Shown here in pieces: positions 1 through 56,587 of a stretch of DNA of 56,587 bases. The DNA comes from Vulcanimicrobiota bacterium. Its GTDB lineage: Bacteria > Vulcanimicrobiota > Vulcanimicrobiia > Vulcanimicrobiales > Vulcanimicrobiaceae. A program made the position numbers and the translations under genes. Below the pieces are notes generated by a model. It ran no database searches. It was given only the letters and a program-made list of their open reading frames with translations, and was not told the DNA's origin. Every line of letters begins with the position of its first letter. The stretch's first letter is position 1. The DNA lies in NCBI GenBank assembly GCA_027306785.1, contig DAHUZB010000012.1, positions 1 to 56,587 on the forward strand, given 5' to 3'.

Positions 1-146
1 TAGAGCAAGCGGAGCAAGCTCGATTTGCCCGTTCCGGAATGGCCGACGAGGAAGACGAAGTCGCCTTTGGCGATCTCGAGGCTCACGCCGTCGAGGGCGC
101 GCACGCCATTGGGATAGATCAGCGATACGCCGCGCAGAGAAATCAT
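1..146 (-). CDS. ftsE: Cell division ATP-binding protein FtsE (5' part only)
   Basis: Only the first 48 codons lie in the window; the gene runs off the left edge. From the ATG at 146 the protein begins MISLRGVSLIYPNGVRALDG and reaches the Walker A motif GHSGTGKS at about residues 35-42. The phrase FVFLVGHSGTGKSSLLRLL is typical of FtsE, the ATPase that pairs with FtsX at the divisome to control peptidoglycan hydrolysis. Other short ABC ATPases (LolD, MacB) are possible, but the 'YPNGVRALDGVSLEI' opening and the 'GDFVFLVG' stretch favour FtsE. No strong Shine-Dalgarno is visible. Confidence 0.85.
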   Translation of the reverse strand, partial: MISLRGVSLIYPNGVRALDGVSLEIAKGDFVFLVGHSGTGKSSLLRLL

Positions 147-193
147 CGCTGTAAAAGGGTTTTTCCTAAAGCCACGACCTATACCTCCGGGCT

Positions 194-1342
194 ATGAATT
201 TCGACCTGACCGACGAGCAACGAGCGATTCAGAGCCTCGCGCGCGACTTCGCGCAGCACGAGGTGAAACCGCGCGCCGAGCACATGGACCGCGAGGAGGC
301 GTTCCCGTACGATCTCGTGTCCAAGATGGCGGAGCTCGGTTTCATGGGTCTGCCGTTCCCCGAAAAGTACGGTGGCGCGGGCGCCGATACGGTGAGTTAC
401 GCGCTGACGGTCATGGAGATCGCGCGCGCCGATGCGTCGACGGCGATCACGATGGCCGCACACGTGTCGCTGGGTGCGACGCCTTTCTATCTCTTCGGCA
501 CCGAGGAGCAAAAACAGAAGTACCTCGTGCCGCTCGCGCAGGGCAAAATGCTCTGGGGCTTCGGTCTGACGGAGCCGAACGCGGGCAGCGACGCGGGCAA
601 CTGCTCGACGAAAGCAGTCAAGCAGAACGGCAACTGGGTCATCAACGGGACCAAGGCTTTCATCACCAACTCCGGCACCGATCTGACCGGCGGCACGACG
701 ATCACCGCGGTCACCGGCACGCGCCCCGACGGCCGCCCGGAAATCTCGAACATCATCGTGCCGCAGGCCGCGCCCGGCTTTACCCGCAGCAAGAAGTACA
801 AGAAGATGGGTTGGCGCGCATCCGACACCCGCGAGCTCAGCTTCGTGGATGCGACGGTGCCGGAAGATAGCTTGCTCGGCCCGCAGGGCGAGGGCTACAA
901 ACAGTTCCTGACCATTCTCGACGGTGGGCGCATCTCGGTCGCCGCGCTCTCGGTCGGCCTCGCGATGGGTGCCTACGACGAGGCGCTGCAGTATGCCAAA
1001 GACCGCGTCGCCTTCGGCAAACCGATCAGCAAATTCCAAGCGATCCAGTTCAAGCTCGTGGACATGCTCTGCGAGATCGAGCACGCCAAGCTCATGATCC
1101 TCAAGGCAGCGTGGGAAAAGGATCACGGCCGCGATTACGTGCAGACGGCCTCGCTTGCTAAGCTCTATGCCGCCGAAGTCTCGCGGCGCGTCGTCAACGA
1201 GGCGGTGCAAATCCACGGCGGATATGGGTTTATGGATGAGTATCCGGTCTCGCGGATGTATCGCGATCAGAAGATCAACGAGATCGGCGAAGGCACGAAC
1301 GAAGTGCAACGCTTGGTCATCGCCCGTCTCATGGGTCTGTGA
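194..1342 (+). CDS. Acyl-CoA dehydrogenase
   Basis: This 382-residue protein has the usual length and order of an FAD-dependent acyl-CoA dehydrogenase: an N-terminal helical domain opening MNFDLTDEQRAIQ, a middle beta domain with GFGLTEPNAGSD near residue 120, and a C-terminal helical domain. The C-terminal signature IHGGYGFMDEYPVSRMYRDQ is present, and the expected catalytic glutamate is Glu366 in GEGTNE. It oxidises acyl-CoA thioesters to enoyl-CoA in fatty acid or branched-chain amino acid degradation, passing electrons to ETF. Substrate length cannot be read from the sequence, but the best fit is a short- or branched-chain type. It is divergent from ftsE and only 23 bases ahead of the peroxiredoxin gene. 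Confidence 0.93.
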   Translation: MNFDLTDEQRAIQSLARDFAQHEVKPRAEHMDREEAFPYDLVSKMAELGFMGLPFPEKYGGAGADTVSYALTVMEIARADASTAITMAAHVSLGATPFYLFGTEEQKQKYLVPLAQGKMLWGFGLTEPNAGSDAGNCSTKAVKQNGNWVINGTKAFITNSGTDLTGGTTITAVTGTRPDGRPEISNIIVPQAAPGFTRSKKYKKMGWRASDTRELSFVDATVPEDSLLGPQGEGYKQFLTILDGGRISVAALSVGLAMGAYDEALQYAKDRVAFGKPISKFQAIQFKLVDMLCEIEHAKLMILKAAWEKDHGRDYVQTASLAKLYAAEVSRRVVNEAVQIHGGYGFMDEYPVSRMYRDQKINEIGEGTNEVQRLVIARLMGL

Positions 1343-1365
1343 CCGCACGCTAGAGAGGAAGTAGG

Positions 1366-1905
1366 ATGTTCGGTCGATTCATGCGCGCCTTCGCGGCGCT
1401 CGCGCTCGTCGCGACGGTTCCCGCGCTCGCGGCGCTTAAAGACGGCACCAAGGCGCCGGATTTCACGCTTCAGGCGACGCAAGGCGGGAAGGTCTTCACC
1501 TTCAGTCTCGCCGACGCGCTGAAGAAGGGGCCCGTCGTGCTGTACTTCTACCCGGCCGCCTTTACGCCGGGCTGCACGATCGAAGCGCACGATTTCGCCG
1601 ATGCGATCGGCAAGTACCACGCGCTCCACGCAACGGTGATCGGCGTCTCGCACGATCCGCTCGCAAAGCTGCAGAAGTTCTCGGTCAGCGCGTGCCGCAA
1701 GAAGTTCGCGGTCGCCGCCGACACCAATCAAACGGTCGAGAAAGAGTACGACGCGGTCCTCGCAGTCGCTCCGAAGTACGCGAATCGCACCTCGTACGTG
1801 ATCGCGCAAGACGGCAAGATCGTCTACAGCTACACGAACCTCGACCCCGACAAGCACGTGGCGAACACGCTCGCCGCGTTGAAGCAACTCGAAGCCGCAC
1901 ACTGA
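1366..1905 (+). CDS. Exported peroxiredoxin (AhpC/TSA, BCP-like)
   Basis: The 179-residue product starts with a signal-peptide-like stretch (about residues 1-22, ending VPALA) followed by a thioredoxin-fold peroxiredoxin domain. The peroxidatic cysteine is Cys70 in TPGCTIEAHDF, with the supporting FYPAAFTPGC context of the BCP/PrxQ type. The only other cysteine is Cys110, which is not in the BCP resolving position five residues on, so the resolving mechanism is uncertain. It should reduce hydroperoxides outside the cytoplasm. A clear Shine-Dalgarno (GAGGAAG) precedes the ATG, and a hairpin terminator follows the stop codon. Confidence 0.9.
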   Translation: MFGRFMRAFAALALVATVPALAALKDGTKAPDFTLQATQGGKVFTFSLADALKKGPVVLYFYPAAFTPGCTIEAHDFADAIGKYHALHATVIGVSHDPLAKLQKFSVSACRKKFAVAADTNQTVEKEYDAVLAVAPKYANRTSYVIAQDGKIVYSYTNLDPDKHVANTLAALKQLEAAH

Positions 1906-1926
1906 CGCGTCGACGAAAACGACGAG

Positions 1927-1960
1927 GAGCGGCGGTCGACATCGTGCGACCGCCGCTCTT
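1927..1960 (+). terminator. Hairpin terminator after the peroxiredoxin gene
   Basis: A perfect 12-bp stem (GAGCGGCGGTCG with CGACCGCCGCTC, 1927-1938 and 1947-1958) with an 8-base loop lies 21 bases after the peroxiredoxin stop. It is followed by TTCGTTCGTG rather than a pure T run. It sits between convergent genes, so it may serve both strands. Confidence 0.65.
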
Positions 1961-1978
1961 CGTTCGTGTGGGGGAACG

Positions 1979-2446
1979 CTACTGATTCGCGGCTTCGTTC
2001 GGTGAGAACATCGGATTGCCGCTCTTCGTGCGCGACGCCGGGACATCGGGCTGCATGACATCCCAGTGCTCGACGATCTTTCCGCGTTCGAGTCGGAAGA
2101 TGTCGACCGTATCGAGCACCTTCGGTCCGAAGCCGATGTACTGCCCATGCAGCATGACGAGGTCGCCCTGCGCGACGATCATGCCCGGAATGTAGCGAAA
2201 GTTCTTCGGGAGGTGAGCGACGAGCGCGGCGAGCGATGCCGTTCCGTCGGGAACCATCGGGTTGTGCTGCTCGTAGGGATTCTGCCAGTACCGCTTGATC
2301 GCGCTCAGGTCGCGCTCGACGAAGAGCTGATGCATCGCGCGCGTCACGATTGCCGCGTTGGTCCGGGGGTCGGCCTTGACCGCGTGCGGCGCGGCGGTGA
2401 GGAGTGCGGCGCCGATCGCGGCGGCCGCAAGAAACTTCTTGGTCAT
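1979..2446 (-). CDS. Exported SnoaL-like / NTF2-fold protein
   Basis: The ATG at 2446 is chosen because it gives a clean signal peptide (MTKKFLAAAAIGAALLTAAP) and has a GAGG motif just upstream. The 155-residue product then shows a SnoaL-like polyketide-cyclase/NTF2 pattern: 'LFVERDLSAIKRYWQNPYEQHNP', 'DLVMLHGQYIG' and 'DTVDIFRLERGKIVEHWDVMQ'. The last motif is typical of small alpha+beta-cone proteins predicted to be aldol-condensation or isomerase-like. The exact reaction is unknown. It lies 44 bases downstream of the AraC-family gene and is probably co-transcribed with it. Confidence 0.8.
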   Translation of the reverse strand: MTKKFLAAAAIGAALLTAAPHAVKADPRTNAAIVTRAMHQLFVERDLSAIKRYWQNPYEQHNPMVPDGTASLAALVAHLPKNFRYIPGMIVAQGDLVMLHGQYIGFGPKVLDTVDIFRLERGKIVEHWDVMQPDVPASRTKSGNPMFSPNEAANQ

Positions 2447-2490
2447 GGCCTCAGCGTAGCGTCGCCGTACCGCAGGCGGTAGGTCGCGAT

Positions 2491-3384
2491 TTACGCGCCG
2501 ATTGATCGGGATTTTGCTCGCCACGCGGCGGGCGTCACGCGGTGATGTTCGCGGAAGCGCCTCACGAACGATTCGCTCTCCGAATAGCCGATGCGCTCGG
2601 CGATATCACCGATCGCAAGGTCCGTCGCGGCGAGCAGGCGGCGCGCTTCGATCATGCGGCGCTCGATTACCCAATCGCCGTACGTCCGTCCGGTCAGCCG
2701 CCGTAGCCGCGTGGTGAGGTAGCCGGGATTCGATCGGAGACGGCGACTCGCCGCCGCGAGTGTCTCCCGCTCCGTAAAGTGCAGATCGATGTCGGCGAAA
2801 ACGCGCGCGAGCAGGTCGCGGGCACGCGGCTCGTCCGCGTCGATACCGGTCGCGGGAGCGCTGCGGGCGAGTTCGATGAGCACGATCTGCAGCGCGCTGC
2901 GCACGATGAATTCGTAGCCCGGCCGTTTGCCGTGCAACTCGGCGTGCATGCGCTCGAAGGCATCGCAGATCGTGCGATAGGTCGCGTCGTCGAGCGCGAT
3001 CGGCTGCATCAACTCGAGTACGGGTCTGCGAAAGAGGTCGGAGAGCATGCCGGTCGGCACGTCGTCGATCAGACTCAAGCCCGCGTGCGCGGACGCATCC
3101 GCGCCGTCGGGTAGGAAGAGCAGCACCCACGCGTCGGCCTCACCGAACCCCCGGCAGTCGTGAATCACGCCGGGTGGAATCACGAATGCGGTGCGCTCGG
3201 CGAGATCGATCGCACTCTCACCCACCACGTGTCGTCCGCCGCCGCGCGTCACCACGAGAATCTCGAAGAACGTATGCCCGTGCGGCTGCATCCGGCGCAT
3301 CTCGTGCGTCGGGGTAAGCTGCTGCACTTCGACGGCCACCGCGCTCACCGAACGCGGCGTATAGGGATAGAGCGGGTAAGCCAC
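2491..3384 (-). CDS. AraC-family transcriptional regulator with cupin sensor domain
   Basis: The 297-residue protein starts at a GTG. It has an N-terminal cupin-like ligand-binding domain (about residues 25-110, with HGHTFFEILVVTRGGG and FVIPPGVIHDCRG) and a C-terminal double helix-turn-helix of the AraC/XylS type (about 195-290, with GYLTTRLRRLTGRT and IAERIGYSESESFVRRFREH). The ligand is unknown. It starts 12 bases after the rmuC stop and precedes the SnoaL-like gene, so it may control its own operon or the exported SnoaL-like protein. Confidence 0.92.
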   Translation of the reverse strand: MAYPLYPYTPRSVSAVAVEVQQLTPTHEMRRMQPHGHTFFEILVVTRGGGRHVVGESAIDLAERTAFVIPPGVIHDCRGFGEADAWVLLFLPDGADASAHAGLSLIDDVPTGMLSDLFRRPVLELMQPIALDDATYRTICDAFERMHAELHGKRPGYEFIVRSALQIVLIELARSAPATGIDADEPRARDLLARVFADIDLHFTERETLAAASRRLRSNPGYLTTRLRRLTGRTYGDWVIERRMIEARRLLAATDLAIGDIAERIGYSESESFVRRFREHHRVTPAAWRAKSRSIGA

Positions 3385-3396
3385 GCTCGGCTGCGC

Positions 3397-4620
3397 TTAG
3401 CCCGCTTCGTCGTTCTGAAAGAGCTGCGGGGCGCCCGGCGTGCGCTTCGAACGTGACGGGCGTTCTTGCGCGTCGAGCGCGGTGACGGTGCGTGGTGCGA
3501 GATCGATCACGTCGACCTCGGGCAGATCGTCGCTCGAGAGCGACGCCTCGTCTTTGAGCTTGCGCCCCTGCGGTAACAAGCGCGTCTCGTAGGTGCCGAC
3601 CGTTTCGTTGAACGCGCCGACCGTGCGTTCGATCTGCGCACCGAGCTTGACCAGGCGCTCCGCGAATTTCGTGCTGCGTTCGTAGAGTTCGCGTCCGAGC
3701 GCGGCGATGCGCTTGGCGTTCTCTTCCTGTTTGACCGCTTGCCAGCCCATCGCGAACGAGCGCAGCAGGCTGATCAGCGAGAGCGGTCCGGTGACGAGAA
3801 CGCCGCGATCGAGCGCGTATTCGATCAGCGCCGGATTTTCGTTGCAGGCCGCGCTCAGGAAGGCTTCGCCGGGCACGAACATGATCACGAAGTCGGCGGA
3901 ACCGTCGATCTGATGGTAGCCGCGCTTGGCGAGCGCATCGATGTGCTCTTGCAGCGCCTTCGCGTGGCGCTTGACGAGTTCGCGGCGCGCTTCCTCGTCG
4001 ACGGCGTCGAAGGCGGCCTGCAGCGCGTCGGTCGGCGCCTTCGCATCGACGAAGACGCGTCGGCTGCCCGGCAGATTCACCGTCATATCGGGGCGGCCGC
4101 GGCCCGATTCGACCGCGATCGTCTGCTGCTCGTCGAAGTCGCAATAGGCGAGCATGCCCGCTTTCTCGACCACGTTGCGCAGTTGGATCTCGCCCCACTT
4201 GCCGCGCGTCGAAGGACTGCGCAGCGCCGTCACGAGCGTGGAGGTTTGGTTGGAAAGCGCGTTCGCGGCCGATTCGATCTTGTCGGCGCGTTGCAGCAGG
4301 TTCTCGATCTGCGCTTTGAGGCTGCCGGTATCTTCGTTACGCTTGCTCTCGATTTCGCGCACGAGCCGGTCGAATTCGCCGAGCTTCTGCGCGATCGGTG
4401 CGACGATCTCGCCCACGCGTTCGCTCGCGCGTGCGGTCGTGCTCTCGCGCAGCTCGTTCTTGGCGCGTTCCAGCAGCGCTTCGACCGCGTGCGTTTGCTC
4501 GCCCGTCGCGGCGAGCCGTTCTTCGAGCCGCGCGGTACGCGCGCGTTGCGCGAGATGGACGAAGGCCGCGCCGATCGCAGCGCCGACGATGAGAAACAGG
4601 AGATCGACGAGTGTGGTCAC
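3397..4620 (-). CDS. rmuC: DNA recombination protein RmuC
   Basis: I start this gene at GTG 4620, which overlaps the stop of the dienelactone hydrolase gene by four bases (GTGA). The 407-residue protein has an N-terminal membrane helix (about residues 5-22, LLFLIVGAAIGAAFVHL), a long coiled coil, and the RmuC nuclease-like domain. Family hallmarks visible are RGKWGEIQLRNVVEKAGM, PDMTVNLPG, 'VFVDAKAPTDAL' and 'FVPGEAFLSAA'. RmuC limits genome rearrangements at inverted repeats, and has been linked to defence against invading DNA in some bacteria. An open frame continues upstream to 5427, but that extension only shadows the hydrolase gene. Confidence 0.92.
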   Translation of the reverse strand: MTTLVDLLFLIVGAAIGAAFVHLAQRARTARLEERLAATGEQTHAVEALLERAKNELRESTTARASERVGEIVAPIAQKLGEFDRLVREIESKRNEDTGSLKAQIENLLQRADKIESAANALSNQTSTLVTALRSPSTRGKWGEIQLRNVVEKAGMLAYCDFDEQQTIAVESGRGRPDMTVNLPGSRRVFVDAKAPTDALQAAFDAVDEEARRELVKRHAKALQEHIDALAKRGYHQIDGSADFVIMFVPGEAFLSAACNENPALIEYALDRGVLVTGPLSLISLLRSFAMGWQAVKQEENAKRIAALGRELYERSTKFAERLVKLGAQIERTVGAFNETVGTYETRLLPQGRKLKDEASLSSDDLPEVDVIDLAPRTVTALDAQERPSRSKRTPGAPQLFQNDEAG

Positions 4621-5405
4621 GGTAACGGTCCGAGCTGCTCCGAAAAGAAGGCGATCGTGCGTTTCCATGCGTCCTGCGCGGCGCTCGCGACGTACGATGC
4701 GCGGGTGTCGTCGAAGAAGGCATGGGCGGCGGTGGGATAGATGCGAATGTCGTTCGGCACGCGCAGGGCGTTGCGGAATGCGCGTACATCGTCCGCCGGG
4801 ATGCTGTGGTCCTTCTCGCCGTAGCTGCCGCAGACCGGAATGCGCACGTCGAGCGGATCGATATCCTTGACTGCTCCGTAGAACGGAGCGACCGCGCTGA
4901 AGACGTCGGCGTTGTCGATCGCTTGGATCAGTGCGATGTGTCCGCCCATGCAGAAGCCCGCCGTGCCCACCTTTCCGCTCGGCGACTTCGCGCGCAGATG
5001 CAGTGCCGCGGCGCGGAGGTCGCCGTCGTACTGCGCGCGCCGGAGCTTCGATGCATAGGGTTTGAAGAGAGCGATATCGCTCGTGCCGTCGCCGCTCGGC
5101 GGATCGTTGCGGGCGTAGAGATCGGGCGCGATGCAGTTGAAGCCGGCGAGCGCGAAGCGGCGTACCGTGTCGCGTAGTTGCGCGTCGACGCCCCAGATGT
5201 GCATGCAGATCACCACGCCCGGCGTGAGCGAGCTCGCGCGTTTGGGGTAGGCGGCATAGGCGTCGACGTTGCCGTCGGGGCGGCGCAGGATCGCGCGTTC
5301 GACGACGATCGCGGGATCGTCTTCCGGAACGAGCGGTGCGTGCGGCGCGCCGAGCGTCGAAGCGGCCACCGCACTTGCGGCGATGAAATCGCGGCGATTC
5401 ATCAT
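4617..5405 (-). CDS. Dienelactone hydrolase family protein, probably Tat-exported
   Basis: The 262-residue alpha/beta hydrolase begins MMNRRDFIAASAVAAS, which looks like a twin-arginine signal. The catalytic triad of the dienelactone hydrolase family is visible: Cys152 in GFCMGG, Asp199 in GEKDHSIP and His228 in AHAFFDD. The family hydrolyses dienelactone in chlorocatechol breakdown, but many members have other ester or lactone substrates. The start codon overlaps the LysR gene's stop (ATGA), and the stop overlaps the rmuC start (GTGA), so translation is coupled across the three genes. Confidence 0.9.
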   Translation of the reverse strand: MMNRRDFIAASAVAASTLGAPHAPLVPEDDPAIVVERAILRRPDGNVDAYAAYPKRASSLTPGVVICMHIWGVDAQLRDTVRRFALAGFNCIAPDLYARNDPPSGDGTSDIALFKPYASKLRRAQYDGDLRAAALHLRAKSPSGKVGTAGFCMGGHIALIQAIDNADVFSAVAPFYGAVKDIDPLDVRIPVCGSYGEKDHSIPADDVRAFRNALRVPNDIRIYPTAAHAFFDDTRASYVASAAQDAWKRTIAFFSEQLGPLP

Positions 5406-6313
5406 GCGTCGAATGCTCCCGCGTCATGGTCGTTGCAGAGGTACTCGCCGAATGCCCGCGCGAGCGGCGGCAGCGTGCGATCGCGCAGATGCACGAGCGA
5501 GAAAACGCGATCGAGCACGAGGTCGCTGACGGGAATGATGCGGACGGTCTTCATGGCGAGCGCACGCTCCACGACGCGTTCGGAAAGGATGGCAAGGCCG
5601 AGTCCGGCTTCGACGGCCCGCGCGATCGCTTCGCCACCCGGAAGCTCGATCACGAGGTTCGGCCGGACACCGCGTTCGAGCAAGAGTTCGTACCCGAGAT
5701 CGCGCGTTCCTGATCCCCGCTCGCGGCTCACGAACGCAATGCCGTCCAACTCTTCGGCGCGCACGCTCGCCCGCTTCGAGAAGGGATGGCCGCGCACCGG
5801 AACCACGAGCGCCATCCGATCGCGCGCGAACGGGCAGATCGTGAACGCTTCGTCGTCGATCCGCCCTTCGACGAGCCCGAGATGCACGTCGCCGTCACGC
5901 ACCAAGCGTGCGACCGCCGTCGTGTTGACCACGTCGACGCGCGGCACGATCTTGGGGCGGTCGCGCATGAATCCCGCGAGCACTTTCGGCAGCAGGTAGT
6001 TTCCGACCGTCAGCGTTGCGGCCAGATCGAGCGAGCCGCGTTCGGCGTGGCGATAATCGGCGGTCTCGCGCACCAAGCGATCGAGTTCGCGCGAGACCAT
6101 TTCGGCGCGCTCCGCGACGAAGCGTCCGGCGTCGGTGAGCACGGGCCGGTTGCGTACGATCTCGATGAGCTGCACGCCGAGCGCCCGCTGCAGCGCGGCG
6201 ATCTGCTGGCTGACGGCGGGTTGCGTGACGCGCAGACTCCGAGCCGCGCGGGTGAAACTGCCCGTGCGTGCGACCGAGCGGAGCGCCTCGATCTGGCTGA
6301 TGGTGATGTTCAT
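5402..6313 (-). CDS. LysR-family transcriptional regulator
   Basis: Starting at ATG 6313, the 303-residue protein has the LysR winged helix-turn-helix at residues 1-60 (FTRAARSLRVTQPAVSQQIA) and a two-lobe effector domain. It is divergent from the binding-protein/cytochrome/YeiH cluster that begins at 6384. In enterobacteria the sulfite-responsive LysR protein YeiE is encoded next to yeiH, so this gene is a candidate regulator of that cluster; this is inference from position. It also heads the minus-strand run with the hydrolase, rmuC, AraC and SnoaL-like genes. Confidence 0.93.
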   Translation of the reverse strand: MNITISQIEALRSVARTGSFTRAARSLRVTQPAVSQQIAALQRALGVQLIEIVRNRPVLTDAGRFVAERAEMVSRELDRLVRETADYRHAERGSLDLAATLTVGNYLLPKVLAGFMRDRPKIVPRVDVVNTTAVARLVRDGDVHLGLVEGRIDDEAFTICPFARDRMALVVPVRGHPFSKRASVRAEELDGIAFVSRERGSGTRDLGYELLLERGVRPNLVIELPGGEAIARAVEAGLGLAILSERVVERALAMKTVRIIPVSDLVLDRVFSLVHLRDRTLPPLARAFGEYLCNDHDAGAFDA

Positions 6314-6357
6314 AAGCAAATGTTTAGCAAGCGCTAGAAAACCCTAATTTGACTTAT
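6312..6357. promoter_or_regulatory. LysR-divergent control region with inverted repeats
   Basis: The 70-base gap between the LysR gene and the binding-protein gene is AT-rich for this genome. It holds ATAAGCAAAT (6312-6321) facing ATTTGACTTAT (6347-6357), a near-perfect inverted repeat, and an inner TAGC-AAGC-GCTA dyad (6325-6336). TTGACT (6349-6354) with TAGCGT 17 bases later is a possible plus-strand promoter. The layout fits LysR autoregulation and divergent control. Confidence 0.5.
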
Positions 6358-6383
6358 TGCGCTCGCCGTCCTAGCGTGGGAGT

Positions 6384-7274
6384 ATGCTTCGCACACTCGC
6401 ACTCGCCGCGGCAGCGCTGCTGCTGACCGTCGGCGCCGTACCCGCTCCGGTCGACGGCACCGTTCCCTGCGTCGATCAACTCATGGACATTCACGGCGAT
6501 CCGGTCGGAGCCGATCTCGTGATCTTCGCGGGCGGAAACCAGTGGTTCGTCATGCCCGCACTCCTCGCGGCGTTCCAAAAAGCGCATCCCGAGGTCAAGC
6601 ACGTCTTTTACGAAACGTTGCCGCCGGGGCTGCTCGCGGAGCAGATTCAGCGCGGCGGACTGCGCATCGGCGAGATGACGATCGGCCTGCACGCCGACGT
6701 CTATCTCTCGGGGAAAAAGCGGATGGATGCGATGCGCGCATCGGGTCTCGTCGGAACGCCCGTCACCTATGCGACGAACGTGCTCGCGATGATGGTTCGC
6801 GCGGGCAACCCCAAGCACATCGGATCGCTCGCCGATCTCGGCCGACCCGACGTTCGCGTCGCGATGCCGAATCCCAAGACCGAGGGCATCGCGCGTCAGA
6901 TCGAGCTCGCCTATAAAAAGACCGGCGGCGCCGCGCTCGTACGCACGATCATGGAGACCAAGGTTAAGAACGGCGGCACGCGTCTCACGCAAATCCATCA
7001 CCGTCAGACGCCGATGTGGATTCTCGACGGGCGCGTCGATGCGGGACCTGTGTGGATCTCCGAAGCGCTCTATCAGGAGCGCATTCACAGCGGCATCGTT
7101 GCCGTCCGCATCCCCGCCAAAGACAACGTCGAGGCGATCTACATGGGTGCGACCGTGAAGGGAGCTCCCCACCCGAGTGCCGCACAAGCCTTTGTGAACT
7201 TCCTGGCGACTCCGACGGCCGAGGCGATCTATCGCTCCTACGGCTTCGGCGCGCCGAAATCGACGGAGGAATAG
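6384..7274 (+). CDS. Periplasmic substrate-binding protein, ModA-like
   Basis: The 296-residue protein has a signal peptide (about residues 1-20) and a type-2 periplasmic binding fold. The arrangement 'LVIFAGGNQWFVMPALLAAF', 'GTPVTYATNVLAMMVRAGNP', 'SLADLGRPDVRVAMPNPKTE' and C-terminal 'SAAQAFVNFLATPTAEAIYR' matches the molybdate/sulfate-type binding proteins (SBP_bac_11 group). No ABC permease or ATPase follows. Instead the next genes encode an exported small protein, a TsdA-like cytochrome and YeiH, so it may bind an oxyanion or act as a periplasmic sensor. The ligand is not determined. Confidence 0.82.
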   Translation: MLRTLALAAAALLLTVGAVPAPVDGTVPCVDQLMDIHGDPVGADLVIFAGGNQWFVMPALLAAFQKAHPEVKHVFYETLPPGLLAEQIQRGGLRIGEMTIGLHADVYLSGKKRMDAMRASGLVGTPVTYATNVLAMMVRAGNPKHIGSLADLGRPDVRVAMPNPKTEGIARQIELAYKKTGGAALVRTIMETKVKNGGTRLTQIHHRQTPMWILDGRVDAGPVWISEALYQERIHSGIVAVRIPAKDNVEAIYMGATVKGAPHPSAAQAFVNFLATPTAEAIYRSYGFGAPKSTEE

Positions 7275-7277
7275 CCG

Positions 7278-7988
7278 ATGAAACGCACCACCTTCCTCGC
7301 CGCATCCGCATCGCTCGTCGCTGCCGGCAGCGCCGCGTCGGCCATGGCCGAGACCGTGCCCGGAGGCACGCACCTGGTCGAACGCAAGGCCGATTTCAAC
7401 GAGGCCGCGTTCGCCAAGCTCCTCGGGCGTCCGGCCGAGATTCGTCAGATGTTCGAGGCGATCGCGTTCAAGCCGACCATGCTCGCGAACATCAAGAACT
7501 CGCTCAACGGTCTGCACTTCGGATACGGGTATCCGGCGGATAAGATCGCGATCGCCGTCGCCAATCACGGCCCGTCGGCCGCGTACGGCTACAGCGATTA
7601 CGTGTGGTCGAAGTACAAGATCGGCGAATTCTTCGGCATCAAGAACGACGCCGGTGAAACGGTCACGAGCAACCTCTGGCTGAAGGCGAAAAACGCCTAC
7701 GATCCCTCGGGCGATCCCGACGACGAGAAGAGCATGTATCAGGATATGTCGATCGAGATGCTGCAAAAGCGCGGCGCGGTCTTCATGACCTGCCACACCG
7801 CGGTCGAAGAGCAGTCGCGCGCGATCGTGAAGAAGGGCCTTGCGCCCGCGGGCATGACCGGCCCCGAGGTCGCCGAGGATATCCTCACCCATCTCATCCC
7901 CGGCGCCGTCGTCGTTCCGTCGATGGTCGCGACGGTTGCCGTGCTGCAGGCCAAGTATCATTACACCTATGCCGCACTTACGTTCTAA
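7278..7988 (+). CDS. Exported protein, possibly DsrE/F-like
   Basis: A 236-residue protein starts three bases after the previous stop. It has a signal sequence (about residues 1-24, ending SAMA). The mature part includes 'KIAIAVANHGPSAAYGYSD', a buried-strand-like 'GAVFMTCHTAVEEQS' with a single conserved-looking cysteine, and 'PGAVVVPSMVATVAVLQAKY'. The strand-cysteine arrangement recalls DsrE/DsrF-type sulfur-relay proteins that have been exported, but I cannot confirm the family. Its place between a ModA-like binding protein and a TsdA-like cytochrome supports a role in periplasmic sulfur chemistry. Confidence 0.72.
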   Translation: MKRTTFLAASASLVAAGSAASAMAETVPGGTHLVERKADFNEAAFAKLLGRPAEIRQMFEAIAFKPTMLANIKNSLNGLHFGYGYPADKIAIAVANHGPSAAYGYSDYVWSKYKIGEFFGIKNDAGETVTSNLWLKAKNAYDPSGDPDDEKSMYQDMSIEMLQKRGAVFMTCHTAVEEQSRAIVKKGLAPAGMTGPEVAEDILTHLIPGAVVVPSMVATVAVLQAKYHYTYAALTF

Positions 7989-8820
7989 ACTCGCACTGAT
8001 CGTCGCGCTCGCCGCCGTCGCCATGACGGCGGCGTGCGCGAACCGGTCCTCGCAATCGTCCGCACCGCAGCAGAGCGCGTCGGCCTCGGCGTCGAGCGCG
8101 TCGGAGGCGCTCTACGATCCGCAGGCGCTGCCGACCGGACCGCTCGGTGCGTCGATCAAACTCGGCCACGACATCCTCGACGACACGCAGAAGTATCTTC
8201 CGCACAACGTCGTCGCGGGAATGTCGTGCTCCGCCTGTCACGTCGCCGCCGGAACGCAGGCGCGCGCGGGATCCTTGGTCGGCGTCTACGCGCGCTTTCC
8301 GCAGTGGAACAAGCGCGCGAAGCGCATGATCACGCTGCAGGATCGAATCGCGGAGTGCTTCTTGTACAGCATGAACGGCACGCCGCCCGCGTACACGAGC
8401 AAAGAGATGATCGCGATGGTGAGCTACATGGCGTATCTCTCGCGCAAGGTTCCGACCGGGCAGCCGGTTGCGAAAGACACGCGCTTCATCGTCGCGCTGC
8501 CGTCCGCGGCGCCGAACGTCGCGCACGGCGCCGCGCTCTACGCGCAGAAGTGCTCGATGTGTCACCAGGCGAACGGCGCGGGCGTGGCGGGCGCGTTTCC
8601 GCCGCTATGGGGTCCCACCTCGTTCAATAACGGCGCGGGCATGTCGCACCTTGCGATGATGACCGGGTTCGTGCTCTACAACATGCCGAAGAATGCGCCG
8701 GGATCGCTCTCGATGCAGGACGCCTACGATATCTCGGGCTGGGTGCTCACGCACAAGCGCCCGGTATTTCAGAAGGATCGGCTGATCACCCAACCGTCGC
8801 AGCCCGCGAAGTTCTTCTAG
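7969..8820 (+). CDS. Dihaem cytochrome c lipoprotein, TsdA-like
   Basis: I start at ATG 7969, 20 bases inside the preceding gene, because this gives a lipoprotein signal with TAAC around Cys23. Two haem-binding motifs are present, C87SACH91 and C195SMCH199, one per domain. The segment QDRIAECFLYSMNG places Cys130 where thiosulfate dehydrogenase TsdA and SoxA-type proteins carry a cysteine ligand to haem 1, and Met239 (NMPKN) could ligate haem 2. The likely role is thiosulfate or tetrathionate redox chemistry at the cell surface; the ligand assignments are inference. It is co-directional with the binding protein and YeiH genes. Confidence 0.87.
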   Translation: MPHLRSKLALIVALAAVAMTAACANRSSQSSAPQQSASASASSASEALYDPQALPTGPLGASIKLGHDILDDTQKYLPHNVVAGMSCSACHVAAGTQARAGSLVGVYARFPQWNKRAKRMITLQDRIAECFLYSMNGTPPAYTSKEMIAMVSYMAYLSRKVPTGQPVAKDTRFIVALPSAAPNVAHGAALYAQKCSMCHQANGAGVAGAFPPLWGPTSFNNGAGMSHLAMMTGFVLYNMPKNAPGSLSMQDAYDISGWVLTHKRPVFQKDRLITQPSQPAKFF

Positions 8821-8856
8821 CGGCGACGCACGGACCACTCGAAATAGGATAACGCG

Positions 8857-9825
8857 ATGCTCGGGGTTCTTCTCTGTCTCATCGTGGCGGTCGTCGCCAC
8901 GGTGCTCGGTGGCTACGTGCCGATCGTCGGTGCACCGGTCTTCGCGATTCTACTCGGCGTGATCATTGCGATCGTGCGTGCGCCCGATGCGCGCTTGAAG
9001 CAAGGCATCACCTTCGCGAGCAAACAGCTGCTGCAGTGGTCGATCGTGCTGCTCGGCGCGAACCTGAGCCTCGCTCAGATCGTGCACGGCGGCGCGCAAT
9101 CGCTGCCGGTGATGATCGGTACGTTCGTCGTGGTGCTGGTGCTCGCGTACGTGGTCGGCGGCATGCTCGGGCTCGACCGCGATCTGCGGCGGCTGCTCGG
9201 CGTGGGCACCGCGATCTGCGGCGGCTCCGCAATCGCGGCGCTCTCGAGCGTGATCGAGGCCGACGCGGCCGACATCGCCTACGCGCTCGGCGCCGTCTTT
9301 CTCTTCAATGTGGTCGCGGTGATCCTGTTCCCGCCGCTCGGACATCTCATGCATCTTTCGCAGAGCGCGTTCGGGCTGTGGGCGGGCACCGCGATCAACG
9401 ACACGTCGTCGGTCGTTGCGGCGGCGTTCGCGTACGGTCATTCCGCCGGTACGTCCGCGGTGATCGTGAAGCTCACGCGTACCACGCTGATCGTGCCGCT
9501 GGTGCTGTTCTACGCGTGGCGGCGCGTGCGCGAATCGCGCGAAGGCGAGCGCGTGGATCTGCGCTCGATCATGCCGTGGTTCATCCTGTGGTTCTTGCTC
9601 GCCGCGACGCTCAATTCGCTCGGCGTGATTCCGCTCGCACTGCAGGCGCCGCTGCAGAAGCTCGCGCTCTTCGCGATCGTCGTCGCGCTCGCGGGCGTCG
9701 GCCTCGGCACCGACATCGCGAAGATTCGCAGCGCCGGATTTCGCCCGCTGTTGCTGGGCGCAATCCTCTGGGCCGCAATCTCGTGTACGAGCTTAGGAAT
9801 CGCCTCGCTCATGAAGGTGCTCTAG
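8857..9825 (+). CDS. YeiH-family putative sulfate exporter
   Basis: The 322-residue polytopic membrane protein has about ten hydrophobic segments and the family signatures 'WSIVLLGANLSLAQI', 'GVGTAICGGSAIAALSSVIEA' and 'GLWAGTAINDTSSVVAAAF'. The family (UPF0324, YeiH) is annotated as a putative sulfate or sulfite exporter on limited evidence. It lies 36 bases after the TsdA-like gene, which supports a shared sulfur role for the cluster: uptake or sensing, oxidation, then export of the oxyanion. Confidence 0.9.
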   Translation: MLGVLLCLIVAVVATVLGGYVPIVGAPVFAILLGVIIAIVRAPDARLKQGITFASKQLLQWSIVLLGANLSLAQIVHGGAQSLPVMIGTFVVVLVLAYVVGGMLGLDRDLRRLLGVGTAICGGSAIAALSSVIEADAADIAYALGAVFLFNVVAVILFPPLGHLMHLSQSAFGLWAGTAINDTSSVVAAAFAYGHSAGTSAVIVKLTRTTLIVPLVLFYAWRRVRESREGERVDLRSIMPWFILWFLLAATLNSLGVIPLALQAPLQKLALFAIVVALAGVGLGTDIAKIRSAGFRPLLLGAILWAAISCTSLGIASLMKVL

Positions 9826-10500
9826 GCGCTCAAAGACCTCGGGATGCCGCGGGCGCCACACGTAGCGCGCCCACGCCCAGAGCGCGATGAGCGCCGCGAA
9901 GGCGCAGGCATAGATCACCCAGCCGATCGTCTCGCCGGCCGTTCCCGCCAGAACGGTTGCGTTCAAGGCCGGAATGATGACGAAGAGCGCGATGGGGACG
10001 AAGGCGAACGCGAAGAGGAAGAGTACGCGTCCGGCGAGGCCCTCGCGCTTGACGATTGGGCGGCTTTTCGACATCAGGAGCAAGCCGATTGCGATCGGCA
10101 CTCCGAAGACGACGCACTCGGCCGCGATCGCGGCGGCAAGCTGCCACTCCGGCGGAACCGCGTGCCGGACGGCGAGCAACGGTACGGTCGTTCCGAGGAT
10201 GGCGTACAGAGCCATGCCGAGCGCCATGAGCAGCATGCGCGCCGTCGTCCACGGGTCTTCGGGCTTCGTGCGCTTGCGTGCTTGCCGCGCTCGCACAAAC
10301 AAGCCGGTGCCCGCGACGGCGAGTAGGACGGTTGACTCTATACCGACGTGCTCGAGCACGGCCGTGCCGGCGGCAGCCGCGAGGATGAGCGCCGCGTACA
10401 TCGCCGCGGCACCGAACGAGCGCGCCTGCTTCGGGGCGAGAAACTCGATCGCGATCGTCGCAGTTGCGAGCACGAGCCCCATCATAAGCGCCGGCGTCAT
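9793..10500 (-). CDS. Conserved integral membrane protein of unknown function
   Basis: The 235-residue protein has about six or seven predicted membrane helices, including residues 3-20, 30-65, 88-112, 120-143 and 160-215. There is a short basic loop after the second pair (ARQARKRTKPED). I do not recognise a family. Its last 33 bases overlap the 3' end of the YeiH gene on the opposite strand. Start ATG 10498-10500 opens MTPALMMGLVLA without a cleavable signal. Confidence 0.72.
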   Translation of the reverse strand: MTPALMMGLVLATATIAIEFLAPKQARSFGAAAMYAALILAAAAGTAVLEHVGIESTVLLAVAGTGLFVRARQARKRTKPEDPWTTARMLLMALGMALYAILGTTVPLLAVRHAVPPEWQLAAAIAAECVVFGVPIAIGLLLMSKSRPIVKREGLAGRVLFLFAFAFVPIALFVIIPALNATVLAGTAGETIGWVIYACAFAALIALWAWARYVWRPRHPEVFERLEHLHERGDS

Positions 10501-10651
10501 GTCGGAATAGTAGCACCTCGGCCGCCCCCGCCCCTGGTAGTAGCTCGGCGGTGACGGGCGGGTTTAGACTGTTGGGTGGTTAACTTCCACCCTTCGGGTC
10601 TCGCGGTTTCGAGGCTCGCATCAAGCTCGTAGGACGGAGTAGAACAGAAAC

Positions 10652-13600
10652 GTGGCGGACGCGGTCGTCAAAGTGACCCTTCCCGAGATGGGGGAGTCGG
10701 TCGCCGAGGGTTCCATCGTGGAGTGGCGCAAGAAGGTCGGCGATTTCGTAGCCGAGGGCGACACCCTCGTCGATGTGACGACCGATAAGGTCGACGTCGA
10801 GGTCCCCGCGACCGCGTCGGGCGTCATCACGCAGATATTCGGCGGCGAGGGCGACGCGATCGCCGTCGGCGCCGTGCTCGCCGAGATCGACACGACCAGG
10901 GTCGCCGGCAACGGCAAGGCCACGAGCAACGGGCATGCCGCCACGAACGGCTCGGCCGCGCCCGCTGCGGCGCCCGAGCGCAAGGGCCCGCCGCAGCTCG
11001 TCGAGGTCACGCTCCCCGAGATGGGCGAGTCGGTCACCGAGGGCTCGATCGTCGAATTTCGCGTGAAGCCGGGTCAGTACGTGAACGAAGGCGACACGAT
11101 CGCCGATGTGACCACCGACAAGGTGGACGTGGAGGTTCCCGCCCCCGCCGCGGGCGCGGTGACGCAGCTCTTCGGCGCCGCCGGCGACACGATCGCGGTC
11201 GGGGCGAAACTCGCCGAGATCGATGTCAACGCCGCGCCCGTGCTTCGACAGGCTCAGCATGACACAGCGGGCGGCGGGCGTGACACAGCGGGCGGCGGGC
11301 ATGACACAGCGGGTGGCGAGCGTGACACAGCGGGCGGCGGGCGTGACTCAGCGGGCGGCCGGGCGGCCGCGGAGCAGAAGAGTGTCATCCTGAGCGCGCC
11401 GCAGGCGCAGTCGAAGGACGTGCTCGCGACCGCGCAGGCGCGTCGTATCGCCCGCAAACAGGATCTCGACCTGCGCCTCGTGCGCGGCTCGGGCCCCGAC
11501 GGCCTGATCCTGCGCGCTGACGTGCTCTCGCAGGCCGAACAGGCGCGCCGCAAGTCGGCCGCGCCCGGCGCGGCGAACCTGCCGCCGCTGCCGCCGATCG
11601 GCGCGGGCGCGAAGGTGACGCCGCTCAAAGGCCCCGCCGCCGCGCTCGCGGGCTACATGGACCAGTCGCTCACGATTCCCACGGCGACGAGCTTCCGCAC
11701 GCTCGCCGTCGACGTGCTCGATGCGCGACGCAAAGAGCTCAACGGCGCGATCAAGTCCGCGGGGCGCGCGGAGAAGGTTTCGTTCACGCACCTGATCGCC
11801 TACGCGATGGTGCGCGCCGCGAGCGAGATGCCGTTCATCACGCACAGCTTCCGTCGCGACGACCACGGCGCGCCCGTGCGCGTCGAACCGGGCGTGCACC
11901 TGGGCCTCGCCGTAGATTCGGAACGCAAGGACGGCTCGCGCTTCCTCGTCGTGCCGGTGATCAAGAACGCGGCCGCGCTCGATTTCGCGGGCTTCTACGC
12001 ACAGTATCAGGCGCTCGTCGATAAAGCGCGCGAGAACAAACTCGGCGCCGACGATCTGCAAGGCGCGTCGTTCACGCTCACCAATCCGGGCGGTATCGGC
12101 ACGGTCGCGTCGGTTCCGCGTTTGATGGCGGGTCAGGGCGCGATTCTCGCGACCGGTGCGATCGGCTATCCGCCGGGCTTCGCGAACGTGCCCGAAGCGA
12201 CGGCGAAGTCGCTCGGCTTGAGCAAGGTCATGCAGATGACGAGCACCTACGATCATCGCGTCGTGCAGGGTGCGCAATCGGGCGAGTATCTGCGTCGCGT
12301 CGATCAGTTGCTGCAGGGCACCGACGGCTTCTACGAAGCGGTCTTCGCCGCGCTCGGTCTCACGGCGGGCCCGGCGCCGCGCGCGCAGGTCTCCGCGATG
12401 CCGACGACCGTCGCCGCGAGCGCGCAGACGCCCGCCGCGCCGAGCGACGAGATGCTGCGCGCGGTTGCAGCTGCGATGGCGATCGTCTCGGGCTATCGCA
12501 CGCACGGCCATCTCGCCGCGCAACTCGATCCGCTCGGCTCCGCGCCGATCGGCGATCCCAAGCTCGATCCGGCGACCTACGGGCTCACGCCCGCGCTGCA
12601 GGCCGCGATTCCGGCCTCGGTGCTCAACGTCAAAGTTCCCGGCAACACGCTCGCCGATATTCTGCCGCGTCTGAAAGAGACGTATAGCTCGACGATCGCT
12701 TACGAGTTCGAGCACATCTCGAACACCGATCAACGCCGCTGGCTGCGCGAGACGATCGAGAGCGGCGCGCACAAGGTCTCGCTCTCACCGCAGCGCCAGA
12801 TCGAATTCTTGCATCGCCTCACCAAGGTCGAAACGTTCGAGCGCTACATTCGCAAGACGTTCCTCGGACAGAAGAGTTTCTCGGGTGAGGGTCTGGACGT
12901 GATGGTCCCGATGCTCGAAGAGATGCTGGAGATGTTCGCCGACGACGGCACGCCGAACGCCGTGATGGGTATGGCGCACCGCGGTCGCTTGAGCGTGATC
13001 GCGCACGTCGTAAACATGCCCTACGAAGAGCTGCTCGGCGAGTTCGAAGCGGCGCATCAGCGCGGCGAGGTGTCGAGCGACGACGATGTGACCGGCGACG
13101 TGAAGTATCATCACGGCGCGACCGGCGTGTACACCACCTCGAGCGGCAAGCAGATCATGGTGACGCTGCAGCACAACCCGTCGCATCTCGAAGCGGTCGA
13201 TCCGGTCGTCGAGGGACGCACGCGCGCGCTGCAGACCGATCATGCCGGTCCCGCGCCGCTCTTCGACGTGAAGAAGGCGGCGCCGATCCTGATCCACGGC
13301 GACGCCGCGTTCACGGGTCAAGGCATCATCTCGGAAGTCTTCAACCTGCAGTCGCTCAAGGGATACAGCACCGGCGGCACGGTGCACCTGATCGCGAATA
13401 ACCAGATCGGCTTCACCACCGATTCGCCCGACTCACGTTCGACGCGCTACGCGTCGGATCTCGCGAAGGGCTTCGATGCGCCGATCGTGCACGTGAACGC
13501 CGACGATGTGGATGCGTGCATCTCCGCGGTGCATCTGGCGGTCGAGTTCCGCCGCCGCTTCGGCCGCGACGTCGTGATCGATCTGATCGGCTATCGCCGT

Positions 13601-15019
13601 TTCGGTCACAACGAACAGGACGAGCCCGCGTACACGCAGCCGATGATGTACGACAAGATCAAGACGCATCCGACCGCGCGCGAACTCTTTGCCAACAAAC
13701 TGATCGCGCAAGGCGCGATTACCGCCGACCAGGCGAACGAGATGATCGCGGAAACGACGGCGCGTCTGCAGGAGGCGTACAAGAACGTCAAGTCCGCCCC
13801 GGGCAAAGGCATGATCGAGAAGATCAGCGCCTCGGCGCCGCTGCCGACCGCCACGCTCGCGCCGATCGACAAGGCGACGCTCGTGAAGTGGAGCGACGAA
13901 CTGGTCGCGACGCCGCAGGGTTTTGCGATCAACAAGAAGCTCACCACGCAGTTCGAGCGCCGCAAGGCCGTGATCGCCGAGAAGGGTCTCGTCGATTGGG
14001 GCATGGCCGAAGGCCTCGCGTTCGCATCGCTGCTCTCGTCGGGCGTGCCGATCCGTATCTCGGGTCAGGATACCGAACGCGGCACGTTCAGCCATCGTCA
14101 CGCGTTGCTGCACGATCCGAGCAGCGACGCGGAGTACGTGCCGCTGCAGCATCTCGCGGGCTCGCGGGCGAGCTTCGAGATCCATAACAGCCCGCTCTCG
14201 GAATACGCGTGTCTCGGCTTCGAGTACGGCTACGCCGTCGCGGTGCCGAAGTCGCTCGTGCTCTGGGAAGCGCAGTTCGGCGATTTCGTCAACGGCGCAC
14301 AGATCATCATCGATCAATTCATCGCCGCCGGTCAGGCGAAGTGGGGACAAACCTCGCGTCTCACCCTGCTGCTGCCGCACGGGTACGAAGGTCAGGGCCC
14401 GGAGCACTCGAGCGCGCGTCTCGAGCGCTTCCTGCAGCTCGCGGCCGAGAACAATCTGCGCGTCGCCTATCCGTCGAACGCGGGCAGCTACTTCCACCTG
14501 CTACGTCTGCAGGCGAGCACGCCGAATCCGGTGCCGCTGATCGTGATGACGCCGAAGTCGCTCTTGCGCGCGGAGATCGCCGCGGGTTCGATCGACGACA
14601 TGGCGACGGGTGAGTTCAAGCCGGTGCTCGACGATCCGAACGTGACCGACAAGAAGAAGATCGAGCGCATTCTGCTCTGCACGGGCAAGGTGTACTACGA
14701 TCTGATCGGCTCCGAGCTCTACGCGAAGATGAAGCACACCGCGATCGTGCGCATCGAGCAGCTCTCGCCGATGCCGGGCGCCGAGATCAATGCCCTCCTC
14801 GACACCTACCCGAATCTCAAATCGCTCGTGTGGGTGCAAGAAGAGCCGAAGAACATGGGTGCGCGTGCCTACGTGCGCCGTCGTCTGCTCGAGAAGCTCG
14901 ACAAGCCGCTCGACATCGGCTACGCGGGACGCGGCTATCGCGCCTCGCCCTCGGAAGGCTATCCGGGCGCGCACGCGGTCGAACAGGAGCGCGTGGTCAC
15001 GAACGCGCTTACCGAGTGA
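10652..15019 (+). CDS. kgd: Multifunctional 2-oxoglutarate dehydrogenase: two lipoyl domains + E2 + E1
   Basis: This 1455-residue fusion starts at GTG. In order it has lipoyl domain 1 (about 5-80, lipoyl Lys46 in DKVDVE), lipoyl domain 2 (about 115-191, Lys157), a peripheral-subunit-binding domain (about 257-292, ATAQARRIARKQDLDL), an E2 succinyltransferase domain (about 320-570, catalytic His535 in YDHRVVQG), and a SucA-type E1 (about 595-1455). The E1 has GDAAFTGQG and NNQIGFTT of the thiamine-diphosphate site and LLPHGYEGQGPEHSSAR. It converts 2-oxoglutarate to succinyl-CoA in the TCA cycle; only E3 is missing. Actinobacterial Kgd has the E2-E1 fusion but, as known, lacks its own lipoyl domains. 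Residues 198-258 are encoded by an inserted repeat. Confidence 0.95.
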   Translation: MADAVVKVTLPEMGESVAEGSIVEWRKKVGDFVAEGDTLVDVTTDKVDVEVPATASGVITQIFGGEGDAIAVGAVLAEIDTTRVAGNGKATSNGHAATNGSAAPAAAPERKGPPQLVEVTLPEMGESVTEGSIVEFRVKPGQYVNEGDTIADVTTDKVDVEVPAPAAGAVTQLFGAAGDTIAVGAKLAEIDVNAAPVLRQAQHDTAGGGRDTAGGGHDTAGGERDTAGGGRDSAGGRAAAEQKSVILSAPQAQSKDVLATAQARRIARKQDLDLRLVRGSGPDGLILRADVLSQAEQARRKSAAPGAANLPPLPPIGAGAKVTPLKGPAAALAGYMDQSLTIPTATSFRTLAVDVLDARRKELNGAIKSAGRAEKVSFTHLIAYAMVRAASEMPFITHSFRRDDHGAPVRVEPGVHLGLAVDSERKDGSRFLVVPVIKNAAALDFAGFYAQYQALVDKARENKLGADDLQGASFTLTNPGGIGTVASVPRLMAGQGAILATGAIGYPPGFANVPEATAKSLGLSKVMQMTSTYDHRVVQGAQSGEYLRRVDQLLQGTDGFYEAVFAALGLTAGPAPRAQVSAMPTTVAASAQTPAAPSDEMLRAVAAAMAIVSGYRTHGHLAAQLDPLGSAPIGDPKLDPATYGLTPALQAAIPASVLNVKVPGNTLADILPRLKETYSSTIAYEFEHISNTDQRRWLRETIESGAHKVSLSPQRQIEFLHRLTKVETFERYIRKTFLGQKSFSGEGLDVMVPMLEEMLEMFADDGTPNAVMGMAHRGRLSVIAHVVNMPYEELLGEFEAAHQRGEVSSDDDVTGDVKYHHGATGVYTTSSGKQIMVTLQHNPSHLEAVDPVVEGRTRALQTDHAGPAPLFDVKKAAPILIHGDAAFTGQGIISEVFNLQSLKGYSTGGTVHLIANNQIGFTTDSPDSRSTRYASDLAKGFDAPIVHVNADDVDACISAVHLAVEFRRRFGRDVVIDLIGYRRFGHNEQDEPAYTQPMMYDKIKTHPTARELFANKLIAQGAITADQANEMIAETTARLQEAYKNVKSAPGKGMIEKISASAPLPTATLAPIDKATLVKWSDELVATPQGFAINKKLTTQFERRKAVIAEKGLVDWGMAEGLAFASLLSSGVPIRISGQDTERGTFSHRHALLHDPSSDAEYVPLQHLAGSRASFEIHNSPLSEYACLGFEYGYAVAVPKSLVLWEAQFGDFVNGAQIIIDQFIAAGQAKWGQTSRLTLLLPHGYEGQGPEHSSARLERFLQLAAENNLRVAYPSNAGSYFHLLRLQASTPNPVPLIVMTPKSLLRAEIAAGSIDDMATGEFKPVLDDPNVTDKKKIERILLCTGKVYYDLIGSELYAKMKHTAIVRIEQLSPMPGAEINALLDTYPNLKSLVWVQEEPKNMGARAYVRRRLLEKLDKPLDIGYAGRGYRASPSEGYPGAHAVEQERVVTNALTE
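11240..11423. repeat. Palindromic repeat element inserted in frame in the E2 linker
   Basis: GTGCTTCGACAGGCTCAGCA (11240-11259) continuing TGACAC is faced by GTGTCATCCTGAGC (11382-11395) followed by GTCGAAGGACGTGC (11410-11423). The two ends are inverted copies of the same motif, interrupted in the right copy by a 14-base GC-rich insert. The TTCGACA..CTCAG.ATGA core is a widespread bacterial intergenic palindrome whose antisense translation gives the familiar spurious MLSLSKH peptide, also seen here. In this gene it is read through without a stop between lipoyl domain 2 and the subunit-binding domain. Confidence 0.8.
11260..11364. repeat. Five tandem 21-bp units inside the linker
   Basis: Five head-to-tail copies of a 21-base unit (TGACACAGCGGGCGGCGGGC plus one base) begin at 11260, 11281, 11302, 11323 and 11344. 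Copies 1 and 4 are identical and copy 5 is the most diverged. Being a multiple of three, they encode the heptad [H/R]D[T/S]AGG[G/E/R] repeated five times. The array lies between the two palindrome arms. Confidence 0.93.
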
Positions 15020-15210
15020 GCGGCCCGCGAAAAAAGGCGTATCTCTTTCTCGCTATCACGGTATGCGTTAGCGTCATGTTGGTGCTCGATTTCGTGCCCC
15101 GCGTGCCGCACCGCTCCGGATGGACGATGCTCGTGACGGGGCACGTCGTGCTCGTGCTGCTGTGGGCCCTGCTCACGATGCGAGCGTTCTCCCGCGCCGA
15201 CCGCGCCTAA
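15016..15210 (+). CDS. Small two-helix membrane protein, coupled to kgd
   Basis: A GTG at 15016 overlaps the kgd stop by four bases (GTGA) and opens a 64-residue protein beginning MSGPRKKAYLFLAITVCV. Two hydrophobic segments (about 8-26 and 38-57) with a basic N-terminus and C-terminus (RAFSRADRA) suggest a two-pass inner-membrane protein. I recognise no family. The overlap and the hydrophobicity pattern are the evidence that it is real. Confidence 0.6.
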   Translation: MSGPRKKAYLFLAITVCVSVMLVLDFVPRVPHRSGWTMLVTGHVVLVLLWALLTMRAFSRADRA

Positions 15211-15211
15211 G

Positions 15212-15592
15212 GTGTCCGACGAGAAGCGCGCGCTCGGCGAGGCGCTGATGCGCAAGGTCGACGGGGATCGCGTGACCGATAATCTCCTCGCAGCATACGC
15301 GGAGATCGCGCCGGAATTCGCTCGTTATCTCACCGAGTTCGCGTTCGGCGAGATCTACGCGCGCGAAGGCGATCTGCGCCAGCGCGAGCTGGTCGCGATC
15401 GCCTCGCTCGCGACGATGGGCGGCTGCGACGCACAGCTCGAGACCCACGTGCACGGCGCGTTCAACGTGGGGCTCTCGCAGGCCGAAATCGTTGAAGCGG
15501 TGATGACGCTCATCCCCTACATCGGCTTTCCGAAGGCGCTCAACGCCATGGCGGTCGTCAAGCGCGTCGTCGAAAAGCGCCGAGGGGCGTAG
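15212..15592 (+). CDS. Carboxymuconolactone decarboxylase family protein
   Basis: The 126-residue protein starts at GTG one base after the preceding stop. It has the CMD fold pattern: 'PEFARYLTEFAFGEIYAREG', 'LRQRELVAIASLATMGGCD', 'LETHVHGAFNVGLSQAEIVE' and 'YIGFPKALNAMAVVKRV'. This resembles the gamma-carboxymuconolactone decarboxylase (PcaC) branch rather than AhpD, since the CxxC redox pair is absent and only one cysteine sits in the core. The substrate is unknown; it may belong to aromatic breakdown or be a stand-alone family member. Confidence 0.87.
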   Translation: MSDEKRALGEALMRKVDGDRVTDNLLAAYAEIAPEFARYLTEFAFGEIYAREGDLRQRELVAIASLATMGGCDAQLETHVHGAFNVGLSQAEIVEAVMTLIPYIGFPKALNAMAVVKRVVEKRRGA

Positions 15593-15598
15593 CACCGC

Positions 15599-16006
15599 CT
15601 AGGGATTGGGCGGTCGGCGGTGCTGCGCGTTGCCGTAGTACCCGTTGCCGTAATAGCCGCCGTTGTACCCGTAGTTTCCGTTGCCGGTGATCGTGCAGTA
15701 GTCGTTGCTGCACGCTACTTGCTCGCCTTGATGGCTCGGATACCACGAATAACCGTTGGGCGAGACGACGTGGCCGTCGGCGTAGACGGTACTACCGTCG
15801 GGAAGATAGCCGATCACTTGGTGCGCGACGCGGTTCTTGTGCTCCACGTTCACGGCGGTCGCGATCGCCGCGATGCCGAGAGCGATGCCGATCAGTGTGC
15901 GCGTACGCGCGGCGCTATCCGCGCGCGCGGGCGCGGGCATGCTCGTGAAGATGACGCCCACGAGTGCGATCGCGGCGACGGTCGAGCGGAGAAGTGAGGT
16001 ATTCAT
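15599..16006 (-). CDS. Exported Gly/Tyr/Asn-rich protein of unknown function
   Basis: The 135-residue protein has a signal peptide (about 1-29, ending PARA), a short hydrophobic stretch (TLIGIALGIAAIATAV), a middle part 'VIGYLPDGSTVYADGHVV', and a low-complexity tail of GYNGGYYGNGYYGN type. Two cysteines (CSNDYC) could form a disulfide. Similar secreted proteins are common in soil bacteria and have no assigned role. Confidence 0.7.
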   Translation of the reverse strand: MNTSLLRSTVAAIALVGVIFTSMPAPARADSAARTRTLIGIALGIAAIATAVNVEHKNRVAHQVIGYLPDGSTVYADGHVVSPNGYSWYPSHQGEQVACSNDYCTITGNGNYGYNGGYYGNGYYGNAQHRRPPNP

Positions 16007-16020
16007 GTCGGGGAAACGAC

Positions 16021-16053
16021 GAGAGGCGGCCGGGAGTTCCCCGACCGCCTCTC
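16021..16053 (-). terminator. Hairpin after the prolyl oligopeptidase gene
   Basis: A 9-bp perfect stem (GAGAGGCGG with CCGCCTCTC) encloses a further GC-rich inner stem. It lies 23 bases past the stop of the minus-strand peptidase gene and just upstream of the next minus-strand start at 16006. No strong T run follows, so termination efficiency is uncertain. Confidence 0.5.
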
Positions 16054-16075
16054 AACGTGTTGTCAGCTTTGCGGA

Positions 16076-18247
16076 TTACTCCATGAGTTTCATCGTGAAG
16101 TAGGTCCACTCGAGCGCGCTCGTATGCGCCTGCTCCGCGAGATTGGCGCCCGCGCCGTGACCGCCCTCGGTCACTTCGTAGAACAGATACGGCACGCCCA
16201 TCGCCGCGAGTTTCGCCGCGAATTTACGCGCGTGCTGCGGGCCGACGCGATCGTCTTTGGTCGTGGTCCAGATGAACGGTTCGGGATACGCGACGCCGCC
16301 GCGCAGGTTGTTGTACGGCGAGATCTCGGCGAGGAAGGCGCGTTGTACCGGATTGGAGACGCTGCCGTACTCGCCCACCCACGACGCACCCGCGTCGATC
16401 TTCTCGAAGCGTAGCATGTCGAGGAGCGGAACCTGAATATCGACCGCATTCCACATATTCGGATGCTGCGTGAATTCGACGCCCATCAGCAATCCGCCGT
16501 TCGAGCCGCCCTGGATGCCCAGGCGACGCGGGCTCGTGATCTTGCGCGCGATCAGATCCTTCGCGACCGCGTAGAAGTCGTCGTACGCGCGCTGCCGATG
16601 GATGGTCATCGCGGCTTCGTGCCACGCGGGCCCGAATTCGCCGCCGCCGCGGATGTTCGCGAGCACGTACACGCCGCCGCGATCGAGCCATAGTTTTCCG
16701 AGAATGCCCGAGTACGTCGGCGTCATCGAGACTTGGAAGCCGCCGTAGGCATAGAGCACCGTCGGATTCGCGCCGTCGAGCTTCATGTTCTTGGGATGCA
16801 CGATGAAGTACGGAATCTTCGTGCCGTCCTTCGAGGTCGCTTCGTGCTGCTCGACGACATCGTTCGACGCATCGAACTGCGCGGGCATCGCCTTGGCGAC
16901 CGCGAGTTTGTCGGTCGCGGCGTCGAGCGACCAGAGGGTCGTCGGCGCGAGAAAGCCCGTAACGGTGAGATAGGCATGCTCGTTGTGCAGGCTCGTGTCG
17001 ACGATGCCGATCGACGAGTTGTCGGGGAGCGCGAGACGATGCGAGCGCCACCCGCCGTTTGCCGTCGGCTCGAAGAGGTAGGCGCGACCGCGCACGTTAT
17101 CGTAGATCGTCACGAGCAGTCTGGATTTGGTGGCCGAGACGCCGTCAACCGATTGGCGCGCGTTCGGCGCGAAGATCAGCGAGGGACGCAGGTGCATCGG
17201 ATCGGCTTGCAGCGCGGCCGCGTCGATCGCGACGAGCGAGCCTTGCGCGAAGTGCTTGCCGTCCACGTTCCAATTCTGGTTGAGGCCGAGCACGAGCTTG
17301 CCGTCGACCATGCCGTCCACTTGCAGTTTCTCGGGAAACGCGACGGGCATCGTGCCGTGCGCGGTGACCAGGAAATACTTCGAGGTGAAGAACGAGACGC
17401 CGCGATCGATCATCGTGAGATGATGACCCTCACCGTCGCGCACGTTGAAGGCCTGCACCGAGACGTCACTCGGTTTACCCTTGAAGACCGGCTTCGCGTC
17501 GGCGAGCGGTTCGCCGCGCTTGAGGCTGCGCACGTCGTACGCGTAGCCCGATTTCGTCAGTTCGCCCGGCGTCCATGCGCGCGCGACGAGCAGCGTGTCG
17601 TCGTTTAGCCACGTCGCATCCTGCTTGCCGCGCGGCAGCAGAAAGCCGCCTTTCACGAAGCTGCGCGTGCTCAGGTTGAATTCGCGCAGCGTCTGCGCGT
17701 CTTCGCCGCCGTTCGAGAGATGGACGATGCAATCCGATTCGTCGCGCCAATTGCACGAGGCGCCTTCGAAGACCCAATGCGCGTGCTCGGCCTTGCCGAG
17801 CGCGTCGACATCGAGCACGGTCGTCCAGCGCGGATGCGCGCTCTCGTAGCTCTGCATGCTCGTGCGGCGCCAGATGCCTTGCACGTGCGATGCGTCTTGC
17901 CAGAAGTTGTAGATGGCGCCGTCGAGCATCTCCGGGTAGGGAATGCGGCCCTTGGCCTGCGCGATCTTCAACGCCTCGGCATAGAGCGTTTTAAAGTGCG
18001 GGTCGCCCTGAAGTACCGGCAGGGTCTTGGCGTTCTGTGCGTGCACCCACGCCATCGCGCGCGCGCCGGTCTGCGATTCGAGCCACAGGAACGGATCGGT
18101 TCCGCCGGGGCCGGTCGGCGGTGCTTTGGCGACGGTGGTTTGATTGGCGCCGGCCGATGCTGCCGCGGCCGGGAGCATCGCACGCTGTGAATATGCGAAC
18201 GCCGCGATAAGCACCGCGACGCCGAGTGAGCGGGTAAAGCGATTCAC
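16076..18247 (-). CDS. Exported prolyl oligopeptidase family serine peptidase (S9A)
   Basis: I start at GTG 18247 because it has a strong Shine-Dalgarno (GGAGGAG) and gives a signal peptide (about 1-32). The 723-residue protein has the S9 layout: an N-terminal seven-bladed propeller region entered by 'TDPFLWLE', then the alpha/beta-hydrolase domain. Catalytic residues are Ser582 in GGSNGG, Asp665/666 in TTKDDRVGP and His697 in EGGHGAG. It should cleave proline-containing peptides outside the cytoplasm. The open frame extends 49 codons further upstream but without a signal peptide or ribosome-binding site. Confidence 0.93.
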   Translation of the reverse strand: MNRFTRSLGVAVLIAAFAYSQRAMLPAAAASAGANQTTVAKAPPTGPGGTDPFLWLESQTGARAMAWVHAQNAKTLPVLQGDPHFKTLYAEALKIAQAKGRIPYPEMLDGAIYNFWQDASHVQGIWRRTSMQSYESAHPRWTTVLDVDALGKAEHAHWVFEGASCNWRDESDCIVHLSNGGEDAQTLREFNLSTRSFVKGGFLLPRGKQDATWLNDDTLLVARAWTPGELTKSGYAYDVRSLKRGEPLADAKPVFKGKPSDVSVQAFNVRDGEGHHLTMIDRGVSFFTSKYFLVTAHGTMPVAFPEKLQVDGMVDGKLVLGLNQNWNVDGKHFAQGSLVAIDAAALQADPMHLRPSLIFAPNARQSVDGVSATKSRLLVTIYDNVRGRAYLFEPTANGGWRSHRLALPDNSSIGIVDTSLHNEHAYLTVTGFLAPTTLWSLDAATDKLAVAKAMPAQFDASNDVVEQHEATSKDGTKIPYFIVHPKNMKLDGANPTVLYAYGGFQVSMTPTYSGILGKLWLDRGGVYVLANIRGGGEFGPAWHEAAMTIHRQRAYDDFYAVAKDLIARKITSPRRLGIQGGSNGGLLMGVEFTQHPNMWNAVDIQVPLLDMLRFEKIDAGASWVGEYGSVSNPVQRAFLAEISPYNNLRGGVAYPEPFIWTTTKDDRVGPQHARKFAAKLAAMGVPYLFYEVTEGGHGAGANLAEQAHTSALEWTYFTMKLME

Positions 18248-18313
18248 GTAGTCTCCTCCACGAGTCTGCGAACTCCGAGGCTTAGCGGCGCGGCGACGGG
18301 AATCCCTCGAGGT

Positions 18314-18715
18314 ATGAGTGCATTTCGTGACAGCGCCCACCTGCGCGACGTTCTGGGCGGATTCTTCCGCCAGGAAGCCGCGACCGACGACCACATATTT
18401 GCGGGCAGCGGCGTCATCATCGCGTACCGCTTGAAGAATCCCGATGTGCTACTGGTGCTCGACGCGAGCATCACGCCGACGCCGGGCAAGGCCTTCGAAA
18501 CCTACGTCGACGACCCCGCGGCGCCGTCGGCGCAGGTGGAGATCGGCATGGATGCCGATACGTTCGATCAGCTCTACCGCGGTCAGGTGCAGGCGATGGC
18601 GCTCATGATGACCGGCAAGGCGAAGGCCAAAGGCGATATCACGATCGCGATGCGCCTGCTCCCCGCGATGGCGCGGGTGATTCCGCACTACAAAGCGTAC
18701 CGCGAGTCGCATTGA
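18314..18715 (+). CDS. SCP-2 sterol transfer family protein
   Basis: The 133-residue protein has the SCP-2 pattern: 'GVIIAYRLKNPDVLLVLDAS', then 'AQVEIGMDADTFDQLYRGQ' and 'MALMMTGKAKAKGDITIAMRLLPAM'. The family is a small lipid-binding fold with a hydrophobic tunnel. It is cytoplasmic by lack of a signal. It is divergent from the S9 peptidase and convergent with the LOG-family gene. The lipid bound is unknown. Confidence 0.85.
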   Translation: MSAFRDSAHLRDVLGGFFRQEAATDDHIFAGSGVIIAYRLKNPDVLLVLDASITPTPGKAFETYVDDPAAPSAQVEIGMDADTFDQLYRGQVQAMALMMTGKAKAKGDITIAMRLLPAMARVIPHYKAYRESH

Positions 18716-18730
18716 AGCGCTCGCACGACA

Positions 18731-19267
18731 CTACGGCGCGAGCGTGCGCAGCAGCTCGGCGATGGTCGACGCGGCGCTGAAGAGCGCACGCGTCTGCGCG
18801 CGCAGAAAGCCGTCGCGCTCCATGCGATCATAGAGCGCGAGCAGCGCATCGTAGTAGCCGTCGGCGTTGAGCAGCGCGATCGGCTTGTCGTGAATGCGGA
18901 GTTGGCGCCAGGTGAGGATCTCGTGGAACTCATCCATCGTGCCGAAGCCGCCTGGGAGTGCCGCGAAGCCGTCGCTCAGATCGGCCATCAGCGCCTTGCG
19001 CTCGTGCATGCTCTCCACCACGTGCAGCGCCGAGAGCCGGTCGTGCGCCACCTCGGCGGTCGCCAGGCCGCGCGGAATCACGCCGATCACTTCGCCGCCC
19101 TCGGCGAGCGCCGCGTCTGCGACGGCGCCCATCAGCCCCACGCGGCCGCCGCCGTACACGATGCCGAAGCCCGCCCGTACGAGCGCCCGTGTGGTATCGC
19201 GCGCGAGTTCGAGATAGCGATCGCTCTCACCGGCGCGCGCGCCGCAGAAGACACAGATGCGAGGCAT
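18731..19267 (-). CDS. LOG-family Rossmann protein (TIGR00730, nucleoside monophosphate phosphoribohydrolase-like)
   Basis: From ATG 19267 the product is 178 residues, the normal size for the family; a longer upstream open frame lacks homology. It has the N-terminal 'ICVFCGAR' motif, GIVYGGGRVGLMG (about 35-47), and the PGGFGTMDE signature at 105-113, which carries the catalytic Glu. Bacterial members hydrolyse nucleoside 5'-monophosphates (AMP to adenine and ribose 5-phosphate), and some make cytokinins. Confidence 0.92.
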   Translation of the reverse strand: MPRICVFCGARAGESDRYLELARDTTRALVRAGFGIVYGGGRVGLMGAVADAALAEGGEVIGVIPRGLATAEVAHDRLSALHVVESMHERKALMADLSDGFAALPGGFGTMDEFHEILTWRQLRIHDKPIALLNADGYYDALLALYDRMERDGFLRAQTRALFSAASTIAELLRTLAP

Positions 19268-19321
19268 GGAGCGTGTTACTGAGATGGCACGCGCCGCGCC
19301 TGCCGAAATAGCATCGCACCT

Positions 19322-19654
19322 ATGCGCGACGATCGAGAACTCGTCTACTCCACCGAGACCGGCTATCAGGCGCCGCCCAAGCGCCGCGACGCCAAGCCGC
19401 AGCCGGGTAAGCAGGCGCTGCCGGACGACGGCGTCATCCGTGTCGCCCGCGAACGGCGCCGGGGCAGCATGATGAGCATCGTGCACGGCCTCGCCGCGCG
19501 CGAGATCGACGAGGTGGCAAAAGCGCTCAAGCGCCACTGCGGCACCGGCGGCACGGCCAAGAACGGCGTCGTGGAGATTCAGGGCGATCACCGCGAGAAG
19601 ATCGTCGCCTGGTTTGCCGCGCAGGGCCGTAAAGCGAAACTCGCGGGCGGCTAA
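19322..19654 (+). CDS. yciH: SUI1/eIF1-family translation factor (YciH-like)
   Basis: The 110-residue protein has an unstructured basic N-terminus (QAPPKRRDAKPQPGK) and a C-terminal SUI1 domain: 'MMSIVHGLAAREIDEVAKAL', 'CGTGGTAKNGVVEIQGDH' and 'EKIVAWFAAQGRKAKLAGG'. Bacterial YciH is thought to affect initiation fidelity on leaderless or poorly matched mRNAs and is not essential in E. coli. This could matter here because the window contains a probable non-AUG start (rpsA). Confidence 0.92.
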   Translation: MRDDRELVYSTETGYQAPPKRRDAKPQPGKQALPDDGVIRVARERRRGSMMSIVHGLAAREIDEVAKALKRHCGTGGTAKNGVVEIQGDHREKIVAWFAAQGRKAKLAGG

Positions 19655-19712
19655 CGAAGGTGCCGCCCCCGTGGTGTTTAAAGGCCTCGTATGGCTGGAT
19701 GCGGGCGAAGGC

Positions 19713-20444
19713 ATGGCTAGCGTTCGGACTTTAGCGAACCCTCCGATAATTGAGGGCGTTTTGGGTATTTCCGTGGCTAGCGAAATCGAACCGAAGGACA
19801 TCGAGATCGTGGCAAAAGAGCTCGCCGCGAGTTACCCGGTTATTCATGCGCTCGTTGAAATTGAAGGACAGATACAAATCGGTCCTGGTAGCAACATGGT
19901 CGGGCATCAGCAGCGGCTGAAAGGCTTCCAGATTCGTAGCGAGAGCGAAAATGTTGTTGCGTCGTTAAAAAGCGACGGGATCAATGTTAGTGTGCTCGCG
20001 CCGTACCAAGGCTTTGAGGCTCTTGTTGAAATCGCGTCGAATGTGTGGGGGGCGTATACGCGCAGTTGGCCTGCCCTTCAAGTCACCCAAGTGGGCCTTC
20101 GCTATATCAATCAGCTTGATTTGCCACTCCCTATCCCGGATTTTCAAGATTATATTAGGACGGTCCCGCTTGTCGGCAGTCCGTTGCCTCAGGGCCTGAG
20201 TCAATTTGCCATGCAGTTAGTTCTCCCAGAGCCCGGCACGGGTAATGTCGCGATTATCAACGAGCTACTGGATCCGCAGAGGCGTAAATCTGCAAACTCC
20301 GTGCCAATCATTTTTGACATTGAAGTTCGGCGTGAGTGCAATCTCGGCAGTGATGTCTGGACTACGATTCGAGATTTGAGGCGCTTCAAGAACGAAGTTT
20401 TTTTTGGGAGTCTGACCGAACGCTGTTTGGAGTTGTTTCAATGA
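19713..20444 (+). CDS. TIGR04255-like protein, first gene of a low-GC three-gene island
   Basis: Starting at ATG 19713 the product is 243 residues and begins MASVRTLANPPIIEGVLGIS. The 'NPPIIEG' opening, central 'GLRYINQLDLP' and C-terminal 'LTERCLELF' fit the sporadically distributed TIGR04255 family, whose function is unknown. No signal or membrane segment is seen. Base composition drops clearly from about here and codon choice is unlike the neighbours, suggesting acquisition by transfer. Its stop overlaps the next start (ATGA). GTG 19671 is a possible alternative start. Confidence 0.8.
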   Translation: MASVRTLANPPIIEGVLGISVASEIEPKDIEIVAKELAASYPVIHALVEIEGQIQIGPGSNMVGHQQRLKGFQIRSESENVVASLKSDGINVSVLAPYQGFEALVEIASNVWGAYTRSWPALQVTQVGLRYINQLDLPLPIPDFQDYIRTVPLVGSPLPQGLSQFAMQLVLPEPGTGNVAIINELLDPQRRKSANSVPIIFDIEVRRECNLGSDVWTTIRDLRRFKNEVFFGSLTERCLELFQ

Positions 20445-20857
20445 GTGTTTTGGAGATGAAATCGCCTCTGATGTTGTCTAACGCGGCGAGCGTTAGTCGA
20501 GTAGAAGTTGCAATATCCGATCGCTTTCAGACTGCATATGCAAATGTGCTGACGAAGCCATCGGTCGCAATTGTTCCCATGTTGCGTCTCCTTGGGGCCC
20601 GCCTTGAGGGCGATCTCGCTTACACGTCGAACCCAGGTCTTATTAGAGATCATCCTGCGTATGAGAAAATAATCGCTCTCGGTGATGAATACGTTGTAAG
20701 CTATGCAATCGAGAGACTTCGAGAAGAACCGTGGATTTGGCTTGAGGTCTTGAAAGGCGTCGCTGGGGAAAATCCTGTTCCGAAGCGTCATTACGGGAAC
20801 ACGGCCGCGATGATTCGAGACTGGGTCAAGTGGGCGAAAGAGCATCGATATATTTAA
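20441..20857 (+). CDS. Small helical protein, second gene of the low-GC island
   Basis: The 138-residue protein overlaps the TIGR04255-like gene by four bases. Its C-terminal half has a pattern I have seen in many scattered bacterial proteins of unknown function: 'HPAYEKIIALGDEYVVSYAI', a W-x-W-L motif, 'GENPVP' and 'AAMIRDWVKWAKE'. The N-terminal half has two helix-like segments ending in 'LEGDLAYTSNPGLIRD'. No catalytic residues stand out, so I take it as a helical adaptor or antitoxin-like partner, which is inference. Low GC as for its neighbours. Confidence 0.72.
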   Translation: MSVLEMKSPLMLSNAASVSRVEVAISDRFQTAYANVLTKPSVAIVPMLRLLGARLEGDLAYTSNPGLIRDHPAYEKIIALGDEYVVSYAIERLREEPWIWLEVLKGVAGENPVPKRHYGNTAAMIRDWVKWAKEHRYI

Positions 20858-20860
20858 TCG

Positions 20861-21328
20861 ATGAATTGGCGGCAGACTAGCAAGATTGATGGTCGCTATA
20901 ACTGCGTTGCCTGGGGCTTACATTGCAGTTCCGATACTATTTGGCCTGAAGATGGCCATTTTTGGCCTCTTCCGTATCCCAAAACGGTTGATGTTACTGC
21001 GTTTGTGCGAGGCTTTGCCTGCTACGGCTTTGAGCCATGCGCAACAAGCGATTTGGAGCACGATTTTGAGAAGATTGCACTTTATACATCCCATGGAGTC
21101 CCGACGCACGTCGCGAGACAGTTGCGTGATGGTACATGGACGAGCAAGCTCGGCCCGAAGATCGACATATGGCACCGAGGGCTCAACGATTTCCCGGAAG
21201 ATCTCTTCTTACGGGTGGGTTATGGTCAGGCAACTCATTTTTTTAAAAGGAGCCACGGACGGGCGCGTTTGGATATGATCCGGCGGACCCTATGGATATT
21301 AAAACGAAAGATTGAAGCGCGTTTCTAA
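20861..21328 (+). CDS. DUF7689-like protein with candidate Cys-His-Asp site, third gene of the island
   Basis: The 155-residue protein starts three bases after the previous stop. The visible order is NCVAWG (Cys15), 'WPEDGHFWPLP', 'GFEPC', 'FEKIALYTSHGVPTHVARQL' (His83), 'GTWTSKLGPKIDIWH' (Asp102, His105). This matches my memory of the DUF7689 family. A cysteine at a helix start (NCxAW) followed by separated His and Asp is also how papain-like, NlpC/P60 and CHAP enzymes are laid out, so a cysteine hydrolase is possible; this is inference only. It may be the effector of the island. Confidence 0.75.
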   Translation: MNWRQTSKIDGRYNCVAWGLHCSSDTIWPEDGHFWPLPYPKTVDVTAFVRGFACYGFEPCATSDLEHDFEKIALYTSHGVPTHVARQLRDGTWTSKLGPKIDIWHRGLNDFPEDLFLRVGYGQATHFFKRSHGRARLDMIRRTLWILKRKIEARF

Positions 21329-21473
21329 CCTTTTAGCCAAGTACATCGGTTTTGAGTTGTATGGCACGCGTCTGTTCCATCCGAGCCGCTCGTCACGCTG
21401 CGTCCGCGCGGTCCGCTGACCATGCGCCTTCTCGCCCGGTCATCCGGGCCGGCGGCAGCGGCGTACTAGGGGC

Positions 21474-22496
21474 ATGACTCGTCTTTTTGCCGCCTTCGCG
21501 GCCCTTGTGATCTCGAGCGCAGCCGCGGCGAATGCGGCGACGCTTCCCCGCGCGGATCTCGGCGTTACGAGCGCCGTCTCCGTCGATACCAACCTGCACA
21601 CCGTCACGCTGCCGATCCGTCGCGGACGCGTCGGTTCGGAGACGGTGTGGTACATCGTCACCGATGCATCCACCCCGGCCGCGGCGCGCGCCTACGGCGT
21701 CAACTACGCTCCGTCGCTGAAAGATCTCGGCGCGGCGGCATTACAGTCGGCCGTGAAAGGCCGTAACGGCGAGCTCGCGTTTCAAGGCGGGCCGAACTTC
21801 GCGCCGACGCGCACCTACGTTGCGAGCGCGGGCGGCTTTCCGCCGAAGTCCGCCACCCCGGGCGGCATCGGCGACGCGGCCTACTCGCCGTTCGTCCAGG
21901 TCGCGGGCCTCGGCATCATCAACGCGCCGATCATCGCGACCGGCACGGGAGCGTTCGATGTCACGAAACATACGAATACCGAAGATCGCGTGATCGCGAT
22001 CGACGTGCACAAGAAGACGGCGACGCTCGTCATGGCGCGCGGATTTTCGAACGGTAAGCCGATCTACTACATCAGCACCGAAGCTTCGAACCCGGTCGCG
22101 GCCTCGGTCGAGCGCGCTACCTACGTGCCGAAGCTCGCGAAAGCGCAGGCTGCGGGTGAGATTCCGATCGGCGTCGTGGTCGACGGTCCGCAGACCGGCA
22201 CCGCGCCGCAGGGACTCACCTTCCTCACGCTGCACACGCCGCTTGGCGTCGACGCGACCGCCGCGAACGTGAAGACGATCATGTCCTCGTTCAACGTACT
22301 CTCGATCGCGCCGAACCTTGCGAAGCCCTACGCCGACAACGGCTACTCGCCGCTCTGGAGCGTGCAGGTGGTCGGCAAGCACGCGACGCGCGTGACCAGC
22401 TACTCCGCCTATGCCGCGCTCGGAGCCAAGCCCGCGGGGTTCGTGGTGAACTGCCCGTTCATCTCGCTCGGCGACGAGAGCGCCGGAGGCTACTAG
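21474..22496 (+). CDS. Secreted protein of unknown function
   Basis: GC returns to the window's high level here. The 340-residue protein has a signal peptide (about 1-22). It seems to hold two related beta-rich halves: 'VSVDTNLHTVTLPIRRGRVG..VWYIVTDAS' and 'AIDVHKKTATLVMARGFSNG..IYYISTEAS', each followed by a YxPxL segment, suggesting an internal duplication. Near the C-terminus is 'YSPLWSVQVV'. I cannot assign a family. Its stop overlaps the recQ stop on the other strand (CTAG). Confidence 0.72.
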   Translation: MTRLFAAFAALVISSAAAANAATLPRADLGVTSAVSVDTNLHTVTLPIRRGRVGSETVWYIVTDASTPAAARAYGVNYAPSLKDLGAAALQSAVKGRNGELAFQGGPNFAPTRTYVASAGGFPPKSATPGGIGDAAYSPFVQVAGLGIINAPIIATGTGAFDVTKHTNTEDRVIAIDVHKKTATLVMARGFSNGKPIYYISTEASNPVAASVERATYVPKLAKAQAAGEIPIGVVVDGPQTGTAPQGLTFLTLHTPLGVDATAANVKTIMSSFNVLSIAPNLAKPYADNGYSPLWSVQVVGKHATRVTSYSAYAALGAKPAGFVVNCPFISLGDESAGGY

Positions 22497-24322
22497 GCCG
22501 TTCGTGCCGCGTCGTATGCGGTGATCTCCGCGAGGAACGCCTCGCCGTAACGCTCCAGCTTCACGTCGCCGACGCCGCTCGTCGCGCGGAAGTCCTGGAG
22601 CGTTTTCGGTTTGCGGCCGCTCAGTTCGCGTAGCGTGGCATCGGAGAAGATCACGTACGGCGGTACGCCCTGTTCGTCGGCGAGTCCCTTGCGCAGCACG
22701 CGCAGACGCTCGAAGAGCGCATCTTCGTAGGAGAGCGATTCCACGGCTTCGCGCGAGCCGCGCGTGCGCTTCGCACTCTTCTTCAAGAAGCGCGGTCGCG
22801 TATAGACGATCGCGCGTTCGTCGCGCAGCGCCGCCATGCCTTCGCTCGCGAGTTGCAGCGTGCGGTGCTCGCCCTCTTCGATGTAGCCGCGGCGCAGCAG
22901 ATCGGAGATGAGCGCAAGCCAATCGTCTTTGCCGAACTCGGTGCCGATACCGAAGGTGGAGAGGCGATCGTGTCCCCAGGCCTGCACTTTATCGGTGGCG
23001 TTGCCGAGCAGCACATCGACGAGATGGTGCGCGCCGCACGAGAAGCCGCTGTGTGCGCGGATGCGATAGATGCACGAGAGCAGCTTGCGTGCGGGGATCG
23101 TGGCGTCGATCTCGTCGGGCGGATTGAGGCAGTTATCGCAGTTTCCGCAGGTCGATCCCTCGCCCGGCTCTTCGCCGAAGTAGCGCAGCAACGAAGCGCG
23201 CCGACAGTGCGGCTCGGCGGCGAAGTCGAGCATCTTGCGCAGCAAGCGATCCGCTTGTTCGCGCTCCTCGGGGTCTTCGATCTGCCGAATGAAGTGGCGC
23301 TGCTTGGCCGCGTCGCCGCCGTTGAAGAAGAGCACGCATTCGCTCGGCAATCCGTCGCGCCCGGCGCGCCCCGTCTCCTGATAGTACCCCTCGATGCTCT
23401 TGGGTACGTCGTAGTGCACGACGTAGCGCACGTTCGGCTTGTTGATGCCCATGCCGAAGGCGACCGTCGCGCAAATGACGCGAATCTCGTCGCGGATGAA
23501 GAGCTCCTGGTTGCGCGCGCGCTGCGCGGCCGTGAGGCCGGCGTGGTAGGGGCGAGCCGGAATTCCGGCGGCGACGAGCTTGCGCGCGAGTTCCTCGGCC
23601 GAGTTGCGGCTCTGCGCGTAAATGATGCCGCTCTCGCTCGGGCGCGCGGTGCACCACGAGAGCAACTGCTTGAGCGCATCGCGCTTTTCGAAGACGCGAT
23701 AGGTGAGGTTGGGGCGATTGAAGCTGCCGACGAAGCGCCGCGGGTCATCGAGACGCAAGAAGCGCTCGATATCCTCGCGCACGCGGGTCGTCGCGGTCGC
23801 GGTGAGCGCGAGCACGGGCGTGCCGGGGAGACGCTCGCGAACGTCGTGCAGGCGGCGATATTCCGGGCGAAAGTCGTGGCCCCACTCGCTCACGCAGTGC
23901 GCTTCGTCGACGGCGATGCGCTCGACGTTCCAGCGCGACATCCGCGCGAGAAAACTCGGCATCACGGCGCGCTCCGGCGAGACATAGAGCAGGCGATACG
24001 CGCCGCGATCGAGCCCGTCGTAGCACGCGGCGGCCTCGCTCGCGTCGAGCGTGCTGTTGAGAAACGTTGCGGCGATGCCGTTCGCGCGCAGTCCGTCGAC
24101 CTGATCCTTCATCAACGCGATGAGGGGTGAGATGACGAGCGTTACGCCGTTCGAGGCGAGGGCGGGCAACTGATAGCAGAGCGATTTGCCGCCGCCGGTC
24201 GGGAGCAACGCGAGCGCGTCGCGCCCGTCGAGCACCGCGTCGATGATCTCGCGTTGGAGCGGACGGAACGCGTCGTAGCCGAAGTGGTGTTTGAGAAGGC
24301 TCTCGAGTTCCGCGGTCTGCAC
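22493..24322 (-). CDS. recQ: ATP-dependent DNA helicase RecQ
   Basis: The 609-residue protein starts at GTG and has full RecQ architecture: helicase core with LLPTGGGKSLCYQ (Walker A Lys47), DEAHCVSEWGHDFRPEY, and the arginine-finger motif 'YQETGRAGRDGLPSEC'. A zinc-binding region (cysteines in CRRASLL and CGNCDNC) and RQC winged helix follow, then a C-terminal HRDC domain ('VPPYVIFSDATLRELSGRKP' and following). It unwinds 3'-tailed DNA in RecF-pathway recombination. It lies 68 bases downstream of the hemerythrin-like gene. Confidence 0.96.
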   Translation of the reverse strand: MQTAELESLLKHHFGYDAFRPLQREIIDAVLDGRDALALLPTGGGKSLCYQLPALASNGVTLVISPLIALMKDQVDGLRANGIAATFLNSTLDASEAAACYDGLDRGAYRLLYVSPERAVMPSFLARMSRWNVERIAVDEAHCVSEWGHDFRPEYRRLHDVRERLPGTPVLALTATATTRVREDIERFLRLDDPRRFVGSFNRPNLTYRVFEKRDALKQLLSWCTARPSESGIIYAQSRNSAEELARKLVAAGIPARPYHAGLTAAQRARNQELFIRDEIRVICATVAFGMGINKPNVRYVVHYDVPKSIEGYYQETGRAGRDGLPSECVLFFNGGDAAKQRHFIRQIEDPEEREQADRLLRKMLDFAAEPHCRRASLLRYFGEEPGEGSTCGNCDNCLNPPDEIDATIPARKLLSCIYRIRAHSGFSCGAHHLVDVLLGNATDKVQAWGHDRLSTFGIGTEFGKDDWLALISDLLRRGYIEEGEHRTLQLASEGMAALRDERAIVYTRPRFLKKSAKRTRGSREAVESLSYEDALFERLRVLRKGLADEQGVPPYVIFSDATLRELSGRKPKTLQDFRATSGVGDVKLERYGEAFLAEITAYDAARTA

Positions 24323-24390
24323 GGACTGCTAGTTCCCGTGCGGGTTCCGCTTTGCCTCGCGGCCGTCGGCGCGCCGCGCGCCGGAACCGT

Positions 24391-24807
24391 CTATACCGAC
24401 ATCGTGCGGCGGAGCGGATCGATACGATCGAGAAGCTCGCTGCGCTCGCGCGCAATGTGGTCGCGTATGCCGTCGCGCACCGCGTAGTACTCTTCCAGAA
24501 ATGCACCGCGAACGCGCTGGATCGCATCGTCGTCCCAGCGCTCGACGAAATCACGAACGTGCGCGCCGCACGTCGTAATACGGTCGGAGCAGCTTCGGGC
24601 TATTGCGCGAACCTCTTCGCGTTCGTGCTCGGCGAGGCGCGGGTAGAGCGAGTCCCGGAGCATCGAGCAGTGCAGTTTCACGAGCGACGCGAGTCGGCTG
24701 AGCTCGCGGCGAAATTGCCAGGATGCGCCCTCGGGTCCGAGTGCGTCGATCGCGTTGAGCTGGCGCAGAATCTGTTCGTGCTGGCGCCGATAGAGCCGGG
24801 TCTCCAC
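24391..24807 (-). CDS. Hemerythrin-like (HHE) domain protein
   Basis: The 138-residue all-helical protein starts at GTG. It has the spacing of a hemerythrin four-helix bundle: His10, His46 followed by 'LYPRL', His61, then 'HIARE' with His117 and Glu121. The glutamate normally four residues after the second-helix histidine is a leucine here, so the di-iron site may be incomplete. Hemerythrin-domain proteins bind O2 or respond to NO or peroxide. A perfect TTGACA lies at 24840-24845 on this strand, but no good -10 follows. Confidence 0.62.
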   Translation of the reverse strand: METRLYRRQHEQILRQLNAIDALGPEGASWQFRRELSRLASLVKLHCSMLRDSLYPRLAEHEREEVRAIARSCSDRITTCGAHVRDFVERWDDDAIQRVRGAFLEEYYAVRDGIRDHIARERSELLDRIDPLRRTMSV

Positions 24808-24872
24808 ATCGAGAGAGACGATTTCGCAGGTTAAGCGGATGTCAAGGAACGGTAAAGAGGGCGCTCGATAGA

Positions 24873-24907
24873 CGAAGCGCCCGCGGCGAGGTGCCGCGGG
24901 CGCTTCG
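24873..24907 (-). terminator. 15-bp hairpin after kamA
   Basis: CGAAGCGCCCGCGGC (24873-24887) pairs perfectly with GCCGCGGGCGCTTCG (24893-24907) across a five-base loop. It begins 26 bases past the kamA stop and separates that operon from the hemerythrin-like gene. The downstream tail is only weakly T-rich. Confidence 0.65.
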
Positions 24908-24933
24908 AGCGATCGGGTGCGGGCGATGGAAGC

Positions 24934-26307
24934 CTAGGCGAGCACGAGCTCGTCGGCGGCGTCGCCGGCTTTCTTGAGCGCCTCGGCGATCATCTGATCG
25001 GCGATCTCCTTTACCGCCCAGCGCGCCTGCGCGTCGGGCGCGAGCGTGTCGATCGGATCGAAGTAGACGAAGGCCTTGCCTTGCTTGACGCTCGGCGCGG
25101 TGTAGACGCAGATGCCGTTCTCGCGATCGTAGTAATCGTACGAGTGGATGTCGCGCTTGCCGCCGCCGCCCGGCGCGTCGCAGATGAAGAGCGGCGTGTT
25201 GAAGCCGGCGGTCGAGCCGCGCACGAACTTCTCGAGTTCGATCGAGGTTTGTACCGTGGTGCGTAGCTCTTCGACGCCTTTGACCATGTCGTGCATATAC
25301 ACGTAGTACGGGTGCACGTTCACGTGCTCGAGGCGCTTCACCAGCATCGCGGCGCGCTCGGGCGTGTCGTTCACGCCGCGGATCAGCACCGACTGGTTGC
25401 GCACGTAGATGCCGCGCTCGAAGAGCATGCGCATCGCGCGCGCGGTGATCTCGGTGATCTCCTCGGGCGAGTTGAAGTGCGTGTGCAGCACGACGTCTTT
25501 GCCGAGCGTGCGGCCGCGTTCGACGACCTGGGTGAGCGCGTCGAGCCAGGCCGTGTCGGTGATGATCTTCATCGGCATGATCGCCGGGCCTTTGGTCGCG
25601 AAGCGCATGCGGCGCACGTGCGGAATATCGAGCAGCGCGTTGCCGATCAGCGTGATGTTCTTCGCGGGCAGCTGATACGTGTCGCCGCCCGAGATCACGA
25701 TGTCTTCGAGCTCGGGACGCTCGCCGATGTACTTGAATGCCTCTTCCCACTGTTTGGGCGTCTTCGCGAGGCCGACTTTATCGACGTTCTCGGTGTCGGG
25801 GCCGATCGCGTAGCTGCGCGTGCAGAAGCGGCAGTAGACGGGGCAGGTGTTGAGCGGCAGGAAGAGCGCCTTATCGACGTAGCGGTGCACGAGGCCCGGG
25901 ACGGGCGAATCGTCCTGTTCGTGCAGCGAGTCGAGCGTGAGGCGCGGATGATCCGGCAGCAGCGTCGAGCCGAGCGGAATGAACTGGCGGCGGATCGGAT
26001 CGTTGACCGGGTCGTTCCAGTCGATCAGCGAGAGCGCGTACGGCGAGACGCGTACCGCCATCGGCGCCTTGTGAAAACCGGACTCCACGTCGGCGAAGAA
26101 CTCGGGCGAGCAGAGATCCTTGATCGTCTCGAGCAGCTCTTGCGGCGTCTTCACCGCGTTCTTCTGCTGCCAGAGATGATCGAGGAACGTCGCTTCGTCG
26201 ATCTCCTTATATGCCGGAACGTGACGCCAGAACTCGCCGCTCTTGAGATTCTTGTACGCGAAATACGAGTCGGCGACCGGGGGTTTGAGGTGTTGAATCT
26301 CGCTCAT
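24934..26307 (-). CDS. kamA: L-lysine 2,3-aminomutase
   Basis: The 457-residue radical-SAM, PLP-dependent enzyme converts L-lysine to L-beta-lysine. The [4Fe-4S] motif is C155PVYC159RFC162, followed by 'TRSYAIGP', and 'ISGGDTYQLPAKNI' and 'FATKGPAIMPMKI' are typical. The PLP-binding lysine is expected in 'PGGGGKRDIHSYD'. It lies 8 bases after the kdd gene, so lrp-kdd-kamA is one operon for lysine breakdown through beta-lysine. Length is slightly above the roughly 415-residue clostridial enzyme. Confidence 0.95.
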   Translation of the reverse strand: MSEIQHLKPPVADSYFAYKNLKSGEFWRHVPAYKEIDEATFLDHLWQQKNAVKTPQELLETIKDLCSPEFFADVESGFHKAPMAVRVSPYALSLIDWNDPVNDPIRRQFIPLGSTLLPDHPRLTLDSLHEQDDSPVPGLVHRYVDKALFLPLNTCPVYCRFCTRSYAIGPDTENVDKVGLAKTPKQWEEAFKYIGERPELEDIVISGGDTYQLPAKNITLIGNALLDIPHVRRMRFATKGPAIMPMKIITDTAWLDALTQVVERGRTLGKDVVLHTHFNSPEEITEITARAMRMLFERGIYVRNQSVLIRGVNDTPERAAMLVKRLEHVNVHPYYVYMHDMVKGVEELRTTVQTSIELEKFVRGSTAGFNTPLFICDAPGGGGKRDIHSYDYYDRENGICVYTAPSVKQGKAFVYFDPIDTLAPDAQARWAVKEIADQMIAEALKKAGDAADELVLA

Positions 26308-26315
26308 GCCTGCCT

Positions 26316-27380
26316 CTACTTGGTGGACGCGTACTTCTCGTCGAAGTACGCGCGGATCCGGGGATTATCGCGCAGCGTTTGAAGGGCCGTGTCGGCGTGC
26401 CCGCGCGCGTAGCCGTTGCCGACGATCATCGTGACGTCTTTACCCACGCCCTCGGCGCCGAGCGCCGCGGCCGTGAACGAGGTCGCCATCGAGAAGAAGT
26501 AGACGATTCCGTCTTCTTTGGTTGCCAAGATCGAGCCGAGCTCGGTGTTGGGAACGTTGACGCAGTTGATCGTGATGTCGGCGAGCCCGGGCGCGAGCGC
26601 AGCGACCTTCTCGCCGATCTCGAGCGCGTTGCGCGCGTCGGCGACCACGAACGCGTCGACCAGCTGTGCTTCTTGCAGCAGCTTCGCCGACGGCGTCTCG
26701 GCCGACGGCGCGATGCCGATCACGGTACCGCTCGCGCCGACCTGCGCCTTCGCCTGCGCGCACGAGAGCATGCCGCTCTTGCCGTCGGCGCCGATCACGA
26801 CCACGGTCTGTCCCGGTTTACACATGCGTTTGGTCTGTGCCGGGGCACCCGCCACGTCGAGCACCGCGAGCGCGACGTTCTCGTCGATATCGGTCGGGAG
26901 CTTCGCCCACAGGCCCGATTCGAAGAGCACCGCCTTGCCGCGAATCCAGATGCGTCCGGTCGCGACGTCGATCTTCGTGATCGCTTCGATGTAGAGCGGC
27001 GTGAGCGTGAGCGAGACGAGCGAAGCGATGCGATCGCCCGCTTTCAGATCGATGCGCTCGCGCAGCTTCTCGCCGATTTTGAGCACGTAGCCGATGAACA
27101 TGCCGCCGCTGCCGGTGACGGGATTATGCTGCTTGCCGCGCTCGCGCACGTTGGCCAGCACGTGCTCCTTGATGCGCTCGGCGTCGCCTTCGCAGGCGTC
27201 GTGGATCTGTTTGAACGAGGCCGAATCGATGTTCAGCACCTCGACGTCGCACAGGATCTCGTTATCGAAGGCGATCGGCGTGTTGTCGACCTTCCATGCA
27301 TTCTGCGGCATGGCGCCGGTCGGCTCGAGCACGCGATGCGTGCCGAGCGGATGAACCGTGCGTTCGAATGCGATACTCAT
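26316..27380 (-). CDS. kdd: L-erythro-3,5-diaminohexanoate dehydrogenase
   Basis: From ATG 27380, which overlaps the Lrp gene's stop (ATGA), the product is 354 residues. It opens 'TVHPLGTHRVLEPTGAMPQN', characteristic of Kdd, and has a Rossmann segment 'VVVIGADGKSGMLSCAQAKA'. Kdd oxidatively deaminates 3,5-diaminohexanoate to 5-amino-3-oxohexanoate with NAD(P) in the lysine fermentation pathway. It pairs with kamA directly downstream. The 5,6-aminomutase (kamDE) and cleavage enzymes (kce, kal) are not in the window. Confidence 0.92.
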   Translation of the reverse strand: MSIAFERTVHPLGTHRVLEPTGAMPQNAWKVDNTPIAFDNEILCDVEVLNIDSASFKQIHDACEGDAERIKEHVLANVRERGKQHNPVTGSGGMFIGYVLKIGEKLRERIDLKAGDRIASLVSLTLTPLYIEAITKIDVATGRIWIRGKAVLFESGLWAKLPTDIDENVALAVLDVAGAPAQTKRMCKPGQTVVVIGADGKSGMLSCAQAKAQVGASGTVIGIAPSAETPSAKLLQEAQLVDAFVVADARNALEIGEKVAALAPGLADITINCVNVPNTELGSILATKEDGIVYFFSMATSFTAAALGAEGVGKDVTMIVGNGYARGHADTALQTLRDNPRIRAYFDEKYASTK

Positions 27381-27847
27381 GAAAGAACCGAGATGCCTCC
27401 GCGGTCGAATGGGGTGGAGAGAACGATCGTCGTCTTCGTGCGCGCCATGCCGCGCATCGCTTTCAGGCGGCCGAGCAATTCGTCGAGATGCTGCGTCGAG
27501 CGCGTGACGACTTTGCACACGAAGCTCTCCTCGCCCGCGACCGAGTGGATCTCGCAGACCTCCGGCATGCTGCCGAGGGCGGTCGTGAACTCGTCGTAAT
27601 CGCAGTCGGGCGTGGTGTAGCAACTCACGAGCGCGATCAGTTCTAGGCCGAGGCGCTTCCCGTCGAGGCGCGCGGAGTAGGCGCGGATGTGTCCGCGCGC
27701 TTCCAGGCGCTTCACGCGGTCGTGCACGGCGGGCGCTTTCAGGCCGACGAGCGCGCCGAGCTCCGCGAAGGTGGAACGGGCATTCTTCTGCAGTGCTTCG
27801 AGCAGCTGCAGGTCGAGCTCGTCCAGATCGTCGTGTGCTTGAATCAT
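27377..27847 (-). CDS. Lrp/AsnC-family regulator of the lysine operon
   Basis: The 156-residue protein has an N-terminal helix-turn-helix (about 10-60, 'TFAELGALVGLKAPAVHDRVKRLEARG') and a C-terminal RAM effector-binding domain ('GSMPEVCEIHSVAGEESFVC'). It is the first gene of the lrp-kdd-kamA operon and lies beside a palindrome-rich intergenic region, so it very likely senses lysine or a pathway intermediate and controls its own operon. This regulatory role is inference from position. Confidence 0.94.
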   Translation of the reverse strand: MIQAHDDLDELDLQLLEALQKNARSTFAELGALVGLKAPAVHDRVKRLEARGHIRAYSARLDGKRLGLELIALVSCYTTPDCDYDEFTTALGSMPEVCEIHSVAGEESFVCKVVTRSTQHLDELLGRLKAMRGMARTKTTIVLSTPFDRGGISVLS

Positions 27848-27852
27848 TTATT

Positions 27853-27894
27853 CGATAAAATCGTGACTTTGCCGAATGATATTCGGTCATATCA
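27853..27894. promoter_or_regulatory. Palindromic operator region upstream of the Lrp operon
   Basis: Three perfect dyads crowd the AT-rich upstream region: CGAT-AAA-ATCG (27853-27863), CCGAAT-GAT-ATTCGG (27872-27886), and TGATAT-TCGGTC-ATATCA (27877-27894), the last two overlapping. The 15-bp CCGAAT-N3-ATTCGG dyad has the size of an Lrp/AsnC operator. Stacked sites would suit the octameric, DNA-wrapping mode of these regulators. Position is 26-48 bases before the Lrp ATG. Confidence 0.7.
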
Positions 27895-27970
27895 CTCTAC
27901 CACCGACGATTTGTTTGGGCAAGGGTCGGGGCGGTTAGGAGCTGGGCAACCGAGGGCGAATGGCCGTTCG

Positions 27971-29569
27971 ATGCGATTGCGGGCGCTTCTCGGCCTCGGT
28001 CTCCTCGTGCTCGGCGCGTGCACCCGCGGCGGCACGCCGGCGGGGGCGCTGCCGGACACGGTGCGTTTTTCGCTAGCCGCCGACCCGCTGACGCTCAACC
28101 CCCTCTTCGCGCACCCCGACGCCTCGTCGGTGGAGCTGCAAGTGGCGCGGCTGAGCTTCGAGCCCTTCATCGACCTCGATGCGCACGGGCGCCCGGTCCC
28201 GGCGCTGCTCGACCGGATACCCACCCGAGGGAACGGCGGCATCTCGGCCGACGGGCGCACGATCACCTATCACCTGCGCCGCGGGGTGCGCTGGAGCGAC
28301 GGCGTACCGGTCACCAGCGCCGACGTGCTCTACACCCTGCACGCGATCCTCGATCCGCGCAATCCCGTGCGCTCGCACGAGGGCTACGACCTGATCGACC
28401 GCGCGACCGCACCCGACGCACACACGGTCGTCTTTCATCTACGCCGCGCCTGGGCGCCGGCCGCGATGACCTATTTTTCGTACGGAACCTCGCCGCAATT
28501 CGTGCTGCCCGCCCACATTCTGCGCACGCAGGGCGCGCTTGCGACCGGTGCGTTCAACGCCGCGCCGACCGTCGGCGACGGCCCTTACACCTTCGTCGCG
28601 TGGCATCGCGGCGAGGACATCGTGTACAAGGCGAATCCGCGCTACTGGCGCGGGACGCCGCACGTCGCGCGACTCGATCTGCGGATCGTGCCCGATACCT
28701 CGACCAATCTGTTGCTGCTGCAGTCGGGGGCGCTCGATTGGAATCTGATCGCGCCCGCGCAGCGGGCGATCGTCGCGCACGATCCGCATATCCGCTTCCT
28801 TCGCGTACCGACCGCCGTGATCGGCACGCTCGTCTTCAATACGGCGCGCGCGCCGCTCGATGACGTGCGCGTGCGCCGTGCGATCGCGATGTCGGTCGAT
28901 CGTGCGTCGATCAGCCGCAAGATCACGCTCGGCGCCTACCCGGTGACGAACATGCTGCAACCGCAGTTCTCCCGGGCCTACGATCCCTCGATTCGCGAGC
29001 CCGGCTACGATCCGCGTGCGGCCGATGCACTGCTCGATGCGGCGGGCTGGCGTCGCGGGGCGAACGGCATCCGCGTGAAGCACGGCGTGCGGCTGCATCT
29101 CGTCTACGTGCAATTCCCCGAATCCGATACCGGCGTGCGCGTCGCGACCGCGGTGCAAGCCGAGCTGCGCGCGCGCGGCATCGACGCGACGATCAAGAGC
29201 GTGAGCGACGCGCAGCTGTTCCTGCCGAAGACCGGAACGCTCGCGTCGGGCACCTTCGATATCGCCTACGTGCCGTATACGATGGGCGCCGATCCGGACG
29301 ATTCGTTCGTTTTATCGTGCCGCGGCGTCTCGAACTACATGCGCTGGTGCGATCCGCGGGTCGATGCGCTCGAACGTGACGCGCTCGCGACGGTCTCGCA
29401 GGCGCGGCGAACGGCGATCTATCGCAAGATCGCGCGCATCGTCGCGCGGCAGGTTCCGCTCCTCTACCTCTTCAACGCCGATTACGTGTATGCGTATCGC
29501 GATCGGCTTCGCGGCTTCGCGCCGAACGCGTTCCTGCCCACCTGGAACGCCGGGGCATGGAGCATCTGA
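27971..29569 (+). CDS. ABC transporter solute-binding lipoprotein, family 5 (peptide/nickel type)
   Basis: From ATG 27971 the 532-residue protein has a lipoprotein signal with lipobox LGAC (Cys17). The rest follows the DppA/OppA pattern: 'ADPLTLNPLFAHPDASSVEL', 'GRTITYHLRRGVRWSDGVPV' followed by 'TSADVLYTLHAILDP', 'DDVRVRRAIAMSVDR', and a late 'ARRTAIYRKIARIVARQVPL'. It should bind peptides or another nitrogenous solute. No permease genes are adjacent, so the transporter must be elsewhere or shared. It is divergent from the lysine operon and overlaps the next gene by 13 bases. Confidence 0.92.
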   Translation: MRLRALLGLGLLVLGACTRGGTPAGALPDTVRFSLAADPLTLNPLFAHPDASSVELQVARLSFEPFIDLDAHGRPVPALLDRIPTRGNGGISADGRTITYHLRRGVRWSDGVPVTSADVLYTLHAILDPRNPVRSHEGYDLIDRATAPDAHTVVFHLRRAWAPAAMTYFSYGTSPQFVLPAHILRTQGALATGAFNAAPTVGDGPYTFVAWHRGEDIVYKANPRYWRGTPHVARLDLRIVPDTSTNLLLLQSGALDWNLIAPAQRAIVAHDPHIRFLRVPTAVIGTLVFNTARAPLDDVRVRRAIAMSVDRASISRKITLGAYPVTNMLQPQFSRAYDPSIREPGYDPRAADALLDAAGWRRGANGIRVKHGVRLHLVYVQFPESDTGVRVATAVQAELRARGIDATIKSVSDAQLFLPKTGTLASGTFDIAYVPYTMGADPDDSFVLSCRGVSNYMRWCDPRVDALERDALATVSQARRTAIYRKIARIVARQVPLLYLFNADYVYAYRDRLRGFAPNAFLPTWNAGAWSI

Positions 29570-31086
29570 AGCACGAGCGCGTGGCGCTCGTCGTGGTGCA
29601 CGGCGTCGCCGCGCATCCGCGTTACGAGTTCCAGGACCAGTGCGCGGGGCTGCTGCGCGAGCATCTCAACGTGCGTGACGGCGATGATGCCTGGCGCGTG
29701 GACATCATCAACCCCGGCAACGTGCTCGCCGTCGGCGAAGAAGATCCGCACCCCACGATCAGCCGCGTGCATCGCTCCGACGACGCGGAGCGCCCGGACG
29801 GGGCGCATTTCGACGTGATGGAGGCCTACTGGAGCCCGATTCCCAAGCGGCGCACCAATTGGCTCTCGCTCGTGAATTGGCTGCTGCGCATCGTCTTCGT
29901 GCCGTTCAACACGACCGCACGTTACGATGCCTCGTGGCGCAAGCAGTTGTTCGACTACGCCTTCATCGGCGGCACGCTCGCGCTCGCCTTCGCGCTCTTC
30001 GTGCTCTCGCTGAGCGGCGTATGGGAATCGTTCGTGCACGTCGTCGCGGTGACCGGCATCTTTCGCCGCGCCGACGCGGGTTCGGTGATCGCGGCGCTCA
30101 ACGCGAACGCGAGCCTGGCGGGCGTGCCGATCAAGGTGGGTGCGTGGGTGCTGGTCGGTATCGTGGGGGCGTTTCTGATCGGGCAAGCCTTCGCCGCGAT
30201 CTGGAAGACGGTCGCGCAGCGTGCCGCGCTGCGCAAGCATCGCATCGCGCTCTTTCAGCGCGTCGTTCCGATCGTCGTGCTGCTCGCGGTCGGCGGCGCG
30301 TTCGTGTACGGGATGGCGACCGTTCGTTTTCCGCACGGGACGCTCGGCTGGCGCGGCATCGCATGGCTGGTGACGATCTTCGTCGCGTTTCAGCTCGGAT
30401 ACGCGCTGCTCGTCGGATTCATGGTCGATTTCTTCGGCGACGTGCAGATCTACACCACGCGCGATGAGAACGATTCGACGTTTTACGAACTGCGCGACGC
30501 GATCTTGGATACCACGGTAACGGCCGTGATGCGGGCGATCTCGCCGCAGCTCGCCGGCGGGCGCCGATACGACCGCGTGCTCGTGCTCGCGCACAGCCTG
30601 GGCGCGACGATCGCCGCCGACGCGCTCGTGCGGCTCTACCAGCTCTCGCTGCAGGGTGCGATTCGACCCGACGAATTCGCGCGCATTCGCGCCTTCGTGA
30701 TGCTCGGATCGTCGCTCGAGAAGACGAAATACTTCTTCGACGTGCAGGGCGCGTCGACGACCGCGTCGTTCGATCGCTGGAGCCGCCGCGCATACGAAGA
30801 ACTCTTCACGGCCGACCCGGCGGCGCTGCGCGGACCGAACGGCGGCAAGATCTTCTGGTGCAACTACTGGTACTTCCAGGATCCGATCTGTAACGAGATT
30901 CGCTCCTACGACGCCAAGCGCGAGTTATGCCGCAACGAGCGCGGCAAGCGGCGCGCATCGCTTCTGCATCCGATGCTGCATTCGGACTATCTCTACGATC
31001 CGTGGGTGTGGGGATCGCGTGCGGACGACGATCATCTCGGATTGCTCGACGTCCTGACCGCTCATCTGAAAGGAACCGCCTCATGA
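29557..31086 (+). CDS. Membrane-embedded alpha/beta hydrolase-like protein
   Basis: The 509-residue protein begins with a hydrolase-like strand ('VALVVVHGVAAHPRYEFQDQ'), then has four or more membrane helices (about 133-160, 190-215, 235-258 and 265-290). It resumes with the nucleophile elbow 'VLVLAHSLGATIAADALVRL' near residue 345. So the lipase-type fold is split by a membrane insert. Substrate unknown; a lipid or membrane ester is plausible. It overlaps the solute-binding gene upstream and the DUF6790-like gene downstream (ATGA). Confidence 0.78.
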   Translation: MEHLKHERVALVVVHGVAAHPRYEFQDQCAGLLREHLNVRDGDDAWRVDIINPGNVLAVGEEDPHPTISRVHRSDDAERPDGAHFDVMEAYWSPIPKRRTNWLSLVNWLLRIVFVPFNTTARYDASWRKQLFDYAFIGGTLALAFALFVLSLSGVWESFVHVVAVTGIFRRADAGSVIAALNANASLAGVPIKVGAWVLVGIVGAFLIGQAFAAIWKTVAQRAALRKHRIALFQRVVPIVVLLAVGGAFVYGMATVRFPHGTLGWRGIAWLVTIFVAFQLGYALLVGFMVDFFGDVQIYTTRDENDSTFYELRDAILDTTVTAVMRAISPQLAGGRRYDRVLVLAHSLGATIAADALVRLYQLSLQGAIRPDEFARIRAFVMLGSSLEKTKYFFDVQGASTTASFDRWSRRAYEELFTADPAALRGPNGGKIFWCNYWYFQDPICNEIRSYDAKRELCRNERGKRRASLLHPMLHSDYLYDPWVWGSRADDDHLGLLDVLTAHLKGTAS

Positions 31087-31589
31087 TCGTCGGCGAGATC
31101 ATCGGTACCGTACTCTCCAACTTCGTCATCGTGTTGCTCGCGATCGCGATCGTCACCTCGATCGCGAAGATCCGGCGCGCGCGCCTGAGCCGCCGACCGT
31201 TCAGCGCGAGCGCGATCGTGTGGGCCGAACTGCTCTTCTATCTCTACGGCATCGGCAACATCTACGGCGGGCTCTTTCACGCCTACGCGGGATCGACGGT
31301 CGCGGCGAGTATCGGCTGGCAGAACAGTCCGTTCCAATACGAGCTCGGCTGGTTCGAGATCGCCTATGGTGCCGCGGCGCTCTTCACGTTATGGCGCGGT
31401 CGCGAATATCGACTCGCTCTCACGTTCCCGTACTCGATCTTTCTGCTCGCCGCGGCCTCGCAGCACATTCAAATGATGCGCGTGCAGCACGACTTCGCGC
31501 CGAACAACGCGGGCCTGTTGCTCTGGGTGGGCGACATCGCGGTGCCGCTTGTCGTACTCGCCCTCGCTTGGCTCTCGCGCGACGAGTAG
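31083..31589 (+). CDS. DUF6790-like membrane protein
   Basis: ATG 31083 overlaps the hydrolase stop (ATGA) and gives a 168-residue protein with about four membrane helices (6-26, 42-62, 88-118, 140-162). The segment 'YGIGNIYGGLFHAYAG' and 'SPFQYELGWFEIAYG' agree with the DUF6790 family as I recall it. Function unknown. Coupling to the membrane hydrolase suggests a shared role. Confidence 0.78.
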   Translation: MIVGEIIGTVLSNFVIVLLAIAIVTSIAKIRRARLSRRPFSASAIVWAELLFYLYGIGNIYGGLFHAYAGSTVAASIGWQNSPFQYELGWFEIAYGAAALFTLWRGREYRLALTFPYSIFLLAAASQHIQMMRVQHDFAPNNAGLLLWVGDIAVPLVVLALAWLSRDE

Positions 31590-31601
31590 CTCGCGAGCGC
31601 G

Positions 31602-34600
31602 CTAGTGCGCGATCGAGATCGTGTAGGCGCCGCCGCTGCCGAGAAAGAGCGGCGTTCCGACCGTGCCGTCTCGCGCGACCCGTACGAGTGCGTTATCGCG
31701 ATGCAGGATGACGATCGCGGCCGAGCCGTCCGGCAACCACTGCGCATCGAACGGTTGTCCGCCGACCACGATCGCGGGAGCGGCCGTTCGCGTCTTCGGA
31801 TCGATCGGCGTGAGCGTGTTCGATGCGTAGTTCGGAACGAAGGCGCGGCTGCCGTCGGGTGAGACGGCGACCATCTGCGCCTCGACGCCGGCCGGGATGG
31901 TCGCGAGCATGCGACCATCGGTCGTGTCGATCACGGTGACGCTGCGGCTGCCGTTGTCGGCCACGAAAAGCGTCGAGCCGTCGGGCGAAAGGGCGAGCCC
32001 GGTCGGCATGGCGCCCGCGGGCCAGCTCGCGATGACGCGTCGCGTGCGCGTATCGATTGCGCTCACCGTGTTCGCACGCTGATTCGAGACGTAGACGCGG
32101 TCGCCGTTCGGCGCGACCGCGATGAAGCGCGGACCCGCGCCGACCGCGATGGGCGTGCTCGCGCGCAACGAGGCGGTATCGATGGATTGAATCGTCCCGT
32201 CGTCGTAGTCGGCAACCCAGACGGTGGAACCGTCGCGCGAGATCGCGGTGCCGTTCGGCGAGTTGCCCACATGCACCGTCGCGATCACGCGCTGCGCGAC
32301 CGTGTCGACCACGCTCACGGCTTGCGCGGAACGGTCGGCCACGAAGAAGCGGCGATTGTCGGGCGTCAGCGCGCCGTCGCGCGGTTCTTCGCCGACCGCG
32401 ATCGATGGCCCGAGCGCGTTCGTCCGCGGATCGTACGGCATGACGGTGTTATCGAAGCGATTGGCGATCCAGGCGAGCGGAAGCACCTGCCCGGGATTCG
32501 CTACGCGCACGACGAGCCGCACGGGTGCAAGGCGTGCGCCGTTCGCGGCGGTCGCGCCGACGATGACGTTGTAAAGACCTGCCGGAGCGCCGCTCACGCG
32601 CACGTGCCCGTCCGCGATGCTCGCACGGAGATCTCCGCCGACCGTATAGGTCAGGGGTGCGTCGGCATTGCGAACGCGCAGTGCGACGCTCGCGCTCTCG
32701 CCGGGCCGCAGGGAGATCGATGAGGATGCGAACGCGAGCGTCGCGCGCGTCGATGCCGGAAAACTGCCGGTGAACGGCGCGAACGCGGGCATCGCGTCTG
32801 CGGGCGATGCCGCCCATCGCTCGTTCGGTGTCGATGCGACGCGGTAGGTGAGGTGCACCGCGCCGTGCGTCGGCAGTGCGAACCACGAGCGATCCCAAGG
32901 CGCTGCATTCAGTCGCAGCGACGTCACATATGCGTCCGCCGTTCCGGCGTGCGGCGCGTCGATCGTGATTCGCGGTCCGTTCGGCGCGGCGATGACGACG
33001 TGCGGAAAGAGCGGCGTTCCGAGATCGAGGCTGCGTACCGCGGTAAACTGCGGGTAGAGGCCGAGCGACGACCAAACGTACCACGCGCTCATCGTGCCGA
33101 GATCGTCGTTGCCGGGAATGCCGTCGGGGCGATCGGCGTAGAGTGTGCGCAACACCTCACGCACGATCGCCTGTTCGCGCCAGGGTTGACCCGCGGCGAG
33201 ATATGCCCACGGCGACCCGATGCTCGGTTCGTTTCCCATCCACGCGTAGGGCTCGCTCTGCCCCGCGTCGAGTTGCGTGAAGAACGTATCGAGTTTCGCC
33301 GCGGCCGTGCGCGCGCCGCCCATGCCGCGCATCAGTCCCGGCAAATCCTGCGGAACCATCCAGGTGTATTGTGCGGCGTCGCCTTCTTGAAAGCCGCTCT
33401 GGCCGGATTCACCGATCGGCGTCTGCTCGAAGGCGCCGCTCGCGTCGCGCGGCGCAATCAGGCCGAGCGACGTATCGAAGAGGTTCGCCCAATTCGACGC
33501 GCGCGGGATGAATCGCCGATACGCGGCGTCGTCGCCGATTGCGCGTGCGAACGCCGCGATCGAGGCGTCGTCGAGTGCGTATTCGAGCGTCTCCGAGGCG
33601 CCGTTCGGTACCGGTGAGACCGAGGTGGTGTGCGTGTTCGGGATGTAGCCCAAGCGCTGATAGTCGGCCGACTCCGGGCGCTCGACGTACCAGTCGTAGA
33701 CCGGCGGATCGGTGGTGTTCGTCGCGCCCGCGATCATCGCACCGAGTGCGCCGCGCACGTCGAAATCCCGTGCGCCGAACGCGTAGCCGCCTGCGAGTAC
33801 CGGGTCGACCGAGTCGCCGCCCATCACGCTCGTCGGGTTGTTCACGAGCGCCCAGCGCGGTAATCGGCCGCTTTGTTCGTAGGCGTCCACGAGCGACTGC
33901 ATCATATCGCTCGTCCGATGCGGCGCGATCAACGCGATCAGCGGAATCTGCGTGCGGTAGATGTCCCAGTCTGAGTAGTTCGCGTACTCGTGGTGCCCCG
34001 CGCGTACGTGATGGATGCGGCCGTCGAACCCGCGATAGCGGCCGTCCGCGTCGTCGATGACGTTGGGGTGTAAGGTCGCGTGATAGAGCGCCGTGTAAAA
34101 CTGCCGCGTGGCATCGACGGTGCCGCCGCCGACGCGAATGCGCGAGAGCATGCTATCCCATGCGTCGAGCGCGGCGTTTCGCACGTGTACGATGCTCCAA
34201 CTGTGCGCTTCGGCGTGCAGATTCGCAAGCGCGCCGCGCGCATCGACAAAGGAGAGCGCCACCTGCGCTCGCACCGTACGATCGCGCGCCGTGTCGAATC
34301 GCAGCAGCAGGCGCGGGTGGCCGTCGCGGCTCGTCAACGGTTGCGCGGTCGTGAAGGCGCGATCGAAGCGCATCGCCAGGTAGACGGTGTACTGATCCGG
34401 CATGCCGCAAAAGTTGCCGCTCGCCGCTTGCGCGACCACCTCACGATCGCCGACCGCGTGCGCCGATGCCTGCGTGACGCCCGCCTGATTCGACGCCGGA
34501 TCGAGCACGAGCCCGCCGTCGGGCGCGGAGAACGTGAACACGCCGAGCCCCGTGCGATCGGTGACCGAGAGTTGTACGCGCATCGGCGGCGAGCCGAGCG

Positions 34601-34970
34601 TGACCGCGTAGTAGCCCGGTACGGCGACTTCATTCGCGTGCGAAAACGCATCGCGCAACGTCGAGGGATCGCCTTGGATCGGCCCCGAGACCGGTAGGAT
34701 GCCGAAGTCGCCGAAGACGCTGCAGCCCGGGCCGCTCAGATGCGTGAGGCTGAAGCCGGTAATGCTCGTGTCGCCGTACTCGTAGCCTCCGCCCGCGTTT
34801 TGCGAGGGTGTGTCGGGGCTCCATTGCACCATTCCGAACGGCATATCCGCGCCGGGAAACGTATCGATCGGTCCGCCGATCGGCGTGCCCGACGTGCCGA
34901 CGAACGGATCCACATGCGATGCCGGTGCGAGCGACGCGGCGAGCAGCAACGAACCTACGAGCGCAATCAT
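31602..34970 (-). CDS. Exported GH92 alpha-mannosidase fused to a seven-bladed YVTN propeller
   Basis: The 1122-residue protein has a signal peptide (about 1-17), the GH92 N-terminal beta-sandwich ('VDPFVGTSGTPIGGPIDTFP' and 'GADMPFGMVQWSPDT') and the GH92 (alpha/alpha)6 domain. The catalytic-acid region is 'FQEGDAAQYTWMVPQD' and the base motif is 'GNDDLGTMSAWYVWSSLGLY'. After about residue 740 comes an Ig-like domain and then seven roughly 42-residue YVTN blades ('PNGTAISRDGSTVWVAD', 'PTGLALSPDGSTLFVADN'). GH92 enzymes are Ca-dependent exo-alpha-mannosidases. The propeller may bind glycans or tether the enzyme. Confidence 0.92.
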   Translation of the reverse strand: MIALVGSLLLAASLAPASHVDPFVGTSGTPIGGPIDTFPGADMPFGMVQWSPDTPSQNAGGGYEYGDTSITGFSLTHLSGPGCSVFGDFGILPVSGPIQGDPSTLRDAFSHANEVAVPGYYAVTLGSPPMRVQLSVTDRTGLGVFTFSAPDGGLVLDPASNQAGVTQASAHAVGDREVVAQAASGNFCGMPDQYTVYLAMRFDRAFTTAQPLTSRDGHPRLLLRFDTARDRTVRAQVALSFVDARGALANLHAEAHSWSIVHVRNAALDAWDSMLSRIRVGGGTVDATRQFYTALYHATLHPNVIDDADGRYRGFDGRIHHVRAGHHEYANYSDWDIYRTQIPLIALIAPHRTSDMMQSLVDAYEQSGRLPRWALVNNPTSVMGGDSVDPVLAGGYAFGARDFDVRGALGAMIAGATNTTDPPVYDWYVERPESADYQRLGYIPNTHTTSVSPVPNGASETLEYALDDASIAAFARAIGDDAAYRRFIPRASNWANLFDTSLGLIAPRDASGAFEQTPIGESGQSGFQEGDAAQYTWMVPQDLPGLMRGMGGARTAAAKLDTFFTQLDAGQSEPYAWMGNEPSIGSPWAYLAAGQPWREQAIVREVLRTLYADRPDGIPGNDDLGTMSAWYVWSSLGLYPQFTAVRSLDLGTPLFPHVVIAAPNGPRITIDAPHAGTADAYVTSLRLNAAPWDRSWFALPTHGAVHLTYRVASTPNERWAASPADAMPAFAPFTGSFPASTRATLAFASSSISLRPGESASVALRVRNADAPLTYTVGGDLRASIADGHVRVSGAPAGLYNVIVGATAANGARLAPVRLVVRVANPGQVLPLAWIANRFDNTVMPYDPRTNALGPSIAVGEEPRDGALTPDNRRFFVADRSAQAVSVVDTVAQRVIATVHVGNSPNGTAISRDGSTVWVADYDDGTIQSIDTASLRASTPIAVGAGPRFIAVAPNGDRVYVSNQRANTVSAIDTRTRRVIASWPAGAMPTGLALSPDGSTLFVADNGSRSVTVIDTTDGRMLATIPAGVEAQMVAVSPDGSRAFVPNYASNTLTPIDPKTRTAAPAIVVGGQPFDAQWLPDGSAAIVILHRDNALVRVARDGTVGTPLFLGSGGAYTISIAH

Positions 34971-34976
34971 CGCGTG

Positions 34977-36377
34977 TTACAGCCCCTTCACCGCGGCGGT
35001 GAGGCCGTCGACCGAGGCTTTCGCGTCGCCGAAGAGCATGGCGCAGTTCGGCATTTCGTAGAGCGGGTTGTCGATGCCGGCGAAGCCGGAGCGCATCGAG
35101 CGTTTGAGCACGATCACGTTGGCGGCTTTGTCGACGTCGAGGATCGGCATGCCGTAGATCGGCGAACTCTTCACGCTACGCGCCGCGGGATTGGTCACGT
35201 CGTTCGCGCCGATCACGAGCGCGACGTCGGTGGTCGGGAATTCGGGATTCGCGTCTTCCATGTCGAGCAGTTGCTCGTACGGCACGTTTGCCTCGGCGAG
35301 CAGCACGTTCATGTGGCCGGGCATGCGTCCCGCGACCGGGTGGATCGCGTAGAGCACCTTCACGCCGCGCGCTTCCAGCTGATCGGCGAGCGCTTTCACG
35401 CTGTGCTGCGCCTGCGCGACCGCCATGCCGTAGCCGGGCACGAACATCACCTTGCTCGCATACGCGAGCATGACCGCCACATCGTCGGCGCTCACGCTGC
35501 GCACGTTTTGCGGGCCGCCGCTTCCGGCCGCGGCGGGCTCGCTGCCGCCGCCCGAGCCGAACGCGCCGAAGAGCACGTTCGTGATCGAACGATTCATGGC
35601 GCGGCCCATATCGACGGTGAGGATCGTGCCGCTCGCGCCGACGAGCGCGCCGCAGATGATGAGCAGCACCGAATCGATCTCGAAGCCGGTGATCGCGACG
35701 GCGAGGCCGGTGAACGAGTTGAGTAGCGAGATCACGACCGGCATATCGGCGCCGCCGATCGGCAGCACGAAGAGGACGCCGAGCGCGAGCGCCGCGGCGA
35801 GTAGCCCGTAGAATGCGCCGATCGGCAGCGTACCGCCGCTCGCGATGAACCACCCGCCGAGGGCCACGATCGCAAGCGCGATGAGCGCATTGACGATCTG
35901 CTGACCCGGATAGGTGATCGGGCGACCGGTCATTACCTCTTGCAATTTCAAGAACGCGATGATCGAGCCCGCGAAACTGATCGCGCCGATGATCATCGAG
36001 AGTACGAGCGCGATCGCGACGACCGGATCGAGCGCGGTGTGTCCGCTTGCGAGGAAGACCGAGTACTCGACCACGCCGATCAGCGCGGCGGCGCCGCCGC
36101 CTGCACCGTTGTAGAGTGCGACCATCTGCGGCATCGCGGTCATCTTCACGCGCACGGCGGCGACCACGCCGATCGTCGCACCGATCACCGTGCCGATCGC
36201 GATCGCCCACCAGCCGACGCCGAGCGTCTGCACGAGCACCATCACGAGCGCGATGAACATGCCGACGGCGGCGAGGCGATTGCCCAGACGCGCGGTCGGC
36301 GGTGAGTTGAGGAAGTGCAATCCCAGAATAAAGAGCGCGATCGCGACGAGATCGAGCAGCGATGCGGCGACGTTCAC
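34977..36377 (-). CDS. pntB: NAD(P) transhydrogenase subunit beta
   Basis: The 466-residue protein starts at GTG overlapping the upstream gene (GTGA). It has about nine membrane helices in residues 1-260 and the C-terminal NADP(H)-binding domain III with 'VMFVPGYGMAVAQAQHSV', 'HPVAGRMPGHMNVLLAEANV' and 'DVALVIGANDVTNPAA'. With PntA it couples proton flow to NADPH formation in the inner membrane. The three genes pntAA-pntAB-pntB form a coupled operon. Confidence 0.96.
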   Translation of the reverse strand: MNVAASLLDLVAIALFILGLHFLNSPPTARLGNRLAAVGMFIALVMVLVQTLGVGWWAIAIGTVIGATIGVVAAVRVKMTAMPQMVALYNGAGGGAAALIGVVEYSVFLASGHTALDPVVAIALVLSMIIGAISFAGSIIAFLKLQEVMTGRPITYPGQQIVNALIALAIVALGGWFIASGGTLPIGAFYGLLAAALALGVLFVLPIGGADMPVVISLLNSFTGLAVAITGFEIDSVLLIICGALVGASGTILTVDMGRAMNRSITNVLFGAFGSGGGSEPAAAGSGGPQNVRSVSADDVAVMLAYASKVMFVPGYGMAVAQAQHSVKALADQLEARGVKVLYAIHPVAGRMPGHMNVLLAEANVPYEQLLDMEDANPEFPTTDVALVIGANDVTNPAARSVKSSPIYGMPILDVDKAANVIVLKRSMRSGFAGIDNPLYEMPNCAMLFGDAKASVDGLTAAVKGL

Positions 36378-36688
36378 TTACCGCCCTCCTTACGCCGAAA
36401 CATCTGCAGCATGCGTTCGGTCACGGCGAATCCGCCGAACACGTTGATCGCGCCGAGCGTTACCGCCACGATCGCGAGCACGGTCACGAGCGGATTCGAT
36501 CCGCCGCCCGCAAAGAACGCCGCGGTGACCACGATCGCGCCCGCGAGCACGATGCCGTGGATCGCGTTGGTCGCCGACATCAGCGGCGTATGCAGTGTGG
36601 TCGGCACCTTCGAGATCACCTCGAAGCCGACGAAGACCGCGAGCACCAGCACGGTGAGCAGTTCGATCAGATGACTCACGTCGGTCAC
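36374..36688 (-). CDS. pntAB: NAD(P) transhydrogenase subunit alpha, membrane part
   Basis: GTG 36688 overlaps the stop of the NAD-binding part by four bases and gives a 104-residue protein with three membrane helices (about 8-25, 38-58, 64-86), including 'VISKVPTTLHTPLMSATNAI' and 'GGFAVTERMLQMF'. This is the split PntA arrangement (alpha-1 and alpha-2) seen in Rhodospirillum. Its own stop overlaps the pntB start. Confidence 0.93.
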   Translation of the reverse strand: MTDVSHLIELLTVLVLAVFVGFEVISKVPTTLHTPLMSATNAIHGIVLAGAIVVTAAFFAGGGSNPLVTVLAIVAVTLGAINVFGGFAVTERMLQMFRRKEGGK

Positions 36689-37803
36689 TTGGCACCTCCG
36701 AGCAGCACCGCGCCGTCGCGCACCACGCACGCGCCCTTCACGACCTCGTCGTCGGGATCGAGTGCGAGCGCGCCGTCTTTGAGGAACGGCGAGAGCAGCG
36801 CATGGATATTGCGCGAGTAGAGTTGGCTTGCGTTATACGGCATGCTCGAGGGAAGGTTGGTGGTGCCGATCACGCGCACGCCGTTTTCGCTGACGACGGT
36901 CTCGTCGGCGCGGGTGAGCGCGCAATTCCCGCCCGCCTCCGCCGCGAGATCCACGATCACCGATCCCGGTTTCATCGCGGCGACCGCGGCTTCGGTGATC
37001 AGAATCGGCGCGCGGCGCCCCGGCACGAGCGCGGTCGTGATCACGACGTCGTTCTTGCCGATCTGCTCCACCATCCACGCGCGCTGTTTCTCTTGCTCTT
37101 CGGCGGTGAGCTCGCGCGCGTACCCGCCGCCGCCTTCGGCGCTGCCGCCGAGATCGAACTCCAAGAAGGTCGCGCCGAGCGACTGCACCTGCTCCTTGAC
37201 GGCGGCGCGCACGTCGTAGCCGCTGACGACCGCGCCCAAGCGGCGCGCGGTCGCGATCGCCTGCAGACCGGCGACACCTGCCCCCAGCACGAGCGCACGC
37301 GCGGGCGGAATCGTTCCGGCCGCGGTCGTGAGCATCGGAAAGAACTTCGGCAGCGCGGCGGCGGCGAGCAGTACGGCTTTGTAGCCCGCGATGTTGCTCT
37401 GCGAGGAGAGCGCATCCATCGATTGCGCGCGCGTGATGCGCGGAATCATCTCCATCGCGAGTGCCGTCACGCCCGCTTGCGCGAGCGTCTGCAGATACGC
37501 GGCGTCGCCGAGCGGATTGAAGAACCCGACCAGCACCGCGCCGCGGCGCATCGCGGCGAGCAGATCGGGTGCGGGTTTGCCGACGCATGCGACCACGTCG
37601 GCGTCGCCGACGAGCGCGGCGCCCGCATCGGCGAGCGTCGCACCGGCCTTTTCGTACTCGGCATCCGGAAACGAGGCGGCGGTTCCGGCGCCGCGCTGCA
37701 CGCGGACGGCGACGCCCGCTTTGACAAGCTTTTGAACCGTCTCGGGAACGAGCGCCACGCGATGCTCGTTCGGAGCGGCTTCACGGGGAACGACGACGAT
37801 CAT
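36685..37803 (-). CDS. pntAA: NAD(P) transhydrogenase subunit alpha, NAD-binding part
   Basis: The 372-residue cytoplasmic domain-I protein has the AlaDH/PNT N-terminal pattern 'MIVVVPREAAPNEHRVALVP' and a NAD-binding segment 'ALVLGAGVAGLQAIATARRL'. It also shows 'DVVITTALVPGRRAPILIT' and 'GSVIVDLAAEAGGN'. It is the first gene of the pnt operon, which probably supplies NADPH. The gene upstream ends 37 bases away. Confidence 0.95.
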   Translation of the reverse strand: MIVVVPREAAPNEHRVALVPETVQKLVKAGVAVRVQRGAGTAASFPDAEYEKAGATLADAGAALVGDADVVACVGKPAPDLLAAMRRGAVLVGFFNPLGDAAYLQTLAQAGVTALAMEMIPRITRAQSMDALSSQSNIAGYKAVLLAAAALPKFFPMLTTAAGTIPPARALVLGAGVAGLQAIATARRLGAVVSGYDVRAAVKEQVQSLGATFLEFDLGGSAEGGGGYARELTAEEQEKQRAWMVEQIGKNDVVITTALVPGRRAPILITEAAVAAMKPGSVIVDLAAEAGGNCALTRADETVVSENGVRVIGTTNLPSSMPYNASQLYSRNIHALLSPFLKDGALALDPDDEVVKGACVVRDGAVLLGGAK

Positions 37804-37840
37804 GCCGAGGCGTTCCGCGCGAACGAGGGCAACCCTGCGA

Positions 37841-38242
37841 CTAACGTCTCAACAATGTGAGCAAGAGCGCGGTGATCACCGCAAATCCGACGGCGCCGCC
37901 GATATGTGCGAGATGTTCGCTGCGAAAACGCCGCCCGTAGCCGAACGCGATGGCGAAATCGGCGAGCGAGAGCACGAAGCCCGCGATGCAGAGCGTAACG
38001 AGCACGATCGCATCCTGCAGATAGGCGGCCCCCGCCAGGATCAGGCCCAGCAGCGCATCGCGCACGCCGGTGGCGCGCACGAACGCGGCACCGGCGCGAT
38101 CGCCGATCTCCACGCCGTAGCTGCGGGCGAGCCGCTCCGGCGCGAGGAGCGCGAGCACGCCGATCGCGATCAGCGCGATCGCCGCGAGACGACAGAGCAG
38201 GATCGCAAAGTCGGCGAGATGTGCGGCGAGTGCGCCGTTCAT
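37841..38242 (-). CDS. DUF4267-like small membrane protein
   Basis: ATG 38242 overlaps the FAH-family stop (ATGA). The 133-residue protein has four predicted helices (about 10-33, 58-78, 80-100, 112-130) and a motif 'SYGVEIGDRAGAAFVRATGV' followed by 'RDALLGLILA', which fits DUF4267 proteins. Function unknown. It is coupled to the hydrolase upstream and lies 37 bases before pntAA. Confidence 0.75.
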   Translation of the reverse strand: MNGALAAHLADFAILLCRLAAIALIAIGVLALLAPERLARSYGVEIGDRAGAAFVRATGVRDALLGLILAGAAYLQDAIVLVTLCIAGFVLSLADFAIAFGYGRRFRSEHLAHIGGAVGFAVITALLLTLLRR

Positions 38243-39087
38243 GCGATCGCCACCCGATTGCGCAGCACGCCGATCTTCTCGATCTCTACCTCCATCATGT
38301 CGCCGTCGCGCAGAAACTCCGGGGGCGTGCGCGCGAAGCCGACGCCTTCCGGCGTTCCGGTCGCGATCACGTCGCCCGGTTCGAGCGTCATGCCGCGCGA
38401 GAGCTCGGCGATCAAGCGCGGGATGCGGAAGATCATGTTGCCGGTCGTGCTGTGCTGCTTCTCGACGCCGTTCAAGCGGAATGCGATCGCGAGCGCGTGC
38501 GGATCGGAAATTTCGTCGGCCGAGACGATCCACGGGCCGAACGGCGCGGTGTCGTCGAGGCTCTTGCCCTTGAACCATTGCACGTGCGCGCGTTGCACGT
38601 CGCGCGCGGTCACGTCGTTGAAGGCGGCGTACCCGAAGACCGCGTGCATCGCCTCGGCCTCGCTCACGTTCTTGCAGCGCGCGCCGATCACGACCGCGAG
38701 TTCCGCTTCGAAATCGTACTCGGGGGAGATAGCGGCCTGGAGGTGCAGCGTCCGATCGGGCGCGGCGATCGCGCTCGGGGCCTTGGTGAAGAAGGTCGGC
38801 ACCTCGGGGAGCTTCAGCTCGCGCCCGAGCGCGCGTGCGCCTTCCTTGGCGTGTTCGAGGTAGTTGCGCCCGACGCAGAAGACGTTGCGCGACGGAATCA
38901 GCGGCGCTTCGAGCGTCACGCTCGCGAGCGGAATCGATTCGTCGGCGGCGTGCCATGCGATGCGCTCGTGCGGCGCAAGGGCGATATAGTCGCGCAGCGT
39001 CGGCGTGGAGATGGGGCGGATCGCATCGCCCTCCACCACCCCGGGCTGCGTGCGGCCGTCGGCTCTGCGAAATGTTACGAAGCGCAT
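38239..39087 (-). CDS. Fumarylacetoacetate hydrolase family protein
   Basis: The 282-residue protein has the short N-terminal domain and the FAH catalytic fold: 'NVFCVGRNYLEHAKE', the metal-binding acids in 'EYDFEAELAVVIG' and 'FNDVTARD', 'FKGKSLDDTAPFGPW', and 'DVIATGTPEGVGFAR'. Members hydrolyse or decarboxylate 2-oxo acids or acylpyruvates in aromatic catabolism using Mg or Mn. Which substrate applies is not clear; acylpyruvase or 2-hydroxyhepta-2,4-diene-1,7-dioate isomerase-like activity are options. Confidence 0.92.
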   Translation of the reverse strand: MRFVTFRRADGRTQPGVVEGDAIRPISTPTLRDYIALAPHERIAWHAADESIPLASVTLEAPLIPSRNVFCVGRNYLEHAKEGARALGRELKLPEVPTFFTKAPSAIAAPDRTLHLQAAISPEYDFEAELAVVIGARCKNVSEAEAMHAVFGYAAFNDVTARDVQRAHVQWFKGKSLDDTAPFGPWIVSADEISDPHALAIAFRLNGVEKQHSTTGNMIFRIPRLIAELSRGMTLEPGDVIATGTPEGVGFARTPPEFLRDGDMMEVEIEKIGVLRNRVAIA

Positions 39088-39099
39088 GGCGCTAGTGTA

Positions 39100-39321
39100 T
39101 CATTCGCGCCGCCGCGTGAGATGCCAGAGATCGCAGTAGCGGCAGCGATAGACCGATAGCGCATCGGCCATGCCGTTCATCAGCATGACCGCGCGTGCGT
39201 GGGCTTCGCTCGGATAGCCGTCTTTCGAGGTGCAGCTCCGCGCGCGGTCGGCGACTTCGTCGAGCACGAACTCGCGCGGGAGCGGCGGTAGCGGCTTACG
39301 GATGCGGCGACGGCGTGCCAA
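39100..39321 (-). CDS. Small CxxC protein of unknown function
   Basis: The 73-residue protein needs a TTG start at 39321 and overlaps the upstream gene by 26 bases. It is basic at the N-terminus and ends 'YRCRYCDLWHLTRRRE'. CxxC followed by WHLT-R resembles small zinc-ribbon-like proteins common in phages and actinobacteria. A third cysteine and the histidine could complete a metal site. Real but modest evidence. Confidence 0.55.
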   Translation of the reverse strand: MARRRRIRKPLPPLPREFVLDEVADRARSCTSKDGYPSEAHARAVMLMNGMADALSVYRCRYCDLWHLTRRRE

Positions 39322-39811
39322 GGATCGCGTTGAGCGGCGGCAGGTTCTTGCCGCTGCGCGCCTTGCGTGCTTGCTCCGCCTCGCGATCGGCGGTATCGAT
39401 CATGTCGGTGGCCGCGCCTTTGGCGTTGGCCCAATTGCCGCCCGCCTTCAGCAACGCGATCGAGCGGCGCACCTTCTTCGTCTTCGGGTTGTAATCGTAA
39501 TTCACGCGGTAGAGACCCACCTCGGCCGAGCCGTCGGGGTGGCGAATCCACATCTGCAGCACGTTCCCGTAGGTCTGCGCGTTGAAGGTGAGGTTCTTGC
39601 ACGACTTGCCGGACTTCACGCGGACGACTTGGCCCCGTGCGTTAACCTCCACCACGAACTCGGTGTGGAGCGGGACGTTCGGAAGCGCCGGGGTGGGCAC
39701 CGCGACCGGGTGCTTGGGCTTCGTCGCATGGGTCGCGGCGAACGCGGGGATCGCGGCGGCGGTCATGAGGATCGCGAGGGCCATCGCCCGCGCGGCAAAT
39801 CGTTTCGTCAT
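39296..39811 (-). CDS. Exported protein of unknown function
   Basis: ATG 39811 gives a 171-residue protein with a signal peptide (about 1-25, ending AFAA). The mature part has a Pro/Lys/His linker, then a beta-rich unit 'HTEFVVEVNARGQVVRVKSG', 'NAQTYGNVLQMWIRHPDGSA' and 'VGLYRVNYDYNPKTKKVRRS'. The region resembles small secreted sensor-like beta domains, but I cannot name a family. It is divergent from the 39943 gene across a structured GC-rich gap. Confidence 0.7.
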   Translation of the reverse strand: MTKRFAARAMALAILMTAAAIPAFAATHATKPKHPVAVPTPALPNVPLHTEFVVEVNARGQVVRVKSGKSCKNLTFNAQTYGNVLQMWIRHPDGSAEVGLYRVNYDYNPKTKKVRRSIALLKAGGNWANAKGAATDMIDTADREAEQARKARSGKNLPPLNAILGTPSPHP

Positions 39812-39942
39812 AGTCCTTGTCTTCCGGGTGGTGCCGTGGCCGAAGAACGGCTTTCGAACCCGGAGAAGTTCCCGGTCGGCCCGGTCGCTCTCCTCGGTAC
39901 CTTGGCCGGAAGGGCCGGGCGCCTGGGCGAAGCCAGCGCCTC
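39812..39942. other. GC-rich divergent intergenic region with a branched hairpin set
   Basis: An outer stem (39830-39836 with 39895-39901, GGTGCCG with CGGTACC, one mismatch) encloses two arms: GCCG-AAGAA-CGGC (39839-39851) and GGAGA..TCTCC (39862-39866 with 39889-39893). Two further hairpins follow: GGCC-GGAAG-GGCC (39904-39916) and GGCGC-TGG..CCA-GCGCC (39918-39940), the latter abutting the GTG at 39943. The folds work on either strand. I could not match it to a known riboswitch or a tRNA. Confidence 0.45.
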
Positions 39943-42297
39943 GTGCTCCAGTTCCGCTCCGTTTTCGCAGCGCTCGTCGCGCTGATCGTCGCCGCCGCGC
40001 CCGCCTCGGCGGCGCGGCCCATCGTCGACCTGCACAAGCTCGACGCGTACTTTGCCCTCTTCGCGAGCGACTCAAACGTGCCGTGGCAGAAGACCGCGGT
40101 GCGTCTGGACACCTACTCGTCGGCGCCGGTCGATTTTACCGTCTACCAAGTCGACCCGGCCGACGTGCTGACCGCCGGCTCCAACGCACGTCCGCGGGCG
40201 ATCGACACGCGCAACCGCAAGCCGGTCGCGCGCTTCGTGTATCGGCCGCCCGGCGGATATCGCTTTCAATCGAATCGCGTCGAGATTCCGCTCGGATCGC
40301 GCCAGGGCTTCTTCGTGGTCGAGGCGCGCCGCGGCAAGGTGGGCGAGCAAGTCTGGATCAACCGCACGCGCGTCGGACTCGTGGCAAAGCAGTCGCCGGG
40401 CGAAGTGTTGATCTACGCGGCCGATCTCGGCACGGGACGCCCGCTCGCGCACATGCGCGTACAATTCGTCGTGAACAGTCGCTTTGCGACGCGCTTCACC
40501 GACGCGCACGGCATCGTGCGCTGGACGCACGCGCCGTGGCCCGTCTTCGCGCTCGCGCAGTGGGGACCGAGCTACGCATTCACGAGCTTTCTGCCGCAGG
40601 CGCCGCTGCCGTCGACGATCGTCGGCATCCGCACCGATTCCGCGGTCGTGCACGCGGGCGACGCGCTGCGCGTCGTCGGGTTCGCGCGCACGCGCGACGG
40701 GGCGGTGATGAAGAGCGCGCGCGGCACGGCGACGATCTCGATGCGGCTGGGCGGCACGCTCGTCGCGCAGGCGCAGACGCCGCTCGACGCCGCGGGTGCG
40801 TTCACCGCGACGCTCGCGGTGCCGCCGGAGGCTAAGGCGGGCGACTATGCGGTGCTGGCCGATGTCGGCGGCGGCGTGGGCGGCGCAAGCGTGCACGTCG
40901 ATGCCGACGCGAACGGCCTCTCGCTCGGCGTGAGCGGCGGCTGCGACGGAACCTGCAATCCGCATGCGGACGTGCCCGTCGAGATCACCTCATCGCGTCC
41001 GAACACCGACGTGCACGTGAAGGTGATTCGCTCGCCGCACGTCTACGTCGGCTACACGCCGCCGGGCGAACCGTGGGCGATCACGACGTGGCTCGATCGT
41101 CACGTGACGACCGACGCGCAGGGTCGAGCGACGGTCGAGATTCCGCACCCGACCGACGGGCTCGCTTCTACCTACGGCGTGCGCGTGGATGCGGGCGGCG
41201 CGAGCGCCGTGACGCGTATCACGGTGCCGACCGCGCGCGCGGCGGTTCGCCTGATGGTCGATCGCGATACGCAGACGCTCGGCACCCCGCTGCGTTTCGA
41301 TGTCTACGTCAATGACGTCGACAGCGGCAAACCCGTCGCCGGCGCACGCGTGGTCGCGCAATTGCAGCACGGCAGTTCGACGCAGGAGCAGACGCTCACG
41401 CTCGATCGTGACGGGCACGCGCGCGGCACGTTCACCTCGCCGGAACTCGGCACCGATCTCGTGCTCGCGCGCGTCGACGTCGGCGGTGCGGTCGCGATGG
41501 ATGCGACGCAGGTCGACGTGATTCCGCAGGCGACGCAGGACGCGAGCAGCAGCAGCGCGAGCGTACGCATCGCGCTCGATCGTCCGATCTATCACGCGGG
41601 CGAAGAGGTGCGCGTGGACGCTGCGCTGTCGGGCGCGCAGGGCGACGCGTTCGTGACGCTCGAGGGCGCGCAGGCGATGCAGAGCGAGGTCGTGCCCGTG
41701 CGCGACGGACGCGCCGTCTCGACGCTGCGCGCGGGCGATACGCCCGGTGATGTGCGAATCGGAGCAGCCTTCGTGCATGACGGCGCGATCGAATGGACGA
41801 GCATGCCGCTCGCACTCGATGCGCCCGGCCGCCCGCAACTCGTGCCGCTCGCGCTCGCCGCGCGCACGCTCGAGCCGGGCGCGACGACCACGCTTACGCT
41901 GCGCGGCGTGAAACCGGGCGCGGGGACCGCGGTCGTGCGCATCAGCCGCGGAGCGCCCTCCGGCAGCGCGCTCTTCGATACGGCGCCGTCGCTGCTCGCG
42001 CTCGGTCTGACCGCGACGCAGGTGAGCGCGCCGTCCGGATCTACCTGGCACCCGTGGGTCGATTCCACCGGGGAGCACGCACTCGTGATCGGTTTCGAAC
42101 GGCGCGGCGCGCCGCCGAAGAATCTCTCGATCGCCGACGCCGACACGCAAGCGATCTCGTGGAGCGTGGTGCACGCCGACGGTGAACCGATTCCGGTGAA
42201 GCTGCCGAAGGAACGCGGGCGGTATACGCTCTCCGTGCTCGAAATGACCGACGACGGCCGCGTGCTTGCGGCCTCTTCCGAGATCACGGTGCAGTAG
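39943..42297 (+). CDS. Exported multi-domain beta-sandwich protein (MG2/alpha-2-macroglobulin-like)
   Basis: I start at GTG 39943, giving a signal peptide 'VFAALVALIVAAAPASAA' and a 784-residue protein. It is built of repeated Ig/MG-type beta domains: 'PGEVLIYAADLGTGRPLAHM', 'VVHAGDALRVVGFARTRDG', 'FDVYVNDVDSGKPVAGARVV' and 'DRPIYHAGEEVRVDAAL'. The 'GDALRVVGFARTRDG' unit recalls MG2 domains of alpha-2-macroglobulin-like proteins, but no thioester motif is seen. It may be a structural or protease-inhibitor-like envelope protein. It shares one base with the polA start. Confidence 0.72.
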   Translation: MLQFRSVFAALVALIVAAAPASAARPIVDLHKLDAYFALFASDSNVPWQKTAVRLDTYSSAPVDFTVYQVDPADVLTAGSNARPRAIDTRNRKPVARFVYRPPGGYRFQSNRVEIPLGSRQGFFVVEARRGKVGEQVWINRTRVGLVAKQSPGEVLIYAADLGTGRPLAHMRVQFVVNSRFATRFTDAHGIVRWTHAPWPVFALAQWGPSYAFTSFLPQAPLPSTIVGIRTDSAVVHAGDALRVVGFARTRDGAVMKSARGTATISMRLGGTLVAQAQTPLDAAGAFTATLAVPPEAKAGDYAVLADVGGGVGGASVHVDADANGLSLGVSGGCDGTCNPHADVPVEITSSRPNTDVHVKVIRSPHVYVGYTPPGEPWAITTWLDRHVTTDAQGRATVEIPHPTDGLASTYGVRVDAGGASAVTRITVPTARAAVRLMVDRDTQTLGTPLRFDVYVNDVDSGKPVAGARVVAQLQHGSSTQEQTLTLDRDGHARGTFTSPELGTDLVLARVDVGGAVAMDATQVDVIPQATQDASSSSASVRIALDRPIYHAGEEVRVDAALSGAQGDAFVTLEGAQAMQSEVVPVRDGRAVSTLRAGDTPGDVRIGAAFVHDGAIEWTSMPLALDAPGRPQLVPLALAARTLEPGATTTLTLRGVKPGAGTAVVRISRGAPSGSALFDTAPSLLALGLTATQVSAPSGSTWHPWVDSTGEHALVIGFERRGAPPKNLSIADADTQAISWSVVHADGEPIPVKLPKERGRYTLSVLEMTDDGRVLAASSEITVQ

Positions 42298-44927
42298 TGG
42301 CAAAAGCGACCGACAACGAGCGCCTGCTGATGGTGCTCGATACCTACGGGCTCGTCTATCGTGCGTTCTTCGCGCTGCCGCCGCTCACCACGACGCGCGG
42401 CGTACCGATCAACGCGGTCTACGGCTTCACGATGATGCTCAACAAGCTGTTGAACGACGAGAAGCCGACGCACGTGATCGCCGCGTTCGACAAAGGTCTG
42501 CCCAAGGAGCGCGTCGAGCTCTTCCCGGCCTACAAAGCGCAGCGCGAGGCGATGCCGGACGATCTCCGTTCGCAGTTCGCGCTGGTGCGCCGCGTGCTCG
42601 AGGTGCACAAGATTCCGGTGATGGAGATCGAGGGGCAAGAGGCCGACGACATCATTGCCACGCTCGCGAGCCAAGCGGAATCGCATCGCGAACGCACCCT
42701 CGTCGTTACCGGCGACTCCGATTTGCTGCAAGTGGTCGACGAGAATACCACGGTGCTGATGACGCGCCGCGGCATCACCGATCTCGGGCGTTACGATCCC
42801 GCCGCCGTGCGCGAGCGCTTCGAACTCGATCCCCGACAGTTGCCCGATTACCGCGGCCTCAAAGGCGATCCGTCCGACAATCTGCCCGGCATTCCCGGCG
42901 TCGGCGAAAAGACCGCGATCAAGCTGATCAAAGCGGCGGGTACGCTCGATGCGCTCGTCGCCGATCCCGCGCTCGCCGGCACCGCGAAGCTGCAGCGCCT
43001 GGTCGAAGAGTACGGCGCGCAGGCGCAGGTCTGCCGCGATGTGTCGGTCGTGCGGCGCGATCTGCCGATCGGCATCGATTGGGATCACCCCTATCGCGCG
43101 CCGAGCGATGCCGAGCTCTATCCCGTGTACAGCGAGCTCGAGTTCAAGACGCTGCTCGCCCGACTCAAGCCCTCGGTCGAGGGCTTGCCGCTCTTCACCG
43201 GTGAGGAGCACCTGCGCGGCTCGTATCGCTCGTACGTCGCCTCGGTCGATCCGCCGGAGTTCGTGAAACTCGCCGACGAGTTGCGCGCGCTCGGCGCAGC
43301 CGAACGCGTTGCCCTCGCCGTGCACGAACAGACGCTGGGCGTCAGCGCTGCCGCGGGGAGCGGCATCGCCTTCGGGCTCTCGGCGCTCGACCACGATGCC
43401 GTGCGCGGCGCGTTCACGACGCTGCTGCACGAGGCGCGGCACGTCGCCGCCTACGATGCCAAACGCCTCACGCACGCGCTGCGCGCGAACGGCATCGCGC
43501 ACGAACGATTCGACGATGACGCGATGCTCGCGGCGCATCTGCTCAACCCGACGCGTACCTTCGCCGAGATTACCGATGCGGCGGCGGAACTGCTGCAGCT
43601 CGGTCTCGACGCCGATGCGGCATCCTACGCCGACGCGACGCTGCAGATCATCGATGCGGCGCATCCCGAACTCGAAGCGCGCGAGCAATTGCGCCTCTAT
43701 CGCGACGTGGAGGTGCCGCTCGCGCCGCTCCTCGCACGCATGGAGGCGAGCGGTATTGCGGTCGACACGCGCGAGCTCGATGTGCTCGCGATCGAGATCG
43801 ACGCCGCGGTCGCGCGCTTGCAACGGCAGATCTACGATTTCGCGGGCGAAGAGTTCAACATCGGCTCGCCGCTGCAACTCGGCAACATCCTCTTCGGCAA
43901 GCTACGGATTCCCGGCGGGAAGAAGACCAAGACGGGCTGGGCGACCGGCGTCGAGATACTCCAAGGGCTGTCGAAGGAGTATCCGATCTGCGCGCTCGTG
44001 CTCGAGTGGCGCGAGGTGACGAAGCTCAAAAACACCTACGTGGATGTCATCCCGCAGATGCTCGATCCGAAGGACGGCCGTCTGCATACGGTCTTCAATC
44101 AAACGTCCACCGCGACCGGACGGCTGTCGTCGACGAATCCGAACCTGCAGAATATCCCGGTGCGCGGCGATCTCGGACGCCGCATTCGCAAAGCGTTTAC
44201 GGCGAAGAGCGGCGACTACGTGCTGCTCGCGGCCGACTATAGCCAGATCGAGCTGCGGCTGATGGCGCATCTGTCGGGCGACGAGGCGATGCGGCGCGCG
44301 TTCGAAGAGGGTGCCGACATCCACGACTTCACCGCGCGGCAGATATTCAATCTCGCCGCCGATCGGCCGGTCGACGGCAATCAACGGCGCATGGCCAAGA
44401 GCGTGAACTTCGGCCTGCTCTACGGGATGTCGGATTTCGGTCTCGCGCAGCGCTTGGAGATCGGGCGTCAGGAAGCGCGCGAGATTACGGCCGCCTATTT
44501 CGCGCGCTTTCCCTCGGTGCAAGCCTACATCGATCGCACGATCGAGGAAGCGCGTCGCGACGGCTACGTGACGACGATCCTGGGCCGCCGCCGCTACATG
44601 CCCGCACTCAGCTCGAGCAACTACATGCTGCGCTCGGCCGCCGAGCGCGAAGCGACCAACGCACCGCTGCAAGGCAGCGCGGCCGATCTGATGAAGCTCG
44701 CGATGGTGAAGGCGGAACGCGCGCTCGCCGATGCCGGGCTCGATGCGACGATGCTCCTGCAGATTCACGACGAACTGATCTTCGAGGTGCGGCGCGAGCA
44801 GGTGCACGACGTCGCGCATCTGGTACGCGACGTGATGGAAGGCGCGCTCGCGTTGCGCGTGCCGCTCGAAGTGACGGTGAAATCGGGTGACAACTGGTAC
44901 GATGTCGAGGCGATGAATGATCTTTAA
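42297..44927 (+). CDS. polA: DNA polymerase I
   Basis: The 876-residue protein starts at GTG. It has an N-terminal 5'-3' exonuclease (about 8-290, 'GQEADDIIATLA', 'TGDSDLLQVV', 'GIPGVGEKTA'), a central 3'-5' exonuclease-like domain, and the polymerase domain with motif A DYSQIELR (Asp647), motif B 'RRMAKSVNFGLLYG' and motif C 'QIHDELIFEV' (Asp825). The central domain lacks the DxE of Exo I (the site reads VHEQ) and the Exo II asparagine, so proofreading is probably lost, as in Taq and Bacillus Pol I. Its role is Okazaki fragment maturation and repair. Confidence 0.96.
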   Translation: MAKATDNERLLMVLDTYGLVYRAFFALPPLTTTRGVPINAVYGFTMMLNKLLNDEKPTHVIAAFDKGLPKERVELFPAYKAQREAMPDDLRSQFALVRRVLEVHKIPVMEIEGQEADDIIATLASQAESHRERTLVVTGDSDLLQVVDENTTVLMTRRGITDLGRYDPAAVRERFELDPRQLPDYRGLKGDPSDNLPGIPGVGEKTAIKLIKAAGTLDALVADPALAGTAKLQRLVEEYGAQAQVCRDVSVVRRDLPIGIDWDHPYRAPSDAELYPVYSELEFKTLLARLKPSVEGLPLFTGEEHLRGSYRSYVASVDPPEFVKLADELRALGAAERVALAVHEQTLGVSAAAGSGIAFGLSALDHDAVRGAFTTLLHEARHVAAYDAKRLTHALRANGIAHERFDDDAMLAAHLLNPTRTFAEITDAAAELLQLGLDADAASYADATLQIIDAAHPELEAREQLRLYRDVEVPLAPLLARMEASGIAVDTRELDVLAIEIDAAVARLQRQIYDFAGEEFNIGSPLQLGNILFGKLRIPGGKKTKTGWATGVEILQGLSKEYPICALVLEWREVTKLKNTYVDVIPQMLDPKDGRLHTVFNQTSTATGRLSSTNPNLQNIPVRGDLGRRIRKAFTAKSGDYVLLAADYSQIELRLMAHLSGDEAMRRAFEEGADIHDFTARQIFNLAADRPVDGNQRRMAKSVNFGLLYGMSDFGLAQRLEIGRQEAREITAAYFARFPSVQAYIDRTIEEARRDGYVTTILGRRRYMPALSSSNYMLRSAAEREATNAPLQGSAADLMKLAMVKAERALADAGLDATMLLQIHDELIFEVRREQVHDVAHLVRDVMEGALALRVPLEVTVKSGDNWYDVEAMNDL

Positions 44928-45375
44928 CCACCTACTGCTCGCACTGCTGGTGGCGGTTGCGCCGACTGCGCTGCCCACCCCGCAGCATCTCCCCACCATC
45001 TCCGTGCAGGCGCCGAAGGCGATGCTCACGCTGCAGGTCGCCGCGACCGACGACGAGCGAGAACGCGGCTTGATGTCGGTGACGAAGCTCGCGCCGCACA
45101 CCGGCATGGTCTTCGTTTTCGATACCGATGCGCCGGTCGAGTTCTGGATGAAGGATACGCTCGTTCCGCTCGACATGGTCTTCGTCGGTGCCGACGGGCG
45201 CGTACGAAGTATCGCGGCGAACGTGCCGGTGGTGCCGACCGATACACCCGACGACGCGATTCCGCGCCGCGTCGGTCACGCGAAGTACGTGATCGAGCTC
45301 GCCGCGGGCGAAGCCGCAAGCGACGGGATCGTGCCGGGTACGATGCTGCGCGCATTGACGCCGCTGCACACGTAA
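44917..45375 (+). CDS. DUF192 family exported protein
   Basis: The 152-residue protein has a signal-like N-terminus (about 1-18) and a DUF192 domain: 'VAATDDERERGLMSVTKLAP', 'GMVFVFDTDAPVEFWMKDTL', 'VPLDMVFVGADGRV' and 'YVIELAAGEAASDGIVPGT'. Family function is unknown; it is usually exported or periplasmic. It overlaps the polA 3' end by 11 bases, so is likely co-transcribed. Confidence 0.9.
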   Translation: MIFNHLLLALLVAVAPTALPTPQHLPTISVQAPKAMLTLQVAATDDERERGLMSVTKLAPHTGMVFVFDTDAPVEFWMKDTLVPLDMVFVGADGRVRSIAANVPVVPTDTPDDAIPRRVGHAKYVIELAAGEAASDGIVPGTMLRALTPLHT

Positions 45376-45412
45376 GCGTCACACGGTCGCTTCGCGCGGC
45401 GTTGAAACGGGC

Positions 45413-45766
45413 ATGAAGTACTCACTCATCGGTGCGATCGCGCTCGGCGCGGCAACGATTGCACTTCCCACACACGCGGGTGCCGCGCAGGAGGGCGGCA
45501 CGGTCTGCGGCCGCGTGAATGCGCCGTCGTCTTACATCCTTTCGCTCGAACTCTCGCCGCAGCACGGCAACATCGTCGTCGCGCACTCCGCGAACGGCGA
45601 AGTCTCGACGCGCGTGAACGTCGATGGAACGTTCTGCTTTCGCGATCTCGCGGCCGAGCTCTACACGGTGACCGCGTTTCCCCAAGCGTTTCCGGGCTAT
45701 TCGAAATCGGTTACCCCGGTGGCCGGCAAGACCGTCACGATCCAGCTCGACCCGCCGAACGGCTAG
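45413..45766 (+). CDS. Exported carboxypeptidase-regulatory-like beta-sandwich protein
   Basis: The 117-residue protein has a signal peptide (about 1-24) and one beta-sandwich unit: 'TVCGRVNAPSSYILSLELSP', 'STRVNVDGTFCFRDLAAELY', 'TVTAFPQAFPGYSKSVTPVA' and 'GKTVTIQL'. The 'DGTFCFRDLAAELYTVTAF' phrase is typical of CarboxypepD_reg-like (transthyretin-like) domains. Two cysteines could form a disulfide. No catalytic role is expected. Confidence 0.78.
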   Translation: MKYSLIGAIALGAATIALPTHAGAAQEGGTVCGRVNAPSSYILSLELSPQHGNIVVAHSANGEVSTRVNVDGTFCFRDLAAELYTVTAFPQAFPGYSKSVTPVAGKTVTIQLDPPNG

Positions 45767-45779
45767 GGGGCGGAACGGC

Positions 45780-45797
45780 CGGGGCGAATTCGCCCCG
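45780..45797. promoter_or_regulatory. 18-bp perfect palindrome immediately before mutM
   Basis: CGGGGCGAATTCGCCCCG is a loop-free perfect palindrome ending four bases before the mutM ATG at 45802. No Shine-Dalgarno lies between, so it overlaps the translation start zone. It could be a protein operator or, in RNA, a hairpin that hides the start. Confidence 0.5.
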
Positions 45798-45801
45798 ACC
45801 G

Positions 45802-46614
45802 ATGCCTGAGCTTCCCGAAGTCGAAACGATCGCCCGCGGCCTGGCTCGCGCGGTGACCGGCAAAACCATCGAATCCGTCGAGATCCGCCTCCCGAAGATG
45901 GCCGTCGCGCCGCCGGGGGTGGATTTCGCGCGTGCGCTCGCCGGGGAGCGGGTTGCCGAGGTCGGCCGCCGAGCGAAATACGTGCTCATCCGCCTTGAAT
46001 CGGGCCGAATGCTGGTCACGAGCCTGCGCATGACGGGGCGCCTGCTCGTCCAGCGGCCGGGCGAAACCGAATTTCCCGGTACCCATGTCGTGCTGTTTTA
46101 TACGGATGAAACGCGGCTGAGCTTTGCCGACGTGCGGACGTTCGGCCGGATGCGCCTGGTGGAACCGGGCGAAGCCTGGGACAAAAGTCTCGGCCCCGAG
46201 CCGCTCTCAGCAAGCTTTACACCGGAAGGCTTTATCGGTATGCTCTCTGGGCGGACAACGCCGATCAAGGCTTTTTTGCTGGATCAGCAGCGCATCGCGG
46301 GCATCGGCAACATCTATGCGTGCGAAGCGCTCTGGGCAGCCGGGATAAAACCCGGGCGCCCGGCTGGATCGATCACGAAACCGGCGGCACGGAGGCTCTA
46401 CCACGCCGTCGTGGACGTCCTCCAACGCGCGATCGATATGCGCGGAACGAGCGTCGACGACTACGTGGATGCCGAAGGTCTGCGAGGCGGATTTCAAAAC
46501 GTCCTCGCGGTCTACGGCAGACTCGGTCAGCCGTGCGCACGTTGCGGATCCCCGATCGTACGAACGGTGATCGCGCAACGCGGAACGTGGTGGTGCCGGC
46601 GATGCCAACGGTAG
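45802..46614 (+). CDS. mutM: Formamidopyrimidine-DNA glycosylase
   Basis: The 270-residue protein begins MPELPEVETIARGL, with the N-terminal Pro and Glu that form the catalytic Schiff base once Met is removed. The helix-two-turn-helix lysine and 'LLDQQRIAGIGNIYACEAL' follow, and a C-terminal zinc finger 'CARCGSPI...CRRCQ'. It removes 8-oxoguanine and formamidopyrimidines and cuts the strand. Its start is preceded by an 18-bp palindrome rather than a usual ribosome-binding site. Confidence 0.96.
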   Translation: MPELPEVETIARGLARAVTGKTIESVEIRLPKMAVAPPGVDFARALAGERVAEVGRRAKYVLIRLESGRMLVTSLRMTGRLLVQRPGETEFPGTHVVLFYTDETRLSFADVRTFGRMRLVEPGEAWDKSLGPEPLSASFTPEGFIGMLSGRTTPIKAFLLDQQRIAGIGNIYACEALWAAGIKPGRPAGSITKPAARRLYHAVVDVLQRAIDMRGTSVDDYVDAEGLRGGFQNVLAVYGRLGQPCARCGSPIVRTVIAQRGTWWCRRCQR

Positions 46615-46643
46615 TTCGCAAATAAAAATTATAGCAAGGTAGG
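46615..46643 (+). promoter_or_regulatory. AU-rich leader and Shine-Dalgarno of rpsA
   Basis: The stretch AAATAAAAATTATAG (46620-46634) is by far the most AT-rich piece nearby and sits just upstream of AAGGTAGGA (46636-46644). The latter is a fair Shine-Dalgarno nine bases before ATC 46653. In E. coli, S1 binds AU-rich leaders and controls its own synthesis; a similar arrangement here is inference. Confidence 0.45.
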
Positions 46644-46652
46644 AACTTCAAC

Positions 46653-47810
46653 ATCTCTACAACTGAAATCGCTCCCGCACTTCACGAGGAAGAAGATCAA
46701 CTCGCGCTGGAGCAGCGTCTGTACGAAGAGTCGCTCAAGGTACTCGACGAAGGTCAAGTCCTGAACGGCATGATCGTTCAAAAAGATAAGGACGAGTTGC
46801 TCGTCGACGTCGGCGGCAAGTCCGAAGGCGTCCTTCCGTTCCGCGAACTCTCGCTCGCCGTCGAGCCGAAAGCGCTCAAAGTCGGCGATATGCTCGAAGT
46901 GATGATCCATCGCATCGACGAGATGGACGGAACGCTCTTCCTCTCGGAACGTCGCGCCCGCGCCCTCAAGACGTGGGAGAAGGTCATCGAAGCGCACGAG
47001 CGCGACGAAGTGATCGAGGCGACGGTCACGCAGGTCGTCAAGGGCGGCGTGCTGGTCGATCTCGGTATGCGCGGCTTCGTGCCCGCGTCGCAGATCCGTC
47101 GCCAGCCGGTCGGCAACCTCGACGAACTCGTCGGGCAGAAGCTCCGTCTCAAGGTGATCGATCTCGATCACAAGCGTCATCGCGTCGTGCTCTCGCAGCG
47201 CCTCGTGCTCGAAGAAGAGCTGCAGGCCAAGAAGCAAGAGCTGCTCGACACGATGGAAGTCGGTCAGATTCGCGAAGGCGTCGTCGTGCGTCTCGCGGAC
47301 TTCGGTGCGTTCGTCGATCTCGGCGGCATCGACGGTCTGATTCACAACAGCGAACTGAGCTACGCCCGCATCAAGCATCCGTCGGAAGTGGTCAAGATCG
47401 GCGACGTCGTCAATGTCGAGATCATGAAGTTCGATGCCGAAGCGAAGAAGGTCAGCCTCTCGCTCAAGCACGCGCTGCCCGATCCGTGGGACGAGCACGC
47501 GGACAAGCTCTACGAAACGAACAAGCTCACCGCGCAAGTCGTGAAGGTGACGCCGAACTATCTCCTCGTCGAGATCGTTCCGGGTATCCTCGCGATGGTG
47601 CCGAAGGGCGAGTTCGATCCGTCGGCGCAGTTCGCCGCGGGTCAGGATGTCGAAGTGACGCTGCTCACGATCAATCACGCCACGCGCCGCATCACGGCGT
47701 CGATCCAGCACGTTGCCGACGTCTCGCCCGAAGAGATCGAAGCGCTTGCGATCGACGATGTCGACGGCCTCGGCACGATCGGCGACGCGGTTCGCGCGAG
47801 TGGGAACTAA
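46653..47810 (+). CDS. rpsA: Ribosomal protein S1, apparently starting at ATC
   Basis: Four S1 (OB-fold) domains are present at about 34-104, 118-183, 204-273 and 290-358 (385 residues if started at 46653). The first in-frame ATG (46770) lies inside domain 1, in 'GQVLNGMIVQ', so the true start is upstream, yet the frame from the stop at 46632-46634 holds no ATG, GTG or TTG. ATC 46653, reading (M)STTEIAPALHEEEDQLA, is nine bases after AAGGTAGGA and gives a normal S1 N-terminus. S1 binds mRNA on the 30S subunit. A single-base error at this codon is the alternative explanation. Confidence 0.88.
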   Translation: MSTTEIAPALHEEEDQLALEQRLYEESLKVLDEGQVLNGMIVQKDKDELLVDVGGKSEGVLPFRELSLAVEPKALKVGDMLEVMIHRIDEMDGTLFLSERRARALKTWEKVIEAHERDEVIEATVTQVVKGGVLVDLGMRGFVPASQIRRQPVGNLDELVGQKLRLKVIDLDHKRHRVVLSQRLVLEEELQAKKQELLDTMEVGQIREGVVVRLADFGAFVDLGGIDGLIHNSELSYARIKHPSEVVKIGDVVNVEIMKFDAEAKKVSLSLKHALPDPWDEHADKLYETNKLTAQVVKVTPNYLLVEIVPGILAMVPKGEFDPSAQFAAGQDVEVTLLTINHATRRITASIQHVADVSPEEIEALAIDDVDGLGTIGDAVRASGN

Positions 47811-47841
47811 GACCCACTAGCATCCTTCGCCGAGTACGCGA

Positions 47842-47880
47842 AAGAGACGCGGGAGTTCGCTCCCGCGTCTCTTGTTATTG
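47842..47880 (+). terminator. Strong intrinsic terminator after rpsA
   Basis: AAGAGACGCGGGAG (47842-47855), loop TTCG, and CTCCCGCGTCTCTT (47860-47873) form a perfect 14-bp stem with a stable tetraloop. It is followed by GTTATT. It lies 31 bases past the rpsA stop. Confidence 0.85.
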
Positions 47881-47899
47881 CTACGGGTGAGGTGATTCG

Positions 47900-48685
47900 A
47901 TGATTCCTGCGCTGGTATTTGCGGCCGCGACGACGGCGGCGTGTACGCTTCCCGACCGTCCGCCCCGTGTCGTCCATAATCGGCAGCCGATCGCGCCCGA
48001 CTCGCCGACGCTTGAAAAAGGCACGCCGCTGAACGTTTTGCTGGCGGTACGCATCGGTGCGGACGGTCGGCTCGAGAGCGTTCGCGTCGCGAAGAGTTCG
48101 GGTGACGCCGACGTCGATAATGCCGCAATCGCCGCGGCGCGCGGATCGACGTACGCGGCCGCGCGCGTAGACTGTCGAGCTATTCCGCAGGAGGTAGCGA
48201 TGCGGTATCTGTTTAGCGGGCCGGTACTGCAACTCAATGACGCGACCCCGGTGCCCGATGCCGCAAGCGTAGCTCCGCCGCACCTGGACGTTCCCGCCGG
48301 TTGGCGCTTTCGCGGAACCTCGAGCGACGACGTCGCATCGTGGACGCGCGGATCGGGGACGCTTGCGGCCTTCGGTCTGGCGGAGCGCGATTCGCTTACG
48401 GAGATCGAGAACGAACGTATGCTCGCGGTCGGCGCACTCTATGCGCGGATCCTCGAACAGCGTACCGTTACCGTCTGCGGCGGATCGCAATGGGCGTTCG
48501 AGATCGTCTATGTGGATGCCGACCGGAATCTCACCGCCGAACTCTACGACGTGACCCCCGCTGCCGGGTATGAAACGCTCTATACCGCGAAGGGCGTCGA
48601 TTCGCTCGATCCCGCGGTCGAACGGATCATGCGTTCGACGTGCGCGCCGCGATCCGGTCCAGGAGCTTCGGGATCCGCTCCTTGA
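47900..48685 (+). CDS. TonB C-terminal-domain protein
   Basis: The 261-residue protein has a short signal-like N-terminus (about 1-16) and, at about 40-100, a TonB-C pattern: 'LNVLLAVRIGADGRLESVRV', 'AKSSGDADVDNAAIAAARGS' and 'TYAAARVDCRAIPQEVAMRY'. The C-terminal half is a separate unrecognised domain ('GWRFRGTSSDDVASWTRGSG') with two cysteines. It has no obvious N-terminal TonB anchor, so it may be a soluble envelope partner rather than a full energy transducer. Its 3' end overlaps the photolyase-like gene on the other strand by 59 bases. Confidence 0.75.
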   Translation: MIPALVFAAATTAACTLPDRPPRVVHNRQPIAPDSPTLEKGTPLNVLLAVRIGADGRLESVRVAKSSGDADVDNAAIAAARGSTYAAARVDCRAIPQEVAMRYLFSGPVLQLNDATPVPDAASVAPPHLDVPAGWRFRGTSSDDVASWTRGSGTLAAFGLAERDSLTEIENERMLAVGALYARILEQRTVTVCGGSQWAFEIVYVDADRNLTAELYDVTPAAGYETLYTAKGVDSLDPAVERIMRSTCAPRSGPGASGSAP

Positions 48686-49847
48686 ACGCAAAAAATCCGC
48701 TCGTCGCATGCGGCCATGCGGCGTCGTCCCATGCGCGGCGAATGCGCGCGAGGCGAATTCCGTCGCGCGCGAGCGCCGCTTCGGTTCGCGCGAGTTCTCG
48801 GGCGATGAGGCCGGTCGGCGGATAGGCCGTTACGACCGTGCGCGCGCCGCAGCCGCGCGCCCACGCGAGCAGCGCATCGCCGTCGACGAGCACGCCGTCG
48901 CAGCGCGCGTCGAAGTGCGCGGTCGCGCGCCGCAGTCCGTCCTCGATCGCACCCGCGCCGAAGCGGGCCGCCGGGCGCTCCGCGCCGGCGATCGGCGGCG
49001 ATGCGAGCGCCGCGACGGCGCACACGTCGCATTCGATGCCGAGGCTTTCCGGATGCAGATCCTCTTCGGTGAGCAACAGTGCTACCGTTTCGTGCGGCAC
49101 GGGATCGGCGGGCGGCAGCGGAACGATCGGCGGCGGCGCACCTTCGTCCGGCAGCGGTCGTGCGTCTTCGCTCAGCAGGCCGCGCGGATCGAAGCGTCCT
49201 TCGGTATACGAACGAATGTTGTCGGCGCGCGCGAGATAGTGTTTGCCGCGTGTCTGCAAGCCCCCGACCCAGCGCCACGAGAGCGTGTTCGAGGCGGGGT
49301 CCGCGTCGAGCAGATGCTTGAAAAAGAAATCGGCGCCGATCTGCCAAGGCAGGCGTAACGTGAAGATCCACACGCTCGCAAACCACATGCGCGCGTGGTT
49401 ATGCAGGTATCCCGTCGCGAGCAGTTCGCGCGCCCACGCATCGAAGCACGCGATCCCCGTCTCACCCGCCGTCGCGCGCTCGACCGCGCGTGCAAGCTCG
49501 CGCTCTTCCGCGAGCCGTGCTTCGAGCGCGATACGCTCGTCGTCGAAACGCGTGAGCACGCTCGGGCGCAATTCGAGCCTGCCTTTCCAGTAGGTGCGCC
49601 AGCAGATTTCTTGGATGAACTTCTCCGCGTTCGCGTAGCCGTGACGCGCGAGCACGGCGGCGAGCACCTCCTCTTCGGTTATCAGGCGACGTCGAATCCA
49701 GGGTGAGAGCGCGGAGACGTTCGCGCGATCTTCGGGGCCGCGGTCCACGTTGCGCTCGCGCGCGTACGTGCGACCGGCGCGCGGGAGAAATGCGGCGAGG
49801 CGATCGAGCCCCGCACGCCGGGTGGGGATCCAAAGCGGTGCGGACAT
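48627..49847 (-). CDS. Photolyase/cryptochrome-family FAD-binding protein, domain-rearranged
   Basis: The 406-residue protein has the photolyase FAD-binding helical domain first (about 10-215): 'LSPWIRRRLITEEEVLAAV', 'EKFIQEICWRTYWKGRLELR', 'GYLHNHARMWFASVWIFTL' and 'LSWRWVGGLQTRGKHY'. The N-terminal antenna alpha/beta domain of usual photolyases is missing. After a Pro-rich linker (about 225-250), the C-terminal part ('GVLVDGDALLAWARGCGART') could be that domain moved to the end. A DNA repair or blue-light role is likely but unproven. The usual photolyase length is about 470. Confidence 0.85.
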   Translation of the reverse strand: MSAPLWIPTRRAGLDRLAAFLPRAGRTYARERNVDRGPEDRANVSALSPWIRRRLITEEEVLAAVLARHGYANAEKFIQEICWRTYWKGRLELRPSVLTRFDDERIALEARLAEERELARAVERATAGETGIACFDAWARELLATGYLHNHARMWFASVWIFTLRLPWQIGADFFFKHLLDADPASNTLSWRWVGGLQTRGKHYLARADNIRSYTEGRFDPRGLLSEDARPLPDEGAPPPIVPLPPADPVPHETVALLLTEEDLHPESLGIECDVCAVAALASPPIAGAERPAARFGAGAIEDGLRRATAHFDARCDGVLVDGDALLAWARGCGARTVVTAYPPTGLIARELARTEAALARDGIRLARIRRAWDDAAWPHATSGFFAFKERIPKLLDRIAARTSNA

Positions 49848-49895
49848 CGCTCCCTACAAGTAGGGCAATCCCGGCCGGGTTTCCAATGCAGAGGC

Positions 49896-50474
49896 ATGCG
49901 GGTAGGACTCACCGGCGGAATCGGATCGGGCAAGAGCGAGGTTGCCCGCGTGCTGCACGATCTCGGCGCGTTCGTCATCGATACCGACGAACTTGCACGC
50001 GAAGCCGTCGCGCCGCATTCCGACGGTCTGCGCGAGATCGCGCGCGAATGGCCGCAGGTCGTCGTCGGCGGCATGCTCGATCGCACCGCGCTCGCGCAGA
50101 TCGTCTTCGGCGATCCGGCCGCGCGCGCGCGGCTCAACGCGATCGTGCATCCGCACGTTCGCCGACTGGCGCTCGAACGCGAGCGCTACGCCGAACCCGG
50201 ACAGCTGATCGTGCACGTGGTGCCGCTGCTCTTCGAAACGGGCTATGCGGAGCTGGTCGAGAAGACGATTCTCGTCGCCGCGCCGGAGGGGGCGCGCATC
50301 GCGCGCGTGCTCGAGCGCGACGGCACCGACGAAGCGCACGTGCGTGCGCGCATGGCCGCGCAGATCGATCCGCGCGACGCGCGCGCACGCGCCGACTATG
50401 TCATCGACAACGACGGCAATCTCGCGCATCTGCGCGATCGCACCGGCGCGGTCTATACCGCGCTCATCGGGTAG
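49896..50474 (+). CDS. coaE: Dephospho-CoA kinase
   Basis: The 192-residue protein has the P-loop GGIGSGKS (residues 7-14), 'GAFVIDTDELAREAV', the CoA-binding 'NAIVHPHVRRL' and 'VVPLLFETGYAELVE'. It catalyses the last step of CoA synthesis, phosphorylating the ribose 3'-hydroxyl. It is 48 bases from the divergent photolyase-like gene. Length is typical. Confidence 0.95.
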   Translation: MRVGLTGGIGSGKSEVARVLHDLGAFVIDTDELAREAVAPHSDGLREIAREWPQVVVGGMLDRTALAQIVFGDPAARARLNAIVHPHVRRLALERERYAEPGQLIVHVVPLLFETGYAELVEKTILVAAPEGARIARVLERDGTDEAHVRARMAAQIDPRDARARADYVIDNDGNLAHLRDRTGAVYTALIG

Positions 50475-50495
50475 CCCGGCTACCGGGAGAAAAAG

Positions 50496-51134
50496 ATGCT
50501 CTTACGCGGTACTTCCGGCATGACTCGCGCGTTTGTAACCGTCTGCCTCGCCGCTATGGTGGTTCCGCTTGCGGTAAGAACTGCATCGGCGCAGCAGCTG
50601 ACGGCGCGGCAGCCGGTCTTTCCGATCGGTATCACCGTCGTCTCTTCCGGCAGTGCGACGGCGACACGCGTGCTCAACGTTTACGATGTGACCCCGAAGA
50701 ACCCGAACGACCTTCACCAGGCGCCGGAGTTCGTCGACGCGCTGGCCCGGATCGGGATCGGCTCGAACGCGCTCCGGGTCGCTCCGCTCGAGGTGACGAT
50801 CGACGCACCTCCGAGCAAAGATCGCGAACTGCGAGCGGCCGTCGCCAAGGCCGGCTGGACGATCGGCACGGTCGCTCGGAAGCCGGCCGATCCGGATAGC
50901 GTGGCGCGTGCCGCGCTTGCCGACGCGACGCGCAAGGCGCGCCTCAAAGCCGAGGCGATCGCCGAAGCCGACGGCAGACACGTCGGAAAGCTGCTGAATG
51001 TTCAGCCCGGCGTCGCGGATATCTACAGCGGCATTACCGACAAATTGGCGGCAATGAATCCGTTTGCGAGCGCCTCCTCCAGCGGTGCAACGGTGACGGA
51101 GAGTGCGATCTTTACGTTCGCCCTCGAACCGTAA
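50496..51134 (+). CDS. Exported SIMPL (DUF541) domain protein
   Basis: The 212-residue protein starts at ATG 50496 after GGGAGAAAAAG, a good Shine-Dalgarno; ATG 50520 is a possible alternative. A signal peptide covers about residues 1-33. The SIMPL pattern shows in 'PIGITVVSSGSATATRV' and 'ALADATRKARLKAEAIAEAD', followed by 'GRHVGKLLNV'. The family is exported and of poorly known function. It lies 21 bases after coaE. Confidence 0.8.
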   Translation: MLLRGTSGMTRAFVTVCLAAMVVPLAVRTASAQQLTARQPVFPIGITVVSSGSATATRVLNVYDVTPKNPNDLHQAPEFVDALARIGIGSNALRVAPLEVTIDAPPSKDRELRAAVAKAGWTIGTVARKPADPDSVARAALADATRKARLKAEAIAEADGRHVGKLLNVQPGVADIYSGITDKLAAMNPFASASSSGATVTESAIFTFALEP

Positions 51135-51749
51135 TTACGGCGCGAACGGCGCCCAGCGCTCCACGTAGAAGAGCGATGACCCGTCGGGGCGCTTCATGAT
51201 GTAGCCGCGTACGGCGATCGTCGCACCGGGTGCGGCCGCGAGCTTGCGGCCGAGCGCGACCGACCCGGTTTCGTCGGTCAGTTCTTGTTTGGCCGCATCG
51301 AGCGTGCCCGCGATCGTGACCTCGTCGCCCGGCTTCAGCTTGGCGAGCGCGACGATCGGTGTCGGCGCGACGAAGCGAACCATGGTCTGCGCTTGCGGCG
51401 ACGAACCCTCGGCGAGCAGCGTTGCCCGCACGGTGTAGGTGCCGGCGCGCGGTGTGCTCCCGTCGTTCTCGATCGTGTTCCAATCGTAGATGGCAAGGAC
51501 CGTCGGCCCGGGTTGTAGCGTGCGCCGGTGCGGCGGAAACGTGATATTCGCCGGAAGCGGCCGCAGCGTCGAAAAAATCACGTGCGTTCCGCGCAGCACG
51601 TCAATCTCGTACTCTTCCGGGCGGGAAAAGCGCAGCGAGACCGGCGCGTTGCCGGTGTTGTGCGCGGCAACCTCCACGTTTACGCCGTCGAGCACGTCGA
51701 GCGTGCTGCGTGTGATCTGCAGCGAGAGCGTGATGGCGGCGAGTATCAT
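51135..51749 (-). CDS. BsuPI-like intracellular proteinase inhibitor domain protein
   Basis: The 204-residue protein overlaps the upstream amidohydrolase-like gene by four bases (ATGA). The N-terminal part follows the BsuPI beta-sandwich: 'VNVEVAAHNTGNAPVSLRFS', 'EYEIDVLRGTHVIFSTLRPL' and 'GTYTVRATLLAEG'. The C-terminal half is an OB-like unit, 'LKPGDEVTIAGTLDAAKQEL' and 'GATIAVRGYIM'. A weak hydrophobic N-terminus could be a short signal. Function unclear. Confidence 0.72.
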   Translation of the reverse strand: MILAAITLSLQITRSTLDVLDGVNVEVAAHNTGNAPVSLRFSRPEEYEIDVLRGTHVIFSTLRPLPANITFPPHRRTLQPGPTVLAIYDWNTIENDGSTPRAGTYTVRATLLAEGSSPQAQTMVRFVAPTPIVALAKLKPGDEVTIAGTLDAAKQELTDETGSVALGRKLAAAPGATIAVRGYIMKRPDGSSLFYVERWAPFAP

Positions 51750-53194
51750 CGGGTGCCTCCTCGGAGAACGTGTCCGGGTCGGGGAGCGTTGCGCGTGCCG
51801 GGCGTCACGCGTTCGCCGTTGACGAAGACCTCGGCGATGCCGACCGGTAACGAAAACGGATGCGTATAGGTTGCGGTGTCGGCGAGCGCATCGGCGTCGA
51901 AGACCACGATATCCGCATAGGTATCGGGCTCGAGCACGCCACGCTCGGGGATGCCCGCGATCCCCGCGGGCAGGCTCGTGAGACGGCGCACCGCTTCTTC
52001 GAGGGTGAGCGCGCCGCGTTGTCGCACGAAGCGTCCGATGCTGCGCGGGGCGGCGCCGAACGCGCGCGGATGCGGCCCGCCGAAGGCCGTATCGGGTGCA
52101 ACCGGATAGAGCGCGGCGCTCGTGCCGACCGCGCAGAACGGCGCCGAGAGCAGCGTCGCCACATCGTCTTCGGCGATGCAGAAGAGAAACGCGCGCGCGT
52201 GCGGTTCATCGCGGATACACTCGACCGCGGCGCGCGCGCCGGAGACGCGCTTGCGCGCGGCGAGTTCATCGACGCGCGATCCGCACCATGCCGCGTGCTC
52301 TTCGCGTTCGACCTGCGCGAGCATCAGGTCGTGCCACATATCGCCCAGACGCGCCTGCATCTCGAGCGCGGCGGCGGCCGCGATCGCGGGATCGGTAAGG
52401 TGCGGCGCCGCGATGCCGCGCGGCAGCAGCGACGCGAGGTCGATCCAGGTCGCGACGTACGGAGCGGCATCGCAGGTGAGCGCGACCCCGCGTTGACGCG
52501 CGCGATCGATGCGTTCGAGTGCGCGATAGAGCGTGCCGGAGCTGCCCGCGTACGCGACGTGCAGATCGGTGACGTGCAGTGCGACGTCGGCGCGTACCGC
52601 GAGATCGATCACGGCATCGAGCATCGCGAGCAACGAGGTCGCGTCATCGGTCAGGCGCACGGATACGCGCGCGGCGCCGCCCGCCCGCGCGGCGAGCATC
52701 GCCGCGAGCGCTTCATCGAGCGAACTCCGCGCGAGGTCGATGCTCGCGCCGACGGCGCCGCTTTCGCAGGCGATCCGCACCGCGCCCGCCGCGTCGTGCG
52801 CGGCTTGCGCATCCGAAAGACCTACGAACGACGCGACGTTCGGGGTGATGCCGCCGCGTGCGACCAGGCCGAAAAACTCATCGGCATCGTGCCACTCTTC
52901 CCCACGAAAGAAGCGGGAGTCCGCGCAGTTTCCACCTATCTCGCTCGTGATGCCTTGCCCGATCTTCGAGGGAGCCGCGGGATGCCGCAGCCACTCGCGT
53001 CCGCTGCGCGAGGAGATGTCGATGAACCCCGGTGCGACGATGCGCCCGCGGCAGTCGATACGCTGTGCGGCGTCATATTCGGAGCAGTCACTGATGCGGG
53101 CGATGCGGTCACGGGCGACGGCGACATCGGTCGTAAACCGGGGTCGCCCGGTGCCGTCTACGATCGTCCCGCCCTCCAAAACGATCGAGATCAC
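51746..53194 (-). CDS. D-aminoacylase-family amidohydrolase homologue lacking metal ligands
   Basis: The 482-residue protein starts at GTG. It has the N-acyl-D-amino-acid deacylase layout from 'VLEGGTIVDGTGRPRFTTDV' through 'HPRAFGAAPR' to 'GVLEPDTYADIVVFDADALA'. But the HxH motif after 'APGFID' reads ISSRSG, the two later metal histidine sites read 'SVRLTDD' and 'HVTDLHV', and the catalytic Asp of 'GSDG' reads GTSA. Only the bridging-cysteine site 'GGNCA' survives. It is probably a pseudoenzyme, or uses a changed site. Confidence 0.88.
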   Translation of the reverse strand: MISIVLEGGTIVDGTGRPRFTTDVAVARDRIARISDCSEYDAAQRIDCRGRIVAPGFIDISSRSGREWLRHPAAPSKIGQGITSEIGGNCADSRFFRGEEWHDADEFFGLVARGGITPNVASFVGLSDAQAAHDAAGAVRIACESGAVGASIDLARSSLDEALAAMLAARAGGAARVSVRLTDDATSLLAMLDAVIDLAVRADVALHVTDLHVAYAGSSGTLYRALERIDRARQRGVALTCDAAPYVATWIDLASLLPRGIAAPHLTDPAIAAAAALEMQARLGDMWHDLMLAQVEREEHAAWCGSRVDELAARKRVSGARAAVECIRDEPHARAFLFCIAEDDVATLLSAPFCAVGTSAALYPVAPDTAFGGPHPRAFGAAPRSIGRFVRQRGALTLEEAVRRLTSLPAGIAGIPERGVLEPDTYADIVVFDADALADTATYTHPFSLPVGIAEVFVNGERVTPGTRNAPRPGHVLRGGTR

Positions 53195-53277
53195 GCTTTA
53201 CGAATCCGAGGTTTACCGAGCGGCCGGATGGGCATAACTACAACCGTACCCTTTTCTCCGAGGTGAGCAATACGACG

Positions 53278-53499
53278 ATGGCGATTCAAGAAGAACCACA
53301 AGGCGGCGGCATGAGCGTCCGTGAGGCGGGGCGCCGCGGCGGCGAACGCGTGAAAGCCAAATACGGCACGGAATTCTACGAAGAGATCGGACGTAAGGGC
53401 GGCGAGGCCACGAAAACCAAGTATGGTCCGTCATTCTATGAAGTCATTGGCCAAAAGGGCGGGCAGAAGCCCAAACGCAAGTCGGATTCGTCCTCGTAA
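53278..53499 (+). CDS. KGG-repeat stress-induced protein 1
   Basis: I start at ATG 53278, 12 bases after GAGGTGA; GTG 53263 is possible. The 73-residue, highly charged protein has two 22-residue KGG units ('YGTEFYEEIGRKGG' and 'YGPSFYEVIGQKGG') after 'MSVREAGRRGG'. This is the YciG/stress-induced acidophilic repeat family, thought to be general stress proteins with disordered structure. It is followed nine bases later by a longer paralogue. Confidence 0.88.
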   Translation: MAIQEEPQGGGMSVREAGRRGGERVKAKYGTEFYEEIGRKGGEATKTKYGPSFYEVIGQKGGQKPKRKSDSSS

Positions 53500-53750
53500 G
53501 ACAAACTCATGGCTGAAAAGAAGCACGGCGAAACGCCCGAACACAAAGAGATGTCGGTGCGCGAAGCCGGAAAGAAGGGCGGAGACACCGTCCGCGACCG
53601 CTACGGCTCGACGTTCTACGAAGAGATCGGACGCAAGGGCGGTAAGGCCACGCGCGACCGCCACGGCGTAGAGTTCTACGAGTCGATCGGTCAAAAAGGC
53701 GGCAAGGTCGTCAAGGAAAAGTACGGCCCCGACTTCTACGAAGAGATCGG
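53374..53750. repeat. Direct repeats within the KGG genes
   Basis: The 17-mer TTCTACGAAGAGATCGG recurs exactly at 53374-53390, 53614-53630 and 53734-53750, each encoding FYEEIG within a KGG unit. The first copy is in KGG gene 1 and the other two are in KGG gene 2. This shows recent duplication. Confidence 0.9.
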
Positions 53751-53835
53751 TCACAAGGGCGGTCAGAAGGTGAAAAAGCTGATCGCCGAAGCGAAGAAAA
53801 AACTCGAAGAAGAGCGCGAGCCCGGCGAGGGCTAG
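53509..53835 (+). CDS. KGG-repeat stress-induced protein 2
   Basis: The 108-residue paralogue has 'MSVREAGKKGG' and three KGG units (ending GRKGG, GQKGG and GHKGG), then a charged helical tail 'KKLIAEAKKKLEEEREPGEG'. It shares long DNA identity with the first copy, so the pair arose by local duplication plus unit gain. Role as above. Confidence 0.9.
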   Translation: MAEKKHGETPEHKEMSVREAGKKGGDTVRDRYGSTFYEEIGRKGGKATRDRHGVEFYESIGQKGGKVVKEKYGPDFYEEIGHKGGQKVKKLIAEAKKKLEEEREPGEG

Positions 53836-54335
53836 CGACAGGCGCCGGCGGCGATGAGCCGCCGCGCTTCATTCTCCACCTGCTTCGGCGACGCGGTGCC
53901 GTCGGGCTGAAGCGTCATCGCCAAGCGTGCGTGGGTCGTCCAGGCCACGCCGTCGCTCTTGTAGTGCACGACCTTGCACGGCGTGAACGTGATGTCCTGA
54001 TTGCGCGCGAAGAGCAGGGTGAAGTTCTGCTGCGGCCATTCCGAGAGCAGCATGGCGTAGCTCCCGATCTGGTACTCCACCGCGATGCCGCGATGCTGCG
54101 GCGTATCCGTACCGCCGAGCGGTGGAATCACGGCGACCTTCAGGACGTCGCCCGGCGGGATCCACGGCCGGTAGGCGATCTTCGTGACCGCCTCTTCGAG
54201 CGGCATCACGATGCCGCGATCGTCGATCATCATCGGCGGGAGCGACGGCTGCGGAGCGGTCTGACGCGCGCCGTGCCCGCACGCGGCGAGCAGCGCGGGA
54301 AGCAGGCAGGCGAGTACCCGGCGGGTGAGGCGCAT
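53832..54335 (-). CDS. Lipoprotein of unknown function
   Basis: The 167-residue protein has a lipoprotein signal with lipobox LAAC (Cys19). The mature part is Pro-rich at first, then 'IAYRPWIPPGDVLKVAVIPP' and 'FTLLFARNQDITFTPCKVVH'. I recognise no family. Its stop overlaps the KGG gene 2 stop by four bases on the opposite strand (CTAG). It lies 31 bases after the LptC-like gene. Confidence 0.72.
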   Translation of the reverse strand: MRLTRRVLACLLPALLAACGHGARQTAPQPSLPPMMIDDRGIVMPLEEAVTKIAYRPWIPPGDVLKVAVIPPLGGTDTPQHRGIAVEYQIGSYAMLLSEWPQQNFTLLFARNQDITFTPCKVVHYKSDGVAWTTHARLAMTLQPDGTASPKQVENEARRLIAAGACR

Positions 54336-54366
54336 GTCCTTTCTATCGGCCGAGCGAGCGGAGCGC

Positions 54367-54930
54367 TCAAGGCGACGCCAGCACGAACGCTCCCGAGAGT
54401 TTGTTGATGTGCACCTGGTTGGTATCGAAGTTGATCGTCACGCCGTCGATCTTGAGCGTCTGTCCGCCCGAATGCAAGTAACTCGGGTGATCCATCCGCA
54501 GCATCTTCGCGCCGTTCGTCCACGTGACGAGATCGGTGTCGAACGAGCGGTGCTCGGGATCGCCGATCAACTCCACGTGTACCTTGCCGATGGCGGTGAA
54601 GTTCATCGCCATCGTGTCGAGGGTGATCTGCTCGGCCGAGATGCGCAGGTGCGGCTTGCCGTGCTTGTAGACGATCCCGTCCTTCACGCCTTCGATCGTG
54701 CCGCTCGTGCCGTCGGCCGAGAGCTGCGCCGTTTTGTAATCGAAACTCCACGATTTGCTCGAGATGCGATTGCCGCGCACGTGTCCGCCCGCAAGCGAGA
54801 TTCCGCTCTGCGCGGGCGGCAGCGGCGGTGCGTCGCGTCCGGCGAGCACAATGCCGACGACCACGTAGATCCCGAGCGCGACGGCCGCGACGATGCCGAT
54901 GCGCTTCCACGGCCATCGCTTAAGCTTCAC
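54367..54930 (-). CDS. LptC-like LPS-export periplasmic protein
   Basis: The 187-residue protein has an N-terminal membrane anchor (about 11-30) and a beta-jellyroll-like pattern: 'SWSFDYKTAQLSADGTSGTI', 'HLRISAEQITLDTMAMNFTA' and 'GQTLKIDGVTINFDTNQVHI'. This suits LptC/OstA-type bridge proteins carrying LPS from inner to outer membrane. A generic LptC-related domain protein is the alternative. It overlaps lnt by 11 bases. Confidence 0.78.
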   Translation of the reverse strand: MKLKRWPWKRIGIVAAVALGIYVVVGIVLAGRDAPPLPPAQSGISLAGGHVRGNRISSKSWSFDYKTAQLSADGTSGTIEGVKDGIVYKHGKPHLRISAEQITLDTMAMNFTAIGKVHVELIGDPEHRSFDTDLVTWTNGAKMLRMDHPSYLHSGGQTLKIDGVTINFDTNQVHINKLSGAFVLASP

Positions 54931-56455
54931 GGCGCCTCCACGGAACGAGTACGAGCAACAGGTAGAGCGCGATCGTGGCGAGCCAGATCGGCGTCGGTCC
55001 GATGCGCGCGAAGAACGAACCGACCGGCGGACCCACCTTGCCGAACGCGGTGCCTTGCGTTTCGAGCGGCAGCTTCGTCTGCCAGCGCCCGTTCGGCGCG
55101 ATGATGCCGCTGATGCCGGTCGCGGCCGCGCGCACCACGTAGGTGCCGAACTCGATCGCGCGCATCTGCGCGATCTGCGCGTGCTGATACGGCCCCGAGG
55201 TGGTGCCGAACCAGGCGTCGTCGGTGCTGATCACGAGCAGCTGCGCGCCGTGACGCACCTCGTCGTACGCGATGTCGCCGAAGGCCGATTCCCAGCAGAT
55301 CATCGGCCCCGCGCGCAGACCGGCCGCGGTCGGATAGACGCCGACCTGCTTCCCCGCCGCAAAGTTGCCGCTCAACTCGCCGACGTACGGCAACCACCAG
55401 AGAAAGCGCCGCCCCGGAAACGACTCGGCGAACGGCACGAGCTGGTGCTTGTCGTAGATCGCCTGGAGCCCGCTGCCGTCGATGAAGTAGAGCCCGTTGT
55501 AGACGTGCTCGTCGTGAATATCGATGCTGCCTGCGACGATCGTGCCGTGCGCGCGAGCCGCGAGCTGCGCGAATCGCGCGATCAGCTCCGGATCGGCGTT
55601 GAGGCCGCCGCGATCGGCGATCACCGTCTCCGGCCACACGACGAGGGCCGGATCGTCGGCGGTCGCCGCGGCGGTCATCTGCGTGTAGCGCGCGATCGCC
55701 ACTTGCAGCGCGCCGGGCTGCCACTTGAGCGTCTGTCGGATATTGCCTTGTACCGCCGCCACGCGGATCGTCGGCGCGGCGAGCGTGCGCGCGGGCCATG
55801 CGATCCAGCCGAGCAGCAGTGCGACCAGCACCCCTCCGACCGCGACGGCGAACGGCCGCCAGGTACGGCGAACGAGCGCATCGGCGGCGTACGCTCCGAA
55901 GACGCAGATCGCGAACGTCACCCCGTTCGTCCCGACGTAGGCGGCGAGCACGCCGAGCGGCGTATCGGCTTGCGTGGTGCCGAGCTGGGCGAAGGGTACG
56001 CCGAGCGTGCCGATCGAGCGCGTCCATTCGAGCATCGTGTAGGCGGCCGCGGCCGCGAGCGGCGCGACCGCGGCGGGCGCCCGTCGGGCGGCAAGCACGC
56101 CGAGTGCGGCCGCGGCGCCGAAGGTGAGTGCCTCGAGCGCGGCCGCGGCGACGACCGCGATGTAGGCGAAGATGCCCACGTCCGCTTGGATCGTGTTGCT
56201 CCACCACCAGAAGCTGATCGTGAAAAAAATCAGTCCGGTGAACCATCCGCGCCCGAATGCGCGTTTCCAGGATGCGTCTTGCCACCCCCAGAACAGGGCC
56301 GCTGCCCCGAGTGGAGCGCACCATGCGGCGCCGATTCGCGGAAACGCGGCGGCGAGCAGCAGCGCCCCGACCGCGCCGACGATCGTTCGGCGAACTCGCT
56401 CCGAGGAGAAGATGATTCGTAGATTCGGTTTCGTGATGCTCGTGACGGCGTTCAT
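54920..56455 (-). CDS. lnt: Apolipoprotein N-acyltransferase
   Basis: From ATG 56455 the product is 511 residues with six to eight membrane helices in the first 230 residues and a nitrilase-like periplasmic domain. The triad Glu-Lys-Cys appears as 'WPETVIADRGG', 'YDKHQLVPFAE' and 'MICWESAFGD'. It adds the third acyl chain to lipoproteins. No Shine-Dalgarno precedes this ATG, and 44 bases overlap the divergent lipoprotein gene start. No better start codon lies downstream before the first helix. Confidence 0.9.
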   Translation of the reverse strand: MNAVTSITKPNLRIIFSSERVRRTIVGAVGALLLAAAFPRIGAAWCAPLGAAALFWGWQDASWKRAFGRGWFTGLIFFTISFWWWSNTIQADVGIFAYIAVVAAAALEALTFGAAAALGVLAARRAPAAVAPLAAAAAYTMLEWTRSIGTLGVPFAQLGTTQADTPLGVLAAYVGTNGVTFAICVFGAYAADALVRRTWRPFAVAVGGVLVALLLGWIAWPARTLAAPTIRVAAVQGNIRQTLKWQPGALQVAIARYTQMTAAATADDPALVVWPETVIADRGGLNADPELIARFAQLAARAHGTIVAGSIDIHDEHVYNGLYFIDGSGLQAIYDKHQLVPFAESFPGRRFLWWLPYVGELSGNFAAGKQVGVYPTAAGLRAGPMICWESAFGDIAYDEVRHGAQLLVISTDDAWFGTTSGPYQHAQIAQMRAIEFGTYVVRAAATGISGIIAPNGRWQTKLPLETQGTAFGKVGPPVGSFFARIGPTPIWLATIALYLLLVLVPWRRREA

Positions 56456-56587
56456 ACTTGCGGCGTGCGGCCGGCAAGTGACGCCGGATCGCGGTGGGAG
56501 CAACCCTTCCGGCGGCGGACTGCCGTCGGGGGACATGAGCGTGAAGTTCAGCGTGGCGGCCCCATTCAACTTCCAGAAGTACTCGTA
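56412..56587 (+). CDS. Lipoprotein, 5' part (runs off the window)
   Basis: ATG 56412 has a good Shine-Dalgarno (GAGGAGAAG directly upstream). It opens MIRRFGFVMLVTAFILAACG, with lipobox LAAC (Cys19), followed by a Gly/Ser-rich linker and 'MSVKFSVAAPFNFQKYS' at the window edge. Only about 58 codons are visible, so function cannot be said. It lies antisense over the lnt start. Confidence 0.75.
   Translation, partial: MIRRFGFVMLVTAFILAACGRQVTPDRGGSNPSGGGLPSGDMSVKFSVAAPFNFQKYS

Follow-up and report, generated by a model that had tools for sequence, protein, structure and literature searches.

Two bacterial enzymes that join thiosulfate into tetrathionate, the non-haem thiosulfate dehydrogenase (Tsd) of Acidithiobacillus and the haem enzyme TsdA of Allochromatium, are treated in a 2019 review as two kinds found in different bacteria, and the review asks how Tsd and TsdA are distributed (PMC6335251). 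A published abstract describes TsdA enzymes as bidirectional. In Acidithiobacillus ferrooxidans, tsd and sbp share an operon that is induced by sulfur (AFE_0041–AFE_0044) with a transporter gene and with doxDA, whose product is the tetrathionate-forming thiosulfate-quinone oxidoreductase; AFE_0042 is a Tat signal protein and thiosulfate dehydrogenase (PMC2754497, PMC6335251). The transporter, AFE_0041, is annotated as of the C4-dicarboxylate/malate type. Pairs of a LysR regulator and a YeiH exporter form a further described system. In Hyphomicrobium on thiosulfate, yeiH rises 526-fold and its LysR gene 66-fold (PMC12423496). In Salmonella, related LysR and YeiH proteins take part in resistance to sulfite (PMC12880088). 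TsdA, the tsd-sbp-doxDA operon and LysR-YeiH pairs are already known. Our literature search, at the level of passages, sections and abstracts, found no published description of a tsd-sbp-tsdA cluster.

We analysed a window of 56,587 nucleotides, which is the whole stretch presented here. A first-pass annotation had proposed four genes in a row with a divergent LysR gene, and coordinates and strands confirmed this arrangement at 5402–9825 (Table 1). The order is a periplasmic binding protein (SBP, gene 1), a DsrE-fold protein (gene 2), TsdA (gene 3) and YeiH (gene 4). Genes 1 and 2 lie 3 nt apart, genes 2 and 3 overlap by 20 nt and genes 3 and 4 are separated by 36 nt; all four show clear GC3 bias, and the terminator scan called no terminator 3' of yeiH. 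Among the 60 genomes searched, the four-gene order was kept in six, our own included, or in seven if one interrupted cluster is counted, which puts the arrangement far beyond chance. Scattering of the genes in relatives had been named beforehand as an observation that would speak against the cluster, and the outcome was mostly in its favour. The family calls made at first pass (a ModA/sulfate-type SBP, a TsdA-like dihaem protein, YeiH and a YeiE-kind LysR) also stood, with SBP, YeiH and LysR scoring below the named NCBIfam cut-offs.

Table 1. Features of the locus, in window coordinates.
Feature	Position (nt)	Strand	Basis or remark
LysR-type regulator, YeiE/CcmR-like	5402..6313	-	PF03466/PF00126; ATG at 6313, ORF may start at TTG 6319
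ATAAG, left half of candidate operator	6312..6316	.	Overlaps LysR start codon; invariant in 7/7 aligned intergenic regions
TAATTTGACTTAT, candidate LysR operator with -35-like TTGACT (6349-6354)	6345..6357	+	12/13 positions invariant in 7/7
TAGCGT, -10-like	6372..6377	+	17 nt from TTGACT, 6 nt before SBP start codon; by eye and alignment
Orphan periplasmic binding protein (SBP), sulfate/molybdate fold	6384..7274	+	PF13531, E 2.1e-50; model pLDDT 89.7
Gene 2, an exported protein of the DsrE fold and sister to NF052225 (non-haem thiosulfate dehydrogenase)	7278..7988	+	109 bits, E 2.5e-31; signal peptide by eye
Codon of C172, only Cys of gene 2	7791..7793	+	Present in 90/90 aligned rows
TsdA-type dihaem cytochrome c, lipoprotein-like N-terminus (C23, by eye)	7969..8820	+	4wqc, E 8.2e-54; PF21342
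Haem-1 motif CSACH (C87-H91)	8227..8241	+	Cys/Cys/His invariant 14/14
C130 codon; counterpart of Cys123, the catalytic haem ligand in A. vinosum TsdA	8356..8358	+	Alignment
Haem-2 motif CSMCH (C195-H199)	8551..8565	+	Cys/Cys/His invariant 14/14
YeiH-family exporter, probable sulfite exporter	8857..9825	+	PF03601, 256 bits (cut-off 24.5)

Gene 3 carries two CXXCH haem motifs, and its similarity to A. vinosum TsdA runs over the whole length (residues 54–270 of the 284-residue translation). The active-site set C130, R116, R126 and S134 corresponds to C123, R109, R119 and S127 of the A. vinosum enzyme, so the proposal of C130 as the haem-1 Cys ligand was correct by alignment. C130, R126, S134 and the haem-2 ligand M239 were found in all 66 TsdA rows, and R116 is Arg in 57 rows and Lys in nine. 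Two haems, the catalytic Cys ligand and the haem-2 Met are common to gene 3 and the TsdA proteins of A. vinosum and C. jejuni; the two Arg and the Ser are shared with A. vinosum. Gene 3 differs from both in its lipoprotein-like N-terminus and in its company: in 16 of the 21 genomes with a strong TsdA gene, a relative of gene 2 lies no more than 1.3 kb away, and five have no such neighbour. It differs from A. vinosum TsdA alone in having N238 for the Lys at the haem-2 position. Of the 66 rows, 56 have Asn at this site, as does the C. jejuni tetrathionate reductase (Asn254), so that by sequence the reaction may go in either direction.

The module could run in reverse, with TsdA acting as a tetrathionate reductase at low oxygen and the DsrE-like protein and SBP capturing tetrathionate. 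N238 fits this possibility, as does the behaviour of a Metallosphaera DsrE-family protein described below. However, residue 238 alone decides little if TsdA enzymes are bidirectional, as the abstract states. Terminal oxidase genes neighbour the clusters of Acidipila rosea, Spirosoma, Methylobacterium and Hymenobacter, and DoxDA, described as thiosulfate-oxidising, fills the same slot in other clusters; both point to oxidation. We therefore consider the reverse direction unlikely.

The first-pass annotation had described gene 2 as possibly DsrE-like and exported. The fold was borne out by the AlphaFold model (pLDDT 89), which resembles DsrE-family chains: VIA gave Z 12.4 to 1l1s (rmsd 1.4, 107 aligned), 12.0 to 2pd2 and 8.4 to 3pnx, and the next unrelated row had Z 4.5. 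Plain Foldseek against the PDB gave no match with E < 0.001, and Pfam gave none at E 0.1, the DsrE model PF02635 included. One sequence match among solved structures (E 0.94) was taken as chance. The description was nevertheless an understatement, since gene 2 stands as a sister to the known non-haem thiosulfate dehydrogenase family NF052225, which we take as the family of AFE_0042 by its name and description and not by the AFE_0042 sequence. The score lies well under the curated cut-off of 300 bits, and gene 2 was thus filed as a sister subfamily. Its homologues score 95 bits in Acidipila rosea, 418 in Bradyrhizobium and 375 in Gluconobacter.

C172, W110, Y113, N132, R165 and G166 were invariant in 90 of 90 gene-2 rows, 12 of which are plasmid homologues. 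Of the 12, L123 alone was scanned against NF052225 and exceeds its cut-off, and so does L117, which lies outside the 12. The neighbours are shared as well: L123 stands with SBP and TsdA, and L117 with SBP and DoxDA. Conserved residues and neighbourhood are therefore common to gene 2 and members of NF052225. DsrE3A of Metallosphaera cuprina, also of the DsrE family, has a Cys that is described as a thiosulfonate carrier, and it reacts with tetrathionate but not with thiosulfate (PMC4175335). Unlike gene 2, DsrE3A has a TusA partner and two reactive Cys; gene 2 has one Cys and a signal peptide recognised by eye.

The domain and the fold of SBP are those of sulfate/thiosulfate/molybdate ABC binding proteins. 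By VIA its model gave Z 23.0 to SubI (6ddn) and 22.4 to 1sbp. All named NCBIfam models remained under their cut-offs (CysP 39.8/308, sulfate-binding 37.8/155.5 and ModA 39.4/62.5 bits). E167, H205, H206 and R207 were invariant in 61 of 61 rows. In the sequence alignment E167 stands where 1sbp has S130, which we take to be a sulfate ligand; an invariant Glu at this position argues against plain sulfate, and we therefore discarded the reading that SBP simply binds sulfate. It might instead be a molybdate-binding protein that serves a molybdoenzyme and stands beside the sulfur genes by chance. The PF13531 domain and the modA model match agree with this, and ModA/WtpA equal the sulfate binders in closeness of fold. 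However, the invariant E167 and H205-H206-R207, the regular pairing with TsdA or DoxDA, the absence of an ABC permease gene from the annotated plasmid clusters opened and the absence of an above-cut-off CysT/W-type permease from the genome make a molybdate role very improbable. In the genome of the window, which is 96% complete, the best match to the model of this permease type (TIGR00969) has 56 of 240 bits. The earlier remark that Sox and ABC transport genes were absent holds genome-wide for this permease type and for SoxB (best match 81 of 550 bits) only.

YeiH, the only PF03601 match in the genome, scores 147.3 bits against a TIGR00698 cut-off of 232.6. The best PDB relatives of LysR are 5y2v (CcmR/NdhR), followed by 8sbf and YeiE 8sbh, and the YeiE model NF040889 gave 170 of 480 bits; a regulator of the YeiE kind is upheld by these relatives. 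Its E151 (numbered from the TTG), in GLVEG, aligns with the YeiE motif GFIEG, and all 16 LysR proteins of the clusters retain it. In C. sakazakii YeiE, Glu145 reportedly tells sulfite from sulfate; by the motif alignment, E151 may correspond to it. A close divergent LysR copy was found in 16 of 43 Eremiobacterota loci. TTTGACTTAT precedes the operon in all 16 and in none of the other 27, and the longer form TWATTTGACTTAT has a single occurrence genome-wide. No promoter for SBP was called by the -10/-35 consensus scan; judged from the elements in Table 1, the SBP mRNA is possibly leaderless.

As in the H. denitrificans (Hden_0835/0834) and Salmonella YeiE-YeiH pairs, which are thiosulfate- or sulfite-responsive, a CcmR/YeiE-kind LysR adjoins YeiH. 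Here, unlike in those pairs, the regulator precedes thiosulfate genes and yeiH comes last. Another reading is a sulfite-stress operon, with YeiH and LysR as its core and the other genes scavenging sulfur oxyanions against damage and not for energy. The Salmonella case supports it, as does genome G008, where a LysR gene and the TTTGACTTAT site stand directly upstream of yeiH. In the Acidobacteriota, however, YeiH is found in none of the 37 loci and a remote LysR relative in three, yet SBP is present in 33 and TsdA in 29, within 3.5 kb of gene 2. The oxidase neighbours suggest respiration as well, and we regard a stress operon as quite improbable.

The combination of genes had been called unusual at first pass, which must be corrected: SBP, the DsrE-fold protein and TsdA form a recurring module across phyla, found in Eremiobacterota, Acidobacteriota and plasmids of Pseudomonadota and Bacteroidota. 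Among the 43 Eremiobacterota loci, some of which end early, SBP lies within 3.5 kb in 18 and YeiH in 17; the 23 loci with enough room have each of them in 11. TsdA lies within about 3 kb in 17 of the 22 plasmid records with SBP, and four of the other five were opened, all with DoxDA adjoining SBP. In Gluconobacter and its kin DoxDA takes TsdA's place. Thirteen plasmid loci opened for gene 2 had SBP in nine cases and TsdA in eight (L118, L119 and L126 had neither). These counts are not independent, because loci L035–L114 partly overlap the 60-genome set (e.g., L038 with G012 and L041 with G022). Methylobacterium, Spirosoma and two Hymenobacter also have YeiH near the module. G044 and G046 lack a YeiH match, and TauE, which lies between gene 2 and TsdA there, replaces YeiH in these two relatives.

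SoxB exceeded its cut-off in six of the 60 genomes. SoxB and strong TsdA genes (21 of 60) seemed to exclude each other, with G008 alone having both, but chance alone predicts about two genomes with both, and we make no claim of exclusion. The genome also has a match to PF04173 (DoxD), with 32 bits against a low cut-off of 22.7; it may be a DoxX relative and was not used.

Taken together, we read the cluster, with a probability of roughly 0.68, as a sulfite-regulated periplasmic thiosulfate/tetrathionate module with an exchangeable electron outlet. Related clusters in other phyla indicate that its parts probably work together. TsdA would join two thiosulfates into tetrathionate through a Cys-S-thiosulfonate on C130, the chemistry demonstrated for the A. 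vinosum enzyme, and the respiratory chain would receive the electrons by way of haem 2. The DsrE-fold protein may serve the same step through C172: it would activate thiosulfate as an enzyme or carry a thiosulfonate group to TsdA. SBP, with no evident ABC partner, may help to present the substrate, its own ligand being a sulfur oxyanion or else one of these two enzymes. The YeiE-type LysR would sense sulfite and switch the operon through ATAAG/TTTGACTTAT, a site recognised by its conservation. YeiH would export cytoplasmic sulfite from acid breakdown or cellular use of thiosulfate; thiosulfate to tetrathionate itself yields no sulfite, and the place of the exporter is thus indirect.

Several points count against this reading: the NF052225 score of gene 2, the haem-2 Asn, the Glu of SBP, the five strong TsdA genes that lack a gene-2 neighbour, the plasmid loci in which gene 2 has neither SBP nor TsdA nearby, the partial presence of SBP and YeiH in Eremiobacterota loci and the absence of YeiH from Acidobacteriota loci. 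A further one is that the cultured Eremiobacterota member Vulcanimicrobium alpinus encodes Sox and showed no lithoautotrophic growth on thiosulfate (PMC9758169).

As in A. ferrooxidans, the Tsd-type gene adjoins a periplasmic binding protein gene. The present cluster differs in having TsdA in the slot of DoxDA and YeiH in that of AFE_0041, together with a sister-subfamily gene 2 and a divergent LysR gene. A more tentative idea, possible rather than probable, is that a single machine for thiosulfate oxidation is built from the DsrE-fold Tsd, the orphan SBP and either TsdA or DoxDA. In it, SBP would capture thiosulfate, C172 would carry it as a thiosulfonate, and the haem Cys of TsdA or the quinone-linked DoxDA would take the electrons.

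In a barely cultured phylum, two different kinds of protein linked to the conversion of thiosulfate to tetrathionate thus stand within one operon. Because relatives of Tsd and TsdA share one operon and the same neighbours across four phyla, they are likely partners and not alternatives. It thereby becomes possible to test directly which acceptor takes the electrons from Tsd and what the neighbouring binding protein does, and if the single machine were real, the missing physiological acceptor of Tsd would be named. The module also offers a candidate thiosulfate route for Eremiobacterota without SoxB and for Acidobacteriota, including Acidipila rosea DSM 103428.

The four genes form a closely packed run on the plus strand, facing away from the LysR gene. 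The start codon of gene 3 falls within gene 2, which suggests translational coupling of these two genes. A relative of the dienelactone-hydrolase gene that adjoins the LysR gene was found no more than 3.5 kb from gene 2 in 22 of 43 Eremiobacterota loci, and one of the 1455-aa protein, which by eye we take to resemble a fused E2-E1 2-oxoglutarate dehydrogenase, in 23 of the 43.

Features of the window
Feature	Position	Strand	Remark
Dienelactone-hydrolase family gene	4617-5405	-	Tat-like signal
LysR gene	5402-6313		divergent from the four-gene run
13-mer pattern	6345-6357		candidate operator
-10-like element through SBP start codon	6372-6386		6 nt between the two
Gene 1, binding protein (SBP)	6384-7274	+	gene call
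Gene 2, DsrE-fold protein	7278-7988	+	gene call
Gene 3, TsdA	7969-8820	+	gene call
Gene 4, YeiH	8857-9825	+	gene call
Gene for 1455-aa protein	10652-15019	+
Low G+C step	20001-22000		down to 0.558; remaining 2-kb steps 0.61-0.71
Glycosyl hydrolase 92 protein	31602-34970	-	C-terminal region beta-propeller-like

Gene 3 is a TsdA by sequence tests. It matched the A. vinosum TsdA structures at E 8e-54, and its C130, R116, R126 and S134 are the aligned counterparts of Cys123, Arg109, Arg119 and Ser127 of that enzyme (PMC4423706). We found that C130, R126, S134 and the haem-2 Met M239 were unchanged in all 66 rows of the alignment (33 Eremiobacterota, 22 Acidobacteriota, 10 plasmid and the window), in agreement with the first-pass annotation, which had proposed a TsdA-like dihaem protein with C130 as a possible haem-1 ligand. 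The R116 position was R in 57 rows and K in 9. Asn precedes M239 in 56/66 rows; C. jejuni TsdA likewise has Asn254 there, whereas A. vinosum TsdA has Lys (PMC5146829).

Gene 2 had been called possibly DsrE-like. It matched no Pfam family, and its model gave no significant match with Foldseek alone. The predicted structure (pLDDT 89, pTM 0.84) aligned with DsrE-family chains (1l1s, Z 12.4; 2pd2, 12.0; 3pnx, 8.4; 2qs7, 8.0; 3mc3, 7.8), below which Z fell to 4.5, and this strengthens the earlier suggestion. Against NF052225, the NCBIfam model of the non-haem thiosulfate dehydrogenase Tsd, gene 2 scored 109 bits (E 2.5e-31) and did not reach the cut-off of 300 bits; its Acidipila rosea homolog scored 95 bits. 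C172, the sole cysteine, was invariant in 90/90 aligned rows, as were W110, Y113, N132, R165 and G166. Twelve of these rows are plasmid homologs. Because one of them, L123, scores 418 bits for NF052225, the residue pattern is, by alignment, common to a true member of that family; L117, the other plasmid homolog scanned (375 bits), is not among the rows. Gene 2 is filed as a sister subfamily of NF052225. Plasmid proteins in L117, L121, L123, L127, L130 and L131 are annotated as "transcriptional initiation protein Tat", a label that the NF052225 scores mark as misleading for L117 and L123, the two tested. In an Acidobacteriota MAG (L079, 1038-1748), the matched range of gene 2 contains a stop codon, which marks either a pseudogene or a sequence error.

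Gene 1 encodes a binding protein of the sulfate/molybdate fold (model pLDDT 89.7), for which SubI (6ddn, Z 23.0), ModA-type chains (22.6) and 1sbp (22.4) tie. E167, H205, H206 and R207 were invariant in 61/61 rows, and E167 is aligned opposite S130 of the sulfate-binding protein 1sbp. The cluster had been described as lacking Sox and ABC transport genes; in the window's own genome (3.14 Mb, 35 contigs), neither a CysT/W-type permease nor SoxB reached the cut-off, which fits that description for the two types searched. Gene 1 appears to encode an orphan binding protein, which has a conserved site of its own.

Gene 4 is a YeiH on its PF03601 score (256 bits; under the TIGR00698 cut-off), as first read, and is the only PF03601 match in its genome. 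The LysR protein had been likened to YeiE, and YeiE-type chains are indeed its closest solved structures after 5y2v. For the LysR protein encoded beside yeiH in Hyphomicrobium denitrificans, the closest kinds given are likewise NdhR/CcmR (5Y2V) and YeiE; with thiosulfate, yeiH rose 526-fold there and the adjoining LysR gene 66-fold (PMC12423496). In Salmonella, YeiH is under YeiE control and drives sulfite resistance (PMC12880088).

ATAAG and T(A/T)ATTTGACTTAT were both common to seven aligned intergenic regions, and the second, a 13-mer pattern, occurs once in the window's genome. TTTGACTTAT was found upstream of the operon in 16/16 Eremiobacterota loci with a close divergent LysR gene and in 0/27 others, the latter including L043, which has a remote LysR relative elsewhere. 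A second copy is present in L039, and one in plasmid locus L120. G008, a genome not used in deriving the site, has its LysR gene between TsdA and yeiH, with the site directly before yeiH (0.10 expected there with one mismatch allowed). The site was absent from L138 and L139, both with TsdA and YeiH. Because the -10-like element lies so near the SBP start, with similar spacing in most of the seven aligned relatives, the operon may be transcribed into a leaderless mRNA.

Among named genomes, 'Candidatus Eremiobacterota' MAGs (phylum Vulcanimicrobiota) come closest, which makes that phylum very probable for the source of the window. Among 60 genomes, the window's own included, we found gene 2 relatives in 29, YeiH in 31, strong TsdA (E < 1e-50) in 21 and close SBP (E < 1e-70) in 12; weaker cytochrome and SBP matches, which would bring the last two to 54 and 37, were set aside. 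A gene 2 relative lay within 1.3 kb of 16 of the 21 TsdA genes (none for G003, G008, G014, G036 and G042). Conservation of the four-gene order, put forward earlier as a check, held in six genomes (G000, G002, G011, G012, G022, G026); in a seventh, G030, an acetyltransferase-like gene (by eye) precedes yeiH and SBP is cut by the contig end. Neither G044 nor G046 has a YeiH match, and both carry a TauE/SafE gene between gene 2 and TsdA. The named collection, which partly overlaps these genomes, held 80 loci. Within 3.5 kb of gene 2, its 43 loci grouped as Eremiobacterota had TsdA in 35, SBP in 18 and YeiH in 17; among the 23 with over 3 kb of sequence on each side, TsdA was present in 20 and all three in 10. 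The 37 Acidobacteriota loci had SBP in 33, TsdA in 29 and YeiH in none near gene 2, and 19 of the 21 with room had both SBP and TsdA. Gene order in Acidobacteriota differs: gene 2, SBP, TsdA. Directly upstream of these three in Acidipila rosea is a fused cbb3-type oxidase (L085, 4199-6793; COX1, FixO and two cytochrome c domains).

In the trees of gene 2, TsdA and SBP, the Eremiobacterota rows come together in one group with good support, as do the Pseudomonadota rows; the Acidobacteriota rows also make one group, with weaker support (83/77, 91/91 and 91/91, respectively). Because each of the three groups together, the trees speak against a recent transfer into the window's lineage. Roots are midpoint, inter-phylum branching varies from tree to tree, and long branches were flagged in the gene 2/TsdA run.

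SBP matched 22 plasmid records at E 1e-30, and TsdA lay about 3 kb or less from an SBP copy in 17, seen directly in L115, L121-L125 and L127-L129 and by coordinates in 8 more (one across the record's start); extra SBP copies were checked in part only. For three large Paraburkholderia plasmids, SBP beside gene 2 is read from the copy in L124. The Bradyrhizobium record L116 has an extra SBP copy without TsdA in the following 4 kb. The remaining five records are from Gluconobacter (3), Kozakia and Acetobacter; SBP is followed by DoxDA in the four opened (PF04173 and PF07680 in Gluconobacter thailandicus), and in the Acetobacter record a TsdA lies 15 kb off as well. Thirteen plasmid loci opened from gene 2 matches (L115-L127) held SBP in nine and TsdA in eight; Caballeronia L120 has TsdA without SBP, and L118, L119 and L126 lack both. 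On Hymenobacter, Spirosoma and Komagataeibacter plasmids, gene 2's place beside SBP is taken by a short PF02635 DsrE protein. In L128, L129 and L134 (Hymenobacter, Komagataeibacter), SBP is followed by a second, smaller substrate-binding protein. The clusters of Methylobacterium, Hymenobacter and Spirosoma include YeiH, which in Spirosoma adjoins a PF00174 molybdopterin oxidoreductase, PF00174 being the domain of sulfite oxidases. The A. ferrooxidans operon of a transporter (AFE_0041), a Tat protein (AFE_0042, Tsd), a solute-binding protein (AFE_0043) and doxDA (AFE_0044) is expressed more on sulfur than on iron (PMC2754497), and its tsd, sbp and doxDA genes are duplicated (PMC6335251).

Families, residues, folds, gene order and operator conservation are established at the level of sequence or model. 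In the mechanism that we propose, TsdA would form tetrathionate, gene 2 would work in the same step via C172, SBP would present the substrate, YeiH would export sulfite and the LysR protein would sense it. Because tetrathionate formation yields no sulfite, the sulfite that YeiH meets probably comes from thiosulfate that breaks down in acid or is used in the cytoplasm; this is the weakest point of the scheme. Both Tsd of A. ferrooxidans (pH 2.5) and TsdA of A. vinosum (pH 4.0) have been described as acid enzymes (PMC6335251), and palsa or bog appears in the titles of several related MAGs. The cultured Vulcanimicrobium alpinus encodes Sox and showed no lithoautotrophic growth on thiosulfate (PMC9758169), which counts against a general thiosulfate life style. 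No description of the tsd-sbp-tsdA combination was found in the passages, one section and abstracts searched. The parts of the cluster are known in kind and their combination makes a new variant; judged from sequence, the cluster is real, conserved and regulated.
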